In this document: positions 1 to 64,000 of the stretch, in pieces
Numbering within the stretch: the first letter of the stretch is position 1
Layout of the letters: each line of letters opens with the position of its first letter
DNA from: Haloarcula laminariae
GTDB lineage: Archaea; Halobacteriota; Halobacteria; Halobacteriales; Haloarculaceae
Direction of reading: 5' to 3'
Length of the DNA: 64,000 bases
Assembly (NCBI RefSeq): GCF_025457605.1
Contig: NZ_JAMZFY010000001.1
Location: forward strand, 1,984,001 to 2,048,000
Translations under genes and position numbers: made by a program
Notes under the pieces: model-generated
Told to the model about the DNA's origin: nothing
Seen by the model: the letters and a program-made list of their open reading frames with translations, nothing else
The model's database searches: none

Positions 1-81
1 GATGGAGAGACGCTCGCCGGCCTCTCGGGGCTGGTCCGGTAGCACGTCGTAGGCTCTGTCGAGTGCGGATTCGTAGTTCAT
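1..81 (-). CDS. N-terminus of an aIF2-beta-like protein (partial, runs off the left edge)
   Basis: Reading leftward from an ATG at 81 gives 27 codons beginning MNYESALDRAYDVLPDQP. This resembles the start of archaeal translation initiation factor 2 beta subunits, which open with M-[DNE]-Y-[ED] and a DRA segment before the core. In archaea aIF2-beta takes part in delivering initiator tRNA, and haloarchaea commonly carry a second, paralogous copy. Only this leader is visible, so the family assignment rests on a short match and the zinc-binding C-terminal domain cannot be checked. Confidence 0.45.
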   Translation of the reverse strand, partial: MNYESALDRAYDVLPDQPREAGERLSI

Positions 82-250
82 AGTTGAGAGAGTCGGTTCG
101 GACGTTTAATCGTTCCGTGATAGTCGCTGCCAGCGTCCCGGCACGGGCCCGGTCCTCCGTCCGTGACGCCGGGGTCGACCGCCTTCCGGGACGGCTCGTA
201 AACGCGGACGCTATCCACACACATATGGGTCCGCTCTCGCTACCTGAGGT

Positions 251-778
251 ATGGTCCAGATCGACCTGACCACGAGTCAGAAACAGACCCTGACTGCGCT
301 GGTCAATCAACACCGCCCGGGCGAGGGGCCGGTCAAGGCACAGGACATCGCGGATTCGGTCGACCGCAGCCTCGGCACCATCCAGAACCAGATGCAGCGG
401 CTGGCACAGCTCGGCGTCGTAGAGGGCGTCTCCGGGCCGGCCGGGGGGTACGAACCGACCGACATGGCCTTCGAGGCACTCGGTCGGGAACCGCTCTCCG
501 ACTCGGCGGCCGTCACCGTCGCCCACGACTACGAGCGCCTCGACGTGACCGTCGACCGGATAACCTTCCCGAGCGTCCACCACCCCGAGAACTGCCGCGC
601 GGAGCTGCACCTCCAGCAGTCCATCGCCGACTTCAGCGTCGGGCAGGCCGTCGCCGCGGGACCGACGCCGCTGTCCGGGCTGGTCGTCGCGGGCACTATC
701 GAGGCCATCGACGACACCTCGAACACGCTGATTATCGACGTGGCACAGCTGGAAGCCCCGGTCGAGGAGCCGGAGTAA
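251..778 (+). CDS. HTH regulator with a C-terminal ligand-binding-like domain
   Basis: 175 aa. Residues 1-80 form a winged helix-turn-helix of the Rrf2/MarR type: helix KAQDIADSVDRSLGTIQNQM, then a wing ending GPAGGYEPTD. Residues 85-170 are a beta-rich domain with a PLSGLVVAGTIEAID stretch, the usual layout of small haloarchaeal HTH proteins with an unknown sensor domain. The ATG at 251 is close behind an AT-rich stretch (near 220), so the transcript may be leaderless. It converges on the small gene at 779-934. The regulated target is unknown. Confidence 0.7.
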   Translation: MVQIDLTTSQKQTLTALVNQHRPGEGPVKAQDIADSVDRSLGTIQNQMQRLAQLGVVEGVSGPAGGYEPTDMAFEALGREPLSDSAAVTVAHDYERLDVTVDRITFPSVHHPENCRAELHLQQSIADFSVGQAVAAGPTPLSGLVVAGTIEAIDDTSNTLIIDVAQLEAPVEEPE

Positions 779-934
779 CTACCGGCCCCACTCGTAGAAC
801 CACCAGGCGCTACCGAGCAGGAGGAGTCCGGAGCCGAGAGCGGAGGTCGCCGGTTCGGGGAACACGAACAGGAGGAAACCGACGAGCAGCATGGTCGCCG
901 GTTCGACCTCGTCGAGATGGTCACTGAGTGCCAT
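779..934 (-). CDS. Small two-helix membrane protein (51 aa)
   Basis: The gene is short. From the ATG at 934 it reads MALSDHLDEVEPATMLLVGF and continues through two hydrophobic stretches (about residues 15-28 and 33-47) to a tryptophan/tyrosine-rich tail, FYEWGR. Codon use is the GC3-rich haloarchaeal pattern and the stop abuts the stop of the convergent regulator gene at 778. It is probably an integral membrane protein with a cytosolic acidic N-terminus. Function unknown. Confidence 0.6.
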   Translation of the reverse strand: MALSDHLDEVEPATMLLVGFLLFVFPEPATSALGSGLLLLGSAWWFYEWGR

Positions 935-982
935 ATCGGAGCCTCGCCCGGCACCGTGAAAAGCCGTTCGCCGGGGGAACCC

Positions 983-1816
983 CTACTGCCGGGAGTCGTA
1001 CTCCTGATAGATGACGTGTCCACAGGCCTTGCAGTGGGAGGCGTCGGGGTCGTGATAGGAGAGCCCGCAGTTCGGGCAGGTGACGGAGATTTTCTCCCGC
1101 GAGCGCCACTCACGGACTATCTTCCCGGCCTGCCACGGAATCAGGATGATGCCGGCGATGATGCCCCCGACCGTCACCCACCGACCGGCGGCCGTGACGG
1201 GGACGATGTCGCCGAACCCGACGGTCGTTATCGTCACCACGGTGTAGTAGAACGCGTCGCCGAACGTGGCCACGCCGGGGTTGTGACGGTGCTCGACGCT
1301 GTAGAACAGGCCGGCGGTGATAAAGAAGATGACCAGCACCGTCAGGAGTAGCTTCGTCGCACGCAGGGTGTTGTCGTCGATTGTCCCGAAGAAAAACTCC
1401 GCGTCGTCGGTGAAGCGGTAGAACCGCAACACGCGAATCACGCGAAGCACGCGCAGGAATCCGATGTTCACCCCGACCGCCGAGACCGGAAACGCGACGA
1501 TAACGACCGTCGGGAGGACCGCCAGCAGGTCCACCATCGTGTAGGCGTTGAGGAACTCCGCGGCCCGGTTGCGGGCGCCGTAGAGCCGGAGCCCGTACTC
1601 GACGAGGAAGACGGCCGCGATGGCGACTTCGGCCCGCCAGAGCAGCGCCGCGGTCCCGTCAGCGACCGGGTAGGTCTCGGCGACGAACACCGCGATGAAC
1701 ACGAGATTCAACACCAGCAGGGCGACGTCTATCGCCTTGCCCAGCGGGGTCTCGTGGTCCAGCAGGTAGAACCGCACCTGCTCGCGCGTGTCGCTCGGAG
1801 CGGGCGAACCAGCCAT
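983..1816 (-). CDS. Voltage-gated-type potassium channel with a C-terminal zinc ribbon
   Basis: 277 aa with the six-helix plan of a voltage-gated cation channel. S1-S3 span about residues 28-110. S4 at 120-134 has a positive residue every third position (LRVLRVIRVLRFYR). S5 is at 152-172, and the pore helix and selectivity filter TTVGFGD at 197-203 indicate K+ selectivity. S6 follows at 212-228. An unusual C-terminal zinc ribbon carries Cys pairs at 247/250 and 262/265. The ribbon may tether the channel or sense metal or redox state; this is inference. The protein is expected in the plasma membrane as a tetramer. Confidence 0.9.
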   Translation of the reverse strand: MAGSPAPSDTREQVRFYLLDHETPLGKAIDVALLVLNLVFIAVFVAETYPVADGTAALLWRAEVAIAAVFLVEYGLRLYGARNRAAEFLNAYTMVDLLAVLPTVVIVAFPVSAVGVNIGFLRVLRVIRVLRFYRFTDDAEFFFGTIDDNTLRATKLLLTVLVIFFITAGLFYSVEHRHNPGVATFGDAFYYTVVTITTVGFGDIVPVTAAGRWVTVGGIIAGIILIPWQAGKIVREWRSREKISVTCPNCGLSYHDPDASHCKACGHVIYQEYDSRQ

Positions 1817-1888
1817 CGTACACGGTTTTCGGACGGACGGCTACGTAGTTGCTCGGGTTCGAAACGACGCCGCGATACCGGACAGCGA

Positions 1889-2869
1889 CTACTCGTCTTC
1901 GGACGCCGTCGCCTGTGCCAGCGCGTCCTCCGGTTCCACCCAGATGACGAACTGGTCGTACTCCTCGCGGTCGACGACGCCGTTGATGTACTCGGCGTCG
2001 ACCGGCGGGTGGTTGATGTCCGACTCGGGCACCGGAACGACCTGCCGGACCTCGTCGACGACCCAGCCGATGGCGCCCTGGTCCTCGAACTGGTCGGGGT
2101 CGAAGACGATGATGAGGTTCTGGTCGCCCTCGCCCTCGATGTCCATCATCTCCTTCGGTTCGAGGATGGTCGTAATCTGGCCGCGCAGGTCGACGACGCC
2201 GTCGACGAACGCCGGGGTGTTTGGCACCCGGGTGACCGCGTCCCGCTTCACTATCTCCTCGACGTACTCGATGTCGAGACAGTAGTACTCGTCGCCCAGC
2301 GCGAACTCCAGGACGCGGACGACCTCCTCGGACTGGGTGGTCTCGCCCTCCATCGCCGCCCGGGCCCCGCCCTCGGTGGACTCGACCGACGAGGCGGCCA
2401 TCGCTTCCTCCAGGAGTTGCTGGTCCGGGAGTTCGACGCCGCTGATATCGCCGGGGACCGTGCTGGCCCCGGTGGCGGCCGGCGTCTCGCCGGCCGCGGT
2501 CTCGCCGCCGGCATCTCCGCCCTCGGTGGCCGCGGTGGCCCCATCTGCACCGCCACCCATGACTTCGGCCGCCGACTGCGCCGCTCGCTGGGCGGCCGCC
2601 TGCGCGTCGCTCTCCGTCACGGTGTCGTCCGCGGCGTCGGTATCGGTGGGCCCGGACTCGGCGTCCTCCGCCGGCGCGGCGGATTCGTCCCCGCCGTCTC
2701 CCGTCGCGGGTGTCTCGTCGTTCTCGGTCGACGAGCGGTCGGCGTCGTCGCCGGTCTCGTCGTCGTCGGTCGCGGCCGAGTCGTCCTCGTCCGTCCCGTC
2801 GTCGGTACCCCTGCTGCCCGAGCGCATGTTACTGATGCGCTCTGCTCTGTCCATACGGTCGTCGCTCAT
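1889..2869 (-). CDS. cheW: CheW-like chemotaxis coupling protein with a long acidic N-terminus
   Basis: 326 aa. Residues 1-185 are a low-complexity, Asp/Glu/Ala-rich segment. Residues about 190-320 form a CheW domain (DEYYCLDIEYVEEIV, PAFVDGVVDLRGQITTI, QVVPVPESDI). CheW links chemoreceptors to the CheA kinase. The long unstructured head is unusual, since classic CheW is about 150 aa. The ATG at 2869 overlaps the parA stop as ATGA, which fixes the start and implies translational coupling. With ParA upstream, a role in placing or partitioning a chemosensory assembly is plausible. Confidence 0.85.
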   Translation of the reverse strand: MSDDRMDRAERISNMRSGSRGTDDGTDEDDSAATDDDETGDDADRSSTENDETPATGDGGDESAAPAEDAESGPTDTDAADDTVTESDAQAAAQRAAQSAAEVMGGGADGATAATEGGDAGGETAAGETPAATGASTVPGDISGVELPDQQLLEEAMAASSVESTEGGARAAMEGETTQSEEVVRVLEFALGDEYYCLDIEYVEEIVKRDAVTRVPNTPAFVDGVVDLRGQITTILEPKEMMDIEGEGDQNLIIVFDPDQFEDQGAIGWVVDEVRQVVPVPESDINHPPVDAEYINGVVDREEYDQFVIWVEPEDALAQATASEDE

Positions 2870-3759
2870 GCTGTCACCTTGTTGTAACCGAACTTCTCGT
2901 CGAACTGCGCCGCGATGTCGCTGAACACCTCGGCCATGTCGCACTGTTCCTCGGTACCGAAAATCGAGTTCCCCTCGGAGTAGGCCCGCTGGAGGGCCAC
3001 GCGTTTCCGGACCTGCCACACCGGGCTGTCGGGGAACGCGGCCTTGAACCACTTCAGCATCGTCTCGGCCTCGGAGGTCGCCTCGATGCGGTTGGCGACG
3101 ACTCCGAGCATCTCCACCTGGATGTCGGCCTGCTGTTCGAGGGCGACCATCTGGTCCATCAGCAGTTCGATGGCGCGCTCGGAGGTGGCCTCCGCGAGGG
3201 CCGGAACGAGGACGTGCCGGGCCGCGAATACGCCGGTGTCGGTCAGGTTGCCGTAGAACGGGGGCGAGTCGATGATGATGTAATCGTAGCCCGACACCGT
3301 ATCGAGCGCCCGGTCGAGCGTGTCGAGGGCGTGGCTCCCGCCAACCATCTCCGGCGTCACGTTGATAGCAAACTGGGAGAGGGCGGCCGGGTCGATGTCG
3401 AGCCCGCGGGCGTCGATGCGGGCGATGAGGTCGGCGATTGTCAGCTCGTGTTCCGCCTGCAACATGTCGATGTTGGACGGGACCACGTCCATCTCCTCGT
3501 GTTCGACCACGATGTCGCCGAGCACGTCGGGGTCGCCCGTGAGCACGTCGAACAGCGAGGGCGGCTGCGCGTCGTACGCGTCGACGAGCCCCAGTCCCTC
3601 GGTCGCGTTGCCCTGCGGGTCGAGGTCCACGAAGAGGACGTCCCGACCCCGGTCGCTCAACGCCCCGGCTACGTTGATCGCTATCGTCGTCTTGCCGGTC
3701 CCGCCTTTCGCGTTTGTCACGCAAATCCGGGCAGGGCCGGTCGCTTTACCCCGGTTCAT
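2866..3759 (-). CDS. parA: ParA/MinD-family ATPase (Soj-like)
   Basis: 297 aa. It has the deviant Walker A motif KGGTGKTT at residues 18-25, a Walker A' segment VLFVDLDPQGN, and the switch DYIIIDSPP. The length is normal for chromosomal ParA. Such ATPases dimerise on DNA or membrane and position cargo. No ParB or parS partner is seen nearby. Instead the gene overlaps cheW by four bases, like bacterial ParC/PpfA systems that place chemosensory arrays. Cargo assignment is inference from context. Confidence 0.88.
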   Translation of the reverse strand: MNRGKATGPARICVTNAKGGTGKTTIAINVAGALSDRGRDVLFVDLDPQGNATEGLGLVDAYDAQPPSLFDVLTGDPDVLGDIVVEHEEMDVVPSNIDMLQAEHELTIADLIARIDARGLDIDPAALSQFAINVTPEMVGGSHALDTLDRALDTVSGYDYIIIDSPPFYGNLTDTGVFAARHVLVPALAEATSERAIELLMDQMVALEQQADIQVEMLGVVANRIEATSEAETMLKWFKAAFPDSPVWQVRKRVALQRAYSEGNSIFGTEEQCDMAEVFSDIAAQFDEKFGYNKVTA

Positions 3760-3924
3760 CTGTCCGGAACTCGGAGGCCGGCCGGTATAAAAATACGCCC
3801 CCGATTATCAAACTCGTAACTGGCCGAGCGCGCCCGATTTGCCGACGAGCGGCCGTGAACCGTCGTCAGACGACCGTCAGACTGACTGCAAGATTTAACT
3901 TCGCGTAGGTGAAACAGGGACACC

Positions 3925-4422
3925 ATGACTATCAACCCGCGCGATTACGACCTGGACGAGCTGCGGAAGATGGCTCGCCAGCGCGGCGACCGAAACGGCG
4001 GGCTGTCCGACGACGAGGACATGCCGGACCCGGCGAACCTGGAGATGGGGCTTGAGGGCGCCGACGAGGAGATGCAGGCCGGGAGCTCCTTCCGGTCCGG
4101 GCTCTACCGCGAACTGCTCCCCTTCCTCTCGGGGGACAGCCAGGAGAAGCCCTACCTCGCGGCGCTCCCCGAGACCTACGCCGCGGAGTTCGTCGTCTTC
4201 GAGTGGCTGGAGTTCCTGCTGATGCACTCGGGCTACAAGGGCGCCGACGAGGCGCTTTCGTACTACGAGTCCATCGACTGGATCACCGAGACGGTCCAGT
4301 CGGACCTCTCGGATTACCTGCTGGGTATCGACGAGAGCGCCACGAACGACGGCAACGACCTCAGCGTGGACGACCACATGCTGAGCCTGGTGTACATCGC
4401 GAAGCTGACCGCCATGGACTAA
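3925..4422 (+). CDS. FlaD/FlaE-like archaellum accessory protein
   Basis: 165 aa. Residues 1-55 are acidic. Residues about 68-145 carry the FlaD/E C-terminal signature: PYLAALPETYAAEFVVFEWL, then a GYKGADEALSYYESIDWI helix and a YLLG ending. FlaD/E proteins belong to the archaellum motor platform that links the chemotaxis output to rotation. The gene is divergent from parA-cheW, with a TATA-like agatttaac about 30 bases before the ATG. Whether it serves the main archaellum or another assembly cannot be told here. Confidence 0.75.
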   Translation: MTINPRDYDLDELRKMARQRGDRNGGLSDDEDMPDPANLEMGLEGADEEMQAGSSFRSGLYRELLPFLSGDSQEKPYLAALPETYAAEFVVFEWLEFLLMHSGYKGADEALSYYESIDWITETVQSDLSDYLLGIDESATNDGNDLSVDDHMLSLVYIAKLTAMD

Positions 4423-4504
4423 CAAGGTTCGGGCGCGGGTCGGTATCAGCGCTGATTCTTGACGTGAGGTTATATACCGGGGCGGCGATAACTGCTCACC
4501 GTAT

Positions 4505-5611
4505 ATGAGTGACGACGACGCGGCCGAGGCCGACGAAGAGGAGTCCCCTTCGGACGGCTCCGCCGACGACACGAGTGCGCGCGGGGGGGCCGTTCCGGTC
4601 GGGGTGAAACTCGGCAGTACCCGGACTGTCATCGCCCTCCCAGACAGCCACGGCACCGAGAACCGCATCATCCGAACGCTGACCTGTATGGCGACCTACG
4701 AGGACGCCCTGACCGGCGAGGAGAAGGTCCTCTACGGCGAGGAGGCGGCTCGGGAGTACCCCGACCGCGTCGAGTACATGCTCCGTTCGGGGCTCCCGGA
4801 AGACAAGGACCGCGCCGAGATGACCAAGACGTTCTTCGAGGCGCTCATCGAGGCAAACGACATCCCGGCCAACAGCGGCGTCGTCTACGCGATTCCGACC
4901 ATCGACAATCCGGACGGGCTGGAGAACCTGAAGTCAGTCATCGAGGACTCCGGTATCGGCCTCAGCCTCATGGAGAGCTATCCGGAGTCGCTGTGTGGCT
5001 CCATCCCCGCCTTCGGCGACGGCCTCGAAGCCATCGACGAGATATTCATCTCCGTCAACATGGGCTCGACGAACCTCGAGGCCTCCGCGTACCGTCGGGG
5101 CGAACAGCTCGCGCCGTTCACGACGGGAGCGATCACCGGCAACGAGGTCGACCGGATGATCGCCAACTACGTCGAGGAGGAGACCCAGGGCCGGGTCAAC
5201 ATCGACACCCAGACCGCCCGCGAGTACAAGGAGGAACACGCCGACTTCCTCGACTTCGAGCCCTTTACCGACATCATCCAGCAGCCCGGCGGCGGCACCC
5301 ACGAGTTCACCATCGAGCGGTCGGTGATGGACGCCGTCGACGAGTATCTCGACGACGCCGTCGACGAGCTGGCGAACACCTTCCTGCCGGAGCTGGCAAA
5401 CGAACACATGAAGGTGTACCAGCTGGCGCTTGACCGGCCCATCGTCATCACCGGCGGGATGGGGTGTATCCCGGGTATCGTCGAGGAGTTCGAGGAGCGA
5501 CTCAGCGAGGAGCTGAACCGCGACGTGGAGGCGACGGCGGCCGAGAAGCCGGACGAGGCGCCCACCGTCGGGGCACAGCGTATCGCCGCGCGGCTCGTCG
5601 ACAACAGCTGA
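4505..5611 (+). CDS. Actin/MreB-superfamily protein with altered phosphate-binding loops
   Basis: 368 aa. After an acidic 30-residue head the ASKHA fold is recognisable: phosphate-1 loop VGVKLGSTRT (residues 32-41), phosphate-2 loop ISVNMGSTNLE (182-192) and adenosine loop VITGGMGCIPG (314-324). In MreB and Hsp70 the first two loops start with Asp; here the corresponding residues are Lys35 and Asn185, so ATP turnover may be changed. Haloarchaea are known to have filament-forming actin homologues (salactin, volactin). This gene could be one of them or a relative. A TATA-like gttatataccg lies about 35 bases before the ATG. Confidence 0.72.
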   Translation: MSDDDAAEADEEESPSDGSADDTSARGGAVPVGVKLGSTRTVIALPDSHGTENRIIRTLTCMATYEDALTGEEKVLYGEEAAREYPDRVEYMLRSGLPEDKDRAEMTKTFFEALIEANDIPANSGVVYAIPTIDNPDGLENLKSVIEDSGIGLSLMESYPESLCGSIPAFGDGLEAIDEIFISVNMGSTNLEASAYRRGEQLAPFTTGAITGNEVDRMIANYVEEETQGRVNIDTQTAREYKEEHADFLDFEPFTDIIQQPGGGTHEFTIERSVMDAVDEYLDDAVDELANTFLPELANEHMKVYQLALDRPIVITGGMGCIPGIVEEFEERLSEELNRDVEATAAEKPDEAPTVGAQRIAARLVDNS

Positions 5612-5644
5612 CCGCCGGTAGGCCACTTCGGGCCTTCGTTGTGG

Positions 5645-5818
5645 TCAGCAACGCCAACAGTCGAGCCAGCTGACGATAGTCGGCTCGTCGTCGCTGTCCC
5701 GCTGGACCGACTCGCTCAGCCCCGCGAAGACGTCCGTGTTGATACGGAGCGCCGGCACCGCCCCGACGCTCTCCGAGCCGTTCTCCTCCACCGTAGCGCC
5801 CTGCCCTACGCCTGCCAT
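5645..5818 (-). CDS. Small protein with a Trp/Cys-rich C-terminus (57 aa)
   Basis: A short reading frame on the minus strand starts MAGVGQGATVEENGSESVGA and ends TIVSWLDCWRC. Codon use matches the chromosome, with G or C at nearly every third position, and an AT-richer possible promoter (ctttaggtat) lies about 25 bases upstream of the ATG. The C-terminal WxxCWxC motif could bind metal or be modified. No family recognised; the coding status is inferred from codon pattern only. Confidence 0.45.
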   Translation of the reverse strand: MAGVGQGATVEENGSESVGAVPALRINTDVFAGLSESVQRDSDDEPTIVSWLDCWRC

Positions 5819-6028
5819 GTAAGGGCGTTAGAAAGCTTGATACCTAAAGCCAAGTCAGACAGGCGTCATTCGGCTGCCGGACAGAGAGACAGGCTCGGGC
5901 GAAACACGGCGACGGCGGTCCAATCCGTTCGCTCGTTCCAATATTAACGTCGAAAGGAGATATAACAACCGGCAGTTCTCAGAACCGATAGGCGAATATC
6001 TTAGTGTTCGGTGCTGTAACGGCAACTA

Positions 6029-7864
6029 ATGGGTCGGATTATCGATTTGAAGAACTGGGAGGGCGATGAGCTGCCGGACGCCCTCCGGCGGACCGGAGGG
6101 GGTGGGTTCCTCTCTACGGGCTACCTCGCGGACGAGCCCGCTGTAGCGCTGGTCGAGGACGACGAGACGATACAGTACGTGCTCACGAACCGAAAACGCG
6201 GGGTCAAAGTTCAGGGCACGGACGAGCGGTCCCATAGCAAACCCGACAGCGACCACCGGACCGTCGTGGTCGTCACGGACCGGCGGCTGCTCGTGCTCGT
6301 GGGCCGGGACGACGGGGACGACCGGACCTGTATCGACCTCGCGACTGTCGTCGGCGTCGAGGCGACCGCCGGCCGTCGGTCGGGGGAACTCGTCGTCGAC
6401 CGGGCCGACGGCACGACGTGGGCGATTCCGACGGGCACCGACAGCCTCGACGCCGTCGCGGCGTATCTCCGCGAGGCCGCTGGCGCCTGGCGAGCGGTCG
6501 AGGAATCGCTGGCGACCGTGACGGACGGCCTTTCGGAAGCGACTCGGCGCCGTAGCGACGGCGAGGACGACCGGGCGCTGTCGGCGGTCCGCGAGACGAG
6601 GGACGCGGCCGAGCGCGCGCGGTCGAGGGCGGCGGGGTTCGACAGGGACCGCCCCGGTGGCGCGCTGTCCGAGCGGACGGAGGCCGTGGTGGCCCAGCGG
6701 GTCGCGCTCCTGGGGACCATCCACGTCGCCCGCGCCAGGGAGGCCGCGGAGACGGGGGACCGGCTGTTCCGGGCCGGCAACTACGAGGGCGCTCGCGAGG
6801 CCTTCGAGCGGGCCTGCGAGGCGTTCAACTCGGCGCTGACCGAGGGGGAGCCCCGGCTCGACGACCCCGAGGGGGTTCGAGCGGAACGGGACCGCGTCGC
6901 CCGGCTGGTCGGTGACATCGACGAGTCGCCGCTCCCGGCGGCTCTCACGGCCGACAGGGCGGCCCTGGCGGCGGACGACCCCGCGGACGCGGCCGCCCAC
7001 TGGGAGACGGCGCTGTCGGGGTATCAGGACGCGCTCGCCGCCGTCGAGGGCGACGGCGACGCCCTGTTTCGGGGCGAGCCCGACCAGCTTCGGGACCGCA
7101 TCACCACCGTCGCCGAGAGCCTCACTGCGGCCCGGCGAACCGTCGCCGAGGAGGCCAGGCGGGCGGGGGACTGGTACGCGGACGCCGAGCAGTACGAGGT
7201 CGCGCTGGCGGAGTTCGAAACGGCCGCCGAGGCCTTCGACGCCGCACTCGGGACGGCACGGGCGAACTACCCCGATGCGGTCCCGCACCTGGAAGCCGAC
7301 ATCGAGGCCCTCGAACGGCGGGTGGCCCGGGCGCGCGCGGCCCGTGACGGTGAGGACCACCGCCCGGACCGCATCGAGGCCGACGACGAACCGGCCTACG
7401 AGGTCTCGGCGACCCTCGGCGACGTCGAGGCGCCGACAGCGATAGCCGAGGCCATCGAGCCGCGGGCGGAGCGGTCCCCGGACTCGACCGCCGAGCGCCT
7501 GGCGCGTCTCGACGGGGCGGAACTGACGGGCGTCGTGGGCGAGGCGCTGACCGCGCAGGGCTGGGAGACGCGGGCCGCCAGCCCGCGGACGCCTTTCGAC
7601 CTGCTCGCGACGCGCTCGGACGAACGGATGGGCGTCATCGTCAGCGACAGCGGCGTCACGACCGACCTGGTCGCGGAGTCCGCCGAGGTGACTGGCGCCG
7701 CCGGGACCGACGGCGTAGCACTCGCGACGAACAGGACGGTCCCGGAGGCGGCCAGTCGTCGGGCCCGAGAGCGCGGTATCACGCTCCTCGATGGGGAGTC
7801 GCTCGCCGCGGCTGTGGACGACCGGGACCTCCCGCTGCCCGCGCCCGTCAGTGAGCCACGTTAG
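6029..7864 (+). CDS. PH-like domain / helical repeats / degenerate restriction-nuclease-like fusion
   Basis: 611 aa in three parts. Residues about 25-150 resemble bacterial PH domains (HRTVVVVTDRRLLVLVG followed by DLATVVGVEA). Residues 155-430 are Ala/Glu-rich helices with TPR-like units (DRLFRAGNYEGAREAFERAC; GDWYADAEQYEVALAEFETA). Residues about 490-600 resemble an Mrr-type restriction-nuclease fold (LDGAELTGVVGEALTAQGWE, then PFDLLATRS). The usual ExK pair is replaced by VSDSG, so catalysis is doubtful. The N-terminal domain suggests membrane or lipid association. Function unknown; the fold assignments are by pattern. Confidence 0.6.
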   Translation: MGRIIDLKNWEGDELPDALRRTGGGGFLSTGYLADEPAVALVEDDETIQYVLTNRKRGVKVQGTDERSHSKPDSDHRTVVVVTDRRLLVLVGRDDGDDRTCIDLATVVGVEATAGRRSGELVVDRADGTTWAIPTGTDSLDAVAAYLREAAGAWRAVEESLATVTDGLSEATRRRSDGEDDRALSAVRETRDAAERARSRAAGFDRDRPGGALSERTEAVVAQRVALLGTIHVARAREAAETGDRLFRAGNYEGAREAFERACEAFNSALTEGEPRLDDPEGVRAERDRVARLVGDIDESPLPAALTADRAALAADDPADAAAHWETALSGYQDALAAVEGDGDALFRGEPDQLRDRITTVAESLTAARRTVAEEARRAGDWYADAEQYEVALAEFETAAEAFDAALGTARANYPDAVPHLEADIEALERRVARARAARDGEDHRPDRIEADDEPAYEVSATLGDVEAPTAIAEAIEPRAERSPDSTAERLARLDGAELTGVVGEALTAQGWETRAASPRTPFDLLATRSDERMGVIVSDSGVTTDLVAESAEVTGAAGTDGVALATNRTVPEAASRRARERGITLLDGESLAAAVDDRDLPLPAPVSEPR

Positions 7865-7913
7865 CACACTTCGGCGAAGATTTATTCCCATCGAAAGAAT
7901 ATAACCATCTATA

Positions 7914-8048
7914 ATGAAGTGTCCGGCCTGTGGCACCAGAATGACGTACAACGACGAGACAACAAAGCTCACCGAGTTCGTCTGCCCGCGCTGTCACGAC
8001 ACGGTCATCGACTGGAAATCGGCCGCACGGACCGAGCGGCTAGCGTAA
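7914..8048 (+). CDS. Single zinc-ribbon microprotein (44 aa)
   Basis: Starts MKCPACGTRMTYNDETTKLT and continues to a second CPRCH pair, giving a CxxC-x(18-20)-CxxC zinc ribbon, then a short WKSAARTERLA tail. A TATA box, gatttattc, lies at about 7879-7887, some 30 bases before the ATG, so the mRNA is probably leaderless. Such tiny zinc-finger proteins are abundant in haloarchaea and are thought to act as regulators or adaptors. The specific role is unknown. Confidence 0.75.
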   Translation: MKCPACGTRMTYNDETTKLTEFVCPRCHDTVIDWKSAARTERLA

Positions 8049-8080
8049 TCCCTTTTCGCCGTTCCCGGCGTCGACACCGC

Positions 8081-8986
8081 TCAGAGCCTGGTACTCGTCC
8101 CGCTGTAGCCACAGTCGTCGCAGGCGGCCGTCTCGCGGTCGCCGAGGGTGTAGACGGCCACGTGGCCGCCACAGCGGGGGCAGTTATCGCCAGCGGAGGG
8201 CTGGCGCGCGTCGGACAGCACCCGGTCGAACGCCGGCGTCGTATCGCTGCCGGCGATGACCTGCGCGTGGACCGCGGAGACGGACTCCTCGACGGCGACG
8301 CCCCAGATGAGCACCGCGTCCTCGGGTATCGCGGCCTGGATGCCGTCGACGGCTTCGACGGCCGATTCCAGCGTGAGGTCCTCGCCGCCGACGAGGTTGA
8401 CCAGGACGGCGCCGAGGTCGTCCACGTCGGTGTAGGGCGCCGAGAGCGCCGCCTCGACGGCCTGTACCGCGTCGGCTGCCACGTCGCCGGTGTCGGTGGC
8501 GGTGCCGGTCGTGATTGCGGCCGCCTCGCTGCCGTCGAGGACGGTCCGGATGTCGGCCGGGTCGAGGTTGATGACGCCCGGCCGGGCGATGAGTTCGTGG
8601 AGCGTGGTGACGACCGAGCGGATGCCCCGCCGGTGGTAGCCCGGCGGGACGACGACCGTGGCGTCGACGGCCGAGCGGAGGCGGGCTATCTCGCGCGCCG
8701 TCGTCGGGTCGAGCTCCGCGTCGGTCGCGGGCGCGGCGACGACGGCGATGGTCAGCCCCTCGCGCGCGGCCAGCCGTTCGAGCCACTCGGCGGGCGGGAC
8801 CGTCCCGTTCGCGAAATCCGTCGCAAACACCGTGACGGAGGAGCGGTCACTGGACGCCGCTGGCGGCTCCGAAAGCGCCGTGATGCCGGGCACCAGTCCG
8901 AGCGTCTCGCCGACGCTCTCGACGCCCGCGTGGCCGATGACTACCGACTGGTGTTGTTCCAGCACGGCGACAGGTTCTCCTCGCAT
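8081..8986 (-). CDS. Degenerate FtsZ-like protein with a C-terminal zinc ribbon
   Basis: 301 aa. Residues 137-246 match the C-terminal half of FtsZ. They include the T7 loop NLDPAD (140-145) that completes the neighbouring subunit's GTPase site, then AAITTGTATDTGD, LVNLVGGEDLTL and a final VIAG. The N-terminal 136 residues are short and lack the GGGTGTG tubulin signature (the region reads DFANGTVPPAEWL), so GTP binding is doubtful. Cys269/272 and Cys289/292 form an appended zinc ribbon. Canonical FtsZ is about 350-400 aa. It could cap or modulate FtsZ or CetZ filaments; that is inference. Confidence 0.7.
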   Translation of the reverse strand: MRGEPVAVLEQHQSVVIGHAGVESVGETLGLVPGITALSEPPAASSDRSSVTVFATDFANGTVPPAEWLERLAAREGLTIAVVAAPATDAELDPTTAREIARLRSAVDATVVVPPGYHRRGIRSVVTTLHELIARPGVINLDPADIRTVLDGSEAAAITTGTATDTGDVAADAVQAVEAALSAPYTDVDDLGAVLVNLVGGEDLTLESAVEAVDGIQAAIPEDAVLIWGVAVEESVSAVHAQVIAGSDTTPAFDRVLSDARQPSAGDNCPRCGGHVAVYTLGDRETAACDDCGYSGTSTRL

Positions 8987-9115
8987 ATCCCAGAGTGTGG
9001 ACCCGTATGCTCCCAGCCGACTAAAGTTACGTGGGCGACCGGCTTCGGAGGTCGTCCGTGGAACGGAAACGCCACCATCGCGGCCGTCAGCGAGCCTCTG
9101 TGGCGAAAAAGCCCG

Positions 9116-9349
9116 CTACTTGTCCGTCGAGCCGTCGTCTTCGTGGCCCACGCCCTCGGGCCCGGTGATGTCGAGGGGGCGTATCCACTCGTACCAGATG
9201 AGGACGACGCCGAGCCCGTACCCCATGGCCCAGACGGCGCTGCCGACCCACGGATACCCCATCTGGCTCAGGAAGCCGTTGGCGAGGCCGGGGACGATAA
9301 CCACCGCGGCGACAGTCAACCCCAGGACGATGGTGTCGTTGCGGTTCAT
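9116..9349 (-). CDS. Small two-helix membrane protein (77 aa)
   Basis: Residues 5-25 and 33-53 are hydrophobic membrane segments (TIVLGLTVAAVVIVPGL; AVWAMGYGLGVVLIWY), followed by a charged tail GPEGVGHEDDGSTDK. The short N-terminus MNRND suggests the first helix doubles as an uncleaved signal anchor. Chromosomal codon use supports it being real. It resembles the small membrane proteins often found beside haloarchaeal transporters, but no transporter gene lies beside it here. Function unknown. Confidence 0.6.
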   Translation of the reverse strand: MNRNDTIVLGLTVAAVVIVPGLANGFLSQMGYPWVGSAVWAMGYGLGVVLIWYEWIRPLDITGPEGVGHEDDGSTDK

Positions 9350-9507
9350 CGACCGCTCCCCGTGCCGTACCCGGTGTACATATCGCTGCAGACGGGCCTG
9401 CCGAATTTAGGGGTGGCGTTTCGGTCACAGCTGGTCTGTCACGACAGCGACTCGACTCCGTAGCCAACCCATTTTTATTACAGTATGCCTTACCCCGGAT
9501 GACGGGA

Positions 9508-10554
9508 ATGTCTCAGAACCACACCGGCCGGTCGTCACAGGAAGACATTGAGTGGTGCTACGACGCCGTCCACAGGGTGTCGCGGACGTTTAGCTTGACA
9601 ATTTCGGAGCTCGACGAGCCGATGGCGCGGGATATCTGTGTCGGCTATCTTCTCTGCCGCGTCGCCGACACAATCGAGGACGCCGGACACATCCCCCCGG
9701 CCGCGCAGTCGGACCTGCTCCGACTGTACAGCCGGACGCTCGACCCGGAGGCCGACGAGTCCGTCAGGACGTTCGACGACGCCGTGGCCGAGTGGCTGCC
9801 GGACACGCTGACCGACGACTGGGAGGTCGTCGACAACGCCGCCCGCGCCGTCGGCGTCTTCCGGTCGCTGGACAACCACGCCTTAGAGAGCATCCGCAGC
9901 CCGGTGCGCGAGCTCGTCGACGGGATGGCGATGTTCGTCGACCGCTACGCCGACGACGGCGGCCTGCGCATCAAGACGCTGGACGAGCTCGAGGAGTACT
10001 GCTGGTACGCCGCCGGCACCGTCGGCACGCTCGTGACGGCACTGGTCTCCCACGAAGCCACCGAGGAACAGACAGCCCAGATGGAGGCAAACGCCCGCGC
10101 CTTCGCGCTCTTGCTCCAACTGGTCAACGTCGCCAAGGACGCCGCCACAGACATCGAGGAGGAGAACAACGTCTACCTCCCGCTGGAGCTGCTGGAGGAA
10201 GAAGGGCTCGACCACAGCGACGTCGGCGACCCCGACAACGTCGACGCGCTGGTCCCGGTCATCGAGCGCGTCACCGCTCGCGCCGAGGGGTACCTCGACG
10301 GCGCCCAGACCTGGCTCGAAGCCATGCCCGAGACGCGGGGCAACACCCTCTCGGCGTGGGCCATCCCCTTCCTGCTCGCCGTCGGCACCATCCGGGAGCT
10401 CCGGGAACGGCCCGCCGACGTCATCGAGCAGGGCAACGTCAAGATAACCCGGGACGAGGTCCACGCGGTCTGCCAGCAGTTCATCGGCGACGGGTCGCCG
10501 CCCATCGGCGACCTGCGACACCGCATCCGGCAGCAGCCCCTCCACGAGTACTGA
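9508..10554 (+). CDS. Squalene/phytoene synthase family protein (squalene synthase-like)
   Basis: 348 aa from the MSQNHT start; an in-frame ATG nine bases upstream is also possible. Family motifs are present: SRTFSL, the first Asp-rich motif RVADTIED, a CWYAAGTVG segment, and the second motif region LVNVAKDAATDIEEENNVYLP. These bind prenyl diphosphates through Mg2+. The NVYLP ending after the second motif favours squalene synthase (two farnesyl diphosphates to squalene) over phytoene synthase. In haloarchaea squalene is a membrane lipid and menaquinone-associated isoprenoid. No carotenoid genes lie next to it. Confidence 0.82.
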   Translation: MSQNHTGRSSQEDIEWCYDAVHRVSRTFSLTISELDEPMARDICVGYLLCRVADTIEDAGHIPPAAQSDLLRLYSRTLDPEADESVRTFDDAVAEWLPDTLTDDWEVVDNAARAVGVFRSLDNHALESIRSPVRELVDGMAMFVDRYADDGGLRIKTLDELEEYCWYAAGTVGTLVTALVSHEATEEQTAQMEANARAFALLLQLVNVAKDAATDIEEENNVYLPLELLEEEGLDHSDVGDPDNVDALVPVIERVTARAEGYLDGAQTWLEAMPETRGNTLSAWAIPFLLAVGTIRELRERPADVIEQGNVKITRDEVHAVCQQFIGDGSPPIGDLRHRIRQQPLHEY

Positions 10555-10622
10555 CGACACCCGCCCGGACATTTCCCGGTTCGCACCCAACGCTCAAGCC
10601 GCGGCTGGCCGAAGCGTTCGAC

Positions 10623-11000
10623 ATGCCCGATACGCTCGAACTCCCCACCGGCGAGGAAGTGACGCCCGAGGACGTCTTCCTGTACAACGACTATCCCTAC
10701 CGGCTGGTGTGGCTCGACGGCGACGAGTACGCCTTCGAACTCTCGCCGCTGTACTGGGGCGACAGCGGGATGGACATCCCGTTTCACGACCGCGAAGCGC
10801 TCGTCGACCAGTGGGAGCCCGAATCGCGCGGGTTGCTCACCGAGGCTGAGTGGGCCGACTGGCTCGACGACGCCAGCGACGACCCCCGCTTCGACGACGA
10901 CGAACTCGCCGCACTGGCCGCTGAGCTGCCGACTGACTGGGACCACGAGGCGTCCGGCGACGACACCGGCGGCGGCCTGCTCGACCGACTCGGCTTCTGA
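10623..11000 (+). CDS. Conserved acidic hypothetical protein (125 aa)
   Basis: It starts MPDTLELPTGEEVTPEDVFL and contains an aromatic-rich core (YNDYPYRLVWLDGDEYAFEL, then LSPLYWGDSGMDIPF). The C-terminal half is helical and acidic. It follows the squalene-synthase-like gene by 68 bases on the same strand and may be co-transcribed with it. No known domain recognised. The start was chosen at the first ATG after the upstream stop, since the frame stays open far into that gene. Confidence 0.6.
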   Translation: MPDTLELPTGEEVTPEDVFLYNDYPYRLVWLDGDEYAFELSPLYWGDSGMDIPFHDREALVDQWEPESRGLLTEAEWADWLDDASDDPRFDDDELAALAAELPTDWDHEASGDDTGGGLLDRLGF

Positions 11001-11049
11001 CCGGGCCGACTCTACAACCTATTAGGAGCCGGACGGTCCACCTCGTCGT

Positions 11050-11397
11050 ATGGAACTCCCCTTGCTCGCCGGCGCTGGTGCTGTCGTCGTGCTGTTGCTG
11101 GTCGTCGTCGCCCTCCGGCGGCGCAGCTCGGACGCCACCGCCTCGAAACGCGCCCACGACGCCGCCCAGGAGCGTGACCCGCCCGTCGAAATCGGCGAGA
11201 CATACGAGTTCGGCATCACGGAGTTTACCGACCACCACTCCGGCGACCGCGTGGCCGTCGGCAAGGTCGAGGGGTTCGTCCTCTTTACCGACGACGTGCC
11301 CGAGTCGTGTTCGGTCGGCGACCCCATCCGCGCGACGGTCACCTCCTTCAACCGCGGCCACACCTCCGCCGACGCGACCTACGAGGGCCGCGCCTAG
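11050..11397 (+). CDS. Membrane-anchored TRAM-domain protein
   Basis: 115 aa. Residues 3-22 are a hydrophobic anchor. Residues about 48-113 form a TRAM domain (VEIGETYEFGITEFTDHHSG, AVGKVEGFVLF, VGDPIRATVTSFNRGHTSADA). TRAM domains are small beta-barrels that bind RNA, and stand-alone TRAM proteins in archaea act as RNA chaperones. A membrane anchor is less usual. The stop overlaps the stop of the convergent gene at 11394. Confidence 0.75.
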   Translation: MELPLLAGAGAVVVLLLVVVALRRRSSDATASKRAHDAAQERDPPVEIGETYEFGITEFTDHHSGDRVAVGKVEGFVLFTDDVPESCSVGDPIRATVTSFNRGHTSADATYEGRA

Positions 11398-11957
11398 TAC
11401 CGGGAGAAGTTCTCGTCCGGGTAGACGTGTCCATCGGCCAGGTCCACCACGTCCAGCGTCGCCAGCCGACTCAACCGGGCGGCGGCGTCGTCTTCCTCGA
11501 CGCCGAGTTCGACCGCACGGGCAAGGACCCGCTCTCTGGTCGGCACGGACTCGATGAGTCCGTCGCCGTCTAGTTCCATCTCCTCGGCGAGGATAGCCTT
11601 CAGTATGGCGCCGCGTTCCCGCTTCGACGGCGTCCTGTCGCTGCCGGTCCACTCGACGCTCATCGTCCCGTCGTCGTTGACGTGCGAGACGACGAACCCG
11701 TCCGGCAGCGTCTCGGTCAGCGCCGCCACCAGCGCCGCGCGGTCGAGCCTGGCGGTGAAGCGGTACCGGTGCCCGTCTTTCGACTGGCCGCTCCGGACGA
11801 CGTTCGCGCCCTCCTGTTCGACCGCCTCGGTAATCGCGGCCGCGAGTCGGTCGCCGATTTCGTCCGCCGCCTCGTCGCGTTCGCGGGCTTTCTCGGCCGC
11901 CTCACTGGCTAGTGTCTCGTAGGCCTCCATCCGTTCGTGTAGCGGCTCCTCGTCCAT
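11394..11957 (-). CDS. Conserved haloarchaeal hypothetical protein
   Basis: 187 aa, mixed alpha/beta. Residues 1-50 are a charged helix. Residues 50-105 contain RYRFTARLDRAALVAAL and a GFVVSHVNDDGTMSVEWTG strand pair. Residues 110-187 look like a small winged-helix module (TRERVLARAVELGVEEDDAA, then LADGHVYPDENFSRY). This fits a nucleic-acid-binding protein but no named family is recognised. It converges on the TRAM gene. Confidence 0.55.
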   Translation of the reverse strand: MDEEPLHERMEAYETLASEAAEKARERDEAADEIGDRLAAAITEAVEQEGANVVRSGQSKDGHRYRFTARLDRAALVAALTETLPDGFVVSHVNDDGTMSVEWTGSDRTPSKRERGAILKAILAEEMELDGDGLIESVPTRERVLARAVELGVEEDDAAARLSRLATLDVVDLADGHVYPDENFSRY

Positions 11958-12175
11958 ACGCCTCCACTCGGTGCCAGCGAATTACCTTTTGGGGCAGTGT
12001 GTACCCGCGGAACGTAAGGAACTGGTCACTCAAATGGAGCGGAATCGACGCTTCGGTAGGCGCGAGGCTCAGCGACACTACGTAATCGCGCACGGGAGGC
12101 GGCGGTGATCATCGGCGTCCCGCATTTCGGGGTGGGCACACATTCATAATCAACCCCCGATAAAGAACAGCACTA

Positions 12176-12661
12176 ATGTCTGTATCCAGATTTGTGCACC
12201 TTTTGCGGACGGAATCGACCACCGTTGCAATTAAAAAGGCGTTCAAGTATTTATTGGTGAATAATCCCGTTCTAAGCTGGGGCCTGTTCGCTCGTGTTTG
12301 GAACAGTGTCAAACTATACGATTCGAGAATATTTTTTTCCTGTGAAACGCTGAGGATACTGCCAAAGAGTACACATCTCCCACACCCTGTCGGCATTGTT
12401 ATAGCAGCTAGTACAGAACTCGGAGAGAACGTTGAGATACGACAGAACGTCACGATTGGGCAGAGAAAGGGCAAGAGCGAAGGAGGAACACCGACAATAA
12501 TGGATAACGTTACGATATATGCTGGAGCCGTTCTACTAGGTGAGATAACAATTGGAGAGAACGCTGTTATCGGTGCCAATTCTGTGGTTTTAGACGATGT
12601 AGAACCGAACAGCACAGTTGTTGGGGCACCGGCTACTGACACAAACACTCAAAATTCATAA
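12176..12661 (+). CDS. Left-handed beta-helix acyltransferase, CysE/WcaB-like (probably acquired)
   Basis: 161 aa. Residues 72-155 carry hexapeptide repeats ([LIV]GENxxI) with HPVGIVIAASTELGENVEIR, NVTIGQ and NAVIGANSVVLDDV, ending VVGAPA. This is the active region of serine O-acetyltransferase and sugar acetyltransferases. The N-terminal domain is shorter than in CysE (about 260 aa), so a polysaccharide or sugar acetyltransferase is as likely. The gene is markedly AT-rich compared with both neighbours and sits beside tRNA-Val repeats, so horizontal acquisition is likely. Confidence 0.75.
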   Translation: MSVSRFVHLLRTESTTVAIKKAFKYLLVNNPVLSWGLFARVWNSVKLYDSRIFFSCETLRILPKSTHLPHPVGIVIAASTELGENVEIRQNVTIGQRKGKSEGGTPTIMDNVTIYAGAVLLGEITIGENAVIGANSVVLDDVEPNSTVVGAPATDTNTQNS

Positions 12662-12740
12662 CCACCATTTTCGTGTGTTTGAATATTAGATACAATATAT
12701 CAAGACACCGTAATTATTGGTCTGGCGGTATATTGTAGTA

Positions 12741-12967
12741 GGATGGGGCAGATTCCGTACGTCGAAACTTTGTTGCGTGGGATTTCTCGGGTCCAAGTCC
12801 GCCGAACGAATTCAACCGATAGGGACTCCTCTCCGCTCGTCGTTGCGAGAAATCAGAAATGGGTTGGGGCGGATTCGAACCGTCGGAACTTCACTCGCTA
12901 CCGCTCGCTCGTTCCGGGGTCCGAATCCGCCGGACGCATCCGCTCCTCATGTTCGTTCGTCGCAGGA
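12741..12967. repeat. Two degenerate tandem copies of the tRNA-Val 3' end and its downstream flank
   Basis: The segment 12858-12967 begins with tgggttggggcggattcgaa, identical to the 3' end of the tRNA-Val gene that follows. After unrelated bases it contains ggggtccgaatccgccggacg. A second, more decayed copy begins at 12741 (ggatggggcagattcc) and has a matching gggtccaagtccgccgaacg. The units are about 110-117 bases long. They look like remnants of repeated integration at the tRNA gene, each restoring a partial 3' end. Confidence 0.65.
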
Positions 12968-13042
12968 TGGGTTGGGGCGGATTCGAACCGCCGACCCTCG
13001 CCGTGTGAAGGCGATGTCATAACCGGACTAGACCACCAACCC
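12968..13042 (-). tRNA. tRNA-Val (anticodon CAC)
   Basis: The reverse complement folds as a full tRNA. The acceptor arm GGGTTGG pairs with CCAACCC followed by discriminator A. The D-arm is GGTCTAGTCCGGTTATGAC, the anticodon arm CGCCTTCACACGGCG has CAC at the loop centre, and the T-arm is CGGCGGTTCGAATCCGCC. There is no intron and no encoded CCA. The transcript's 3' side faces the repeats at 12741-12967, the usual side for integration. Confidence 0.95.
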
Positions 13043-13088
13043 GGCACCCGTAGCTATACGAGGGGCTACTTTAAGAATTGCGTTCCGA

Positions 13089-13358
13089 TTACGCGTCCGG
13101 CGCCTGTTTCCCGCGGTAGTCCCCGATCCGCTCACGTGCCTGTCCGATTGCGGTTTCGGCCTCCCCCTCGGCGCGCTCCTGAAGCGTCTTCAGGTCCGCC
13201 TTCACGGCCTCCAGCCGGCTCGGCTCCGGTTCCGCCTCGGTGCCGGTGAGTTCCCGGAACCGCGCCTCGACCGGTTCCAGCTCCTCTTTGAGGCCCTTGC
13301 CCGCAGTCTCGCCGGCGCGCTTGAGGTAGTACCGTGCGTCTTCGAAGTGTTTATTCAT
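13089..13358 (-). CDS. Conserved helical haloarchaeal protein (89 aa)
   Basis: Starts MNKHFEDARYYLKRAGETAG and is predicted almost entirely helical, with many Glu, Ala and Arg residues: a small coiled-coil of a kind common in haloarchaea. An in-phase TATA box (ggctatatct in the reverse complement, around 13382-13391) lies about 30 bases upstream of the ATG. Function unknown. Confidence 0.65.
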   Translation of the reverse strand: MNKHFEDARYYLKRAGETAGKGLKEELEPVEARFRELTGTEAEPEPSRLEAVKADLKTLQERAEGEAETAIGQARERIGDYRGKQAPDA

Positions 13359-13630
13359 ATCTGTTCTTTCGCTAAGGACAGATATAGCCTTTGTGGCGCG
13401 GCCTGGTAGCAGCTAGCAAGGGAGAACAGCTTCGAACACGATGCCCCCAGCGTGTCACAAGCGGCGTTCCCAGTCTGGACGAGTATGAGCGTGCGGGGCC
13501 GAATGATACCGTGCGCCGTCCGTGACTGGCGTCCCAGCGACGAGACACTGCCCGCGTTGGAAAATAAACCGACCGTGCTACCGTCAACGGTGTACGAACT
13601 GTTTTCACCGACCGCGCGATAGCTCGCCGT

Positions 13631-14581
13631 ATGTTCACACGGGTGTCGATACCGACGCCGTTCCAGATCGGCGCGGTCAACGCCTACGTCGCGGGCCGAA
13701 CCATCGTCGACCCTGGACCGGACAGCGAGGAGGCCTGGTCGCGCCTGCTGGAAGCGCTGGAAGCTCGGGAACTCGCGCCGAGCGACATCTCGCAAGTGGT
13801 CGTTACTCACCCCCATCCGGACCACTTCGGTCTGGCGCATCGGTTCCGGGACGCCGGCGCGCGGGTGCTGGCCAGTTCCGAGGGCGCCGCCATCATGCGC
13901 GATTTCGGCGCCCGCCTGCGCTACGAGCAGTCCTACTTCACGGACTTCTTCGAACGCTGTGGTATCTCCAGGGAGACGGCGAAGGCGGTCACACAGCTCC
14001 CCGAGGCGTTTCTCCCCTACGCAAGGAGCGTCGAGACCGACCGGGAGCTCGACGACGGCGACATCATCACGGTCGACGACGAGTCACTGACCGTCGACGG
14101 CGTCGCCGGTCACGCCGTCGGCGAGTGCATCTTCTCCTACGACCACGAGGGGCGCCGCGAGGCCATCGTCGGCGACACGGTACTCGGCGACATCACGCCG
14201 AACCCCTTCCTTCAGCCACCGCCCGAGGAGGGGGGCGAACGCCCCCGCGTTCTGCCGGCGTTCAACGACTCCCTGCGGTGGCTCCGCGAGCAGGGCCACG
14301 ACCGTTTCCTCACCGGCCACCGGGAGCCGGTCGAGTCGCCGTCGGAGCGCATCGACGCCACTCTGGCGGCTCACGACCAGCGCAGCGACGAGGTGGCCGA
14401 CATCGTGAGCGAGGGCACGACGACGCCGGTCGACGTGATGACGGCGCTCTTTGGCGACCTCCCCGCGACGGAGTACTTCGCGGGGATGAGCGAGGCTGTC
14501 GGGCATCTCGACGTGCTCGAAGCGCGCGGTCGGGTGGAAAAACGGGAGAGCGGCGGCGTGTTCGTCTACGAGCTACAGTAG
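13631..14581 (+). CDS. Metallo-beta-lactamase-fold hydrolase
   Basis: 316 aa. The metal-binding motif HPHPDHFG (about residues 60-67) is the HxHxDH signature. Further ligands fit GHAVGECIF and a C-terminal TGHREPVESP. Residues 225-316 add a helical, winged-helix-like tail (DVMTALFGDLPATEYF; ARGRVEKRESGG), as in the LACTB2/glyoxalase-II-like branch. The substrate is not determined; thioester or nucleic-acid hydrolysis is typical. The stop overlaps the nuoN stop region, so the two genes converge. Confidence 0.85.
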   Translation: MFTRVSIPTPFQIGAVNAYVAGRTIVDPGPDSEEAWSRLLEALEARELAPSDISQVVVTHPHPDHFGLAHRFRDAGARVLASSEGAAIMRDFGARLRYEQSYFTDFFERCGISRETAKAVTQLPEAFLPYARSVETDRELDDGDIITVDDESLTVDGVAGHAVGECIFSYDHEGRREAIVGDTVLGDITPNPFLQPPPEEGGERPRVLPAFNDSLRWLREQGHDRFLTGHREPVESPSERIDATLAAHDQRSDEVADIVSEGTTTPVDVMTALFGDLPATEYFAGMSEAVGHLDVLEARGRVEKRESGGVFVYELQ

Positions 14582-16129
14582 CTCGACGGCTCGGAAGGCG
14601 ATCTCCGAGATGTATCCGAAGCCGGGAATCAGGAGCACGGTGATGACCGCCGCGGCGACGATGGCGGTGTACAGCCCCGTCGGGTAGGACTCGATAGAGC
14701 GCTCGCCGGTGGGCTCCTCGATCCACATCGCCTTGACGACGCGGGAGTAGTAGAACAGGCTGAGCGCGCTGTTGATGACCAGCGCGGCCGCCAGCGACCA
14801 CGCGCTGACGTTCAGCGTCGCCTGGAACAGGTAGAACTTCGAGAAGAACCCGCCGCCGATGGGCAGGCCGGCGAGGCTGAAGAGGAACACCGTCATCGCG
14901 GCACAGGCCACCGGCGCCTCCTTGCCGAGGCCGTTGTAGTCCTCGAAGCGTCGGCCGACGCCCCAGTACTCCGCCAGCGCGATGAAGAGGAACGCGCCGG
15001 TGTTCATGAAGCCATAGACCATGAGGTGGGCCATCCCGGCGCTCATCGATAGCGACATCCCGTCACCGGTCGCAGTGAGAGCGGCCAGCCCGATGAGAAC
15101 GTAGCCGGCGTGACCGATCGAGGAGTAGGCCAGCATCCGCTTGACCGTCTCCTGGGTCGCCGCGGCGAAGTTCCCGACGAACATCGTCGCGATGGCCAAC
15201 ACCTGGAAGACGACGAACCAGTCGACGGCGCCGCTCCCGACGAGCGAGCCGATGGGGAAGGCCACGGCGAAGATGCGGAACGCCAGCACGAAGCCGGCGG
15301 CCTTCGAGGCCGAGGAGAGGAACGCCGAGATGGGCGCGGGCGCGCCCTCGTAGGCCTCGGGCGCCCAGAACTGGAACGGCACGGCGGCCATCTTGAACGC
15401 GAGGCCGCCGATAATCATCACGATACCGACGCCGAGGATGGACATGGGCACCGAGGCGCCGCTCGCCCCGGCCTCGACGCTCCCGTCGACGACGGTCTGG
15501 ACAGTGCCGGACTCGACGGCCGTCGCGACGGCGTCAAAGCGGAGGACGCCGGTCGCGGCGTACACGAGCGAGATGCCGTAGGCGAACACCGCCGAGGAGA
15601 CCGCGCCGACGAGGAAGTACTTCAGTCCGGCCTCGACGCTCCCCCGGTTCTTCTTCAGGAAGGCGACGAGGGCGTAGGACGGCAGGGAGATGAGTTCGAA
15701 GGCGACGAAGGCCGTCGCTAGACTGTTAGCGGCCGACAGCAGGCTCATACCGGTCGCCGACAGCAGGACCAGCGAGTAGAACTCCGCCTGGTAGGCGTGT
15801 TCGCGCACGTAGTCCATACTGGCGAGTGTCACCAGAGCGGTGACGCTCGCGACGATTATCATGAAGAACAGCGCCATCTGGTCGACGACCAGCTGACCGC
15901 TGAAGAGGGTGGCGACGCCGTCCCCGCCCTGTTCGGTCGGGATGCCGACCTCCCTGTACAGCAGGTACACCGCCGCGGTCAGCGAGCCCAGCGAGCCGGC
16001 GACGGCGATGCCGCCGAGCAGCGTCGTGTTCGTCGTGTCGGGGTCGACGCTATCCGCGAGCAAGAGCACGAGCGCGGCCGCGACGAACGTCAGGGCGGGC
16101 GCGGTTGCCAGCCACGTCGGGTCGACCAT
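14573..16129 (-). CDS. nuoN: Complex-I-like subunit NuoN (proton-pumping membrane subunit)
   Basis: 518 aa with about 14 transmembrane helices. It belongs to the antiporter-like family (RMLAYSSIGHAGYVLIGL, and the conserved Lys and Glu of the channel, for example FEL and SLPSYALVAFLKK). It is the last gene of the nuo operon, its ATG directly abutting the nuoM stop. It forms part of the membrane arm that couples quinone reduction to ion pumping. Confidence 0.93.
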   Translation of the reverse strand: MVDPTWLATAPALTFVAAALVLLLADSVDPDTTNTTLLGGIAVAGSLGSLTAAVYLLYREVGIPTEQGGDGVATLFSGQLVVDQMALFFMIIVASVTALVTLASMDYVREHAYQAEFYSLVLLSATGMSLLSAANSLATAFVAFELISLPSYALVAFLKKNRGSVEAGLKYFLVGAVSSAVFAYGISLVYAATGVLRFDAVATAVESGTVQTVVDGSVEAGASGASVPMSILGVGIVMIIGGLAFKMAAVPFQFWAPEAYEGAPAPISAFLSSASKAAGFVLAFRIFAVAFPIGSLVGSGAVDWFVVFQVLAIATMFVGNFAAATQETVKRMLAYSSIGHAGYVLIGLAALTATGDGMSLSMSAGMAHLMVYGFMNTGAFLFIALAEYWGVGRRFEDYNGLGKEAPVACAAMTVFLFSLAGLPIGGGFFSKFYLFQATLNVSAWSLAAALVINSALSLFYYSRVVKAMWIEEPTGERSIESYPTGLYTAIVAAAVITVLLIPGFGYISEIAFRAVELL

Positions 16130-17659
16130 CTATGCACCACCTCCGGTGAGCGGAGCGATTGCGTGTTGTATCATATCCAGCGAGAGGTCGGGGGCGACAC
16201 CCAGGGCGATGACGAGCAAGAGCAGGACCGCAAGCGGCGCCACGTCGTGGAAGGCCGCGCGGCCGACCTCGTAGTCGGTCTCCAGCTTGAAGCCGCCAAA
16301 GAGCGTGCGCTGCATCGCCCACAGCAGGTAACCGGCGACGATGACGATGCCGAACATCGCCAGCGACGTCAACACGGGAGCACTCGCGCCCAGGGTCGCC
16401 GCGTCGAAGGCGCCCTGGAAGATGAAGAACTCGGCGGCGAAGCCGGCCATCAGCGGCAGGCCCATGTAGCCGAAGGCGGCGGCGACGAAGATGCCGACCG
16501 TCCACGGCATCCGGTCCGCGAGCCCGGACATGTCGCCGACCATGCGCGTGTGCGTCGTGTTGTAGATGACGCCGACGGTCATGAACATCAGCCCGGAAAT
16601 GAGGCCGTGGGCGACCATCTGGAAGGTCGCACCGCCCATCCCGAGCGGGGTGAACGCGACCAGCCCCAGGATGACGTATCCCATCGAGGAGATAGAGGAG
16701 TACGCGACGATGCGTTTGAGGTCACGCTGGGCCAGCGCCAGCATCGCGCCGTAGATGACCGACACGACGCCGACGATGGCCAGCGGGACCGCGAGCTGTC
16801 GGGCCGTCGCCTCCAGCATCGTGAAGTTGAATCGGAGCAAGGCGTAGGTCCCCATCTTCAGGAGGACGCCGGCCAGCATCACCGACACCGGCGTCGGCGC
16901 CTCGACGTGGGCGTCGGGCAGCCACGTGTGCAGCGGGAAGACCGGCACCTTCACCGCGAAGCCGACGAACATCAGGACGAACGAAATCGTCGCCAGGCTG
17001 TAGCCGGCTATCGTCGGGAGCCCGGTCGCCGTCCGGAACGCCGTCGCCATCGCGGGCAGCGACAGCGTCGTCAGGTCCGTCGCGAACACGAGGGCAAAGA
17101 GCCCCGCGAACATCACCAGCGAGGCGACGTTCGTGTAGACGAAGAACTTGATGGCGGCGTACTTCCGGCGCGGGCCGCCCCACACGCCGATGAGGAAGTA
17201 CATCGGGATGAGCACGCCCTCCCAGAAGACGAACCAGAGGAAGAAATCGAGCGCGGTGAACACGCCGATGAGGCTCACTTCCATGAGGAGCATCAGCCCG
17301 TAGAACTGGGACTGTCGCTCGTCGATGGGCGTCCACGCCGAGACGATAGCCAGCGTCGTCAGGATGGTCGTCAGCGCCAGCAGCGGCATGCTGACGCCGT
17401 CCAGCCCGACGTAGTACTGGACGGTGTACTCGCCCAGGCTGAGCCACGGGACCTGGGTCCCGAAGGCGGCCTCACCGGGCGAGAGCAGCGCGTTCCCGGC
17501 GCCGTTGTAGTCGGTGAGGAACACGTAGTACATGTAGGTCGTCAGCGCGACCGGAATCACGCTGATTCCCGCCGCGAGCTTGCCGGCGAAGCGGTCGGGC
17601 GCCAGCATGACGACACCGGCACCGAGCAGCGTCACCAGCAGGAGGGTCTCGACCAGCAT
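16130..17659 (-). CDS. nuoM: Complex-I-like subunit NuoM
   Basis: 509 aa, polytopic. Signatures include HTWLPDAHVEAPTPVSVMLA and QRDLKRIVAYSSISSMGYVI, typical of the NuoM/Mrp antiporter family, with the conserved Glu of FWEGVLIPMYFLIGVWGG. It lies between nuoL and nuoN with no gap, in the standard order. It is predicted to form one of the three proton channels of the membrane arm. Confidence 0.94.
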   Translation of the reverse strand: MLVETLLLVTLLGAGVVMLAPDRFAGKLAAGISVIPVALTTYMYYVFLTDYNGAGNALLSPGEAAFGTQVPWLSLGEYTVQYYVGLDGVSMPLLALTTILTTLAIVSAWTPIDERQSQFYGLMLLMEVSLIGVFTALDFFLWFVFWEGVLIPMYFLIGVWGGPRRKYAAIKFFVYTNVASLVMFAGLFALVFATDLTTLSLPAMATAFRTATGLPTIAGYSLATISFVLMFVGFAVKVPVFPLHTWLPDAHVEAPTPVSVMLAGVLLKMGTYALLRFNFTMLEATARQLAVPLAIVGVVSVIYGAMLALAQRDLKRIVAYSSISSMGYVILGLVAFTPLGMGGATFQMVAHGLISGLMFMTVGVIYNTTHTRMVGDMSGLADRMPWTVGIFVAAAFGYMGLPLMAGFAAEFFIFQGAFDAATLGASAPVLTSLAMFGIVIVAGYLLWAMQRTLFGGFKLETDYEVGRAAFHDVAPLAVLLLLVIALGVAPDLSLDMIQHAIAPLTGGGA

Positions 17660-19765
17660 TCAGAACCACCCCCCGGCGACGCCGAAGACGACGAGCAAGA
17701 GCACGAGCCCGAGCGTCAGCAGCGTCGCGTAGTTGCTGACGACCCCGGACTGGATGCGACGCACCCGGCGGCCGCCGAAGAGACTCACGCTGGAGACGCC
17801 GTTGACGACGCCGTCGACGACGCCCTGGTCGAACTTGTCCATCGCGCGGGCGACCGGGTACGTGAGCCCGGTCGCGAGCCACACCTGATACTCGTCCTGG
17901 TAGTAGTTGTGCATGAGTATGGTCTTCGCACCGCCCAGTTTGTCCGTGTGTTCGACCGGCTCGGGCCCGCCGTACAGCGACCGGGCGACCAACAGCCCGG
18001 CCAGGGCGAGCGCCAGCGAGAGGGCCGCCGAGGCCAGCAGGGTGCCCATGGCACCGAGTGGCTCGCCCGCCGAGACGCCGGCCACGTCGTGGAGCAGCTC
18101 CTCGTAGTGGTGGAGGCCAGTGTGGAGCGATGCCGGCCAGCCGCCCTCCTCGGGGCCGTTGAGCCACTTGTGGAGGAAGTCGATGTGTGCGCCGGTGAGC
18201 TCCGCGACCGGTTTCATGTTGATGAACCCGATGGTCGCGGCGAGGACGCCGAGCACCGACAGGGGGCCCTTGACGTTCCAGCCCACCTCGTGTGGGTCAC
18301 GCGCGATGTCGGACCGGGGCTCACCGTGGAATGTGAGATACACCATGCGGAAGGTGTAGAAGCCGGTCATGAAGACGGCCAACAGCCCCATCGCGTACGC
18401 GAGGAGGTAGACCGGCCCGAGCCCGCCCGAACTGCCCAGCCCGTGGATGAGGGCCTCGTACAGCACCTCGTCCTTGGACCAGAAGCCCGCAAAGGGGACG
18501 ATGCCTGCCAGCGCCAGTGACCCGGAGAGGAAGGTCCAGTAGGTCACCGGCATCCGGTCTTTCAGGCCGCCCATGTCCCACATGTTCTCGTTGTGGTGCA
18601 TGGCGATGATGACCGACCCCGCGCCGAGGAACAGCAGCGCCTTGAACACGGCGTGGGTGGTCAGGTGGAAGACCGCGGCGACGTACCCGCCCGACCCCAG
18701 CGCGAGCATCATGTATCCGTACTGGGAGATGGTGGAGTAGGCGAGCACCTGTTTTATCTCCTGTTTGACGACGCCCATCGTCGCCGCGAAGAGGGCGGTG
18801 AAGCCGCCGACCAGGGCGATGACGGCGAGCGCCGTCGGTGAGATGGCGTAGAAGCCGTACATACGCGCGACCAGATAGACGCCGGCCGCGACCATCGTCG
18901 CGGCGTGGATGAGCGCGGAGACCGGCGTCGGGCCCTCCATGGCGTCGGGGAGCCACGTGTGCAGCGGGAACTGCGCGGACTTGCCGATGACCCCGCCCAG
19001 CACGAGCAGGCCCAGCACCGTGAACCACGCCTGCGGGCCCATGCCGACGGTGTCGAGCATGGCGATGTGTTCCGTCGCTCCGTTGACCACGGCTTCCTCG
19101 GCCAGTCCGGGGAAACCGTGTTCGACGACCTCGCCGGCGTCGCGGATCGGGGCGAACAGACCGGTACCGAACGTCGCGATGATGCCGACGACGCCGATGA
19201 GGAAGAAGTAGTCACCGAAGCGGGTGACCAGGAACGCCTTCTTCGCGGCGCTGGGCGGGCCGTCCTCCCGGAACCAGAAGCCGATGAGGAGATACGAACA
19301 CAGGCCCACCAGCTCGAAGAACATGAAGGCCATCAGAAGGTTGTTGGCCACGACGAAACCGAGCATACTCGCCGTGAAGAGACCGAGGCCGGCGTAGTAC
19401 CGGGGGAGACCGGTCTCGCCCTCGTCGTTCATATAGCCCAGCGAGAAGATGTGGACCAGGAACGAGATGAGCGTCACGATGAGCAGCATCAGCGCCGATA
19501 GCGGGTCGAGCAACAGCCCGAAGCGCAGAGCGATGGAGTCGACGCCCGCGACCCACGTGTAGACGAACTCGTTGTACGACGTCGTCGACCCGACGAATCC
19601 GGCCACGTCGAGGGCAACCCAGATGGAGAGCGCGAGCGAGAGCCCGGTCGCCCCGATACCGGCGAGGGCGCCGCCTTTCGGCATCCGGTCGCCCAGGAAG
19701 AGGGCGACCAGGAACGATACGAACGGGAGCAGGACAATCGCCGAAGCGTATGTGAATGCAGCCAT
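17660..19765 (-). CDS. nuoL: Complex-I-like subunit NuoL
   Basis: 701 aa from ATG 19765; a GTG at 19774 would add three residues but overlaps the nuoK stop. About 16 membrane helices. Signatures are FPLHTWLPDAMEGPTPVSAL and QEIKQVLAYSTISQYGYMML. The long C-terminal part contains the lateral amphipathic helix region found in NuoL. It is the distal pumping subunit, with nuoK directly upstream and nuoM directly downstream. Confidence 0.94.
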   Translation of the reverse strand: MAAFTYASAIVLLPFVSFLVALFLGDRMPKGGALAGIGATGLSLALSIWVALDVAGFVGSTTSYNEFVYTWVAGVDSIALRFGLLLDPLSALMLLIVTLISFLVHIFSLGYMNDEGETGLPRYYAGLGLFTASMLGFVVANNLLMAFMFFELVGLCSYLLIGFWFREDGPPSAAKKAFLVTRFGDYFFLIGVVGIIATFGTGLFAPIRDAGEVVEHGFPGLAEEAVVNGATEHIAMLDTVGMGPQAWFTVLGLLVLGGVIGKSAQFPLHTWLPDAMEGPTPVSALIHAATMVAAGVYLVARMYGFYAISPTALAVIALVGGFTALFAATMGVVKQEIKQVLAYSTISQYGYMMLALGSGGYVAAVFHLTTHAVFKALLFLGAGSVIIAMHHNENMWDMGGLKDRMPVTYWTFLSGSLALAGIVPFAGFWSKDEVLYEALIHGLGSSGGLGPVYLLAYAMGLLAVFMTGFYTFRMVYLTFHGEPRSDIARDPHEVGWNVKGPLSVLGVLAATIGFINMKPVAELTGAHIDFLHKWLNGPEEGGWPASLHTGLHHYEELLHDVAGVSAGEPLGAMGTLLASAALSLALALAGLLVARSLYGGPEPVEHTDKLGGAKTILMHNYYQDEYQVWLATGLTYPVARAMDKFDQGVVDGVVNGVSSVSLFGGRRVRRIQSGVVSNYATLLTLGLVLLLVVFGVAGGWF

Positions 19766-19767
19766 CG

Positions 19768-20073
19768 TTACCACCTCATGGTCGTCGCTTTCGTTACGTC
19801 CACGTCAGTGAAGTTGCGGTACAGGACGAGGATGATGCCGATACCGATTGCCACCTCGGCGGCCGCGACGGCCATTCCGAACAGGGCAAAGACCTGGCCG
19901 GTGAGGTTGCCGTGCTGGAGCGAGAACGCGACGAAGTTGATGTTGGCCGCGTTCAGCATCAGCTCGACCGACATCAGGAAGATGAGCGCGTTGCGTCGCG
20001 TCAGGACGCCAAAGAGGCCGATACAGAAGAGTGCTGCCGAGAGCAGCAGGTAGTACTGGGCCGGAACAGCCAT
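19768..20073 (-). CDS. nuoK: Complex-I-like subunit NuoK
   Basis: 101 aa with three membrane helices. It has the family pattern [20 protein letters not shown], which holds the conserved channel Glu, and [14 protein letters not shown] with the second conserved Glu. The start overlaps the stop of nuoJ2 by one base, indicating coupled translation. It is a small membrane-arm subunit on the proton path next to the quinone site. Confidence 0.94.
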
Positions 20074-20477
20074 CAGTTCTCACCCCCGTCGGACGACAAG
20101 GGCCCGCCGTCGGCCGCGACGGCGTCTTCGGGCGTGTCGGTTCCGGTACCCAGGCTGACGTTTTCGCCTGCCTCTTCGCGCTTTGCGAGCATCACCGCTC
20201 CGTCAAGGGCGGCGTCCAGAAGCACGCCGACAAGGAGGAACGCGACGAGGAACCCCTCACCGGGGACGGCCGCCTCGCCCTCGCCCATCAGCTGGCCGGG
20301 CGCGATGTCGAACAGCGCCGCGCCCAGGCTCTTGGTTATCGCTGCCCCGTCGGGAAAGCCCACCGGCACGGGGAAGGAAGCGGTCAGGAACACGCCGCCG
20401 AGGACGGCAAACAGGCCCACGGCGGCGAGTCCCGCCGTCAAACTCCCCTCGGTGTTGAATCGCGGTTGGTTCGTCAT
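20073..20477 (-). CDS. NuoJ C-terminal-like subunit (second half of a split NuoJ)
   Basis: 134 aa with two membrane helices ([40 protein letters not shown]) and a charged tail. In most organisms NuoJ is one protein of about 170-200 aa. Here the front half is a separate gene, overlapping this one by four bases. Split NuoJ is usual in haloarchaea. The residues GAALFD around helix 1 fit the region after the NuoJ pi-bulge helix. Confidence 0.8.
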
Positions 20478-20743
20478 GGCGTCACCTCGACGACGGACTC
20501 GTCCTCGCGGGTCAACATCACGGCGAACGTGATGAGGATGAGGACGCCGCCCACGTACACGAGGATTTGCATCGTTGCGACGAACGCCGCCTGGTTCAGC
20601 ACGTAGAACACGGCGACGCTGACCAACGAGACGCCCAGTAACAGCGCCGAGTGCCAGACGTCCCGGACTAACACGACGCCGGCCGCACTGCCCACCGTCA
20701 CCAGAGCGAACAGCGCGAACGCGATTGACTCGTACAGTGCCAT
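20474..20743 (-). CDS. nuoJ: NuoJ N-terminal half (split NuoJ)
   Basis: 89 aa with three helices. It contains the NuoJ signature ALLLGVSLVSVAVFYVLNQA and ATMQILVYVGGVLILITFAV, where the Tyr-Val-Gly-Gly pi-bulge lies. The ATG at 20743 was chosen because the sequence upstream is not NuoJ-like, although the frame stays open. Its stop overlaps the start of the second half (ATGA). A gap of 259 bases separates it from nuoI, the only large gap in the operon. Confidence 0.88.
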   Translation of the reverse strand: MALYESIAFALFALVTVGSAAGVVLVRDVWHSALLLGVSLVSVAVFYVLNQAAFVATMQILVYVGGVLILITFAVMLTREDESVVEVTP

Positions 20744-21002
20744 CTTACTTGGAGAGTCTTGGCGGCGGCCCTTTGAAGATTCCTCTTTCGTCTCGCGCGA
20801 GCGAGCGCGCAACACCCCACTGTTTGCCGGAAATCCGACTGCCACCCCCCTGTGTGGCGGTATACTATCTTCATCTGACACTAACCGGGCGCCAGCGTGG
20901 TGGCTCACGTAGCGCCCGAGAACAGTCTGTCGGAACGGACGATACCGACAGTCAGTACAGCACCGATAGAGAGAGACCGCGTCGAAAAACCGGAGCCGAG
21001 CG
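20744..21002 (-). other. Non-coding gap inside the nuo operon
   Basis: A gap of 259 bases between nuoI and nuoJ. Read on the minus strand it contains AT-rich gatagtatacc at about 20862-20872, a possible internal TATA element for nuoJKLMN, and a gcgcgctcgctcgcgcg repeat nearer nuoJ that could form a hairpin. No convincing gene is seen in it. Confidence 0.35.
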
Positions 21003-21464
21003 TTACTGGTAGTCCACTTCGCCGTCGCCTTCACCGATCCACGCGCCCCGGTCAGGTTCGCGCGACTCCAGCGGGTCGATGTCCTTGTACCACGGGACGT
21101 TCTTGAGCTGCTCCTTGTCGTAGGCGAACTCGTCTTTCGTGTCCGCCGTGAACTCGAAGTTCTGCGTCAGGAGGATGGCGTCGACGGGACAGACCTCCTC
21201 ACAGAGCCGACAGTAGATACACTGCCCGATGTGGAGGTTGTACTGTTCGCCGTTGCGCTGGTCGTCCTGAACGATCTGGATAGTGTTGTTCGGGCAGACG
21301 TTCTCGCACTGCCGACACCAGATACACCGCTCCTGGCTGAACTTGTGGACGCCGCGGAACCGTGGGCTCACCTCGGGGGCGACTTCCGGATATTCCACCG
21401 TGAACGTCTCCCCATCGAGGGCGTGTTTCATCGTCGTCGCCATGGATTTCATGATGCCAATCAT
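21003..21464 (-). CDS. nuoI: Complex-I-like iron-sulfur subunit NuoI
   Basis: 153 aa. Two ferredoxin-type clusters are visible: CIWCRQCENVCP and CIYCRLCEEVCP, each CxxCxxCxxxCP, ligating the two [4Fe-4S] clusters N6a and N6b. The length is normal. It carries electrons from the peripheral arm toward NuoB. The electron donor in haloarchaea without NuoEFG is unsettled; ferredoxin or another carrier has been proposed. Confidence 0.95.
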   Translation of the reverse strand: MIGIMKSMATTMKHALDGETFTVEYPEVAPEVSPRFRGVHKFSQERCIWCRQCENVCPNNTIQIVQDDQRNGEQYNLHIGQCIYCRLCEEVCPVDAILLTQNFEFTADTKDEFAYDKEQLKNVPWYKDIDPLESREPDRGAWIGEGDGEVDYQ

Positions 21465-21498
21465 TGGTAGGTACCTCCGTTCCGGAGCGGGGCGGCCA

Positions 21499-22539
21499 TC
21501 AGACGACCACCCCGACGATGACCGCAGTCAGCAGCAGGTTCGCAAGCGAGAGCACCAGCATGCCTTTCCACCCGATCTCGATGAGCTGGTCGATACGGAC
21601 CCGGGGAATGGCCGACCGGGCCCACTGGGTGAAGAAGAAGACGCCCCAGATCTTGATGAGGAACCAGACGATGCCCGGCAGCACCGGCCCGGCCGGGCCG
21701 CCGAGGAAGATGGTGGCGATGATGGCCCCACCGAGGAAGATGTGGATGAACTCGCCGAGGTAGATGAGCACGAAGTACACCGACGAGTACTCGGTCTGGT
21801 AGCCAGCGACGATCTCGGTCGGCGCCTCGGGGATGTCGAACGGGTTGCGGCCGACCTCCGCGAGGTTCGCGATCATGAAGAGGACGAACGCGAAGGGGTT
21901 GACGAAGGCGTACCACGAGGGGAGCGGACCGATGAGCGTCTGCTGCTGGGCGGCGACGATCTGGCTCATCTGCAGGGAACCCGCAAAGAGCACGACCGAC
22001 GCGCCCGTCAGAATCAGCGGAATCTCGTAGGCGACGTTCTGTGCGACCGCGCGCAGTCCGCCGAGAAACGAGTACTTGTTGTTCGACGCGTAGCCCGCCA
22101 TCACCAGTCCGATAGAGGCCATCGACGCCGTCGCGAAGACGTAGGCCAGTCCGACTTCGGGGTCGGCCAGATGGATGCCGTTACCCATCGGGATGACGGC
22201 GAACCCGAGGAGCGCCGAGCTAGCGATGAGCAGCGGCGCGAGGTCCCACGCCGGGCGGTCGACGCCTTCGGGGACGATGAGCTCCTTCGAGAGCAGCCGG
22301 ACCGCGTCGACCACGATGGTCCCCAGGCCGAACGGGCCAATCCGGTTGACGGCGATGCGGTCGGTGAACGCGGCCGTGATCTTCCGCTTTGCCCACGGCC
22401 CCGCAAGCGCCGTGTTCGTCATCATCAGCGTCCCGACGAGCGCCGCCCCGATGAGGCTCATCAGAATCATCACCGGGGTGCTGTTGGGGTCAAGACCCGC
22501 GATTCCGGCCAGCGTCTCCGGAAGCGGAGCCGATTGCAT
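21499..22539 (-). CDS. nuoH: Complex-I-like subunit NuoH (quinone-site membrane subunit)
   Basis: 346 aa with about eight helices. Family signatures are VNRIGPFGLGTIVVDAVRLL, GYASNNKYSFLGGLRAVAQN and NPFDIPEAPTEIVAGYQTEY, the acidic quinone-chamber loop. It overlaps the nuoCD stop by one base at its start. It joins the peripheral and membrane arms and shapes the menaquinone pocket. Confidence 0.95.
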   Translation of the reverse strand: MQSAPLPETLAGIAGLDPNSTPVMILMSLIGAALVGTLMMTNTALAGPWAKRKITAAFTDRIAVNRIGPFGLGTIVVDAVRLLSKELIVPEGVDRPAWDLAPLLIASSALLGFAVIPMGNGIHLADPEVGLAYVFATASMASIGLVMAGYASNNKYSFLGGLRAVAQNVAYEIPLILTGASVVLFAGSLQMSQIVAAQQQTLIGPLPSWYAFVNPFAFVLFMIANLAEVGRNPFDIPEAPTEIVAGYQTEYSSVYFVLIYLGEFIHIFLGGAIIATIFLGGPAGPVLPGIVWFLIKIWGVFFFTQWARSAIPRVRIDQLIEIGWKGMLVLSLANLLLTAVIVGVVV

Positions 22540-24215
22540 CAGCGGTCCACCTCCCCGAGAACGATGTCGAGGCTACCGAGCGAGGCGACCATGTCAGGGA
22601 CGTACTCGCCCTGGGACATCTCCGGCAGCGTCTGGAGGTTCGAGAAGCACGGGCTGCGAATCTTGAACCGCGCGGGCTTGTCGGTCCCGTCGGACCGGAT
22701 GTAGATGCCGAGTTCGCCCTTGGCGCCCTCGACCGCGCGGTAGATCTCCTTGTCCGGGTCCGGACGCAGCGTCCGGGGGACGTTGGCCTGAATCTCGCGG
22801 TCGTCTTCGGGCCAGCTCTCCAGGAGGTCGACACACTGCTCGATGATTCGGGCGGACTCCTCGACCTCGCGCATGCGGACGAGGACGCGGCTGAAGTTGT
22901 CGCCGCCGTCCTCGGTGACGACCGACCAGTCGAGCTCGTCGTAGTAGCCGTACGGGTCGTCGCGCCGGAGGTCGTAGTCGACGCCCGACCCGCGGGCGAC
23001 CGGACCGGTGGCGCCGTAGGACTTGACCATCTCCTCCGAGAGGACGCCCGTGTCCACACAGCGCATCTGGAAGATCTCGTTGCCCGTGATGAGGTCGTGG
23101 TACTCCTCCAGCTTGTGGGGTAGGCCGTCGAGGAAGTCCCGGGTCTTCTCGAAGAACTCCTCGCGCGGTTCGGGCAGGTCCCACGCCACGCCGCCCAGCC
23201 GCATGTAGTTGAACATCAGCCGCTGACCGGTGAGGTCCTCCAGGATGTTCTGGATGACCTCGCGGTCGCGGAAGGCGTACTGGAACGTGGCGGTGAAGTC
23301 GCCGAACACGTCCAGCGCGAAGGTCCCGAGCGCGAGCATGTGCGCGGCGATGCGGCACAGCTCGGCGGACATCGTCCGGATGACCTGTGCGTACTCGGGG
23401 ACCTCGATGTCGGCGAGGTCCTCCGCGGCGCGCGCGTACGCCCACTCGTTCAGGATACCCGCGGAGACGTAGTCCCAGCGGTCGGGGTAGGGCATAATCT
23501 GGTGGCGGTAGGTGCCCTGTTGGCACATCTGCTCCTCGCACCGATGGAGGTAGCCGATGTCCGGCTCGATGTCGGCGATCTGCTCGCCGTCGAGGACCGT
23601 CTTGACGTGGAGGACGCCGTGGGTCGCCGGGTGGTGGGGCCCGATGTTGATGAACATCGTGTCCGGGTCGTCCTCGCTTCGGTGGTCGTCCTCGAGCGGG
23701 TTCGCGTTCTCCCGCAGCGAGACGATTTGTGGCTGGCTCTGGTTGTAGTCCTGTGAGAGGGGGTGGCCCTGCCACGTCTCCGGCAGCAGAATCCGGCGGA
23801 GGTCAGGGTGGTCGTCGTACTCGATGCCGACGAGGTCGTAGGCCTCCCGCTCGTGCCAGGAAGCGGTGTCGTAGACGCGTGCGCCGGACTGGTTGTGCGG
23901 GTCGTCCTTCGGCGAGGGGACGACGATTGACAGCTCCTGTGTCGGGTCGTCGTACTTCCGCAGGTGGTAGATAGACTCGTAGCGGTCGTCGTACTCCTGG
24001 GCCGTGACACAGGAGAGGTGGTCGAAGCCGGCCTCGGTCTTCAGCGTCGAGAGGACGTCCTGGACCTCGTCGGGTCGGATGACGAACCCCTCGGCGTTGA
24101 CGTGCTGTTCGCGGTCGAGCACGTGGCCGCCGAGCAGGTCCGCGAGCGCGTCGTAGTCCAGTCCGTCTTCGGTGACGCCGATCTCGGTCGGTGTGGAGGG
24201 TTTCTCTAGGCTCAT
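22539..24215 (-). CDS. nuoCD: Fused NuoC-NuoD subunit
   Basis: 558 aa. Residues about 25-170 are the NuoC 30-kDa domain (ARVYDTASWHEREAYDLVGI, LRRILLPETWQGHPL). Residues about 185-558 are the NuoD 49-kDa domain (MFINIGPHHPATHGVLH, DIGYLHRCEEQMC, ending VLGEVDR). The HPATHG His and the Asp of the C-terminal part shape the quinone site. Fusion of C and D is common in haloarchaea. It overlaps nuoB by four bases. Confidence 0.95.
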   Translation of the reverse strand: MSLEKPSTPTEIGVTEDGLDYDALADLLGGHVLDREQHVNAEGFVIRPDEVQDVLSTLKTEAGFDHLSCVTAQEYDDRYESIYHLRKYDDPTQELSIVVPSPKDDPHNQSGARVYDTASWHEREAYDLVGIEYDDHPDLRRILLPETWQGHPLSQDYNQSQPQIVSLRENANPLEDDHRSEDDPDTMFINIGPHHPATHGVLHVKTVLDGEQIADIEPDIGYLHRCEEQMCQQGTYRHQIMPYPDRWDYVSAGILNEWAYARAAEDLADIEVPEYAQVIRTMSAELCRIAAHMLALGTFALDVFGDFTATFQYAFRDREVIQNILEDLTGQRLMFNYMRLGGVAWDLPEPREEFFEKTRDFLDGLPHKLEEYHDLITGNEIFQMRCVDTGVLSEEMVKSYGATGPVARGSGVDYDLRRDDPYGYYDELDWSVVTEDGGDNFSRVLVRMREVEESARIIEQCVDLLESWPEDDREIQANVPRTLRPDPDKEIYRAVEGAKGELGIYIRSDGTDKPARFKIRSPCFSNLQTLPEMSQGEYVPDMVASLGSLDIVLGEVDR

Positions 24216-24904
24216 GGCGAATCGTCCCAGTTGTACCGCATCACGAGGTCGTCCTCGTCTATCTCGTCAGCGAGATGCTGGACGAGTTCGTCCCGGTCGA
24301 GGTCGCCGAACTGTTCGAGTTCGTAGGGCTTGACCGTCACCGGCGAGGACTCGCCGTTGGCGATGCGTTCCTGAAGCTTCGCGATACCGTAGATGAGCGC
24401 TTCCGGCCGTGGCGGGCACCCGGGGACGTGGATGTCGACCGGGATGACCTCCTCGGCCCCTTTGATGACGTTGTAGCCCTCCTGGAACGGGCCGCCGGAG
24501 ATGGTACACGACCCCATCGAGACGACGAACTTCGGCTCGGGCATCTGGTCGTAGACCCGCTTCATCCGCGGGGCGAACTTCGAGACGATGGTCCCCGGGA
24601 CGACGATGACGTCGGCCTGTCGCGGCGACGCACGCGGGACCCCGGCGTGGAACCGGTCGAGGTCGTGTTTGATGGCGTACGTGGCGATCATCTCGATGCT
24701 ACAGCAGGCAATCCCGAACTGCAGCATGAACATCGAGGAGCCACGGACCCAGTTCATGAACTTGTCGAACTTGGTCAGGATGAACGGGGTCGAGCCAAAG
24801 GCCTCCCGGAGCGTGGAGTTGAACCTGTCGTCGACACCCTCGCTCATCCGGGCCTCTTGTGTCGATACGTCGTTGACTGCTGGCGGTGTTTGGTCACTAC
24901 TCAT
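24212..24904 (-). CDS. nuoB: Complex-I-like subunit NuoB (cluster N2)
   Basis: 230 aa from ATG 24904. An ATG at 24928 is possible but would overlap nuoA by 32 bases, whereas 24904 gives the ATGAGTAG overlap with the nuoA stop. Cluster N2 ligands are visible as the adjacent pair in GIACCSIEM, then GSCTISGG and PGCPPRPEA. N2 passes electrons to menaquinone. Confidence 0.94.
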   Translation of the reverse strand: MSSDQTPPAVNDVSTQEARMSEGVDDRFNSTLREAFGSTPFILTKFDKFMNWVRGSSMFMLQFGIACCSIEMIATYAIKHDLDRFHAGVPRASPRQADVIVVPGTIVSKFAPRMKRVYDQMPEPKFVVSMGSCTISGGPFQEGYNVIKGAEEVIPVDIHVPGCPPRPEALIYGIAKLQERIANGESSPVTVKPYELEQFGDLDRDELVQHLADEIDEDDLVMRYNWDDSP

Positions 24905-25313
24905 ATGTGTCTGCCCCCTTGGTGGCACGCGAACTACGCACCCATCTAACTGCGCCGTTTCGCCATGCCCAGCCGAGTCCGACGACGAGCACGCCGATGA
25001 ATACGACCATCGGAACCAGTGCTTTGGTCATGCCGACACCCGCGTCAATGGCGTCGCGGTAGATGACCGTCCACGGGAAGATGAGGACGGTCTCGATGTC
25101 GAAGACGAGGAACAGCAGCGCGACCATGTAGTACTGGATATTGAACTTGATCTTCTGGCTGCTGCCGGTAGGCACTTCACCGGACTCGTAGGTGGCGGTT
25201 TTGCCCTGTTCGGTCACTCGCGGTCGCAACAGGCTCGATACCACCATCATCGCAACGGGTATGGCGAGCGCCACGACGGCGAGTGCACCGATGGCAATCC
25301 ATGGATTACTCAT
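24897..25313 (-). CDS. nuoA: Complex-I-like subunit NuoA (first gene of the operon)
   Basis: 138 aa with three helices. Contains KFNIQYYMVALLFLVFDIET, the NuoA hallmark whose FDIE acidic residues face the membrane-arm entrance. A Shine-Dalgarno-like ggag lies 8-11 bases upstream of the ATG and a TATA box at 25352-25360, so transcription of nuoA-N probably begins here. Confidence 0.94.
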   Translation of the reverse strand: MSNPWIAIGALAVVALAIPVAMMVVSSLLRPRVTEQGKTATYESGEVPTGSSQKIKFNIQYYMVALLFLVFDIETVLIFPWTVIYRDAIDAGVGMTKALVPMVVFIGVLVVGLGWAWRNGAVRWVRSSRATKGADTYE

Positions 25314-25351
25314 TCCGGTATCTCCTATCGTCCGACGGTTGGAAGTACTCG

Positions 25352-25360
25352 CATATAAGG
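25352..25360 (-). promoter_or_regulatory. Promoter (TATA box) of the nuo operon
   Basis: Read on the minus strand the bases are ccttatatg, a good archaeal TATA box. They lie about 40 bases upstream of the nuoA ATG, leaving a short leader that contains ggag close to the start codon. It is the most plausible promoter for all eleven nuo genes. Confidence 0.6.
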
Positions 25361-25468
25361 GTTGATAACCACCACGGCGGCGGAATTCCGTCGGCTCGAC
25401 CGAGTCGCGCTCAGCGGGGTGTCGGCCCGGGCGGCCACGCTGTGAGAGGGGGACGTGACCGACGGCCG

Positions 25469-26116
25469 TTACTCCCAGTACGCGTCTTTGAATCCCGGCG
25501 TCCCGAGTTCGTGGAGATCGCGGGACACTTCGCCGACCTCGGTCTGGAGGCCCTCGTGGTAGTCGACGAGGCGGTCCCGCAGTTCGTCGTGTTCGCGGGA
25601 AAGAATCTGAACGGCGGTCAGGGCCGCGTTGAACGACTTCCCGGCGTCGACGGCGGTGATGGGCGCGCCCTGTGGCATGCCGATGACGCTGTCGACGGAC
25701 TTCTCCTGGACCGGGACGCCGATGACCGGCAGCGGGTAGGCGATGCTCGCGGTCATGTTCGGCAGGTCGGCTGATTTGCCCCCCGCGCCCGCGATGATGA
25801 CATCGACGCCCCGCGCCTCGGCCGTCTCCGCGTAGGCGTACATCAGGTCCGGCGTCCGGTGGGCCGAACAGACGAACGTCTCGAAGGTAAAGCGGGCGTC
25901 CGGCGCGTCGGTGTAGTCGGTCTGTTCCGCGAAGTCGAGCTCCGTCGCCAGCGCCTCGTACGCGCCCGGGCGCTTCCCCTGCCCGCCGGCCATCGTCGGC
26001 AGGTCCGAGTCCGACCCCATGACGATGCCGACGTCGGGCGTCTCGTCGTCCGGGACGTCCATCTCGGCTTCCTCGTGTAGCTGGTCGATTATCGACTGGA
26101 CGCTGTCCGCTGTCAT
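25469..26116 (-). CDS. purE: N5-carboxyaminoimidazole ribonucleotide mutase PurE
   Basis: 215 aa. Core motifs are GIVMGSDSDLPTM, FVCSAHRTPDLMYAYAE, VIIAGAGGKSADLPNMTAS and PVIGVPVQEKSVDS. The GSDSD loop and the His of SAHR are the catalytic elements that rearrange N5-CAIR to CAIR in purine synthesis. An extra N-terminal stretch of about 28 acidic residues and a roughly 15-residue insertion after the first motif are haloarchaeal features. No purK is visible next to it. Confidence 0.93.
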   Translation of the reverse strand: MTADSVQSIIDQLHEEAEMDVPDDETPDVGIVMGSDSDLPTMAGGQGKRPGAYEALATELDFAEQTDYTDAPDARFTFETFVCSAHRTPDLMYAYAETAEARGVDVIIAGAGGKSADLPNMTASIAYPLPVIGVPVQEKSVDSVIGMPQGAPITAVDAGKSFNAALTAVQILSREHDELRDRLVDYHEGLQTEVGEVSRDLHELGTPGFKDAYWE

Positions 26117-26165
26117 GGTCGGGAGTCGGACGGGGAGGGGCCTAAGTGTGGGCGGTTCGGAGCCG

Positions 26166-26558
26166 TCACCCCTCGCCCAGCACCGATTCGAGCGCGTCGT
26201 AACACGCCGTCGAGTCGGTCGGGAAGCACCTGAGCGGCCGCGTCTCGCCGGCGACGCTGATTCTGAGTGCGCCCCGCTTCCGGTAGGTGAGGGCAGTACT
26301 GGCGAGCCCGGCGACGGCGAAGCCGGCCGCGAGCGGGAGGCTGCGGCCGACGGAGGCGATGCCGAACCCGACGAGCCCGACGCTCATCACGACGAGAAAC
26401 CAGTCGATGTCCTGCAGGGTCACGTCGACGATGCCGGACAGGGGAACCGTGACCGACTCGTCGTCGGGGCGGTCGAGCAGCACCCGGCTCTCGGTGACGG
26501 TAATTCGGCCGCCACGCCGGAGCGTGCCCTCGTACACCGTCCCGCCGTCGTCGGTCAT
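26166..26558 (-). CDS. Membrane protein with PH-like strands (130 aa)
   Basis: Residues 5-45 are a beta-rich segment (VYEGTLRRGGRITVTESRVLL) like small PH-type domains. Residues about 52-92 hold two membrane helices (WFLVVMSVGLVGFGIASVG; LPLAAGFAVAGLASTALTY). The last 35 residues are soluble. It lies three bases after the permease stop and is likely co-transcribed. Role unknown; perhaps an accessory to the transporter. Confidence 0.6.
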   Translation of the reverse strand: MTDDGGTVYEGTLRRGGRITVTESRVLLDRPDDESVTVPLSGIVDVTLQDIDWFLVVMSVGLVGFGIASVGRSLPLAAGFAVAGLASTALTYRKRGALRISVAGETRPLRCFPTDSTACYDALESVLGEG

Positions 26559-26561
26559 CTG

Positions 26562-28208
26562 TCAGTCGTCACTGGAGGTCGGCGGTCGGTCGCCGCCGCG
26601 GCCGCGCAGACGGTCGAAAGAGGAGACGAACTCCTCGTCGTCCTCGGTCAGCGCCGCCCACGCGCTGAGGCCGCGCTCCTCGCGAGTGCCGGGGATGGTG
26701 TTGTCGAGGATGAAGGCCACGACGCCCCCGACGACCATCCCGGTGCCGCCGACGACGAACAGGGTCGTCGCCACGACATCGGTGCCGAGTACGGCGCCCA
26801 GCACCGGGACGTTCGCAAGTCCCTGCTGGAGCGCCGTCGAACCGCCCGCCTCCATCCCCTGCCCGACCTGGCTCATGTACTCTGGAACGGCCAGGCCGGC
26901 AAACAGCGCAAAGCCGACGATGAAGACATTGCGGTTGGCGTCCAGGTCGACGTACTTCAGCTGCGAGAGGCCGACGGCGGCTATCTGACCGAACATGACC
27001 ATGTAGAGGCCGCCGATGATGGGCGCAGGGATAGTCGCGAACAGCTCCCCCATCGGGCCGAAGTACCCGACGAGAATCATCACCGCGGCCCCTATCTGGA
27101 CGACGTATCGGGAGGCGACGCCCGTGATGGCGATGGCGCCGACATTCTCGGTGTAGGACGTACAGCCGTTGCCGGTGCCCATGATACCGGCGAAGACGTT
27201 GCCGACCCCTTCCATCCCGATGCCGTGGTCGATGCGCTTCGCGCTCGGCGCGCCCTTCCCGGCGATGCGGGCGACCGAGTGGTAGTCCCCGAAGCTCTCG
27301 ACGACGGACGCGAGCATCCCGGCCATCATACCGACGATGAAGCCGGGCGTGAACTGCGGCAGCCCCCACTGGAACGGGTAGATGGGCTGGACCAGGGGGG
27401 CGCTCGTGACGCTCCCCAGAGCGACGTAGCTCACCGACCCCTCGGCGAAGACGCCGGTCACCGAGAGGACCGCGGCGACGCCCCACGCGAACGCGATACC
27501 GAGGAGAACCGGGAACAGCTTGAACGCCCGGTGGCGCCGGTCGAGATACTGCGAGAAGGCGACGATAGAGAGCATCGTCAGCCCGAGCAGCCACCAGTTC
27601 TGTCCGGTGCCGGGCGCGCCGGCGTTCGGGTTTGCGATCTGTGGGACGTTGAACAGCGCGAGCCCGATGAGCGCGATGACGGGCGCGATGACCACCGGCC
27701 CCATGTACCGCTTGAGCTTCCCCATCACGCCGGTGTAGCCGATGACCAGCTCGACGATTCCGGCGACGATGACCGCCCCCTGTAACTCGACGAGCATCGT
27801 CTGCCAGTCGGCCCCTTGCTGGGCCAACACTCCGATGATGGCCAGTCCGGGCGCGAGCATCGAGAACGTCCCGCCCTGCACGATGGGATAGCGGTTCCCG
27901 ATTGTCGTCTGGGCCAGCGTCGCGATACCCGAGACGACGAAGAACGTGCCGATGAGGCGGCCCACCTGTCCTGGCGCCGCCTCGAACATCCCCATCGCGC
28001 CCGCCAGCCCCAGCGGAATCGCGACGGATGCGCCTATCATCGTCAGGTAGTGTTGCACGCCGAGCAGTATCGATTCACCTCTCGGGGGCCTGTCCTCGAT
28101 ACCGTACTCAACGAATCCGGCAGCCGAGGGGTCACCCGCGACGTTCGGCCCTTCCGGCGTGAAATCTTTCTCCACTTCCTCGAAGTCGTCCGTGTCGTCG
28201 GGACTCAT
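26562..28208 (-). CDS. Uracil/xanthine permease (NCS2 family)
   Basis: 548 aa with about 14 helices. Signatures are LLGVQHYLTMIGASVAIPLG at the N-terminus, the QGGTFSMLAP loop, and the substrate-binding region VESFGDYHSVARIAGKGAPS with the conserved acidic residue of NCS2 carriers, followed by GMGNVF-like GVGNVFAGIMGTGNGCTSYT. It takes up nucleobases driven by an ion gradient. The purine gene purE lies close by, but substrate preference cannot be read from the sequence. Confidence 0.9.
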   Translation of the reverse strand: MSPDDTDDFEEVEKDFTPEGPNVAGDPSAAGFVEYGIEDRPPRGESILLGVQHYLTMIGASVAIPLGLAGAMGMFEAAPGQVGRLIGTFFVVSGIATLAQTTIGNRYPIVQGGTFSMLAPGLAIIGVLAQQGADWQTMLVELQGAVIVAGIVELVIGYTGVMGKLKRYMGPVVIAPVIALIGLALFNVPQIANPNAGAPGTGQNWWLLGLTMLSIVAFSQYLDRRHRAFKLFPVLLGIAFAWGVAAVLSVTGVFAEGSVSYVALGSVTSAPLVQPIYPFQWGLPQFTPGFIVGMMAGMLASVVESFGDYHSVARIAGKGAPSAKRIDHGIGMEGVGNVFAGIMGTGNGCTSYTENVGAIAITGVASRYVVQIGAAVMILVGYFGPMGELFATIPAPIIGGLYMVMFGQIAAVGLSQLKYVDLDANRNVFIVGFALFAGLAVPEYMSQVGQGMEAGGSTALQQGLANVPVLGAVLGTDVVATTLFVVGGTGMVVGGVVAFILDNTIPGTREERGLSAWAALTEDDEEFVSSFDRLRGRGGDRPPTSSDD

Positions 28209-28504
28209 TCCTAACTACGATGGGAGTAGCCACGACGCCACAAATCACTTGCCTGTTGGCGCGACATTGGCCAGTTCCTCGCTGGAGAGACAGTTCAGCT
28301 CGCCTACCGATACCGCGGCCGGACATTACACAGCACAGTTTGGTACGCAATCGCCACCGGTGCCGTGCGGTTTGTGCGCGCCCGTCAGCGCGGTGGCGTC
28401 AAGGCGGACGGCCGGCTATCCACGCCCTTTCGCGTGGCCACGACGACGAACTAACCGATTCGGAAAGGAAAACGCTCTTGGCCCACAGTCACGCACCTGC
28501 GGGC
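28209..28504. other. Intergenic region between permease and HEAT-repeat gene
   Basis: About 296 bases separating divergent genes. The GC content is chromosomal, without a clear TATA box except an AT-rich aaaggaaaacgc near 28464-28475 ahead of the downstream gene. The reading frame of the HEAT-repeat gene stays open leftward here, but the codons lose the family pattern. Nothing else recognised. Confidence 0.4.
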
Positions 28505-29779
28505 ATGAGCAACGGGGACGACGAGCCGGCGGACGACACCGCCGACGAGGAAACCAGCGACGTGCCTGACACGACGGTCACCGCCGAGGCCCTCCAGGAG
28601 CGCCTCGACGAGGCCGAAGAGGAACTGGAGGCGGCCGAGACGGAGGCCGCCCTGGACGGCGTCGAGGAACGCCTCGACAGCGTCGAGAGCGACCTGGACG
28701 CGCTCCCGGAACCGGACGAGGACGACGAGGAAGACGACCCCGCCGAGGAGGTCGAGTCCCGACTCGCCGACCTCCGGGAGGACCTCGAAGCGCAGCGGGG
28801 CCCCTACGCCGAGGACGTCGTCGGACTTCTCGAAGACGCACAGGCGACGCTCACCGACAGCGAGTGGACCGACGACGGCCGGGCGGACGCGCTCGCCGCC
28901 GTCGACGCGTTCCTCGGCGAGGTCGCCGACTACCTCGACCGCGACGTGGACGCGGGAGACGACCTGAGTGAGGCCGCAGACGCCGTCGGTTCGGTGGCCG
29001 ATGCCGTCGCCGACGCCGGCCTCGACCCCGACGCGGACACGGACACTATCACGGACCTGCTTTCCGCCGCCGAGACGCTGGAGTCGGACCTCGAATCGGC
29101 CGAGGTCTGGAGCGACCTCACCGTCCAGGAACAGCTCGACGCCAAGGGGTTCTACGACATCCTGACCAACGAGAACCGCAAGGACTTCCCGCCGGAGTGG
29201 AACGCCGCGAAGCTCCACGCCCGGGAGGGGAACCTCGACCTCGTCCTCTATGCGTTCGACAAGCTGAGCTCGGACTTCATGGAGGAGTACTTCCTCGACA
29301 TCTTCTATCACCTCGGCAGCGACGCGGAGCCGGCCTTCGAGAAGATGCACGAACTCGCCCAGAAGCGCAACAAAGGCCCCATCAAGGTGCTCGGGCAGAT
29401 CGGCGACGACCGCGCCTGCGAGACCCTCCACGAGTTCATCGACGGGGACGGCGACCCCGCGCTCCAGAAGGTGACGCTGCGCGCGCTTGGCGCCATCGGC
29501 AGCGCCGACTCGGTCCAGCCCGTCGCGAACCGGCTGGACGCCGACAACCCCGAGGTCCGCTCGGTCGCGGCCCGGGCGCTGGGGCTGCTCGGTGACACCC
29601 GCGCAATCGACCCGCTCGCGGACGTACTGGAGGCCGACGACAGCGACGAGGTCCGGGCCTCCGCCGCGTGGGCGCTGCGCCAGGTTGGGACCGAGAGCGC
29701 GCTGGCGGAGGCCGCGAAGTACACCGACGACCGCGCGTATCTCGTCCAGTCCGAGGCCGAGAAGGCCGCCGGCGCGTAG
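28505..29779 (+). CDS. Acidic coiled-coil / HEAT-repeat protein
   Basis: 424 aa from ATG 28505. Residues 20-220 are a very acidic coiled-coil region (EALQERLDEAEEELEAAETE and similar). Residues about 280-420 contain HEAT/PBS-type repeats, for example LGAIGSADSVQPVANRLDAD, ALGLLGDTRAIDPLADVLEA and AAWALRQVGTESALAEAAKY. Such repeats make protein-interaction surfaces. Partner unknown. Upstream in-frame codons exist but do not look like this protein. Confidence 0.75.
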   Translation: MSNGDDEPADDTADEETSDVPDTTVTAEALQERLDEAEEELEAAETEAALDGVEERLDSVESDLDALPEPDEDDEEDDPAEEVESRLADLREDLEAQRGPYAEDVVGLLEDAQATLTDSEWTDDGRADALAAVDAFLGEVADYLDRDVDAGDDLSEAADAVGSVADAVADAGLDPDADTDTITDLLSAAETLESDLESAEVWSDLTVQEQLDAKGFYDILTNENRKDFPPEWNAAKLHAREGNLDLVLYAFDKLSSDFMEEYFLDIFYHLGSDAEPAFEKMHELAQKRNKGPIKVLGQIGDDRACETLHEFIDGDGDPALQKVTLRALGAIGSADSVQPVANRLDADNPEVRSVAARALGLLGDTRAIDPLADVLEADDSDEVRASAAWALRQVGTESALAEAAKYTDDRAYLVQSEAEKAAGA

Positions 29780-29784
29780 CTAAC

Positions 29785-29793
29785 TCTTTTATA
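29785..29793 (+). promoter_or_regulatory. TATA box for the phospholipase-D-family gene
   Basis: The bases ctcttttatac at about 29784-29794 form an archaeal TATA box roughly 25-30 bases before the ATG at 29817. A leaderless or nearly leaderless mRNA is therefore likely. Confidence 0.5.
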
Positions 29794-29816
29794 CGGAGGC
29801 GGGGCCAGCCCCGCCG

Positions 29817-31349
29817 ATGCGATTCCGGCTGCTGCTCGTCGTCGCGCTCGTCTGCTGTAGCGGCGTCACCGCCGGGTTCGCCGGGCCGTCACCGGTCACC
29901 GACAGCGCCCGGCACTCGGTCAGCGAGGCCCCGGCGCAACCGACGGCTACGACCGGTTCACTGCCGCTGACAGGTGCCCAGCCCGAGGACGACGCGGTCA
30001 CCAGTCCCGCCATCCACGCCGTCTACCCGGACCCGGTCCGTGGCGGCGACCGGGGCGAGTTCGTCGTGCTCGCGCTACCGAACGGGACCGCGCTGGGGCG
30101 CTACACCATCACCGACGGCGACACGGCGGCCCCGCTCCCGAAGCGGACGGCCAGCGGTCGGGTCGCCGTGACCGACGCCCCCGAGAGCGTCAGAAACCTC
30201 ACCGGCTACCCGGTCGTCGGCTTGGACGACGCCCCGGCGCTGGCCAACGGGGGCGACAGCGTCCGGCTCGTGCGGAACGGCAGTACCGTCGCGCGCGTCC
30301 GCTACGACGACACCGAAGAGGGCGAGCTGGCTGTCGTCGCAGGGTCGTCGGTCCAGTGGCGCCCGCTCGGCGCGACCGAGCGCCCAGTCGTCACCGGCGG
30401 CTCAGGCGAGGTCCGGGCCTTTACGCTCCCGGACGCTCCCGGGGCACCGCTCGCGCCGATACGGAACGCGACATCGCGGGTGTATCTGGCCGGGTACACC
30501 CTCTCCTCGGAGCGTGTCGCCGACGCGCTGGTCGCCGCCCACCGCCGCGGCGCCGAGGTGCGCGTCCTGCTGGAGGGGGAGCCCGTCGGCGGGCGCACCC
30601 GCACTGAAGCGACGACGCTCGACCGCCTGAACGAGGCGGGTATCGAGATCCGCGTGGTCGCCGGACCCCGGGCGCGGTACCGCTACCACCACGCGAAGTA
30701 CGCCGTCGCGGACGACCAAGCGGTCGTCATGACCGAGAACTGGAAGCCCGCGGGAACGGGCGGCCGGAGCAGCCGCGGGTGGGGCGTCGCGACGAGCCAG
30801 TCCCGGGTCGTCGCTGGACTGACCGAGACCTTCCGCGCGGACGCCGGCTGGCGCGACGCGGCGGCGTGGGACGACTTCCGCGAGGGGCGGTCGTTCCAGC
30901 GCGGCGAGGCGGCAAACGCCAGTTACCCCAAGGCGTTCGACGCGACCACCGTCCCGGTCGAGCGGACCGAGCTACTGGTGACACCCGACAACGCCCAGTC
31001 CGCACTCGTCGCCGAGCTCGACGCCGCGAACGACTCTATCGACGTAGTACAACCGACCGTCGGCGGCTGGGACGAGCCGCTCGTGCGGGCGCTCCGTCGG
31101 GCCGCGAAGCGCGGCGTCGATGTCCGTCTCCTCCTGAGTTCGGCGTGGTACGCCCGCGAGGAGAACCGAAAGAAAGTGGAGCGGTACAACTCCTGGGCCG
31201 ACCGCACCGGGTCGCCGCTGTCGGCGAAGCTAGCAGAGCCCGGCGACCGCTACGCGAAGATACACGCCAAGGGGGCGGTACTCGACGACGACCGGGTGAT
31301 AGTCGGGAGCCTCAACTGGAACCCTGTCCATAGCTTGTTATACCAATAG
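29817..31349 (+). pseudogene. Secreted phospholipase-D-family protein, truncated by island insertion
   Basis: 510 codons remain. Residues 1-26 are a signal peptide, with a lipobox-like Cys pair at 13-14. Residues about 60-200 resemble a lamin-tail-type beta domain. The first PLD motif is YHHAKYAVADDQAVVMTENW (HxK) and the second is KIHAKGAVLDDDRVIVGSLN. Just after GSLNWN, where the family normally continues for about 40 or more residues, the sequence changes to PVHSLLYQ and stops. Base composition drops at the same point and an integrase gene follows 14 bases later. The intact relative would be an exported PLD-type hydrolase. The remaining part has both HKD motifs, so residual activity is possible. 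Confidence 0.8.
31310..31340. other. Predicted left attachment junction of the genomic island
   Basis: Here the phospholipase-D reading frame leaves its family consensus (after ggagcctcaactggaac) and the sequence turns from GC-rich chromosome to AT-richer island DNA. The tyrosine integrase starts at 31364. The exact core site cannot be fixed because the right junction is outside the window. Confidence 0.5.
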
Positions 31350-31363
31350 TCCAATCACGACTT

Positions 31364-32860
31364 ATGGTCGCGTCAGGTGACGACCCAAACAGCTACAAGG
31401 ACCAGTTCAAGCGCGAGAGAGAACTCATCACTCAACAAAATGAGGAGGGGGAATACCGGATTCCAAGAGAGGAGGATCGCAGGGAACTGCGACTGTATGC
31501 AAATTCGGTAACCGACCGCGTGGACTACAGCTGCGCATTCAACTACATTGGTCGCCTCCGAAGGTTAGCGGAAGTGCTGGATAAGCCACTTAATGACTGC
31601 GATGTGGATGATATCAATTTGGGGATGGCAGATCTAGCGGAAAAAAATAAGGGCAAGGGAGAATCGTATTCTGACGGAACGCGTCGTCAGTACCTGCGAA
31701 CGGTAGAAGACTTTGGACAAGCACGCGATATCGATGCGCTTGCTGATATTGATGTCCCGTCGGTTACACAAGGAAAAATAGACGAGGAATGGGTGCTCGA
31801 TAAAGATGAGGTGTGGAGCTTAATCGAGGCAGCTGACAAGCCTCGAACGAAGGCTGTTATTGCTGTCTGTTGGGAATGTGCATGGAGAGCGACAGCGCTG
31901 ATGTCCTTAAAAGTCAAAGACTACGAAGAAGTAAATGAGGAGTACGGTTTGCTGTCTGCCCCACTTGACGTCGTCGGCGACAAAGGTGCTGGCGGCGACA
32001 AAAAACCGGTCACGGTTGCGAGAGGATACCTGGACAACTGGCTAAGCGAACATCCGCGAAGTGATGACACTGACTCGGCCCTGTTTTGTAGAACGGATAA
32101 GCAGCAGCACTACGGGAAGCACATGTCTTCTGAAGCAGTACGCCAACAGCTAAAGAGGGCAGCTAGAGACGCTGATATCGACGAGGACCGTGTGCATGTT
32201 CACTGCTTTCGGCACGCGCGGGTGACTTACATGAAGAGGTCGTCTGAATACGACGATATGGACATTGAACACACGTTAGATTGGGCCGAAGGCAGCAATC
32301 AAATGAAGCGGTACGCTCACATTTCACAGGAAGATAAGATTGCTTCTGTGTTGCAGGCCAGGGGTATAGAAGCCGAAACGGGTAATGTTGAGCCAGAATT
32401 CAAGGACTGTCCACGTTGCGGACGACAAATCCCATATGACGCTCGAAACTGCCCGTATTGCTCTGTTAGAGTAAACGAGAAGCCAGCTGACTGGTATCAG
32501 TTGTACTCCGAATTGCTGATTGATCCCGAAGAAGATGCCTTGTATAAAAAATACTCAGGTATGTCTAGTACAACACCGGCTCTGCAGCGTCTGCCACGCG
32601 AACAATTCTCGTGGGTTAATGCAGTCTTTATGTCATTCCTTGTGGAACGCGCTGGAATTGGAGAGCCTCCGGGAGCTCACGATGAAATTATGGATGTAAT
32701 TAATATAGATAATTTGCCCGAAGAAGCGATAGATAAGGTGAAGCACCTGATCCTATCTACAAGTTTCGCTGAGAACTATCAACTGCATCAAGCGGATTAT
32801 GAGTTAGCTGAGAATGAAGAATTTTTGGATTGGCTTCGTGGGGACAGTAATTTGGAGTAA
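31364..32860 (+). CDS. Tyrosine recombinase/integrase with a C-terminal zinc ribbon
   Basis: 498 aa. Residues 45-130 are the SAM-like core-binding domain. The catalytic domain has Arg175 (CAWRATALMSL), Lys214 in the beta-hairpin, His280-x-x-Arg283 (HCFRHARVTYM) and nucleophile Tyr317 (MKRYAHIS). Cys349/352 and 363/366 form a zinc ribbon, then a roughly 130-residue tail. This layout is found in haloarchaeal proviral and plasmid integrases. Codon use is AT-richer than in the chromosome. It probably inserted the island into the neighbouring phospholipase-D gene. Confidence 0.9.
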   Translation: MVASGDDPNSYKDQFKRERELITQQNEEGEYRIPREEDRRELRLYANSVTDRVDYSCAFNYIGRLRRLAEVLDKPLNDCDVDDINLGMADLAEKNKGKGESYSDGTRRQYLRTVEDFGQARDIDALADIDVPSVTQGKIDEEWVLDKDEVWSLIEAADKPRTKAVIAVCWECAWRATALMSLKVKDYEEVNEEYGLLSAPLDVVGDKGAGGDKKPVTVARGYLDNWLSEHPRSDDTDSALFCRTDKQQHYGKHMSSEAVRQQLKRAARDADIDEDRVHVHCFRHARVTYMKRSSEYDDMDIEHTLDWAEGSNQMKRYAHISQEDKIASVLQARGIEAETGNVEPEFKDCPRCGRQIPYDARNCPYCSVRVNEKPADWYQLYSELLIDPEEDALYKKYSGMSSTTPALQRLPREQFSWVNAVFMSFLVERAGIGEPPGAHDEIMDVINIDNLPEEAIDKVKHLILSTSFAENYQLHQADYELAENEEFLDWLRGDSNLE

Positions 32861-33160
32861 AGTGATGATTCGAATAGCCCGCTCAGAAAACATCGACCGG
32901 TTTGTCGATCATCGTTCCTCACGGATGATGGGAATAATCGGAAAATAGGTTTTCAAGTGTTCTATTAACCAGGCTACCGGTTTTTTGATTTTTCGGACTG
33001 TATTTGAATTGTGAGATCAATAGATGTAGAGTGTTACCTTGGTGATTTCTCGTATGTAGATTAGTGAGTGCGCGTAGCTTAGCGGATAGCAAATATCTGT
33101 TAATTTGCTATACGGCGAGGGTTTATAAGTAGCGAGTTTAGATAATTAGAATTATACGGA
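32861..33160. other. Intergenic region with a TATA box and a tRNA-like stretch
   Basis: 300 AT-rich bases. At about 33068-33110 the sequence gcgcgtagcttagcggatag has the A-box and D-arm look of a tRNA, followed by gcaaatatctgttaatttgc, a perfect six-base-pair stem around ctgtta. No matching T-arm or acceptor arm is present, so it is not a functional tRNA. The bases gtttataag near 33121-33129 form a TATA box about 33 bases before the transposase ATG. Confidence 0.4.
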
Positions 33161-34939
33161 ATGACTGAACATCAAGAGAGTTTTACAGAGAAACCATCGG
33201 ATAGTAATCAAAACAGCACAGAGCAATTTAAAAGCTTCAATCCAACCGCGACGGAAGATCCTGTCATTCCCTCTCCAGAAAGAGGGCGGCGAGACATTGA
33301 GTTACACAAACCGCTGTTTGTTGCGACGGCTCGATACAATCGGTCCGACAGCTACACCGATGGTAATGATGATCGAGATGAGAACAAAATTTTTGATGAG
33401 GAGTTGTGTGAGATTGCAGAGTTGGCCTTACAAACAGCTGGATTACAAATCAGTAGCGTAGGACTCCACAAAGTACGTGGGGTGATGCTTAGAGTGGCTC
33501 GTGATCTTGACTCGTTCGAAGACCTAGCTGAGCATGTTTCGGACTATTCCGATAACGAACTCAAGCAGTTTGGACTCCAGCGTGCTTACGAATCTTCAAC
33601 ATACAGAAAAGCGGCTAAAGCGTTGAAAAACACTGGTTCATTTGAGGACGTAGTTGAGGCGACGTTCATTGCGATTTACGCATTATTTCGCAGAGGTGTC
33701 CCGCTTCCTACATCAGTAGCTGAAAAGTACGAACTCGATTATGAGATGGGGCCGGCCGGGTCTGACTTTGCGGCTGGCCCGCGAGATCTGTCGCTGTATA
33801 ATCTTATAGAAGACTTGTTACAAGTTGTTCTGGCTGAACTTGACCTCAACCGTGAGGTGAACAAATCCCGAGATATTCGGAGCCTACTCGGAGTATTCGC
33901 ATACACAGCACATCATGAGTTGAGCATTGAGGATTACGATCAGTCAGCACATCATTCTCATGACCTTGACAATGCACTGAGCGGCTCATCGATCAGGGCC
34001 CACATCGACGATTTGGAACTGTGGCAAGTCGAAGAGATGTTTGACGATATCAATCAAGCGCTTCTAGAGTACGTCATTGAATCAGGGGTGATTTCGAAGT
34101 CCGTTATGGTTTCATACGATCTCACTGATGTACAGAGCATCAAAGCCACTGAATATGACGATATGTTTCGCACAGCGAATGGTCAGTGGCGCTTCGCATC
34201 GCTTTCGTTCACTGATCCAGCTCTTGACTTCTCGTTTGGCCTCCGGTTACTGAAATCGGAAAGTCAACGAGCACGTATGTTGAAGAATTTCCTTCGTGAT
34301 TTGACTTCGATGGTTGACGTTAAGTTATTCATGGCTGATCGGGGCTTCGATAGCCGAGAAGATATCGAGGCCTGTCGAGCGTTCATCCCCGAATCTTGGA
34401 TAATATGTGCTCAACACGACACACATCCTTCCGGACAAAACAATGACTATACGCGCCTCCGTGAGCAACTTGACCCTGGTGACACTGCTGTAGTTGAGTA
34501 TGCGGGCTACGATGAGTTGTATCCCTCGACGAAATTAATCGGTTACTCAGGGTCTAGTGACGATACTGATTCCATTGAGCCAGTTCGCGCGTTCTACACA
34601 GATATACAATTCCCAACAGACGATGACGAACGGGCGGAACTGATCACCGATATTAATTTCTGCTACAATCAGCGCGGGAAAATCGAATCCTTGTTCCGGA
34701 TGGCGAAAAACAAGTTCGATGTCTCTGCTGATACGAGTAATCCGGTGCGGAAAGCGTTCTATTTCAACATATCTGCCCTGTTCTATAATCTGTACAACAT
34801 CGTGAATACCGTTCCATCTCCGCGGAGTGGATTGGAACTTACAACCACGCAAAAAGAATTCTTGGAAGTCACCGAGAAGCTTGCTCTTGGCGGCCCAACT
34901 CTACCGGATGCGTTACAGTATCACAGGGAACACTACTAG
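33161..34939 (+). CDS. IS4-like DDE transposase homologue, coupled to a PCNA-like gene
   Basis: 592 aa, longer than most haloarchaeal IS4-type transposases (about 400). The catalytic set is Asp320 (VSYDLTDV), Asp393 (MADRGFDS) and Glu509 in YNQRGKIESLFRMAKNKF, which fits the IS4 Y-(2)-R-(3)-E-(6)-K motif (Y502, R505, E509, K516). Residues 1-200 are an extra helical region of unknown function. I see no terminal inverted repeats around it. Its TAG stop overlaps the GTG start of a sliding-clamp-like gene, so the pair is translated together. It may be an unusual mobile element or a domesticated transposase. Confidence 0.75.
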   Translation: MTEHQESFTEKPSDSNQNSTEQFKSFNPTATEDPVIPSPERGRRDIELHKPLFVATARYNRSDSYTDGNDDRDENKIFDEELCEIAELALQTAGLQISSVGLHKVRGVMLRVARDLDSFEDLAEHVSDYSDNELKQFGLQRAYESSTYRKAAKALKNTGSFEDVVEATFIAIYALFRRGVPLPTSVAEKYELDYEMGPAGSDFAAGPRDLSLYNLIEDLLQVVLAELDLNREVNKSRDIRSLLGVFAYTAHHELSIEDYDQSAHHSHDLDNALSGSSIRAHIDDLELWQVEEMFDDINQALLEYVIESGVISKSVMVSYDLTDVQSIKATEYDDMFRTANGQWRFASLSFTDPALDFSFGLRLLKSESQRARMLKNFLRDLTSMVDVKLFMADRGFDSREDIEACRAFIPESWIICAQHDTHPSGQNNDYTRLREQLDPGDTAVVEYAGYDELYPSTKLIGYSGSSDDTDSIEPVRAFYTDIQFPTDDDERAELITDINFCYNQRGKIESLFRMAKNKFDVSADTSNPVRKAFYFNISALFYNLYNIVNTVPSPRSGLELTTTQKEFLEVTEKLALGGPTLPDALQYHREHY

Positions 34940-35697
34940 TGCCCATTCGCACAGAGCCATCGACACTCAAACAAATAATCCAACCAGGATTAGCTGTTCG
35001 AACCGAAGGCGAATCCTATATTGATGTTACACATGACAGGATCCGGGTACGGGCCGTCTCAGATGACAAAACGATTAGCGTTGATTATAGAATTCCAGCC
35101 ACGTGTTCAACTCTCAGTGTAGAAAACGCACAAAGTAGTTTCTGGATTCCTGTTACACAGATTGATGAGATTCTACGGGTCGGTCCCGATTCACCCATCA
35201 CACTTTCAACCCCAACAGAGACAGCACCCCCAACAGTCTTACTCGAATCAGACTGGCTCACATACCGATTGTCTCCCCTCAATAGCCAATACACGCACCG
35301 CGTAACCAATGTCATTTCAGATGAAACGATGGGAAACTGCTTGATCGAACACAAACCGTTCGCTCGCGCAGTGCGTACTGCGAACCTTCTCGGAGAAGAA
35401 ATACAAATCCATCTAGCCCCGGAAACGAAAACCATCGAGTTTTCTGCAACCAGTCGATACAATGACGACGCGTTCTCGTACTCGATTCCTACGTCGCACA
35501 TCAACAGCATCCAAGGAGCTGCATCGACCCTTACAATATCAATCGATCGGATTCGAGAGATTACCGAAGCGATTCCAAGTACCGCTCGCGTGTCACTCCA
35601 ACTCCACCCGACCTATCTCACCTATTACGTCAAGTACCCTACTACTGGAGCTAAACTAACAATGCAAATCGCTAATCGACTCGATACAATTCAATAA
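34939..35697 (+). CDS. Divergent PCNA-like sliding clamp
   Basis: 252 aa, the usual PCNA length (about 245-250). The order of elements follows archaeal PCNA: an early DRIRVRAVSDDKTISVDY strand, FWIPVTQIDEILRVG, LESDWLTYRLSPL, the domain-2 start FARAVRTANLLGEEIQIHLA, TIEFSATSRYNDDAFSYSIP, and the C-terminal STLTISIDRIREITEAIPST, VSLQLHPTYLTYYVKY. Similarity to chromosomal PCNA is low. It starts with GTG within TAGTG at the transposase stop. It could be a clamp recruited to the transposase complex. Homotrimer or heterotrimer formation cannot be judged. Confidence 0.7.
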   Translation: MPIRTEPSTLKQIIQPGLAVRTEGESYIDVTHDRIRVRAVSDDKTISVDYRIPATCSTLSVENAQSSFWIPVTQIDEILRVGPDSPITLSTPTETAPPTVLLESDWLTYRLSPLNSQYTHRVTNVISDETMGNCLIEHKPFARAVRTANLLGEEIQIHLAPETKTIEFSATSRYNDDAFSYSIPTSHINSIQGAASTLTISIDRIREITEAIPSTARVSLQLHPTYLTYYVKYPTTGAKLTMQIANRLDTIQ

Positions 35698-35970
35698 CAT
35701 ATTTTGAGATATCCCGACTCCCTTCCTATCAATCTAGCCAATTCTACCGTTAATATGATTCATCATTGCGTCGCTCGGATAGGGTCCCAAAGTGGAATGC
35801 AAGACCCACAGCAACCACGAGACCCACACGTAGCAGCGCCGATTGATGCGGTCTCGCTGATGCACCACCGAGTGTTCCGAGCGCGGGAGATGTAACTCAA
35901 ACCTGTCTGATTGCAGCCTGTGCATCGAATAGGCGGTACTTTGATTTTCATGTCAGTGTAGATGGGAAGC
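35698..35970. other. Intergenic region with a GC-richer remnant
   Basis: About 273 bases. The part 35775-35930 is clearly GC-richer than its neighbours. On the minus strand it can be read as a short Cys-rich peptide starting MKIKVPPIRCTGCNQTG with several CxxC pairs. It might be a relic of an insertion sequence or zinc-finger gene. The reading frame is short and unsupported, so no gene is called. Confidence 0.3.
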
Positions 35971-36273
35971 ATGAGTCAATCAGAAAACACGGACGACCTG
36001 ACGTTAATACAGGAATTCCTGCCAGATAGCGTCCGTGAAGAGGTATCTGACTTGGAGAAGACTATAGAGAACAGCGCCTTTACGCAGCGGGAATACCTTG
36101 CGTACGTATTGAAAGAGTTCACTGAGAAGACAGGCAGTGAGCGAGCAGATATAATGGGTATATCAGAAGGCACGTATTGGGGGAAAACTGGTCGCGTCAA
36201 AGAGCAAATCGGGAGCGCACAGGCAACCCTCGAATTAGCGAACCTTGCAGACGAGGCAAAGTCCGAGAACTGA
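35971..36273 (+). CDS. Small helix-turn-helix protein (100 aa)
   Basis: From MSQSENTDDLTL. Residues 15-50 are a helical acidic segment. Residues 52-80 look like a sigma-factor-type HTH (EFTEKTGSERADIMGISEGT, then YWGKTGRVKEQI). An ATG nine bases earlier is also possible. It may regulate the island genes around it. First of three small genes on this strand after the clamp gene. Confidence 0.55.
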   Translation: MSQSENTDDLTLIQEFLPDSVREEVSDLEKTIENSAFTQREYLAYVLKEFTEKTGSERADIMGISEGTYWGKTGRVKEQIGSAQATLELANLADEAKSEN

Positions 36274-36312
36274 TTTACAGACAGGGAGGGATACCAGAAT
36301 GAGTGATACGCG

Positions 36313-36606
36313 ATGAGAAATACTGACACCGCAGAAATTGAACTACCGGACGAATGGGATAATCAGTTGAACCCGTTCGATGCTGTCTGTACACAATGTG
36401 GTACACCGGCCCGATTCGAAGCAAGCGACGACCGATCGAGTGGCGATACGTTCCGGCAGCATTGCTTCGTTTGTAACTCAGGCCGATTTCCGAGTTATGG
36501 ATGCACAACGCAGTTCCGCGTAACTAATCCGACCCCGGATCCTGACTCACGCCCTACGTCACCAGCAGCGGACCTACAGGTGTTTACTTCCGATGACGCG
36601 GACTGA
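36313..36606 (+). CDS. Small zinc-finger-like protein (97 aa)
   Basis: Residues 26-65 contain AVCTQCGTPARFE and HCFVCNSGRF, two CxxC pairs about 26 residues apart, typical of a zinc ribbon. The tail is Pro/Thr/Asp-rich and probably disordered. The stop overlaps the next gene by 14 bases. Function unknown. Confidence 0.5.
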   Translation: MRNTDTAEIELPDEWDNQLNPFDAVCTQCGTPARFEASDDRSSGDTFRQHCFVCNSGRFPSYGCTTQFRVTNPTPDPDSRPTSPAADLQVFTSDDAD

Positions 36607-37138
36607 CGGTCTCTCATACCCCTCGGTTGAGATCAAACTCCCCGTGGACGGCGCAGCTCATCGGTGTGTCATACCCACTGATACGACACTCTTTTGCTGG
36701 CGAGCAATCGCGCCGGGAATTGGAGACCGACTCGCACCTACCGACACGTCCCAAGGGGTGACCCAAATGAATCGAGAAGCCCACCTCCGGGAGAGAATTT
36801 CTTGGTCCGTTTCACTCGACGTTGAGGACATCCCGCTTCTTGATGACACACTGTATCGTAACTCGGGGTATCGCGGTGTCGCCTGGTGGGCCGCCACTGA
36901 CGCAGTCAAGTTACCTGCCACCCTCACCGTACGCGTCGAGACAGGTGAGCAACCGACTGTTGATACTGACCCACTAGTCTGCTGGACAGATCACGGGCGA
37001 CGACTCCCCTGGAATCAGCACATCGAGAGTACGGTTGACTTGCAACCAGCCACTGATCCTGTTCGAGAGTTCCACACGCACCATGAGGAGCTCTGGAACA
37101 GGCACCGCGTTTACGAACCATCTCCTCACCTAGTCTAA
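36593..37138 (+). CDS. Hypothetical island protein (181 aa)
   Basis: Beta-rich sequence with SWSVSLDVEDIPLLDDTLYR and many Trp residues (RGVAWWAATDAV, PLVCWTDHGRRLPWNQH), so a compact globular fold is likely. No family recognised. Start within the preceding gene (overlap of 14 bases) suggests one transcription unit. The codon pattern matches the other island genes. Confidence 0.5.
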   Translation: MTRTDGLSYPSVEIKLPVDGAAHRCVIPTDTTLFCWRAIAPGIGDRLAPTDTSQGVTQMNREAHLRERISWSVSLDVEDIPLLDDTLYRNSGYRGVAWWAATDAVKLPATLTVRVETGEQPTVDTDPLVCWTDHGRRLPWNQHIESTVDLQPATDPVREFHTHHEELWNRHRVYEPSPHLV

Positions 37139-37220
37139 CGGCTTCCGAACTCTGTTTCGGTAACATTGACATTTACTGCTATGTCTGTTCGGTTGGTCAG
37201 TCACAACCTGAGGTGGTGAC

Positions 37221-37634
37221 GGGGGAGGGGGTGTGTCCGGAATTCCTTGTTACCCGTTGAGAGGTAATGCGATAGGCTAGATTACTATGGCCGAGGTGCT
37301 GTTGCTGGATGTGTCATAGAAGACCGGGGTTTGACGTGCTGTATTAGGAGTTCTCGGCGGTTTGCTGTGCTGTGTAGCTGTCTAGCTGTGCTGTTAGTAC
37401 GGCTGTTATTGCCGATTCCATAAGATATAATACTAACTTACTAGCGTCTAGACGCTAGACTAGAAGAAGAGGCGGGATAGCCACTTCTGACAGCCTCCTC
37501 TTCTTTCGTACTTTCCGCTGCAGCCACTCTCACTGCTCTTCACCGCTTTTCTGGCTCGCTCCTCCTGGCGACTCCGACGGTAAAATGTGCCCCCATACTC
37601 ACCGGCATAGAATTGCGGACACACCCCCTCCCCC
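37221..37634. repeat. 19-base GC-rich inverted repeat pair
   Basis: The left arm gggggagggggtgtgtccg at 37221-37239 is exactly complementary to cggacacaccccctccccc at 37616-37634. Both arms continue into aattc or its complement, with one extra base on the left. The arms enclose about 376 bases. Confidence 0.7.
37441..37458. repeat. 18-base perfect palindrome
   Basis: The sequence ctagcgtctagacgctag reads the same on both strands. It sits at the edge of an AT-rich block, and 5 bases downstream a 9-base stem (37464-37472 with 37497-37505) follows. A binding site for a dimeric protein is plausible. Confidence 0.7.
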
Positions 37635-37865
37635 CGTGTGAAGCTCGTGAAGGCGATATCTACCTACTTTTGATATTTTAAAGCCAAATATCCAGAGATA
37701 TGTAGCAGCAACCCCTTGTCCGCAATTCATCCGACGAAGGTAACCCCATGTCCTGAAAATGAATGTTCAATTCACTATGGAGACAACAGCGGGACACATC
37801 GCGGTGAGGCACACTCTCCAAGCTGTAATCCCAATTCTACGCGTGAATCACTCCGGCGCGAGTCG

Positions 37866-38084
37866 TCACGTTGACCTGGTCGGTTGCTTCATCGCTTCGT
37901 ATTCCACCCCTGCTAGAAATGCTACTATCAGCACCATCGACAGACCCGCTGTCATCGAAACGATACGAACCGTGACCTCGCCAACTAATCCAATGACAAC
38001 CAGCTCGGTCAGCAAAACGAACACTGCACTCAGTTTCAATTCCCGTAGCCCGACACCCATCATGTGCGTATCATGTTCCGCCAA
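37866..38084 (-). CDS. Small two-helix membrane protein (72 aa)
   Basis: Two hydrophobic helices, about residues 17-35 (KLSAVFVLLTELVVIGLVG) and 39-60 (IVSMTAGLSMVLIVAFLAGV), ending VEYEAMKQPTRST. It lies 33 bases downstream of the 206-aa deoxyribosyltransferase-like gene and is likely co-transcribed. A broken relative with the same second helix and VEY ending lies at 41493-41690. Confidence 0.6.
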   Translation of the reverse strand: MAEHDTHMMGVGLRELKLSAVFVLLTELVVIGLVGEVTVRIVSMTAGLSMVLIVAFLAGVEYEAMKQPTRST

Positions 38085-38117
38085 TTCTGTTAATATTTCC
38101 GGGGAATGGGAACGACA

Positions 38118-38738
38118 TCACGGGATTCCTGTGACGCAGTCTTTGAGGGCGTCTTTGTCGATCCATTCGCAGCACCGGTCACCAGTCAATAAGAGTTTGA
38201 CATGGGAAGCTGCCATTCCGTTATCGAACCGGTCGCGCTCTATTTCGTCATCAGTGTACCGTCGTTTCAAAATCCAGGTCTTCTCCCGGTACGACGGAGC
38301 GAACAGAAGTCCAAGCTCCCACACGTACCCGCCGTCGAAATCCTCGATGACACCGACAATATGCGTTGCACGCCCACAGAGAATATCGAAGACGCGAATC
38401 CACAGCTCGATTTCCTCAGGAGTTAATCCAAACTCCTCCAATTGCATCGACACGGCATCCGGACGCGCATCAAGCAACTCGTACACGAGCTCACGTCGCG
38501 TCGCGGCCCCGGTCTGTCCGCCTGCACCAGCAATCAAGTACCGGCGGTCGTGTCCTTTGACCCGCCGCAGCTCCTCACCATTCACCACATCCTTGATACG
38601 CTGATGCTCCGCTGGCGAGAGCTGGATCCCCTCAATCCCGTCGAGGATTTCCTCCTCACTTGGAATATCAGCACCGACGTCGTCACCAACCTCCGGGTCA
38701 GTCTCATCAGCACCCATTACCGACCCGTTCACCTGCAC
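38118..38738 (-). CDS. Deoxyribosyltransferase/TIR-like-fold protein (putative)
   Basis: 206 aa; an ATG 21 bases downstream (MGADETDPE) is an alternative start. Residues 1-60 are acidic. Residues 65-180 have a Rossmann-like pattern: RRYLIAGAGGQTGAATRREL, WIRVFDILCGRATHIVGVIE, DFDGGYVWELGLLFA, KTWILKRRY. The GGxxxELG element after an acidic residue is typical of nucleoside-deoxyribosyltransferase-like and related TIR/SLOG folds that act on nucleotides or NAD. With the membrane protein directly downstream it may form a two-gene toxin- or defence-like unit. The fold call is by pattern only. Confidence 0.45.
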   Translation of the reverse strand: MQVNGSVMGADETDPEVGDDVGADIPSEEEILDGIEGIQLSPAEHQRIKDVVNGEELRRVKGHDRRYLIAGAGGQTGAATRRELVYELLDARPDAVSMQLEEFGLTPEEIELWIRVFDILCGRATHIVGVIEDFDGGYVWELGLLFAPSYREKTWILKRRYTDDEIERDRFDNGMAASHVKLLLTGDRCCEWIDKDALKDCVTGIP

Positions 38739-38855
38739 TACATATTAATTGTGCGTTCAACGTTAGAACACTATACCAACTATTTGCAGTACTAGTTGTG
38801 GACCACTCTCATCTGAACACAAGTGTTTATGGTGCTCGGGAACGAACTTGTGCAT

Positions 38856-39287
38856 ATGCATCCCCCGGCAGAAGCGGTCGGGCGAGACAGCACCGACGCC
38901 ACTGACGAAGAGTTCGACACGTGGCGCGCGTTACAACGCGCGACCGATAAGAAGCGCGCGGACATCATCGCCGACATCGTCGGGCATCCGCAAGGCGCGC
39001 CAAGCGTTGAGGAACTCGACTACATGAACCCGCCGCTCAGTAGCGACGCGATCCGCCGACACCTCAACACACTCCAAGACGCCGGCGTCGTTCGCGTCCG
39101 CGAGTTCGAACCCGGGAACCGACTGCGAAACTTCCCGTACCAGTTCTTCGAACTCACTGACAACGCCCGAGAACTCTTCGATCAGAACGGCCTGTTCCCG
39201 GAAGCCGCGTGGCAACGGCAATACGAGGCTGTGGAAAAAACCAGTCGTATCCGTGACGTTGAAACCATGCCGCGGCCAGATGGCTGA
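38856..39287 (+). CDS. Winged-helix transcriptional regulator
   Basis: 143 aa from MHPPAEAVGR. The ATG at 38856 was preferred to one at 38823 because a TATA-like gtttatggt lies at about 38823-38831, inside the longer version and about 27 bases before this ATG. The winged helix is at residues 30-100 (KRADIIADIVGHPQGAPSVE, SSDAIRRHLNTLQDAGVVRV, wing FPYQFFELTDNAREL). It is divergent from the 206-aa gene and probably controls it or the nearby defence genes. Confidence 0.7.
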   Translation: MHPPAEAVGRDSTDATDEEFDTWRALQRATDKKRADIIADIVGHPQGAPSVEELDYMNPPLSSDAIRRHLNTLQDAGVVRVREFEPGNRLRNFPYQFFELTDNARELFDQNGLFPEAAWQRQYEAVEKTSRIRDVETMPRPDG

Positions 39288-39337
39288 GCTGTCCCTGGAG
39301 TTTGCACAACAGCCCTGAAATCAATACAAACAGTTCG

Positions 39338-41398
39338 TCAGCCGGTGATGTGCCGTGCAATTCTTTTGAGGCGGGACTCATTTTCCCATGGTTGACTCCC
39401 TAACCAAGCTTCGAAGGCCGCTGGTTCACGAACAATGAGGTCAAGCCCGCGACGATCGGGCCGACAGTACAATGGTACCGCACGGATGTACTCAGTGTAG
39501 TCGAACCGCATCTCCTTGTCAAACCGGATTTGAAGGCCTTCATCGACAGTGTTGACGGTCACGCGGTCAGATTCTAGTAACTCTTTCCACCGGTCACGGC
39601 CGACATCGTGCACCATTTCAGCAGGGACGGTTGGGAAATAGTCAGGGAGTGGCCGCCCGGCGTACGCGTACAGATTTTGCATAACTGTTCTGACTTCGAC
39701 AATCGGTGGGGCTTGCGTACCCGACGGTTGTAAACTCAGCTCGGTACGGAGGTACTGGAACGCGAACCAAGAGAACAACGGGTTGTCTGTCGCAATGAGG
39801 CGATTAACTTCTGCTTGTCCCTCCTGGTCGGTCGGGTCGAAGTGGACATCGAAATGAAGAAGCCGCATGCGTTCACGTTCGGGACCCTCAGGTCGCTTGT
39901 CGTTTGAAATGAAGCAAAACCTCGGAAAATGCCGACCTGGCTGCCAGTGATCGGTCCAGTAGTTCCGGAGCAAGCCGAACGAATTGACTCGATCAGCCTT
40001 GATATCGTCGACGACAAGCGGGAAGCACGTATCCGCGGCACGCAACGCGCGGAGTTTCCGGACGTCGACGCCGTCAGCGTCAACCGGACGGACAACACGC
40101 CCACGCGAGATAAGTGAGAGCGCGAATCTAGCGAACGTTCCCTTACCGGACGACGGGTCGCCGTGAATGTACAGCATCGGTAACGTCTTATCTAGTTCCT
40201 CTAACCCGGCCGACCGGTAGAACGCGGCGTGTCGCGTCGCAAACGGCGACCAGAACATCCAGAGTAATGCTTCGAACAGTGTCGCACGCAGTCCGTCCGG
40301 GTCGCTCGTTCGTCCGTATTCCGCGACGAGGTCAAAATACGACTCTAGGTGAGCAAGTGCATCGTCGACCTCGGCAGGATCGTCTGGCAACGGCTCAGTG
40401 AGGTCGTACACGCGACCGTCGGCGTGGAATCGCAGCTCTGGTTGTCTGTCAACAGTCCGGTACCGCATCGGTGGCACGCCGAACCGCCGAGCCGAAACCT
40501 CTTGAAACACACCAGGTGTGAGCGTCAGGGTGTCCTGTGTCACACTCCCTCCCGCCGACGTGAACTGCTTCGTGACCTCATCTCGTGCCGCCTTATCCAA
40601 GTGTGCGAGCGAAAGTGACACGCGGTGATCCGGGAGTCCGTCAACGGCCACAGCGTCTGCTGCCGAAGTACGCTTCTGACTCGACGAGCGGTCATCACCA
40701 ACCGCCACAGCAATCGGGTCCGGGTCAACACTCTCATCGATGTGGTCGGTGACTTCAGCAATGAACTCCGCTTCGGGTGTCTCCCCTGTTGTCCCGACAT
40801 CAAGCCATGTTTCGATGGCCTCCCGACGCTCACCGCCCGCGTCGATAGCCGCTGCTAAGTCCGCCATGAACGGCTCAGCGTACGCCTCTCGTATACCGTC
40901 GAAATACTCTGTCAACTCTTGATCAATCGCTGACCCTGTGGTCGTATCAAGCACGATCGCGGAGTTGTGCTGACGGCTCCACCCATTCTTAGAGAAATTC
41001 GCCGAGCCGATAATCCACGTTACTGTCTCGCCAGTCCTTGTGAGCCGGTAGAGCTTATCGTGAACATTCCGGTTCGGACACTCGAAAATGCTAACCCGGT
41101 CGTCACGGCGTAACTGCTCAAGCCGGTCAGCTAACTCAACACTGTCCTGCAGTTGCTCACGATACGATGTCGCATCACCCACAATCACTTCGAACTCAGC
41201 GTCAGGAGCGATGTCATCAATCGTTTCGATGAGATATTGCGGCGTTGTGCAGAACGTAACCACGCGCACCTCAAGGACATCTGTAAAAAATTGCTTGAAT
41301 GTCTGATAGCTCTTCAGTTCTACGAGCCGGAAAGAATCCTTTCGACTGACCATTTGAAAATCGATTTCCATACACACCTCTACGATCCCGGCAGACAT
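39338..41398 (-). CDS. PLD-family nuclease fused to a P-loop ATPase
   Basis: 686 aa. Residues about 35-180 are a PLD-type nuclease with one HKD motif: HDKLYRL then IIGSANFSKNGW. A single motif implies action as a dimer. A linker of about 200 residues follows. Residues about 395-560 are an ATPase domain with Walker A GDPSSGKGT, Walker B FPLVVDDI and a sensor-1-like FCFISNDKR, resembling phage/plasmid D5/MCM-like primase-helicases. A C-terminal extension follows. PLD nucleases are among the accessory nucleases reported with the HRAMP system encoded nearby. The role is predicted: energy-dependent nucleic-acid cleavage. Confidence 0.75.
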   Translation of the reverse strand: MSAGIVEVCMEIDFQMVSRKDSFRLVELKSYQTFKQFFTDVLEVRVVTFCTTPQYLIETIDDIAPDAEFEVIVGDATSYREQLQDSVELADRLEQLRRDDRVSIFECPNRNVHDKLYRLTRTGETVTWIIGSANFSKNGWSRQHNSAIVLDTTTGSAIDQELTEYFDGIREAYAEPFMADLAAAIDAGGERREAIETWLDVGTTGETPEAEFIAEVTDHIDESVDPDPIAVAVGDDRSSSQKRTSAADAVAVDGLPDHRVSLSLAHLDKAARDEVTKQFTSAGGSVTQDTLTLTPGVFQEVSARRFGVPPMRYRTVDRQPELRFHADGRVYDLTEPLPDDPAEVDDALAHLESYFDLVAEYGRTSDPDGLRATLFEALLWMFWSPFATRHAAFYRSAGLEELDKTLPMLYIHGDPSSGKGTFARFALSLISRGRVVRPVDADGVDVRKLRALRAADTCFPLVVDDIKADRVNSFGLLRNYWTDHWQPGRHFPRFCFISNDKRPEGPERERMRLLHFDVHFDPTDQEGQAEVNRLIATDNPLFSWFAFQYLRTELSLQPSGTQAPPIVEVRTVMQNLYAYAGRPLPDYFPTVPAEMVHDVGRDRWKELLESDRVTVNTVDEGLQIRFDKEMRFDYTEYIRAVPLYCRPDRRGLDLIVREPAAFEAWLGSQPWENESRLKRIARHITG

Positions 41399-41492
41399 AA
41401 TCTAGCATACTTGATATACTCTTCTTTGATACAACTATAGTCAACGAGTCTATGCTATTCACTTCAAAACTACAATTTATATTGTATCTACG

Positions 41493-41690
41493 TTACCATG
41501 GACAGTCCGACAGAGTGGTTAATCGCCGCGACGCTGCGTATTCGACATCCGCAAGGAACACAAGCACGGGTACTACTGATAGTCCAAACGTCATCAGAAC
41601 CATGTGGATGTTGAGTATTCCGGGCAGTCCGACAATCACGCACTCGGTCAGCAAAATGAAGTCAGCCGTCGAACTCCGCTAAGCGCATGC
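41493..41690 (-). pseudogene. Decayed paralogue of the small two-helix membrane protein
   Basis: On the minus strand the frame LLTECVIVGLPGILNIHMV, then LMTFGLSVVPVLVFLADVEY, matches the protein at 37866-38084 (LLTELVVIGL..., AGLSMVLIVAFLAGVEY). Upstream the match continues only by shifting frame, and no proper start codon precedes it. It is a degenerate copy, 3.4 kb from the intact one. The remainder of 41399-41816 holds no other gene that I can support. Confidence 0.55.
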
Positions 41691-41816
41691 AGAAGGCCAC
41701 GTGAGTATATAAGCGATATAACCATTCTAATATAAACTTTAAGTAAATAGCCTGTCGAAGTTTTCAGTATATCGAGTAACTCGAATACCGACCCCGAGTG
41801 CGGATCGACCGTTCTC

Positions 41817-42101
41817 TTGGCTGTCCCGGCTCAGAACCCCGATTTATTCCGAAGCCAAGCAGTACACGACCTCCTCTCATTTTTATATCGGCAGCATTCT
41901 GACGCGTTCTCCATTACTGAACTCGCTGACGCTGTGGACTACTCTCAGCCCACGATTTCGAAAGCCGTCGATGTCTTAGCGGAAAATGACCGGAACCATT
42001 ACCACACGCTCGACAGTGTCTACGACGACATCAACTACACCAGATTGAGAGAACACGTCCAAGCGTTCTACGACGCAATGGACGATCATCGAACGAGGTG
42101 A
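41817..42101 (+). pseudogene. Chimeric remnant: HTH N-terminus joined to a toxin-like C-terminus
   Basis: 94 codons from a TTG. Residues 1-57 are a good HTH (LSFLYRQHSDAFSITELADA, VDYSQPTISKAVDVLAEND), as in the HTH domain of haloarchaeal nucleotidyltransferase antitoxins. After residue 58 the sequence turns abruptly to HYHTLDSVYDDINYTRLREH and VQAFYDAMDDHR, which resembles the C-terminus of the TumE-type toxin normally encoded just before the HVO_A0114-like gene found here. Deletion between two toxin-antitoxin modules would explain it. Confidence 0.5.
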
Positions 42102-42107
42102 CTAACT

Positions 42108-42602
42108 ATGTCCAACGACCCTAATGCAAACGCACCCGACAACCCCGACGAAGAGATCGTAATTGACGATGCCGAAGCGGGTTTCCTCGAAGACCGGGAC
42201 ACGGCTGACTACCCCTCGACACTGCGAGTCACAGCCAACTCCGAAGAAGCGCATCGAGACGATGCGTTAGACCGACTTGACCAGTGGGAATCCGGTGAAG
42301 AGGTCCCGCACGTCATCAACTTCGAGAACCCAAGCGATCTCCGAGCGCTGCTCACTGACCGCCGGATCCAGCTCCTGAAAAGCGTGATGGCTGAACAGCC
42401 AGCGAGTATTCGGCAACTCGCCGAGCGTCTCGATCGTGACGTCAAAACCGTCCACGACGACGTCCACGTACTCGCAGACTACGACATAATTCACTTCGAG
42501 CAAGCCGGACGTGCGAAACAACCATTTGTCCCGTACGACACCATCGAAGTCAACCTCGAAATCACAACACCCCGCGGAACCGACGACACCGCACCAGCCT
42601 GA
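42108..42602 (+). CDS. HTH DNA-binding protein, HVO_A0114-like (TumA-type antitoxin candidate)
   Basis: 164 aa. Residues 20-75 are an acidic lead-in (STLRVTANSEEAHRDDALDR). Residues 80-145 form a winged helix (RRIQLLKSVMAEQPASIRQL, RLDRDVKTVHDDVHVLADYD). This family in haloarchaea is commonly the DNA-binding partner of a TumE-like toxin. Its start lies six bases after the chimeric remnant, so it may survive as an orphan antitoxin. Confidence 0.65.
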   Translation: MSNDPNANAPDNPDEEIVIDDAEAGFLEDRDTADYPSTLRVTANSEEAHRDDALDRLDQWESGEEVPHVINFENPSDLRALLTDRRIQLLKSVMAEQPASIRQLAERLDRDVKTVHDDVHVLADYDIIHFEQAGRAKQPFVPYDTIEVNLEITTPRGTDDTAPA

Positions 42603-42846
42603 TCACGGCAGCAATCGAATAATAGTTCGAATCATAACCCGAAAGCGAACGTGGCGTTGGACACGGCCCTCACAGGGATACTCGGTTTTATCAACTGTCA
42701 GGATCGACTCTTCATTGAGGGTGCAGGGCACTCCCTTGTCTCTGTGTCAGGGACTGTCCTGGTCTAGCATGTGTGGTCACAGCGCACATGCATTGACACC
42801 CGGTATTGAGCGAACAGCGACTGACTGGAAGAGTTGTACATCTAGC

Positions 42847-43254
42847 CTATCCTGTCAGGGGTGGCGGCTGATCTGATTCTGTAAGCATTTGAGCGAGTTG
42901 TGTGCCGTCGATGAGTCGCATCTTCTGCTCGAAGTCCTTCGCGTACTGCCGTGCAGTGTCAGTGAAGTCACTGCTGGTCACGACGATGACTTGGTCGGCG
43001 TCGCCCGTAGCGATGTGACTGGCGAGTTTCTATAGTACTGGACGGCCGACTAGGTTCCCCGTGTCGAACTGTTTGACCTCAATAGCGACACGATTCCCCC
43101 GGTGCTCGGCCCAAATATCAACTCCGCCGTCTCTTGTCGCCTGCGTCGCGCGGGTTTCGTAGCCGTTCGACTCGAAGACTACCGCGACAAGTTGCTCAAA
43201 CCCCGCCCACTCGAACTGGTAAAGATGATGCCTCTCCCAATACGTCTCGCTCAT
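42847..43254 (-). pseudogene. Mrr-type restriction endonuclease interrupted by an in-frame TAG
   Basis: Codons 1-74 give an Mrr_cat domain: WAGFEQLVAVVFESNGYETR, GGVDIWAEHR with Asp46, and VAIEVKQF with Glu59 and Lys61 (the D...ExK active site). At 43030-43032 a TAG interrupts, then the same frame continues KLASHIATGDADQVIVVTSS to a normal end (TAG at 42847). A Gln codon CAG at this position would complete the family pattern VLQKL, so one C-to-T change explains the break. The catalytic residues lie before the stop. Confidence 0.75.
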
Positions 43255-43382
43255 CTGGTCAACAAGAGACGCTACCGGCTCGACGAGCTCCGGCGAAACG
43301 GTCTCTAAGCACGGTTCGCCACAGGGCAGTAGGAAGAATTAAAACGCCTCGCTGAATATGTGTACATGAGCAGGTGGCGCAC

Positions 43383-43437
43383 GGATCAATGATCCCTCCT
43401 TGAGGGTACTGAGTTCCGTGAGGCTACCTGGTAGCCT
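43383..43437. repeat. Three consecutive small palindromes
   Basis: Within 55 bases there are ggatcaatgatcc, ccctccttgaggg and aggctacctggtagcct, each able to form a perfect 5- to 8-base-pair stem. They lie downstream of the DUF3800-like gene and upstream of the broken Mrr gene on the minus strand, so a terminator or processing cluster is possible. Confidence 0.5.
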
Positions 43438-43459
43438 TTCCGAGAGTATAATTCTGGAG

Positions 43460-44173
43460 TTACTTCTTTGCGAACCGAAGCGGATGCAGCGTTTCGACGG
43501 CCGTTTCACAGTCTCCTTTCCGCTGATGCCTAGCCCAACTGTATGCCGCTACATCAGCAACCTGTAGCCCCGCCGCGTCCTTGCTATCACGAGTGTCAAA
43601 TTCAATCGGCGGAACCTCATCCGCAGTACGATCCAACACAGTCGCTACCTTCTCCGCAGGGTTTTGCCACACCTCAGAATCCAGAACGACGCAGATCGAA
43701 TCAACCGTACTCAGATCTACGTGAGTCGTCTGAAATAACGGGTTTAGCACGCTGCACAACGCCAATGTCTTCAATGCTTGCACAGACTCATCGAAGTTCC
43801 CAATCACATCAGTCAACACGTCATTGCCGACATCCGGGTTCACCGCATGCACTGACAATCGAATCGGGTACGTAATCTCCCACGGTAACCGGGTCTGCTC
43901 AATCGTCGGGTCATCATACTCAACGTGATTCAAACACCCAACAGTCGTATTAACAACCGCAACCGGCAAAGCAGCTCCCTTCAGCTCAGACAACGTTCGA
44001 GACCCATGCAACGCACTCTCAGCGATCGTTTTCAATTCATCAACCGTATGCCGTAACACCTCATTCGCCCGGCCCCGCTCAGAGAGACACCACGTAGCCG
44101 CCACGACATAGTATGACCCTTTGGACGGATTCCCACTCTCATCAACGTGTACGAACAACGTCCGAGCCATCAA
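43460..44173 (-). CDS. DUF3800-family protein (RNase H-like fold)
   Basis: 237 aa. The N-terminal motif LFVHVDESGNPSKGSYYVVA (Asp11-Glu12) and the C-terminal DSKDAAGLQVADVAAYSWAR are the DUF3800 hallmarks. Their acidic residues form an RNase H-like metal site. A nuclease role is suspected for the family. The gene shares strand and neighbourhood with the HRAMP operon, from which it is separated by the HNH remnant. A second ATG lies one codon downstream. Confidence 0.7.
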   Translation of the reverse strand: MMARTLFVHVDESGNPSKGSYYVVAATWCLSERGRANEVLRHTVDELKTIAESALHGSRTLSELKGAALPVAVVNTTVGCLNHVEYDDPTIEQTRLPWEITYPIRLSVHAVNPDVGNDVLTDVIGNFDESVQALKTLALCSVLNPLFQTTHVDLSTVDSICVVLDSEVWQNPAEKVATVLDRTADEVPPIEFDTRDSKDAAGLQVADVAAYSWARHQRKGDCETAVETLHPLRFAKK

Positions 44174-44219
44174 ATCAACAGGATACTATCACGCAAATGC
44201 TCACGCGATATATTTCATT

Positions 44220-44502
44220 CCATCACTACCAAGCCATGCCTGTCACACGACCACGTGGTGCATCATAGCCCGTGGAACTGTGAATGCGAAGGTTGCGGTG
44301 AGCCAGCTCACCAGTAAACCAAGGCAACTGTATCTCCACGCCCACCACATTACCGAACTGAGTGACAGCGTTGTCAGACTCACCTGCAACGGTTGTCACT
44401 CTCTGTCCGAACTGCCAATATAAAACCCACTACGGCGTCGATGCTGATGAGTTCAACAAGCACCTACGCGCGAAGATGTCGCAAATAGAAGATTCGTAAG
44501 CT
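44220..44502 (+). pseudogene. HNH endonuclease remnant with frameshifts
   Basis: Pieces of one HNH domain occur in order but in three different frames on the plus strand. First is HHSPWNCECEGCGEPAHQ, then PRQLYLHAHHITELSDSVVR with LTCNGCHSL, then CPNCQYKTHYGVDADEFNKH ending MSQIEDS. Together they would supply the CxxC, HxHH-type and CxxC elements. The frame breaks make the gene inactive. Confidence 0.55.
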
Positions 44503-44516
44503 GCCCGAGTGAGATT

Positions 44517-45482
44517 TTACAGCGCTTCTTTTACCTCTTCTAACGCCTCTATAGTTCGCTGTAACTGCGTCTTCGCATCCGACCACGAAATGTCTTCATC
44601 TGGTTCGGCGGGCATGTCTTGACTTGCCTCGCCGCCATCGCTCAACACACCTGGTTCGCTATCACCACCGTGCTCAACCGCGTCGAGTCGCTGCTGCGTC
44701 TCGGCACCGGCGTCCTCCTCAGCAGCTGGAATCTCTGTTAGTGAGTCACCGCCCTCGCCATTGGGCGACGGCCGCCCGCCTCTGTCATCCAACGCATCTA
44801 GTGGGAATGCGTACGCTCTCGCGCGTTTTTCCTTGTGCCACGTTGTCCGTCCCACCACGCCAATCACATCAGCAACCTCGTCACGGCTACACCCGCGGTC
44901 AAGGGCCTGCCGGACGCGTTCATCTTCGGCGCGTTGCAGCAGAGTTTGCGGGTCATCAGGAATGCGGCCACGAGCAGAGTTAGAGATTTGCTCGACAAGC
45001 CCCCATTCCCCGGTGTCTGCGTCCTGATCGACGATCTGCTTGTCACGGCCCTCAACCGTGTTGTCGAGACCCATCAGTACCCACAGGCGTTCCCGGACGG
45101 CTGTCACGGAGAGATCCGGCGTGAGTTCGTCCACGATGTCACCAGTCCGGATCGGGCCGTGCTCGGCTAACACTTGGATGATCTCGGCGTCCTGCGGCAG
45201 CAACACCGTCAAGTCCGCTTCAGTCAGCTCAACCGGGACTTCGTCGCCCGATGGTTGATTGTGCAGCCAATTATGACAGCGCCTGCATGCTGCAGTCAGG
45301 TTCTGCAAGTCGTGCTCATCTATCTCGTCAGGATCACGCGTCGCATGATGGATGTGCAACGCCGCCACGCCACCCGCACCCGGACCGTCCCGACCACACC
45401 ACTTACAGCGATGCCCCGCCGCATCCAACACTTTCGATCGCGTCGCAGGGTCCACCGTCTCGTTCGACACATCCTCGGTCAT
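44517..45482 (-). CDS. HNH endonuclease with helix-turn-helix modules (HRAMP-associated)
   Basis: 321 aa. Residues 15-75 hold the HNH domain: CKWCGRDG, LHIHHATRDPDEIDEHDLQN, then CRRCHNWLHN. Residues 85-140 look like a winged helix (QVLAEHGPIRTGDIVDELTP), and residues 200-225 carry another HTH (CSRDEVADVIGVVGRTTWHK). The C-terminal 100 residues are acidic and end in a short coiled coil. It is the last gene in the direction of the HRAMP operon and a candidate for its DNA-cleaving partner. Confidence 0.75.
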   Translation of the reverse strand: MTEDVSNETVDPATRSKVLDAAGHRCKWCGRDGPGAGGVAALHIHHATRDPDEIDEHDLQNLTAACRRCHNWLHNQPSGDEVPVELTEADLTVLLPQDAEIIQVLAEHGPIRTGDIVDELTPDLSVTAVRERLWVLMGLDNTVEGRDKQIVDQDADTGEWGLVEQISNSARGRIPDDPQTLLQRAEDERVRQALDRGCSRDEVADVIGVVGRTTWHKEKRARAYAFPLDALDDRGGRPSPNGEGGDSLTEIPAAEEDAGAETQQRLDAVEHGGDSEPGVLSDGGEASQDMPAEPDEDISWSDAKTQLQRTIEALEEVKEAL

Positions 45483-45568
45483 GCTGCCACCACCACTTGG
45501 TTACTGCGTCGCCGCTGCTCGTTCGTCATCGATACGTCGCGCTTCTCACGTCGCGTGTTGCGTTGCAT
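45479..45568 (-). CDS. Possible Arg-rich leader peptide upstream of the HNH gene (29 aa)
   Basis: A tiny frame MQRNTRREKRDVSMTNEQRR ends in GCATGA so that its stop overlaps the HNH start codon. The tight overlap suggests translational coupling, but the peptide is very short and might be chance. Confidence 0.25.
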   Translation of the reverse strand: MQRNTRREKRDVSMTNEQRRRSNQVVVAA

Positions 45569-45687
45569 GGTCACTGTGTCAACCGCGTTTTTCTACCGCA
45601 GCTACCGCCCGCGTCTTCCTGGTGTATCGCTTCAATACCACCCACACCGCGCATTCGTCGACTCGATTCACTAGTGCTGCAGTCCTC

Positions 45688-46356
45688 TCACCCGTGACTC
45701 GTCGGCGTCAGCGATTTCAGCTGGAAATCAGAGCGACTACAGTACCGTTCAGCGACCCGGCCAAGCGCCGCCGTGCGAAGCACGTCCGCGACATTGTGCA
45801 GTACAACGTCAGTGAACCGCCCGTCCTCAAACGCTGTGACTGCTTCCGCGCTATCATCGAACGGGTCAAGCGCGGCGTGGTTCCCGTCGCACAGCAGGTT
45901 GTACGCTGCGACGAGTCCCGATCGTGACTGCCCGTCTACCGTCGTGTTGAACAGTTTCTTCACGACCGGGAACAGGTCCGCGTACGGCACGTCAACGAAC
46001 GGCCAGTCGAGGCCGTGCGCGGCGAATCGTGTCCTGAGGAACGGGACATCGAACCCGCCGTCCCACGTTTCACCGTTGAACGCTGTCAGCAACACGTCAT
46101 CATCTCGAAGCCGCATCGCCACGAACTCCGCGACCGCCTCTAACAAGCTGGCCTCCGACTCATGGACTGACACGATCACGTGTTCCTCAACGCGGTCCTG
46201 CACGTGTTCTTCCACGCCGTCACTGGTGCGCTCGGCCGTCTGGCAGAACACACGCACGCCCAACGGGAGACTGAACCCGACCACGGTCACGACATCATCG
46301 ACGTCGAACCCGGTCGTCTCAATATCGAACGCGACCTGCTCCAACACGTCGCTCAC
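45688..46356 (-). CDS. DnaQ-like 3'-5' exonuclease (HRAMP operon)
   Basis: 222 aa, RNase H-like fold. Exo I is VAFDIETTGFD (DxE), exo II is FNGETWDGGFDVPFLRTRF, and exo III is LHNVADVLRTAAL with the final Asp, indicating a DEDD-type active site. It overlaps the Cas5-like gene by ATGA and so belongs to the same transcript. It probably trims or degrades RNA or DNA for the HRAMP complex. Confidence 0.75.
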   Translation of the reverse strand: MSDVLEQVAFDIETTGFDVDDVVTVVGFSLPLGVRVFCQTAERTSDGVEEHVQDRVEEHVIVSVHESEASLLEAVAEFVAMRLRDDDVLLTAFNGETWDGGFDVPFLRTRFAAHGLDWPFVDVPYADLFPVVKKLFNTTVDGQSRSGLVAAYNLLCDGNHAALDPFDDSAEAVTAFEDGRFTDVVLHNVADVLRTAALGRVAERYCSRSDFQLKSLTPTSHG

Positions 46357-47330
46357 GATGTCGTCCCTTCGACACCGACGGCGCGTTCCGGGACACGGTC
46401 CTGACCTGCCGGTCGCAGTCGGAACTCCCCGAACCCGTACTTCGAGTGCGTCCCGACGCGTAACACGCCGTTCTGCGCTGTGCGAACCGCACCATCCCCC
46501 GTGAACTCGAAGACCTGCCCGTGATCCACCGTCTCCAGTACGTGCACTTCCTCACCGTTCACCAGCCGGGTTTCCCGGCGACGCAACTCACCGTCAGCAT
46601 CCCACCACCACGGGACGTTCTGCCCGTCCGCACCCGGGTACTCACTCTGCAAAACGTACGGCGATACGAGCTCTAAGTCGAGTTCCGTGTCCTCAACGCG
46701 GGAGTAGTCTAATTCATCCAATTCAACGAGCTGCGTGTCTTTCAGGGACAGCTCGCCGAGCCCGTAATTCCGGGCTGCACCGACCCGAAGCCCGTCCAAA
46801 ACGTCCTCGTTGAGCGGGAGGACATCATCGTCGCGCCCGGCGTGCAGATAGCACTGCAGGAACCATTGCACCGACCGCTTCGAATTCCGGACGTTCTCGG
46901 GCCGCCCAAACCAACACTTCGGGGCGTAGGCGAGCCGGTCACCGTGCCGCGTCACATCATGCACATTGTGCGCATCCCGCGGCCGGGAATCCAGTAACCA
47001 GCGTTGCGCAGCGTCTCTGAACAGGAACAAGTCCTCGTAATTCTCGACCTCCGGGAGCGACTTCCCAAGCACCCCGCCGTACCCGCTGTTAGAATGCGCG
47101 GACGGGTACTCGCCGTACTCGCCCGGGACGAACACCCCGTGACTTACCTGTAACTGCTTGCGAGCCCGGGCATCGACACGACGGGCGAGCGCATTGTACA
47201 GTGCGTTCCCGGTTACGTGATACGCGTGTCCCTGATAGTCCGACTCCAACTCGAACAGTACCTGCTGTACCTGTGTCACGACTTCACACCCCCTGCGCTT
47301 CCAGTGGAGAATATCGGGTTCACCGCGCAT
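46353..47330 (-). CDS. HRAMP Cas5-like RAMP protein
   Basis: 325 aa from ATG 47330 (MRGEPDIL), which overlaps the upstream gene by 11 bases; a GTG at 47279 is an alternative. It has an N-terminal strand-helix HAYHVTGNALYNALARRVDA and a Gly-rich loop GAARNYGLGELSLKD. A second loop near the C-terminus reads GTHSKYGFGEFRLRP. Glycine-rich loops after ferredoxin-like domains are the RAMP hallmark. In the published HRAMP module one subunit is a diverged Cas5, and this gene fits that place. It probably caps a guide-binding complex. Confidence 0.65.
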   Translation of the reverse strand: MRGEPDILHWKRRGCEVVTQVQQVLFELESDYQGHAYHVTGNALYNALARRVDARARKQLQVSHGVFVPGEYGEYPSAHSNSGYGGVLGKSLPEVENYEDLFLFRDAAQRWLLDSRPRDAHNVHDVTRHGDRLAYAPKCWFGRPENVRNSKRSVQWFLQCYLHAGRDDDVLPLNEDVLDGLRVGAARNYGLGELSLKDTQLVELDELDYSRVEDTELDLELVSPYVLQSEYPGADGQNVPWWWDADGELRRRETRLVNGEEVHVLETVDHGQVFEFTGDGAVRTAQNGVLRVGTHSKYGFGEFRLRPAGQDRVPERAVGVEGTTS

Positions 47331-48159
47331 CCCCGTCCCCGTACACTGCGACGTAATCCTCGATGTATCCGAGCGCCGTCGACCACGACCGGACACGCCG
47401 CAACTGCGCATCCAACCGCCGCCACCGCCGATCACCCTGATCGAACGGATGCTGCGACAACCTAGACCACGTATCCGCAAACGACCTGGCCGGACACGAC
47501 CCTAACGGAGCCGACGGCCGGTCACCCGGTTCCCCCGACACGTGCAGCGACATGACCGGCGACCACAGGACCGTTCGAAACGGCTCCACAACATCGGACC
47601 CCCGCGCCGCCGCAGCAGTCCAACCTTCCTCCGGCATCGCGCCTGACGGCGTCGCCACAAGATGCAAATCCGCGAAGTCATGCCCGGCCCGGTAATTATC
47701 CAGCAACGCCGCCACGAGCAGCACGTGGAACCTGAGCGAGGTGTACGGGTAGTACACCGACTCGTTGAACGCTGCCGCGACCTCGCTCGTCAACCACCGC
47801 GAATGCAGCACTTCGGGATCCGTCGATAACACCAACCAGTCCAGCGGTGCATCGTCCGACGCTCGAATCCGGTCAGATGCTACGGCCGTGCCACCCGTTA
47901 CGAGCGACAACCGGCGCGGCGACCGGTGATTCGCCACCGTTTCTTGCGGTGCGCCTTTCGGCCGCGACAGCCGAGCCGCGTCCCCATCCGCACCTAACCG
48001 CACTGGTTCGTTCACTCGCGCTCCACGAAACGTCTCTTGGGCCGCGTTATGTGACCGGCCGCGCAACTTATGCACATCATGCCGATACGCCGCGACCATT
48101 GGATCCACGTCTGACTCAGGCTCCTTGTGCGGCGACTCGAACGGCACGTCCGACGTCAC
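47320..48159 (-). CDS. HRAMP conserved protein of unknown function
   Basis: 279 aa. Contains APLDWLVLSTDPEVLHSRWL, ESVYYPYTSLRFHVLLVAAL and DLHLVATPSGAMPEEGWTAA; mixed alpha/beta with many Trp and Arg residues. No domain recognised. It overlaps the Cas7-like gene by ATGA and the Cas5-like gene by 11 bases, so it is part of the core operon. The described HRAMP module includes an uncharacterised conserved protein, and this is the best candidate. Confidence 0.6.
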   Translation of the reverse strand: MTSDVPFESPHKEPESDVDPMVAAYRHDVHKLRGRSHNAAQETFRGARVNEPVRLGADGDAARLSRPKGAPQETVANHRSPRRLSLVTGGTAVASDRIRASDDAPLDWLVLSTDPEVLHSRWLTSEVAAAFNESVYYPYTSLRFHVLLVAALLDNYRAGHDFADLHLVATPSGAMPEEGWTAAAARGSDVVEPFRTVLWSPVMSLHVSGEPGDRPSAPLGSCPARSFADTWSRLSQHPFDQGDRRWRRLDAQLRRVRSWSTALGYIEDYVAVYGDGDAR

Positions 48160-49097
48160 GCCCCATCACCACCATGGACCGGTAACTCCCCATCACGACG
48201 CGCTGTGCGGGCCTGAAGCGCCTCCACGAACTTGTCCCGGCACTGCGTTTGCCACAGCTCGTCTTTCCGCTCCATCTCGTTCGTCGGCGACTTCCGGCGG
48301 TCATACACGTTCGACACCTCATCCGCGGTGTAGAGTGGATTGAGGATCTCCGCGTCAACCATCCCGGCCCCGAAATTACGGGCCCCACCGAGTTGGAACG
48401 CATACTCGTCGCTATGGGTGTCTAAGAACGCGATCGCTTCCAGCAGGAGTCCCACGAACTCCGGTTTCGTCTCCCGAAGCGTGAGTTTCCACGTTCCCAC
48501 GAGATTCCCGACCACGTCCCGCGTCGAGTGTCGCAGCGGCTGCCCACCATCCTCCTCGTTCCTGGATCTGACTTGTGTGTGCAGCTGGCGATAGTGCGCC
48601 TCGGCTTCACCCCTCGTGACATCTACTTGGCTACGGACCGGCGAGAACGACACTGGACGCCGAATCAACTTCCCGGGATTGCCCTCGAACCCACCGAACA
48701 GATCGTACACGGTGCAGCCAGCATCCACGTCGTCCGTGCAACTGCCTTTCTCGTGATACCCGGAATCGAGATCTCGGTCGTACACGTCCTCTAGCCGGAA
48801 GTTCGCGTTCGACTCGCCCGGATGGCACGCTGATGCACCAGCCGCCTGTAGCACCGCCTCGCAGCCATGACGAACCCATCCAGATAACGCGAACGGGGAA
48901 ATCTGGCCCGCAATCTGGTTCTGTGGGTCGTCAGCCTCGTAACGGTCTGAAGATGCATGATGCCGATCGGTTACAATCCCATCCCCCGGAGCCAGCAGCC
49001 CGGCATCAAGGCCCACGTACAGATCAGGGAGCATCAGCTCCTCCTCGACAGGCAAGTCGAACTCAACCGGGAGATCAGACGCATCAAACTCGACCAT
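48156..49097 (-). CDS. HRAMP Cas7-like RAMP protein
   Basis: 313 aa. The start of the domain, QIAGQISPFALSGWVRHGCE, matches the G-x-S-x-[LI]-R-H signature of Cas7/Csm3/Csf2-type proteins. The glycine-rich loop GGARNFGAGMVDAEILNP lies near residues 247-264, and VSFSPVRSQVDVTRG resembles the Cas7 thumb region. Cas7 subunits form the guide-RNA backbone. No CRISPR array, Cas1 or Cas2 is visible in the window. Confidence 0.7.
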   Translation of the reverse strand: MVEFDASDLPVEFDLPVEEELMLPDLYVGLDAGLLAPGDGIVTDRHHASSDRYEADDPQNQIAGQISPFALSGWVRHGCEAVLQAAGASACHPGESNANFRLEDVYDRDLDSGYHEKGSCTDDVDAGCTVYDLFGGFEGNPGKLIRRPVSFSPVRSQVDVTRGEAEAHYRQLHTQVRSRNEEDGGQPLRHSTRDVVGNLVGTWKLTLRETKPEFVGLLLEAIAFLDTHSDEYAFQLGGARNFGAGMVDAEILNPLYTADEVSNVYDRRKSPTNEMERKDELWQTQCRDKFVEALQARTARRDGELPVHGGDGA

Positions 49098-49522
49098 TAC
49101 GCCTCACCACCCTCAGCCGCAACCAACTCACACGCTGAGCAACACGGCGAGGACCACTCTTCGGATTTAACACTAACCGCATCACGCGTGTGTGCCGGCG
49201 ACCACGCCACAACCTCAGGTGCCACAACCGTCACCCAATCACGCTGCAACCCCGTATCCACCACGCGACCAACCCGGCCCTCAACCACGACTTCACACAC
49301 GCCAAGCGTCGACAAAGAAGAAAGCGACGGCGGATGCCGCGGACACCGCAGTTGCCGAACCAACCATGGAGCGTGCGGACACTCGCGTGTCGCATACGCA
49401 ACCACCGCCGCGCCGTCCCGCAATCCCTGCTCAGAAACCTGACAAATTTTTGATGCTTGTGCTATGTCTTCAATCGATACAACAGCGTTAGTTTGATTCC
49501 GATTGGCTTGCTTAGTGTTCAT
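49097..49522 (-). CDS. First gene of the HRAMP operon, Cys-containing small protein
   Basis: 141 aa from MNTKQANRNQTN. The frame is open further upstream to 49633, but a TATA-like aagtatatg lies at about 49630-49638, inside that longer version. It has ECPHAPWLVRQLRCPRHPPS and a C-terminal SPCCSACELV, so a bound zinc is possible. Its TAA overlaps the Cas7-like ATG as TAATG. Function unknown. Confidence 0.5.
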   Translation of the reverse strand: MNTKQANRNQTNAVVSIEDIAQASKICQVSEQGLRDGAAVVAYATRECPHAPWLVRQLRCPRHPPSLSSLSTLGVCEVVVEGRVGRVVDTGLQRDWVTVVAPEVVAWSPAHTRDAVSVKSEEWSSPCCSACELVAAEGGEA

Positions 49523-49626
49523 GGGTTCTTGCCTGAACAGTAGAACCCGGCTCGCGTGTGCAACCACGCGGGCATTCTCTCGAATACTCCCAAGGAGCCA
49601 AGCTCTACTACTCCATACAACTGCAT

Positions 49627-49640
49627 TACACATATACTTT
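49627..49640 (-). promoter_or_regulatory. Putative promoter of the HRAMP operon
   Basis: On the minus strand the bases read gtaaagtatatgtg, an archaeal TATA-like element about 110 bases upstream of the first operon ATG. The implied leader carries a small inverted repeat (cgcgtggttgcacacgcg). Confidence 0.4.
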
Positions 49641-49717
49641 ACGACTTGTAAAGGATATCCGTTAACTAAGGTTCAATGGGTGGCTAATAAGGACTAGGCC
49701 AGCAAATGTGCTCTACA

Positions 49718-49930
49718 ATGCCTCTCAAAGTCGATGAGAATACGAAAAAAGTGCTAAATGAATTTGTTCAGAAGGGCAATCTAACGACTGGTGCGTTAGT
49801 CGAATTCACTGAGCTATCGCGTCCGACTGTGACGAAGAGGCTGGACCGGCTACACGCTGCCGGATGCATCGAATATCTTCATGAACCAACTGCACTCTGG
49901 AAATTGCTCAAAGACCCTCGTTCAGAGTGA
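49718..49930 (+). CDS. Small winged-helix regulator (70 aa)
   Basis: From MPLKVDENTKKVLNEF; an ATG 12 bases earlier is possible. Residues 10-60 form a winged helix: KVLNEFVQKGNLTTGALVEF, ELSRPTVTKRLDRLHAAGCI, then EYLHEPTALWKL. It lies between the HRAMP and BREX operons, divergent from HRAMP and convergent with brxL, so it might control HRAMP. Confidence 0.65.
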   Translation: MPLKVDENTKKVLNEFVQKGNLTTGALVEFTELSRPTVTKRLDRLHAAGCIEYLHEPTALWKLLKDPRSE

Positions 49931-49986
49931 AGCATAAGGGACTACGCTGAGATCACCTCAGACGCGAGGTTTACATTATTCAGGCC

Positions 49987-52014
49987 TCATTCTAAATCGA
50001 TAGCTTTGCTCGCTGCATCCAGCGGATTCGTGTAGAAGATAAGTTCGAGTTGGTCGAGAAGCTCATCAGGTATCTTGGCGAAGTCGTCTTTATTTTTCGC
50101 AGGAAGAAGTACCTTCTTAGCACCAGAATCTGCTGCTAACTGTAGTTTATCGACGAGTGAGCTTACGGAGACGAGTTCACCCATGAGACTCATTGCGCCT
50201 AAGACGACAACTTGTGATCGGACTGGTCTATCAAGGATACCTGAAACGATGCCCACGAGAATGCCCACACTAGTCTCGCCACCTTCGCTGGCGTCAGATG
50301 GATTGAGGACCTGCATGTTGATGTCGTAGTCATCGAGTGTCTCGTCGCGCCGGAGTTCGCGCATATTCGCTTGGAGATAATCACACGCGGTCTCGAACGA
50401 GTCTTTCATCTTACTTCCAGGAGTCCCGGAGATGTTCGTTTTTCCAGAGCCGGGAAGGGCTTGTGTCTCTATGCGGAAGGGCGCGTGACGTCCTTCGCTT
50501 TCTCCAATAGTGTACACCGTTCCTGCTTTCTGTGTTCCAGGCGGGATCAGCGTCTCGTCAGCTTCCTCGGGTACACTGACGTAGATCTCTTCTCTGGTTT
50601 CTAAGTCCAAGTACGAGAACTCGACAGCTCGATACTCCATCCCGCCCATGCGTTTGAGCTGTTCTTTGACGCGCCGACGCCCCTCCATTGCAAATTCGAG
50701 GTATTCTCGGAGTTCGTCTTTGGTGTACTCGCCATGGGGGTGAAGCATCTTCAGGAGGCCTGAGACGGTTTTCCTGACTGCCTTTTCGTCGCGCTGGTTG
50801 AGATGGTCCCCGAAGGCGAATTCTTCGTTGATGGCATCACCATAGGATTCTTTTCGGAGTTCTCGGACGAATTCGGCGAAGTAGTCGACGATGAAGCCGA
50901 ACTGGTCGCCGAAGAATTCGGAACGCATCTTCGGCACTTCCCACCCCGGAAGGTAGTAGTGGAATCGGTCGATGAGTGCGAGGTCTTGCATCTCTTCGGG
51001 GAAGGGTTGAAAGAGATGGGAACTCTTGAGAACGCCTTCGACGTCAAGGTCGATGTTGCCGACGTAGACCATCGATGCTTGCGCGGTCAGCTCTTCGGTA
51101 CCGCGTGAGAAGCTCCCGCTCTCCATGTAGTCTTTGAGCATCTGGACAGCCTCGGAGTCAGTGAAGCGAAGACCCCCGACTTCGTCGAAAGCGACAACGT
51201 CCCATCGCCCGACCAAGCCGATTCGTCCAGTATTGAGGTTGAGAAAGAGCTTTGCGACAGTCGTCTTTCCGCCGGAGATGAGTATTGAGTGAGGGCTGAT
51301 CTCGCGGTAGAGGTAGCTTTTCCCGGTGCCACGGGGCCCGAGCTCGACGTAGTTATAATTGGATTCGACAAGCGGGATACAACGGGCGAGGAACAGCAGC
51401 TTTTCCCGGTCACTGAACGCGGTCGGGTCGTAGCCGACGCTCTGGAGGAGCAGATCCATCCATTCGTCGCGCGTGAACTCTCGCCGACGGTCTTTGAGTT
51501 GGTCTAAGTCGAGGTTGGATACCTGGATTGGTTTGAACGAATCAATGCCGAAGAGGCTTTTCGGGCCGTTAGCGTTGTCAGGGAGGTACTCTAAGTCGAT
51601 GATTGCCCACACACCGCCACCGAGGAGCTTCGGGTGTTTGCTGACGAGGTGCTCGCTGATTTCGACGTCATTGAGTCCGAGGTTGACGAACGAGCCGATG
51701 TACGCGTCCTGCTGTTCGTCGAGTTTGACGGTGACCTTATCGATGACACGGTAGCGCCCTCGCTCGCGGATTTCGCTCTTAACGAATTCGGCTTCATCAG
51801 GGCGAACGTAGTGTTTTGAGAGGATCTCTTTGACCTTGTCGAGACCCTCTTCTATAGACCCCTCATCATCGGTCGCGCAGTACTGGCCGACGAGATATTC
51901 GAGAACATAGGTCGGGACATTGACGCCGGATTTGATGTCCTGAACGAGGTCCTTCCGGACCACGCGCCCGGGAAAGACGTCGAGGGCTTTCTGGTCGACG
52001 TCCTCAGTTGTCAT
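49987..52014 (-). CDS. brxL: BrxL, Lon-like AAA+ protein of BREX
   Basis: 675 aa. The AAA+ part has Walker A GPRGTGKS (226-233) and Walker B VVAFDEVG (273-280). The C-terminal Lon-type domain (about 515-670) keeps a Ser-Lys dyad: Ser582 in EGGETSVGIL and Lys623 in SLVDKLQLAADSGAKKVLLP. BrxL is the defining effector-side gene of type 1 BREX, forming ring-shaped assemblies on DNA. It follows pglZ after about 120 bases on the same strand. Confidence 0.9.
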   Translation of the reverse strand: MTTEDVDQKALDVFPGRVVRKDLVQDIKSGVNVPTYVLEYLVGQYCATDDEGSIEEGLDKVKEILSKHYVRPDEAEFVKSEIRERGRYRVIDKVTVKLDEQQDAYIGSFVNLGLNDVEISEHLVSKHPKLLGGGVWAIIDLEYLPDNANGPKSLFGIDSFKPIQVSNLDLDQLKDRRREFTRDEWMDLLLQSVGYDPTAFSDREKLLFLARCIPLVESNYNYVELGPRGTGKSYLYREISPHSILISGGKTTVAKLFLNLNTGRIGLVGRWDVVAFDEVGGLRFTDSEAVQMLKDYMESGSFSRGTEELTAQASMVYVGNIDLDVEGVLKSSHLFQPFPEEMQDLALIDRFHYYLPGWEVPKMRSEFFGDQFGFIVDYFAEFVRELRKESYGDAINEEFAFGDHLNQRDEKAVRKTVSGLLKMLHPHGEYTKDELREYLEFAMEGRRRVKEQLKRMGGMEYRAVEFSYLDLETREEIYVSVPEEADETLIPPGTQKAGTVYTIGESEGRHAPFRIETQALPGSGKTNISGTPGSKMKDSFETACDYLQANMRELRRDETLDDYDINMQVLNPSDASEGGETSVGILVGIVSGILDRPVRSQVVVLGAMSLMGELVSVSSLVDKLQLAADSGAKKVLLPAKNKDDFAKIPDELLDQLELIFYTNPLDAASKAIDLE

Positions 52015-52135
52015 TGACTATCCGAAGTGTAGCCGGAGGCATATTGGTGTCGGTGATGAGAAGCGAGAGAGAGAGAGGCGGGTCTGGTAAGTCTCGGGAA
52101 CAGTGCTACACTTTCGGGAGATGCCGTTGTTTAAC

Positions 52136-54562
52136 CTATACGTCGAATCCCATATCGTCGTCACCGAAGAGGAGGTCAAGGGCGACTGTTTCTTTGGATA
52201 TTGTTTCTCGCGTGTCCAAGTCAATTACCTCGAACTGAACGGTGTTTTCGCCCGAAATCGCGCCCTGTTTGAGCCTGATACGAGTGCTGTTTGTTCCCGG
52301 ATTTATTTCTATCGTAGAGGGGTCTGCGACTTGCTCACCGTCAATATTGGCACGGATTTCTAACGTCGGGGATTTGTCGAACGAGACTTGTTCGCTTTTG
52401 GCTTCAACCTCGACGCTGATGATGGAGTTCGTAATCGGATCAGGAACTGTAACATCGTAGTTGATTGTGGCACTCTCTTCCAGCTCCCCTGTCGTTACCG
52501 TCAGGCACGGTACCAGCAGCTCTTGTAGCGATATCCCGCCGTGGAAGTACTGCATGTTCCCGCCTTGGGCTTTGAAACACGCGACGCTGCGTGGGAACAG
52601 GAGTTTGAGATCCGGCGCAGTGATGCCGAGTTCTGCGAGACCGTCTGAATCTACCTGGATATACTCGTCAGTATCCACGAGTGCGGTACCGCTGTCGATT
52701 GCAGCGAATCGGCGTTTCACGATGTTAGCGAGGTCCGGTGATTCGACTTTCAGTTCGTCAGTCAGTCTGTCGGTGAACAGGAAACCGTGGTCACTCGTGA
52801 TGACGAACTTCGTGTAGCCAGCTTGTTTCAACCGCTGCACGGTGCGTTCGACGTCGTCGACGTGCGATGCGACTTGACTGAACGCTGTCTCGGCATCGAG
52901 ACTCTCGCCAAGCTTGTCGATCGTTCCAGAGTAGATTACCCGTGGAACGGGATCCGACTCGGACAGCTCCTCAAGCGGGGTACTGTTTACCTCGTCCATG
53001 TCGACGACCTCGAAGCCGGCAGCACTGAGACGGTCAACGCGGTCAGATTTCCCGCTCATCTCCTCGCCACCACTGGTCACTACCAAGTCATCATCGTCGA
53101 GTGAGAGCCCGAGTTCGCCGGGGAGGTGGGCAGCCATGCCGACCTCTGTGATCGACGGCAGCGCAGCGCTGACAGCGTCGAGACTTTGCTCGAAGTCAGT
53201 TCGGTGCTCCAGGTTCTGCTTGATTGATTCCGCCAGTTCGTACCGCAGGCCGTCGCAGATGATGATTGCAGTGCCGTCATCAAGGTCCGCAAATTCCTCG
53301 TAGAAGGACGTTTGTGGAGTACCGAGCGTGGGATTGTCGCCGAGTGTTTCGGCGAGTGGTCGGTTCACGCTCTGGAGGAAGGACATGTAGTGTTTGGCGA
53401 CCCGGTCTTTCACGACGGTTTCCTGTGGATACGGCTCGGTGGTTTGGAGCGTCGCCTGGATGTAGCTTCGGTACGCAGCGTCGATTTGCCACCAGCCGTC
53501 GCTGTCAGTATACTCGGTAGCCAGGTCCTCAGAGGAGAGCGTCTTCGCGTTGTCGGCATCGATAGCCCCGATTTGCCTGAGCGTTTCGATAGCGAGGATG
53601 GGGACGGACCAGTCGACGAGATCCTCCTGACTCCAGAAGCTATCCTCACGACGTTTGACTGTCTGGTGGAGGTCGTTTGCGATGTCCGGGAGATCGACGT
53701 AGGTTCCTTCGGCAAGGCGCTCCATCACGAGCCGGATGAGGCCCCTATCGATACCCTTGAACGCAGTCGCATCCCAATGTGCTCGGCCAGAGTCGACGAC
53801 AGCCGCTGCGAGGTCATAGTCCTCTTCGATGGTTTGTGCGAGGCGGATGAACTCCGTCGGGGCGTACTTTTGCCACTCGTCACAGAATTTCGCCGCAGCG
53901 GTAGTATCGTCGGCGGCGAGTTCATCATACCGGCTTGTGGGCGCGCGGTTGGCAACCTCGCCGAAGAGGAGTTGCGTGGCTATCTCTTTGGGGTCGAGTC
54001 CAGCGTCGATACCGTACTCCTCTCGGAGGTGAGCATCCCACGCATCGTCCATCGCGTTGTCTTCGATTTGCTCGCGGTACAGTTCAGGCGCGGCGAGATA
54101 GGAGCGGAGCCAGTGGTCGGGATCTGGTCCGGCTGTTTCGAAGAGCACACAGAAGAAGGCCATACGACGATTCTTTGCGTTCTCTCCCCAATCCTCATAC
54201 GCGTCGGGGATTTCGTCCTCGTGCTCAACGAGGAACTGTGTCGCTGGTGTACCCTCGATATCTCGGTCGACGCGGTACTGCTTCCCGAGTGAGTGGACGT
54301 CACGGAACCATTCTGCATCGTTGCGGGATTCGGGGATGTAGAAAAGCCAGTTCTGGCCGTAGTTCGGGTCCTCATCCCGGAGTCGCTTCTTCAGCTTCAG
54401 GTAACTTCCGTCATACCGTGCGAGAGTGATATCGTCAAGTTCGGCTTCGACCTCGTCGAGGACACCTTTGTACTTCTCTTGTGAATCATACCAGACCCAC
54501 ACAGGATGCCGGTCGAACTTCTGTCGAAGTTCCGTGATAATGCTATCCGCGAGATCTCCCAT
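52136..54562 (-). CDS. pglZ: PglZ, alkaline-phosphatase-fold BREX protein
   Basis: 808 aa. The PglZ domain occupies about residues 410-660: TAIIICDGLRYELAESIKQN (metal-binding Asp), LPSITEVGMAAHLPGEL and KFVITSDHGFLFTD (Asp-His near residue 590). The N-terminal 400 residues are helical, as in BREX type 1 PglZ, and the C-terminal domain is beta-rich. It is needed for BREX immunity and its phosphodiesterase-type fold is conserved. GC content (62% in one line counted) is clearly above the neighbouring pglX body. Confidence 0.9.
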   Translation of the reverse strand: MGDLADSIITELRQKFDRHPVWVWYDSQEKYKGVLDEVEAELDDITLARYDGSYLKLKKRLRDEDPNYGQNWLFYIPESRNDAEWFRDVHSLGKQYRVDRDIEGTPATQFLVEHEDEIPDAYEDWGENAKNRRMAFFCVLFETAGPDPDHWLRSYLAAPELYREQIEDNAMDDAWDAHLREEYGIDAGLDPKEIATQLLFGEVANRAPTSRYDELAADDTTAAAKFCDEWQKYAPTEFIRLAQTIEEDYDLAAAVVDSGRAHWDATAFKGIDRGLIRLVMERLAEGTYVDLPDIANDLHQTVKRREDSFWSQEDLVDWSVPILAIETLRQIGAIDADNAKTLSSEDLATEYTDSDGWWQIDAAYRSYIQATLQTTEPYPQETVVKDRVAKHYMSFLQSVNRPLAETLGDNPTLGTPQTSFYEEFADLDDGTAIIICDGLRYELAESIKQNLEHRTDFEQSLDAVSAALPSITEVGMAAHLPGELGLSLDDDDLVVTSGGEEMSGKSDRVDRLSAAGFEVVDMDEVNSTPLEELSESDPVPRVIYSGTIDKLGESLDAETAFSQVASHVDDVERTVQRLKQAGYTKFVITSDHGFLFTDRLTDELKVESPDLANIVKRRFAAIDSGTALVDTDEYIQVDSDGLAELGITAPDLKLLFPRSVACFKAQGGNMQYFHGGISLQELLVPCLTVTTGELEESATINYDVTVPDPITNSIISVEVEAKSEQVSFDKSPTLEIRANIDGEQVADPSTIEINPGTNSTRIRLKQGAISGENTVQFEVIDLDTRETISKETVALDLLFGDDDMGFDV

Positions 54563-54603
54563 TGTAGGCTACATCCGGGTGGGGGATGATTGTTGTTTCG
54601 GGA

Positions 54604-54633
54604 ACCACTCTCGTTCAGTAACCGATGAGTGGT
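54604..54633. promoter_or_regulatory. Inverted repeat in the pglZ / TBP-like divergent promoter
   Basis: The arms accactc (54604-54610) and gagtggt (54627-54633) are perfect complements separated by 16 bases. They lie only a few bases before the ATG of the TBP-like gene at 54638, in the 66- to 75-base divergent region with pglZ. A dimeric operator is a reasonable reading. Confidence 0.45.
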
Positions 54634-54637
54634 AGAC

Positions 54638-55273
54638 ATGCAAAAGACTCAGGTCTTTACTCGGCAAACTATCGTCAACGTGACCGAGATAGACAGAACA
54701 GAACATCAGCTTAAGACTGATTCCGGCGTGGAATACTCACCCCACTCTATGATGCATAAAGCCATTGTACAAATGGATCCTACAAAACTAGAGATGCTTG
54801 ATAGATTTGAAGAGAAAGTTAATGGTTACAAATATACTCCTTCAGATTCTAATGTTCGAGTCATTATAACTGGTCGTGACTGGTCACAAAAGAGGCTTTT
54901 CGTATATGGCTGTACATCGTCAGAAGAAGCAGAAGGTTATATTAACGAGATTGTCAGTTCCGTTTGTGAGATAGGCCATGATGCTGAACTCATTGAGGGA
55001 CCAAAAATCACCAATATTGCTGTAAGTGGTGATTTAGGGACACCACTCCAACTAGAAGACCTCTCAGTTGATAACGGTGACAGCGTATTTGAGGTCGAAT
55101 ATGAGCCGGAACAATTTCCAGCCGCCATTGTTCGGGTAAAGGAAATTTCGGTGACCTTTATGTTATATTCTACAGGCAAGTTTGTGATTCAAGGACTTCG
55201 TCGGAGAGAAGATATTGAGCCCGCGATTCGTCGCATCCAACTATTCTTGGATAACTATGCGAATGAAGTATAG
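54638..55273 (+). CDS. Divergent TATA-binding protein (TBP-like) inside the BREX locus
   Basis: 211 aa from ATG 54638; a GTG at 54629 could add three residues. Residues 122-208 match the second TBP repeat: ITNIAVSGDLGTPLQLEDL, EYEPEQFPAAIVRVKEISVT, FMLYSTGKFVIQG and a REDIEPAIRRIQLFL helix. Residues 70-118 (NVRVIITG, RLFVYGCTSSEEAEGYINEI) align with the last part of the first repeat. The remainder is diverged, including an N-terminal insertion. Ordinary haloarchaeal TBP is about 186 aa. It is divergent from pglZ and convergent with pglX. It may act as a dedicated initiation factor or repressor for BREX. Confidence 0.75.
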   Translation: MQKTQVFTRQTIVNVTEIDRTEHQLKTDSGVEYSPHSMMHKAIVQMDPTKLEMLDRFEEKVNGYKYTPSDSNVRVIITGRDWSQKRLFVYGCTSSEEAEGYINEIVSSVCEIGHDAELIEGPKITNIAVSGDLGTPLQLEDLSVDNGDSVFEVEYEPEQFPAAIVRVKEISVTFMLYSTGKFVIQGLRRREDIEPAIRRIQLFLDNYANEV

Positions 55274-55322
55274 TTATAAGATATTCTACTAACCGAAACT
55301 CAATAATTTAATGATTCGTAAG

Positions 55323-58300
55323 TCAGCGTGAGTAACTTGACTTCAGTTTTGGGAGGCCAGTTTCTAGAACCTCATATTGGTCCCACTGTTTGATATTCTC
55401 CCAAATACCTTCATCGGCGTCAACTGAAACATTATCATCAATCATTTCATCAATTATCTCTCGGAACTCTTTCACGTCATTCAGACTCTCCTGAACAGAC
55501 TCTTTACGATTCAGAAGCTTCTTGTCTGGATTATCGCTGCTAGTCCGTTTTCTCAACGAATCGAGCTCATTTTTGAGTGAGTCTATATGCGGGTCAAGAT
55601 ACTGACCGCGAAGCTTGGGGAGCGTATTCGAGTCAATTTTATGATAATACACGAAGCAACTAAAAGCGCCATTAGGACTTTCGAGTTGCCAATAAATCGG
55701 AATCCGCTGGCCTCGGCGGCGATATTCTTTGCAATGGTGATATCTAAAGAATGATTCACGTAACCATTCCCCGACCGAGGTCCCTAGAATACCTTCTATG
55801 GAAGATTGGATAGATTGACTATCCATGAATAACGTATCAAGACAGTCCTGGATACAAGCATCAACGTTTTCGTCGGCATTCTCATCAAATGTGATTATAC
55901 CATCGTCAACACTTTCTATATCTTGATCAGTACTCCAATGACCAACAGCGGTGCCAAGACAATATGAGAGAATTCGACCAGCAGTTTTTTCCAGCCTATC
56001 CTGATCATATGTTTCCTCTGTATATCGACCTTCAGCGATAGTTATTGGTGAGATTTCTAGATCTTCTGCCGCCTCACGGAGGTCGGTAGGACTATCAGCT
56101 ATATCTGAAAGTAAACGCTGATATTCTTCTGAAGCAAGTTCTCTCTCAGGAATCTCATCGCTCGATAATTCCAAGCCAGTCTCATATTCTAGATTCGTTA
56201 TGATTGGATAATCAGCGAGGTTCTTCGGTAAATTTCTAGATAGGCGCTCTCGGTGCTCACTTGGAATTGAATATGCATCATAAATGAGTGGATCAATTAG
56301 TCCATGTATCAAACCAACTTCTGCATTTAATTTGTCCTCGTAATACAATAGTCCTTTCACACCCTCCTGAGTGCAATCGATGAACTTTTTCTGATCAAAC
56401 TCATCACTCGTTTCATCTAAGGATATTAATTTCTCTCGGGAGTCCATTGCGCGTTCAACAAGTCTTTCTACCTCAGCCTGTTGCTCTGGTTCGGGATTAA
56501 TTGGGAGACGTTTTATATCTCCGACCTCGAAATTCAGGGACGGATTGATTCCATTCAAAAGGAATCTAACTAAAGTGGAATTACCATATCCGAGTAAATA
56601 TTCATCACTGATTTCGGGAGAATATACAAAATGGGACTTATGATAAAAAATCATATTATCGGGTTTTGAGCGAGCTACTGCGTAATTGCCAAATCCTCGG
56701 AAGGAAACCCCTTTCCGGAAATAGTAGTCAGAGTTGCGAATATAGCTCCCATCGTATTCTTTCACTTCCTCCCCACTGTTTTTCCATAAGAGATAATCAC
56801 GCTGTGTATCATAATACGGTTGCGAGGAACCGCTTTTTTGATATGGAACGTAATTTCCACCTAATTCATCCTGATTAACTTCCCAATGCTTTCGCACGAA
56901 TCGATCATCATCTCCCGTAGCTAATCCTTGCTTTACTTCGACCGAGTCTTCAATTGCAGGATATTCAGAGAAAAGGTTAAGTATAGAATCACCGAACCAG
57001 TATAGAAATGGCTGTCGTCCAATTGATAGAAAATCGTTCGGATTGACAGTATATACATCCTCAGTCGTGTTATTCTCACGAAGTTGTGATGTCAGAGCAT
57101 TGAGCCCATCAATTTTTTTCTCGTGAGTGTCATATTTATCCTGTTCATGGGTCATCCTATAAAATCGGGAATTTTCAACATCTGTAGGATCACTATTCCG
57201 TAGGAGGAACGAGATGGTAAAAGGCCGATCTTTCATTGAGAAGCTATATCCTGATAGATGGGCCCCTTCTAAGAATTGATGATTTTGCAACAGAATTCGT
57301 CGTAACTTTCGGTAACTGTAGGAAAACATATAGTTCTCGGGCGTAACTAATGAAGCATACCCGTCAGATTTAGCAAATTCCCAAGACCGTTGGATGAATG
57401 CTGCGTATATATCTCGGGTTCCTGCATAGCCGTCTTTTATATATTGTTTGAGATTATCCCCCATTTTCCCACTACCCAAATAAGGCGGGTTAGCTACCAC
57501 AACATCATAATCACGAATAAGCACATCAAGAAGCTCCACTGATTTCGAAACTTCTTCAGCGAACATTTCGTCAACTGGATTATTCTCATTAAGAGCAGCA
57601 CGAGCAATTTCGCGGGTGTTCTCAAGCAAACGCTCTTTTACCGACTCCCATGATTCAGATTTTTCATCAGTAAAAGAGACTACAGATGATTGTTTCTCTA
57701 GCCCACCACTCTGTGTGAATTTTGATTGCCCCTCAGCCTTGAGATCATCACGATATTGCTCAATAATATCTTCTATGTGCTGTTCCACCCGAACAAGACT
57801 TCCCCACTCACGAATATGTTCGAAGCTAGTCCAGATCTGATCGAGGATCTCTTTTTCAAGCTCTGAGTCCGTTCGATCAAGAACCTCTTGTTTTTTTGTA
57901 CCGTTAATCAGTACTGCATCAGCAGACGTTATATTGATTTGTTCAATACTAACATCTGGAGATTTTGTTTTTGCTTTTAGATACAAGGATAGTGCGGCAA
58001 TTTGTGCTGCGCCTGAATCTATATCAACCCCATATAAGTTATTTCGGAGAATTTCTCGTGGAATATGTCTTTCAAGAACCTCACCCTCTTCAAGATACAT
58101 TTGGTAGAGAACATCGAAAGCATAGAACAGCATGTGACCGCTGCCACACGCAGGATCAAGAACAGTTATGTCTTCAACCGACTTTGTTTCCCGGTCAATT
58201 AGTGACTCTTCTACCGGAGCGAGATAGAAGCAGTTGTCTTCGTCGTCGATATTCGTCCGCTCGCCCTGCATTTCGAGCCAGGTGCGGCCGAGTGAGTTGT

Positions 58301-59054
58301 CGACCATCCACTCGACGATGTACCGGGGAGTGAACAATTGGGTCTTCGTTGCGATGTCTGTCCCGGCGATTTTGTAGTTCTCTTCGTCGACGCGGTCGTC
58401 GATGTCTTCGCGTTCTTCTTCGCCAAAGTACTGGTAGACCCATCCGAGAGCTTCGTCACTTTCCCACGCTCCGTCGTCTATTGCATCAAGATCGTCGAGA
58501 ATTTCTTCGCGGACCTGTGCGTCGAGGTCGATAGCGGTGTGTTCGGAATCCTCGAATATCATCCGGATTTCCGCACCGATCTCCTGGTAAGCGAGGTCGA
58601 GGGCTGCCCCGAAACCGTCGTCCGGGGCGTCGGTCAGCTCACCGGCAACCTCGGCGACGGTATGGTGCATGTACGAGCGGTTACCGTACTCTGCCCGTTC
58701 AGTGATGGTTTCCTCGACGAGGCCACGGACCTCGATGGTTTTCAGCGCGACGAACCGGTTGAGGTAGGTCTTCGTCGCTTCTCGGACATAGTTCGTAATC
58801 GAGCGTTCCAGGTCGCCCTCTGTGGATTCGAGTTCGCGTTCGACGGCGGCGTCTAGTTTCTTTCGCGTATGAAGCTCGTCAGCAGAGAGATGAGCGAGAT
58901 TATCGAGTGGGAGCTTCTTGTCCTCGTATATCCCGTACTTTTCGAGCTGTCGGCGGAGTTCGTTTTCGAGTGTTCGCCGTGAGCTGAGGATGGTGCTTCG
59001 AATCGTCGAGCGCTGGTCCGAGGAGAGGCCGGGTTGACCGTGTGCTGTTGACAT
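55323..59054 (-). CDS. pglX: PglX, BREX adenine-specific DNA methyltransferase
   Basis: 1243 aa, full length. Motif I LDPACGSGHML (about 298-308) binds S-adenosylmethionine. Motif IV NPPYLGSG (about 521-528) is the N6-adenine signature. The C-terminal half contains the target-recognition region. PglX marks host DNA and supplies BREX specificity. From about 58,200 downward the DNA is AT-rich (37-47% GC in lines I counted), while the first 285 codons are about 53%, so the gene looks chimeric. No frameshift is seen. Confidence 0.92.
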   Translation of the reverse strand: MSTAHGQPGLSSDQRSTIRSTILSSRRTLENELRRQLEKYGIYEDKKLPLDNLAHLSADELHTRKKLDAAVERELESTEGDLERSITNYVREATKTYLNRFVALKTIEVRGLVEETITERAEYGNRSYMHHTVAEVAGELTDAPDDGFGAALDLAYQEIGAEIRMIFEDSEHTAIDLDAQVREEILDDLDAIDDGAWESDEALGWVYQYFGEEEREDIDDRVDEENYKIAGTDIATKTQLFTPRYIVEWMVDNSLGRTWLEMQGERTNIDDEDNCFYLAPVEESLIDRETKSVEDITVLDPACGSGHMLFYAFDVLYQMYLEEGEVLERHIPREILRNNLYGVDIDSGAAQIAALSLYLKAKTKSPDVSIEQINITSADAVLINGTKKQEVLDRTDSELEKEILDQIWTSFEHIREWGSLVRVEQHIEDIIEQYRDDLKAEGQSKFTQSGGLEKQSSVVSFTDEKSESWESVKERLLENTREIARAALNENNPVDEMFAEEVSKSVELLDVLIRDYDVVVANPPYLGSGKMGDNLKQYIKDGYAGTRDIYAAFIQRSWEFAKSDGYASLVTPENYMFSYSYRKLRRILLQNHQFLEGAHLSGYSFSMKDRPFTISFLLRNSDPTDVENSRFYRMTHEQDKYDTHEKKIDGLNALTSQLRENNTTEDVYTVNPNDFLSIGRQPFLYWFGDSILNLFSEYPAIEDSVEVKQGLATGDDDRFVRKHWEVNQDELGGNYVPYQKSGSSQPYYDTQRDYLLWKNSGEEVKEYDGSYIRNSDYYFRKGVSFRGFGNYAVARSKPDNMIFYHKSHFVYSPEISDEYLLGYGNSTLVRFLLNGINPSLNFEVGDIKRLPINPEPEQQAEVERLVERAMDSREKLISLDETSDEFDQKKFIDCTQEGVKGLLYYEDKLNAEVGLIHGLIDPLIYDAYSIPSEHRERLSRNLPKNLADYPIITNLEYETGLELSSDEIPERELASEEYQRLLSDIADSPTDLREAAEDLEISPITIAEGRYTEETYDQDRLEKTAGRILSYCLGTAVGHWSTDQDIESVDDGIITFDENADENVDACIQDCLDTLFMDSQSIQSSIEGILGTSVGEWLRESFFRYHHCKEYRRRGQRIPIYWQLESPNGAFSCFVYYHKIDSNTLPKLRGQYLDPHIDSLKNELDSLRKRTSSDNPDKKLLNRKESVQESLNDVKEFREIIDEMIDDNVSVDADEGIWENIKQWDQYEVLETGLPKLKSSYSR

Positions 59055-59245
59055 TGATATTAGGAGTGTGTTCCGCGCCGCAGTACGGGCGGGACAGCTG
59101 AGGGCTGTACCGTGGTTCCCACCCGTGATGACATACCATCGGCAAGTAGTTGATGAGTCTTATACTTGTGGGGTCAGCGGGTCTGCTGGCTTGCGGTCGG
59201 GTGTCTCCGTAGCAGACTGACTAAAATCGAACTCGGCTGTCTGAA
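59055..59245. other. Gap between brxC and pglX with a possible promoter
   Basis: 191 bases. On the minus strand acaagtataagactc near 59156-59170 is a TATA-like element about 105 bases before the pglX ATG, so pglX could have its own promoter. No gene supported here. Confidence 0.4.
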
Positions 59246-62200
59246 TTACTTGAACCGAATCTCTACATCGCCTTCTTGATCGAGTAGATCCGCTATTTCC
59301 TCTTCAAGTTCAGCGATCGGCTCGTCGACGTCTGCCGGTTCGGTCACGACAACGCTTCCGAAGATGTCGTCGATGTCTATACTCTCTCGAACCGTGCCAT
59401 CGGTGATGTCATCTTCCAGTTCGTCAATCTCGGTCTTGGCATTGTCCTCGTAGGAATCGACAGTCTGGATGTGTTCGATGAGGCGTGTGAGCGACGGATC
59501 CGGGTTGATGTGGTCCTTCGTGGCGATGTCCAGATCAACCGAGCCGTTCCCCTGTCGCTCAGTCAAGTCCGACAGCGCGGAGTGGAGTTCAGTCTCATCG
59601 ACGTCAGAACCAGCATATGCTTTGACAGCATCAATGGATTCGGTATAGGTTTCGTACCGCTGCTCGTACAGTGATTCGTACATAGCGGTGTAGGCCTCTG
59701 CTGCAGTCCGATAGTCCGTCTTGAGGTCCTTCCACTGGCCGATAACGCCCTTGGTGTCCAGATTGTCCGAAACCCGTTCAGCGGCTTTCTTGGCCTCATC
59801 ACTGATGTCGACGAGACCAGAGTGATCCTCCGCTTCGTCGACGAGTGAGTCCCACTCGCTGGTGAGGAACCGCTGTATCGCTTCGTATTCCTTGAGATGG
59901 TTTTCGCTCCCATCTTCGCCACAGAACGCTGCTACGTCTTTGGCTGTCTTCGTGAGTGGTTCGAGCTCGTCCTCGAATTCGACGAATTTATTGATCCGCT
60001 CGGCCGAAGTGGGTCGCTGCAACAGGTTGTTCAGACGAGTCTGGTACTGCTTGATATCGTCAGCCAGCGGGAAGTCAACTCGCCGTAGCTGTGACAGCAG
60101 TGTGTTGGTCGTGGACACCCATTCGTTCGCTGCGTCTCGTATTCCTTCGTTGACGGCCTGATCAGTCGATTGGACTCTCCGGTCGAAGAGCCGATAGAGT
60201 AGCTGCTTGGCGTCGGTTCGCGTTTCGACATCGACTGTCTCTCGCTCGTCGAAGGATGTGGAGTTGAATTTCGTGACCTGTGAGAACAGTTCCTGTGCCC
60301 CGTCGTCGGTGTAGGTCTCGTAGGTCCGTTCTTTGTGGGTCGGGATGATCGAGCCGTTTCGGAAGAGGACCGCTGCAGCGAGTCGGACGACTTCGCGGTT
60401 CCAACCGTATGGTGGCTCGGCAAAGTGGCCGATGAGGTCGGCTCCGGTTCGACTCTCACCGTCTTCTTTGCGTTGGTGGATCTCGTCTTCGATTTCAGCG
60501 GCAATACGAGCGCCTGTATTAAGTTCACCATCCTGAACGACACCGAGTTCAGTGAACACCGCCGGGTTGGAGGTGCCTTCGAGGTCTCCAAATATTTGTT
60601 CCACGTGCCGCTCCTTGACGGACGCCGAGGCGTGTTTAAAGTCGGTGTAGACTTTCGGTATTGCGTCGTTTGTGATACGAGTGACGAGCGATTGCAGGGA
60701 CGTGTCCGTGTCGTCGAACTCGTTGGTCTCACCGTTGTAGATGAGCGTGCCCTTCTGGAAGCTTCGAGTGAACTCCCGGGTGACTTCATCACGAAGGCGC
60801 TGTAGGTCTTCGCGCTTTTGTCCGAGGGCTTCCTGCTCTTCTTGGCTGAGGTTCTCGCCGCGTTTTTCCTTAGCGATGGTGTCGATCTGGAAAATCGATT
60901 TGAGCTTCTCGTAGATGTCGTTCTGGTGCTCAGAGTCAGCGATCCAGTACAGCGTATCGGTTTCGCTGAAACTCTGCGTTTTCAGTCCGTCGGGATCAAC
61001 ATCTTCGTAGCGTTGGTAGATCGGCGAGTAGGTTTTCAGATCGATGTGCCCTTTCGATGTGATTGACTCGCCGTCGACGGTGAGATTGAGCTCGAATGTC
61101 TGTCCCTGATAGTTGACTCGGGAGGTGTCGTCGATAATGTCGTTGAGGAACCGTTTGGAGGACCGCCGAATGTCTCCAGGGCCTACCTCGATGCCTTTGA
61201 TTTCGTTTTCGAGTTCCCGCTCTGTCTCTCGAAGGAAGCGGTACCCTTCCTCACCTTTCCCAACGTACCCGGCGTCAACAAGGGCTTCAAGTGTGTCTTC
61301 GACCTCGCTTTCGAGTGAGCGGGTAGCACCTAATTCGGTCTGCAGCGACGTGGCGATGTTTTCTGCGGTGTTCGGGATCCAGGAGAGTTGCTGGAGCAGG
61401 TAGAGTGATTTGAGGACACGGCGTGATATCTCGGGGTCGGCGTCGGAAGGACGCGCTTCCCGGATGGATTTCACGTCTGTGTTCGGAATATCGCTGCTCA
61501 CCTCGTCGAATATCATATCCAACGTCACGAGGGCCCCGAGCGGTGCGTTATACAGGTGAGCTTCATCTTTGAGGACACTCTGCGTGACGTCTATCAGCGT
61601 ACGCTCACCGCCGGCGAGTTGGTCACTGGACCCTTTTCCGAGTGCTTGGAAAATGTCCGGCAGGATGTCCAGCTGGTACGGGAGGAACGGGTAGCAGTCG
61701 ATGAAATTCTCCCGATTAATGGGTTTCAGACTCTGACTGGAATCGAGTTTGTACCGAGCAGCGAGAATCCCGTCGTGCTCGTCATAGAGGTCACTGAGAA
61801 CGTTGGTGAATTCGCCCTTCTTACTGAGAACCCTGTCACGAACGACTTTATCGAGGTTCTCCGATGTGAGGTCGAATCGGTGGGGGAACCGGTCAGTGAC
61901 CTTCGACTCTTCGGCTTCCTTTTCGAGCACACCAGGAATGAGCTGCTGGAGTTGCTCCTGTGACGTGACGCCGAGGAAGAGATTTCCTTTTCCCTTCTGT
62001 CCGAACTCCTCGACGATGCTCTGTAGTTCTAGGAGGAGCTGCCCATCGTCACCGATGAATTGAGAGATTTCGTCGATGAACACGAAGTACCGACAGTTGT
62101 CGCCGGTCTCGGCTTCGCGCCGTTCGATGTGGTCTACGATGTCTTCGGCTAACGTGGACGGATTGATTACAAGCGTGTCTTGGACGTTTTCGATCGCGGT

Positions 62201-62890
62201 GGCTGCGTCATCCTTGGTTTCGAACTCGTCTGTCGCCTCGACGAGCGCAGTCTCCATGTCCGATTGAACGAAAATCGCGTTCTTACGGGCTTCAGTCCAG
62301 TCTTCTCCGCGTATCTCTTCAATGGCGTCGACGAACGCCTCGTAGACGCCGCGTGATTCGAGTTGCTGTTCCATTTCGGCGACCCACGGGATCGACGCGT
62401 AGCCCCGGGAAATGTTGAACTCACGGTGAATGATTTCCGTGATTGATTCACTGCCCGAGGCGTCGGCTTTCGCGCCGATCTGGAACATCAGGACCTCGGA
62501 GTTGAATTTTGTCGTGACGGATGAGACCGCCCCGTCCAGCATTTCGTTGCCTTCGATGCGGTCCCGGAACATCTCTGCCGCGCGTGTATCCCCGAACGCC
62601 TGGTTCTCTAAGACGTGGCCAAGGATTTTCATGAAGTGGCTCTTCCCGGAGCCGAAGAAGCCGGACACCCACATGCCCACGTCCTCTGTCTGCGTGTGTT
62701 GCGTATCGATGACGGCTTCTAGTGCATCGGAAAAGTGCCGTTCGAGTTGCGGGGTGAGAATGTACTCTTCGAGTTCTTTCCTGACAACGTCCGGGTCGGT
62801 GTTGTCGACTTTGACGACGCGATCTATTTTCCGGTTGATCGGTCGGTAGAAGATTTCGTGTATTTCGTGCGTAGATTTTGTGTCACTCAA
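59246..62890 (-). CDS. brxC: BrxC/PglY, large P-loop ATPase of BREX
   Basis: 1214 aa, the usual size. Walker A is GFFGSGKSH (77-85) within VGMWVSGFFGSGKSHFMKIL, a family hallmark, and CRYFVFIDEISQFIGDDGQL holds Walker B. Long coiled-coil segments follow. BrxC is a core BREX component needed for both methylation and phage restriction. It starts two bases after the brxB stop. Confidence 0.93.
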   Translation of the reverse strand: MSDTKSTHEIHEIFYRPINRKIDRVVKVDNTDPDVVRKELEEYILTPQLERHFSDALEAVIDTQHTQTEDVGMWVSGFFGSGKSHFMKILGHVLENQAFGDTRAAEMFRDRIEGNEMLDGAVSSVTTKFNSEVLMFQIGAKADASGSESITEIIHREFNISRGYASIPWVAEMEQQLESRGVYEAFVDAIEEIRGEDWTEARKNAIFVQSDMETALVEATDEFETKDDAATAIENVQDTLVINPSTLAEDIVDHIERREAETGDNCRYFVFIDEISQFIGDDGQLLLELQSIVEEFGQKGKGNLFLGVTSQEQLQQLIPGVLEKEAEESKVTDRFPHRFDLTSENLDKVVRDRVLSKKGEFTNVLSDLYDEHDGILAARYKLDSSQSLKPINRENFIDCYPFLPYQLDILPDIFQALGKGSSDQLAGGERTLIDVTQSVLKDEAHLYNAPLGALVTLDMIFDEVSSDIPNTDVKSIREARPSDADPEISRRVLKSLYLLQQLSWIPNTAENIATSLQTELGATRSLESEVEDTLEALVDAGYVGKGEEGYRFLRETERELENEIKGIEVGPGDIRRSSKRFLNDIIDDTSRVNYQGQTFELNLTVDGESITSKGHIDLKTYSPIYQRYEDVDPDGLKTQSFSETDTLYWIADSEHQNDIYEKLKSIFQIDTIAKEKRGENLSQEEQEALGQKREDLQRLRDEVTREFTRSFQKGTLIYNGETNEFDDTDTSLQSLVTRITNDAIPKVYTDFKHASASVKERHVEQIFGDLEGTSNPAVFTELGVVQDGELNTGARIAAEIEDEIHQRKEDGESRTGADLIGHFAEPPYGWNREVVRLAAAVLFRNGSIIPTHKERTYETYTDDGAQELFSQVTKFNSTSFDERETVDVETRTDAKQLLYRLFDRRVQSTDQAVNEGIRDAANEWVSTTNTLLSQLRRVDFPLADDIKQYQTRLNNLLQRPTSAERINKFVEFEDELEPLTKTAKDVAAFCGEDGSENHLKEYEAIQRFLTSEWDSLVDEAEDHSGLVDISDEAKKAAERVSDNLDTKGVIGQWKDLKTDYRTAAEAYTAMYESLYEQRYETYTESIDAVKAYAGSDVDETELHSALSDLTERQGNGSVDLDIATKDHINPDPSLTRLIEHIQTVDSYEDNAKTEIDELEDDITDGTVRESIDIDDIFGSVVVTEPADVDEPIAELEEEIADLLDQEGDVEIRFK

Positions 62891-62891
62891 A

Positions 62892-63452
62892 TTAAATCAC
62901 CTTGGCGCGGTAGTATGTTCCTTCAGATTCGTTCAAGAATCTTAAGCTCTTGTCATCTATCGTCGCAGGATACGAGAACACTATCGGCGTGTTATCCGGC
63001 GTATTCATCTCTAATTGCCCCATCAACGTTGAGGCACTGGCAAACGGATACAGAATTCCCATGCGGTAGATGACAACAGTGTCAGCGTCCTCTGATTGTG
63101 CGGCGATTTCCGAAGCGATCTCACCGAGGTTCCCATCGTCTAACAGTGATGATTTTAACCCGTCTAGCAATCGATCTCGGTCACGGCGTTCGAGATCGAT
63201 GACGTCATCCAAAATTCCTCTTTCCTCCAGTAGCGAAAATACGAGGTCCCGCATATCGATGCCAGCGACGGCTTGGTCGTGGTACTCAAGTTTCTCGATG
63301 AGATTACGGATTTCTTCATCCACCTCAATTTCGTCCGCTGGATCGTAGGTGAACACGATGAACGGGACGCCCGCTCGTCTTCCGACCTCATCTCTGTCAG
63401 TCCGCACAAGACGCTCTACTTCTTCCAGCCGCTCTTGAAAATCAGAAGGCAT
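62892..63452 (-). CDS. brxB: BrxB, small BREX core protein
   Basis: 186 aa, DUF1788 type. Motifs are PFIVFTYDPADEIEVDEEIR, MGILYPFASASTLMGQLE and PIVFSYPATIDDKSLRFLNE. It begins inside brxA (11-base overlap) and ends directly before brxC, so the three are co-translated. Biochemical role is not established; it is required in type 1 BREX. Confidence 0.9.
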   Translation of the reverse strand: MPSDFQERLEEVERLVRTDRDEVGRRAGVPFIVFTYDPADEIEVDEEIRNLIEKLEYHDQAVAGIDMRDLVFSLLEERGILDDVIDLERRDRDRLLDGLKSSLLDDGNLGEIASEIAAQSEDADTVVIYRMGILYPFASASTLMGQLEMNTPDNTPIVFSYPATIDDKSLRFLNESEGTYYRAKVI

Positions 63453-64000
63453 CGATCAGTTCCTCCGTGGAATCGTATTTTCTCACGAGCCGCTCCGTCG
63501 AACCGCGCTTGTCGTAGGTAACATACTCGGGAGAGATGTCGCGGATACGCCGTCGAACTTCGGATTCGTTCATCAGGAAGAGCTTCCAGTCATCGTGCTC
63601 GATCACACCCGATGCGGACGTCACTCCCTTCTCGAAGAGTCTGTACACCACGTACGCAATCGCTTCGTCCGGAACATAAGTGACCGCGAACTCCTTCTTC
63701 TGCCGTCCCTCTAATAGATTGAAATTACGGAGGGAGGTCAGATACTTGGTTGCCGCTTCGTTGATAGTGGACTCTGACCGGTCTCGAAGATCCTCGTAGT
63801 CATCTTTGATTGCCTCGATGTACTCGACGATGTCCGTTGCGCGGACCGTCAGTGTGCCCCGTTCAAACTCAGGGTATAGGAACTCGACAGTCACGATTCG
63901 AATGAACGGGTCCTGTGCGAATTCGTAGTAGAGACACCAGTCCGTAACATCGTCACGAAGATTCGTCGTAACGATTTGCATTAACGGCGTTTCGACGTAT
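63442..64000 (-). CDS. brxA: BrxA, partial (N-terminus beyond the right edge)
   Basis: 186 codons are visible and the frame stays open to the window edge. DUF1819 features are FIRIVTVEFLYPEFERGTLT, SESTINEAATKYLTSLRNFN (a winged-helix DNA-binding part) and the C-terminal DEAIAYVVYRLFEKGV. Family members are usually about 200-260 aa, so some N-terminal residues are missing. An ATG at 63981 exists, but the family match begins earlier. It is the first gene of the BREX operon in the usual type 1 order. Confidence 0.85.
   Translation of the reverse strand, partial: YVETPLMQIVTTNLRDDVTDWCLYYEFAQDPFIRIVTVEFLYPEFERGTLTVRATDIVEYIEAIKDDYEDLRDRSESTINEAATKYLTSLRNFNLLEGRQKKEFAVTYVPDEAIAYVVYRLFEKGVTSASGVIEHDDWKLFLMNESEVRRRIRDISPEYVTYDKRGSTERLVRKYDSTEELIDAF

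Follow-up and report, generated by a model that had tools for sequence, protein, structure and literature searches.

HRAMP (haloarchaeal RAMP) goes back to Makarova et al. (2019) as cited in PMC8730458 and PMC12669027. According to these two papers it is composed of diverged Cas7 and Cas5 proteins, a conserved unknown protein and HNH or other nucleases, lacks both an array and cas1, and is confined to Haloarchaea. It has so far been a CRISPR derivative without a known RNA. In the window, a stretch of 64 kb of a haloarchaeal genome that was analysed as a whole, six open frames run in one direction on the minus strand from position 49522 to 44517 within a BREX defence island, in keeping with the original prediction of a unidirectional six-gene operon. 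PMC8730458 and PMC12669027 describe the same gene set, gene order, restriction to haloarchaea, HNH or alternative nucleases and lack of an array, and, to the extent that these papers convey the module of Makarova et al. (2019), the gene set shows no difference from it. Hence we conclude that the operon is a genuine HRAMP copy. Our comparative set comprised about 60 HRAMP copies. The order Zn, Cas7, 279 aa, Cas5, DEDD, HNH is repeated in many haloarchaeal genera with core proteins of roughly 45-73% identity; about 20 relatives share the operon order together with the conserved extra protein and HNH or other nucleases, and a second copy with the same gene order resides elsewhere in the same genome. 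This recurrence is far beyond chance. All convincing relatives were haloarchaeal, the sole bacterial match (L041) being marginal and unsupported. As claimed originally, array and cas1 are missing: no regularly spaced repeat array was present within the 64-kb window and no cas1 match reached E 0.001 anywhere in the genome. Another contig (C5) carries a type I-B cas locus together with an array that belongs to it.

The first gene (49097..49522, minus strand) encodes a small Cys-containing, Zn-ribbon-like protein of 141 aa without a match in Pfam. It is followed, via the claimed TAATG junction (1-base overlap), by the gene for a 313-aa protein (48156..49097, minus strand). The Cas7-like character proposed for the latter was borne out, as several members of its family match the PADLOC Csm3 models, with E values of 3.5e-5 at best and 0.011 for the window copy, and a GGARNFGxG loop is invariant throughout the family. 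The Cas5-like call for the second RAMP protein gained backing from the PADLOC Cmr3 models (window copy 1.2e-4, relatives down to 3.4e-8), such that profile searches returned RAMP similarity for both proteins. An AlphaFold model of Cas7 was set aside because of its pLDDT of 44, and no PDB match emerged when the Cas7, 279-aa and HNH families were searched by sequence profile. The open frame of the Cas5-like protein reaches an ATG at 47330, equivalent to 325 aa. Relatives start with M-T-x-I-Q-Q, so that, judged by sequence, translation of the window copy probably begins at GTG 47279, giving 309 aa (46353..47279, minus strand) and a distance of about 40 bases from the preceding 279-aa gene, which renders the previously proposed 11-base overlap doubtful. 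Overlaps of the ATGA type had also been proposed; here the overlapping junctions hold and the sequence does not, since GTGA is found both between the 313-aa and 279-aa genes (4-base overlap) and between the RAMP and exonuclease genes. In relatives, TTGAAACGGGGTGTG repeats in the gap between the 279-aa and Cas5 genes were considered as a CRISPR-like mini-array and rejected: all spacings are multiples of 3, and the repeats stem from a small ORF that is translationally coupled and encodes repeated TLETGC.

The two distal genes code for nucleases of the predicted kinds. The DEDD/DnaQ-type exonuclease of the RNase H superfamily (222 aa; 45688..46356, minus strand) matches Pfam RNase_H_2 (3.3e-6) and PADLOC DEDDh (1.5e-4), and the HNH nuclease (321 aa; 44517..45482, minus strand), which carries C-terminal HTH-like regions, matches Pfam HNH (4.3e-7) with catalytic and Zn residues that are invariant in 18 copies.

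The third protein (279 aa; 47320..48159, minus strand) had been listed as a conserved unknown. Its conservation was confirmed, and a match to the Cas10 fold now offers a likely identity. The AlphaFold2 model (pLDDT 84, pTM 0.87) had Csm1 as its best VIA match in the PDB (Z 12.4, 237 residues, rmsd 4.3), and every row shown, with Z from 6.5 to 12.4, was Csm1 or Cmr2, though the absence of other folds from this list is no evidence against those folds. The family conserves an HD-like motif (H27 D28 H30 K31 H37 D58), and a GGDD cyclase motif was not found in it. On the strength of model and conservation, the protein is probably a reduced Cas10 large subunit that has kept the HD-like motif and is devoid of GGDD. 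It could instead be unrelated to Cas10 and owe the match to a common alpha/beta arrangement, as the Foldseek match of the model to Cas10 was weak (E 0.2 or more), VIA itself remarks on middling Z scores, and sequence profiles gave no support for kinship, the profile-profile comparison with Csm1 being not significant. We regard this as quite unlikely, however, given the uniformity of the VIA matches, an alignment of 237 of the 279 residues whose start places H27-D28 near the HD motif of Csm1, and the invariance or near-invariance of HDxHK, H37 and D58. The reduced-Cas10 assignment would account for the building blocks of the module.

Upstream of the operon, a TATA-like promoter element (49630..49643, minus strand) was recognised by consensus only, as a AAGTTTATA-type box aligned in about 30 loci; in relatives it is flanked by variable inverted repeats. 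The divergent gene for a small winged-helix protein (MarR/HTH_24-like; 49706..49930, plus strand; Pfam HTH_24, E 1.3e-8) is a candidate for the operon repressor. Immediately before the first start codon lies a 5' leader of two hairpins (49522..49573, minus strand). Pairing in helix 1 is kept by compensatory changes, one pair occurring as GC 12 times, AU 9 times and CG 8 times and never broken. The hairpins were considered as an HRAMP guide RNA and discarded: a covariance model also picks up this leader ahead of small, unrelated genes of haloarchaea, so it is generic rather than HRAMP-specific. An Rfam search gave nothing near threshold.

The predicted gap of 205 bases before the HNH gene was measured at 45483-45687. 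It contains a noncoding 16-nt element on the mRNA strand, TTGAAGC-GATANNCCA, termed motif B (ATTGAAGCGATACACCA; 45620..45636, minus strand), the first 8 nt of which equal the crRNA 5' handle of the genome's own I-B array. Motif B was present in 21 of 22 HNH-bearing loci and in none of the 8 HNH-less ones (Fisher 1.5e-6); one locus (L050) has the motif and no HNH match. Across 391 genomes, the pattern TTGAAGCGATANNCCA had 33 matches versus 5 for the reversed pattern. Of the 29 foreign matches that were fetched, 27 fell within an HRAMP locus; of the remaining two, one was a real CRISPR array, matched through its handle. From +1 to +9 the motif varies freely only at +5 and +6, and conservation stops beyond +9; position -8 is variable, and -1 is C, once T. 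A coding origin was dismissed, as codons are frozen within the 16-mer and conservation is absent after it. A repeat-like hairpin or stem-loop upstream of the motif did not rise above shuffles, and matches in viral contigs were, by our estimate, about as many as expected by chance.

A second motif, motif A (ATTGAAGACATAGCACAA; TTGAAG NN ATA NNN CA), is situated inside the first gene (49457..49474, minus strand) and resembles motif B. Across 30 loci, its codons are GAA in 30/30, ATA in 29/30 and ATT in 26/30; neighbouring Ile codons are mixed.

Motif B could work at the DNA level, as an operator or promoter element of the HNH gene to which the HTH region of the HNH protein, or another factor, binds. 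Its likeness to a handle would then be coincidental. This is a possible reading, albeit a doubtful one. It would explain why the motif is tied to HNH, the HNH protein has HTH-like regions (a weak Xre-like Pfam match, 0.0053), and the motif is richer in AT than the surrounding GC-rich gap. On the other hand, it is non-palindromic, always lies on the sense strand at distances of 50 to 192 nt from the HNH start, and none of the compared loci has a conserved TATA box in between. Furthermore, the match spans exactly the functional 7-nt handle, and the tolerated positions agree.

In haloarchaeal type I-B repeats these 7 nt, TTGAAGC, form the 5' handle of the crRNA, and this also holds for the genome's own array, where the sequence is ATTGAAGC. 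Fourteen CRISPR arrays from haloarchaea, nearly all of which have HRAMP in the genome, have repeats whose 3' end is TTGAAG-C/T or deviates from it by one base; in most of them it is TTGAAGC. Position 6, one of the two that vary freely in motif B, is the base that is flipped out by class 1 complexes. In Haloferax, the 7 nt of the handle are essential, -8 is free, an exchange of C for U or A is tolerated at -1, and every sixth spacer base is unpaired (PMC4326828). Motif B exhibits the same tolerance pattern at -8 and -1. The handle is the binding site of Cas5 (PMC9458426). A 7-mer match could be coincidental, at a chance that we estimate as roughly 1 in 1000. Motif B is a concrete candidate for the source of an HRAMP guide, as far as sequence comparison can tell.

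The motif might be a hard-wired guide, in which a processed handle and the fixed seed GATANNCCA direct HRAMP or a resident I-B Cascade, in the manner of CreA, to one conserved target. The identity of the handle and the conservation of +1 to +4 and +7 to +9 around the free +5 and +6 would fit, and haloarchaea are known to have guides of the CreA type whose repeats are degenerate (PMC9458426). Still, we consider it unlikely: the sequence past +9 is unconserved, matches to the seed within the loci were at chance level with no consistent cis target, and HNH-less HRAMP variants lack the motif. In addition, I-B Cas7 and Cas6 over the cut-off are absent in 15 of the 29 genomes with motif B, so a resident I-B complex alone does not account for the motif. 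The same absence in 15 of 29 HRAMP genomes makes it very improbable that HRAMP guides are supplied in trans by the type I-B array of the genome, even though the own I-B array has the identical handle.

Our working model is a HRAMP defence operon with a type III-derived effector for which the HNH leader would serve as a pseudo-crRNA, and we give it an even chance. The operon, the protein families, the reduced-Cas10 fold and the conserved crRNA-handle-like 16-mer are its supported steps. The effector core would consist of Csm3-like Cas7, Cmr3-like Cas5 and a reduced Cas10 with an HD-like motif and no cyclase motif. The Cas5/Cas7 complex may recognise TTGAAGC-GATANNCCA in the HNH mRNA in the way it would the 5' handle of a crRNA. 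Such docking would, in the resting cell, assemble the complex on the pseudo-crRNA and keep the HNH nuclease low or complex-held; invader RNA or DNA would engage or break the complex and release HNH, which, with DEDD and perhaps an HD activity, would destroy nucleic acid. The stricter proposal that the HNH leader is a single fixed pseudo-crRNA, TTGAAGC plus the seed GATANNCCA, loading a minimal Cas10-Cas7-Cas5 complex, which would make HRAMP RNA-guided or RNA-gated in a hard-wired way and without an array, is tentative and rather doubtful. The absence of motif B where another nuclease follows counts against a pseudo-crRNA and would equally fit an HNH-specific operator. With motif B there is a defined candidate, open to mutation, for the RNA that HRAMP binds, which makes the RNA question directly testable.

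What is new here is the assignment of the 279-aa protein as a reduced Cas10 and the likeness of motif B to a handle, although Makarova et al. (2019), represented here by the papers citing it, may already mention either. The locus resembles type III (Csm/Cmr) systems in its Csm3-like Cas7, Cmr3-like Cas5 and Cas10-like large-subunit fold and differs by the lack of array, Cas6 and GGDD cyclase motif and by the added DEDD and HNH nucleases. With ARAMP from Asgard archaea it shares a RAMP module without array, but most ARAMPs encode Cas1 (PMC8730458), which is missing here. CreTA, the CRISPR-regulated toxin-antitoxin of haloarchaea (PMC9458426), likewise places an ectopic crRNA-handle-like sequence beside a potentially toxic gene; in the HRAMP loci, however, a pseudo-repeat pair and a promoter match were not found, the product of the linked gene is a protein nuclease, and the element is kept without I-B Cas7 and Cas6. 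Finally, type VII (Cas14 with a Cas10 remnant; PMC12669027) is also a reductive descendant of type III with Cas5, Cas7 and a remnant of Cas10, whereas it possesses a beta-CASP nuclease and arrays.

All six genes of the operon run in one direction, as originally predicted; they lie on the minus strand from 49522 to 44517, and the locus is a member of HRAMP, the haloarchaeal RAMP module. The TAATG junction and the 205-base gap before the HNH gene were recovered as well; the other 4-base overlaps, at the Cas7-like/279-aa and Cas5/DEDD junctions, are GTGA and not ATGA. The reported 11-base overlap is doubtful, since the Cas5-like gene of relatives begins M-T-x-I-Q-Q, so that the gene in the window most likely starts at GTG 47279. 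Pfam identified the HNH protein (HNH, 4.3e-7) and the DEDD exonuclease (RNase_H_2, 3.3e-6) and gave no match for the four other operon proteins. Both proposed RAMP proteins were supported by PADLOC, the Cas5-like one through Cmr3 (1.2e-4 for the window copy, down to 3.4e-8 for relatives) and the Cas7-like one through Csm3 (0.011 for the window copy, with several family members matching, at best 3.5e-5); in the alignment of the Cas7-like family a GGARNFGxG loop is invariant. Both resemble type III proteins, as reviewers of HRAMP also state (PMC8730458, PMC12669027).

Searching genome contigs with the Cas7-like protein as query returned 33 loci, 32 of them haloarchaeal and most with the gene order of the window. 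Another complete HRAMP operon, the second in the genome of the window, is on contig C1 (about 1.168-1.173 Mb); its proteins are 42-69% identical to those of the first. Seven relatives (L009, L012, L014, L015, L019, L028 and L029) have a small coupled ORF with TLETGC repeats between the 279-aa gene and Cas5, starting at TGATG in several and absent from the window; a mini repeat array considered at this position was dismissed, as the DNA of the ORF mimics one. L139:935-1400 is a decayed HRAMP remnant in which the leader and the N-terminus of the first gene are joined to the end of Cas7.

HNH is preceded by a gap of roughly 154-291 nt in the 22 loci that carry it, including those lacking the DEDD gene. 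Aligning these gaps revealed a single conserved noncoding block, ATTGAAGCGATACACCA, with unconserved flanks (motif B; minus strand, 45620-45636, in the gap before HNH; TTGAAGCGATATCCCA in the second operon). It is the sole match in the window at up to 3 mismatches; a single match turned up in 7 of 100 shuffles. In a logo of 34 distinct loci, a set partly found by the pattern itself, TTGAAG is invariant, C occurs in 33/34, one base of GATA varied once, and two free positions and CCA follow; the edges are sharp. The unbiased set consists of the 22 loci that were retrieved with Cas7 or belong to the genome of the window. Motif B is present in 21/22 loci with HNH and 0/8 without (Fisher 1.5e-6, only indicative because related loci are not fully independent). 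Its one absence among HNH loci is in L022, whose HNH is shortened as well. In five loci without HNH another predicted nuclease-like gene directly follows DEDD and motif B is absent; L050 is an exception, keeping motif B though a gene other than HNH follows. The gene found after DEDD in loci without HNH is conserved and reads like a PD-(D/E)xK nuclease (L009:14286-15014, L012:14214-14954, L014:14259-14999, L019:13712-14461, L029:5347-6063); the L012 copy had no match in Pfam or PADLOC. The pattern TTGAAGCGATANNCCA gave 33 hits in 391 Halobacteria genomes versus 5 for its reverse, and 27 of the 29 fetched hits outside the genome of the window lay in HRAMP loci. One of the remaining two is coding and the other is a CRISPR array (L060), whose repeat GTTTCAGACGTACCAAGCTGGTGTTGAAGC supplied the match. 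Alternatively, motif B may be a DNA operator for HNH.

Motif B resembles a crRNA handle. In genomes with HRAMP, the repeats of arrays fetched near type I-B cas genes end mostly in TTGAAGC, in two cases in TTGAAGT and in one in TCGAAGC; the genome's own array, on contig C5, ends in ATTGAAGC. The mature crRNA of Haloferax begins with the final 8 nt of the repeat; the 7-nt handle is essential, the first of the eight nucleotides is dispensable and U or A may replace C at -1 (PMC4326828). Cas5 binds at this 8-nt handle (PMC9458426). Motif B follows the pattern of these requirements. Both Csh2 (Cas7b) and Cas6 exceed the cut-off in 14 of the 29 genomes that have motif B and neither does in 15, so that service to a resident I-B complex does not by itself explain why motif B is kept. 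Most simply, motif B would be recognised by HRAMP's own Cas5/Cas7. It might instead be a true fixed guide, although its GATANNCCA seed had no target in cis. Contig C5 carries type I-B cas6 and cas7 with the array at about 20-31 kb; because cas1 had no match anywhere in the assembly, this array may no longer acquire spacers.

A similar stretch, motif A (ATTGAAGANATANNNCAA), lies inside the first gene, 48 nt past its start, and shares TTGAAG NN ATA NNN CA with motif B. Its codons are GAA in 30/30 loci, ATA in 29/30 and ATT in 26/30; at other sites nearby Ile is encoded variably (20 ATT, 12 ATC, 11 ATA), and Cas7 genes mostly use ATC for it. The complex proposed for motif B may also bind motif A as a second site, on weaker evidence because the stretch is also translated.

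The 279-aa protein, modelled by AlphaFold2 from 24 family members (pLDDT 84, pTM 0.87), gave Foldseek matches in the PDB that were mostly Csm1 and Cmr2, though with weak E-values (0.2 or higher). VIA-align matched model residues 16-279 to Csm1 (6o7b) residues 1-555 (Z 12.4, 237 residues, rmsd 4.3), and all rows shown were Cas10 proteins. R26, H27, D28, H30, K31, H37, D58 and D60 show no or almost no variation in the family alignment, in which no GGDD motif is visible. Judged from the ends of the alignment range rather than a residue table, H27-D28 would lie about at the site of the Csm1 HD motif. Comparing the family profile with twelve Csm1 sequences from archaea gave no significant result. 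We consider the protein very probably a reduced Cas10, which might retain HD catalysis.

The operon starts with a two-hairpin leader showing compensatory changes in helix 1. It was rejected as a guide RNA: its covariance model matches in many genomes, also ahead of unrelated small genes, and it is a generic haloarchaeal leader. In L122-L137 and L140 (e.g. L124:3143-3279, L123:904-1048) the two-hairpin leader before many such genes ends in AACCCATG, followed by M..N..GQE, sometimes in tandem; several of these genes encode SWIM-like Cys motifs. The window copy had no match in Rfam, and these leaders, with their covarying stems, may form a haloarchaeal family not yet described.

The operon sits in a defence island: the BREX genes BrxL, PglZ, PglX and BrxC adjoin it on the same strand (49987-62890), and an integrase and a transposase lie on the opposite side. 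A winged-helix gene diverges from the operon; an NgoFVII-like PLD nuclease-domain protein (39338-41398) and a DUF3800 protein (43460-44173) are encoded next to it. At 31364-34939, probably the edge of the island, a tyrosine recombinase and a DDE transposase coincide with a drop in GC content.

We propose that a complex of the Cas10-like, Cas7 and Cas5 proteins would bind the HNH leader via motif B in the manner of a crRNA, and that HNH output would thereby be tied to assembly of the complex; HNH and DEDD activity would then be freed when the complex is disturbed or invader nucleic acid is recognised. As the locus is a HRAMP member, this kind of system is already known; the probable reduced Cas10 and the handle-like motif B, of uncertain priority with respect to the 2019 description, are new relative to the HRAMP reviews cited above.
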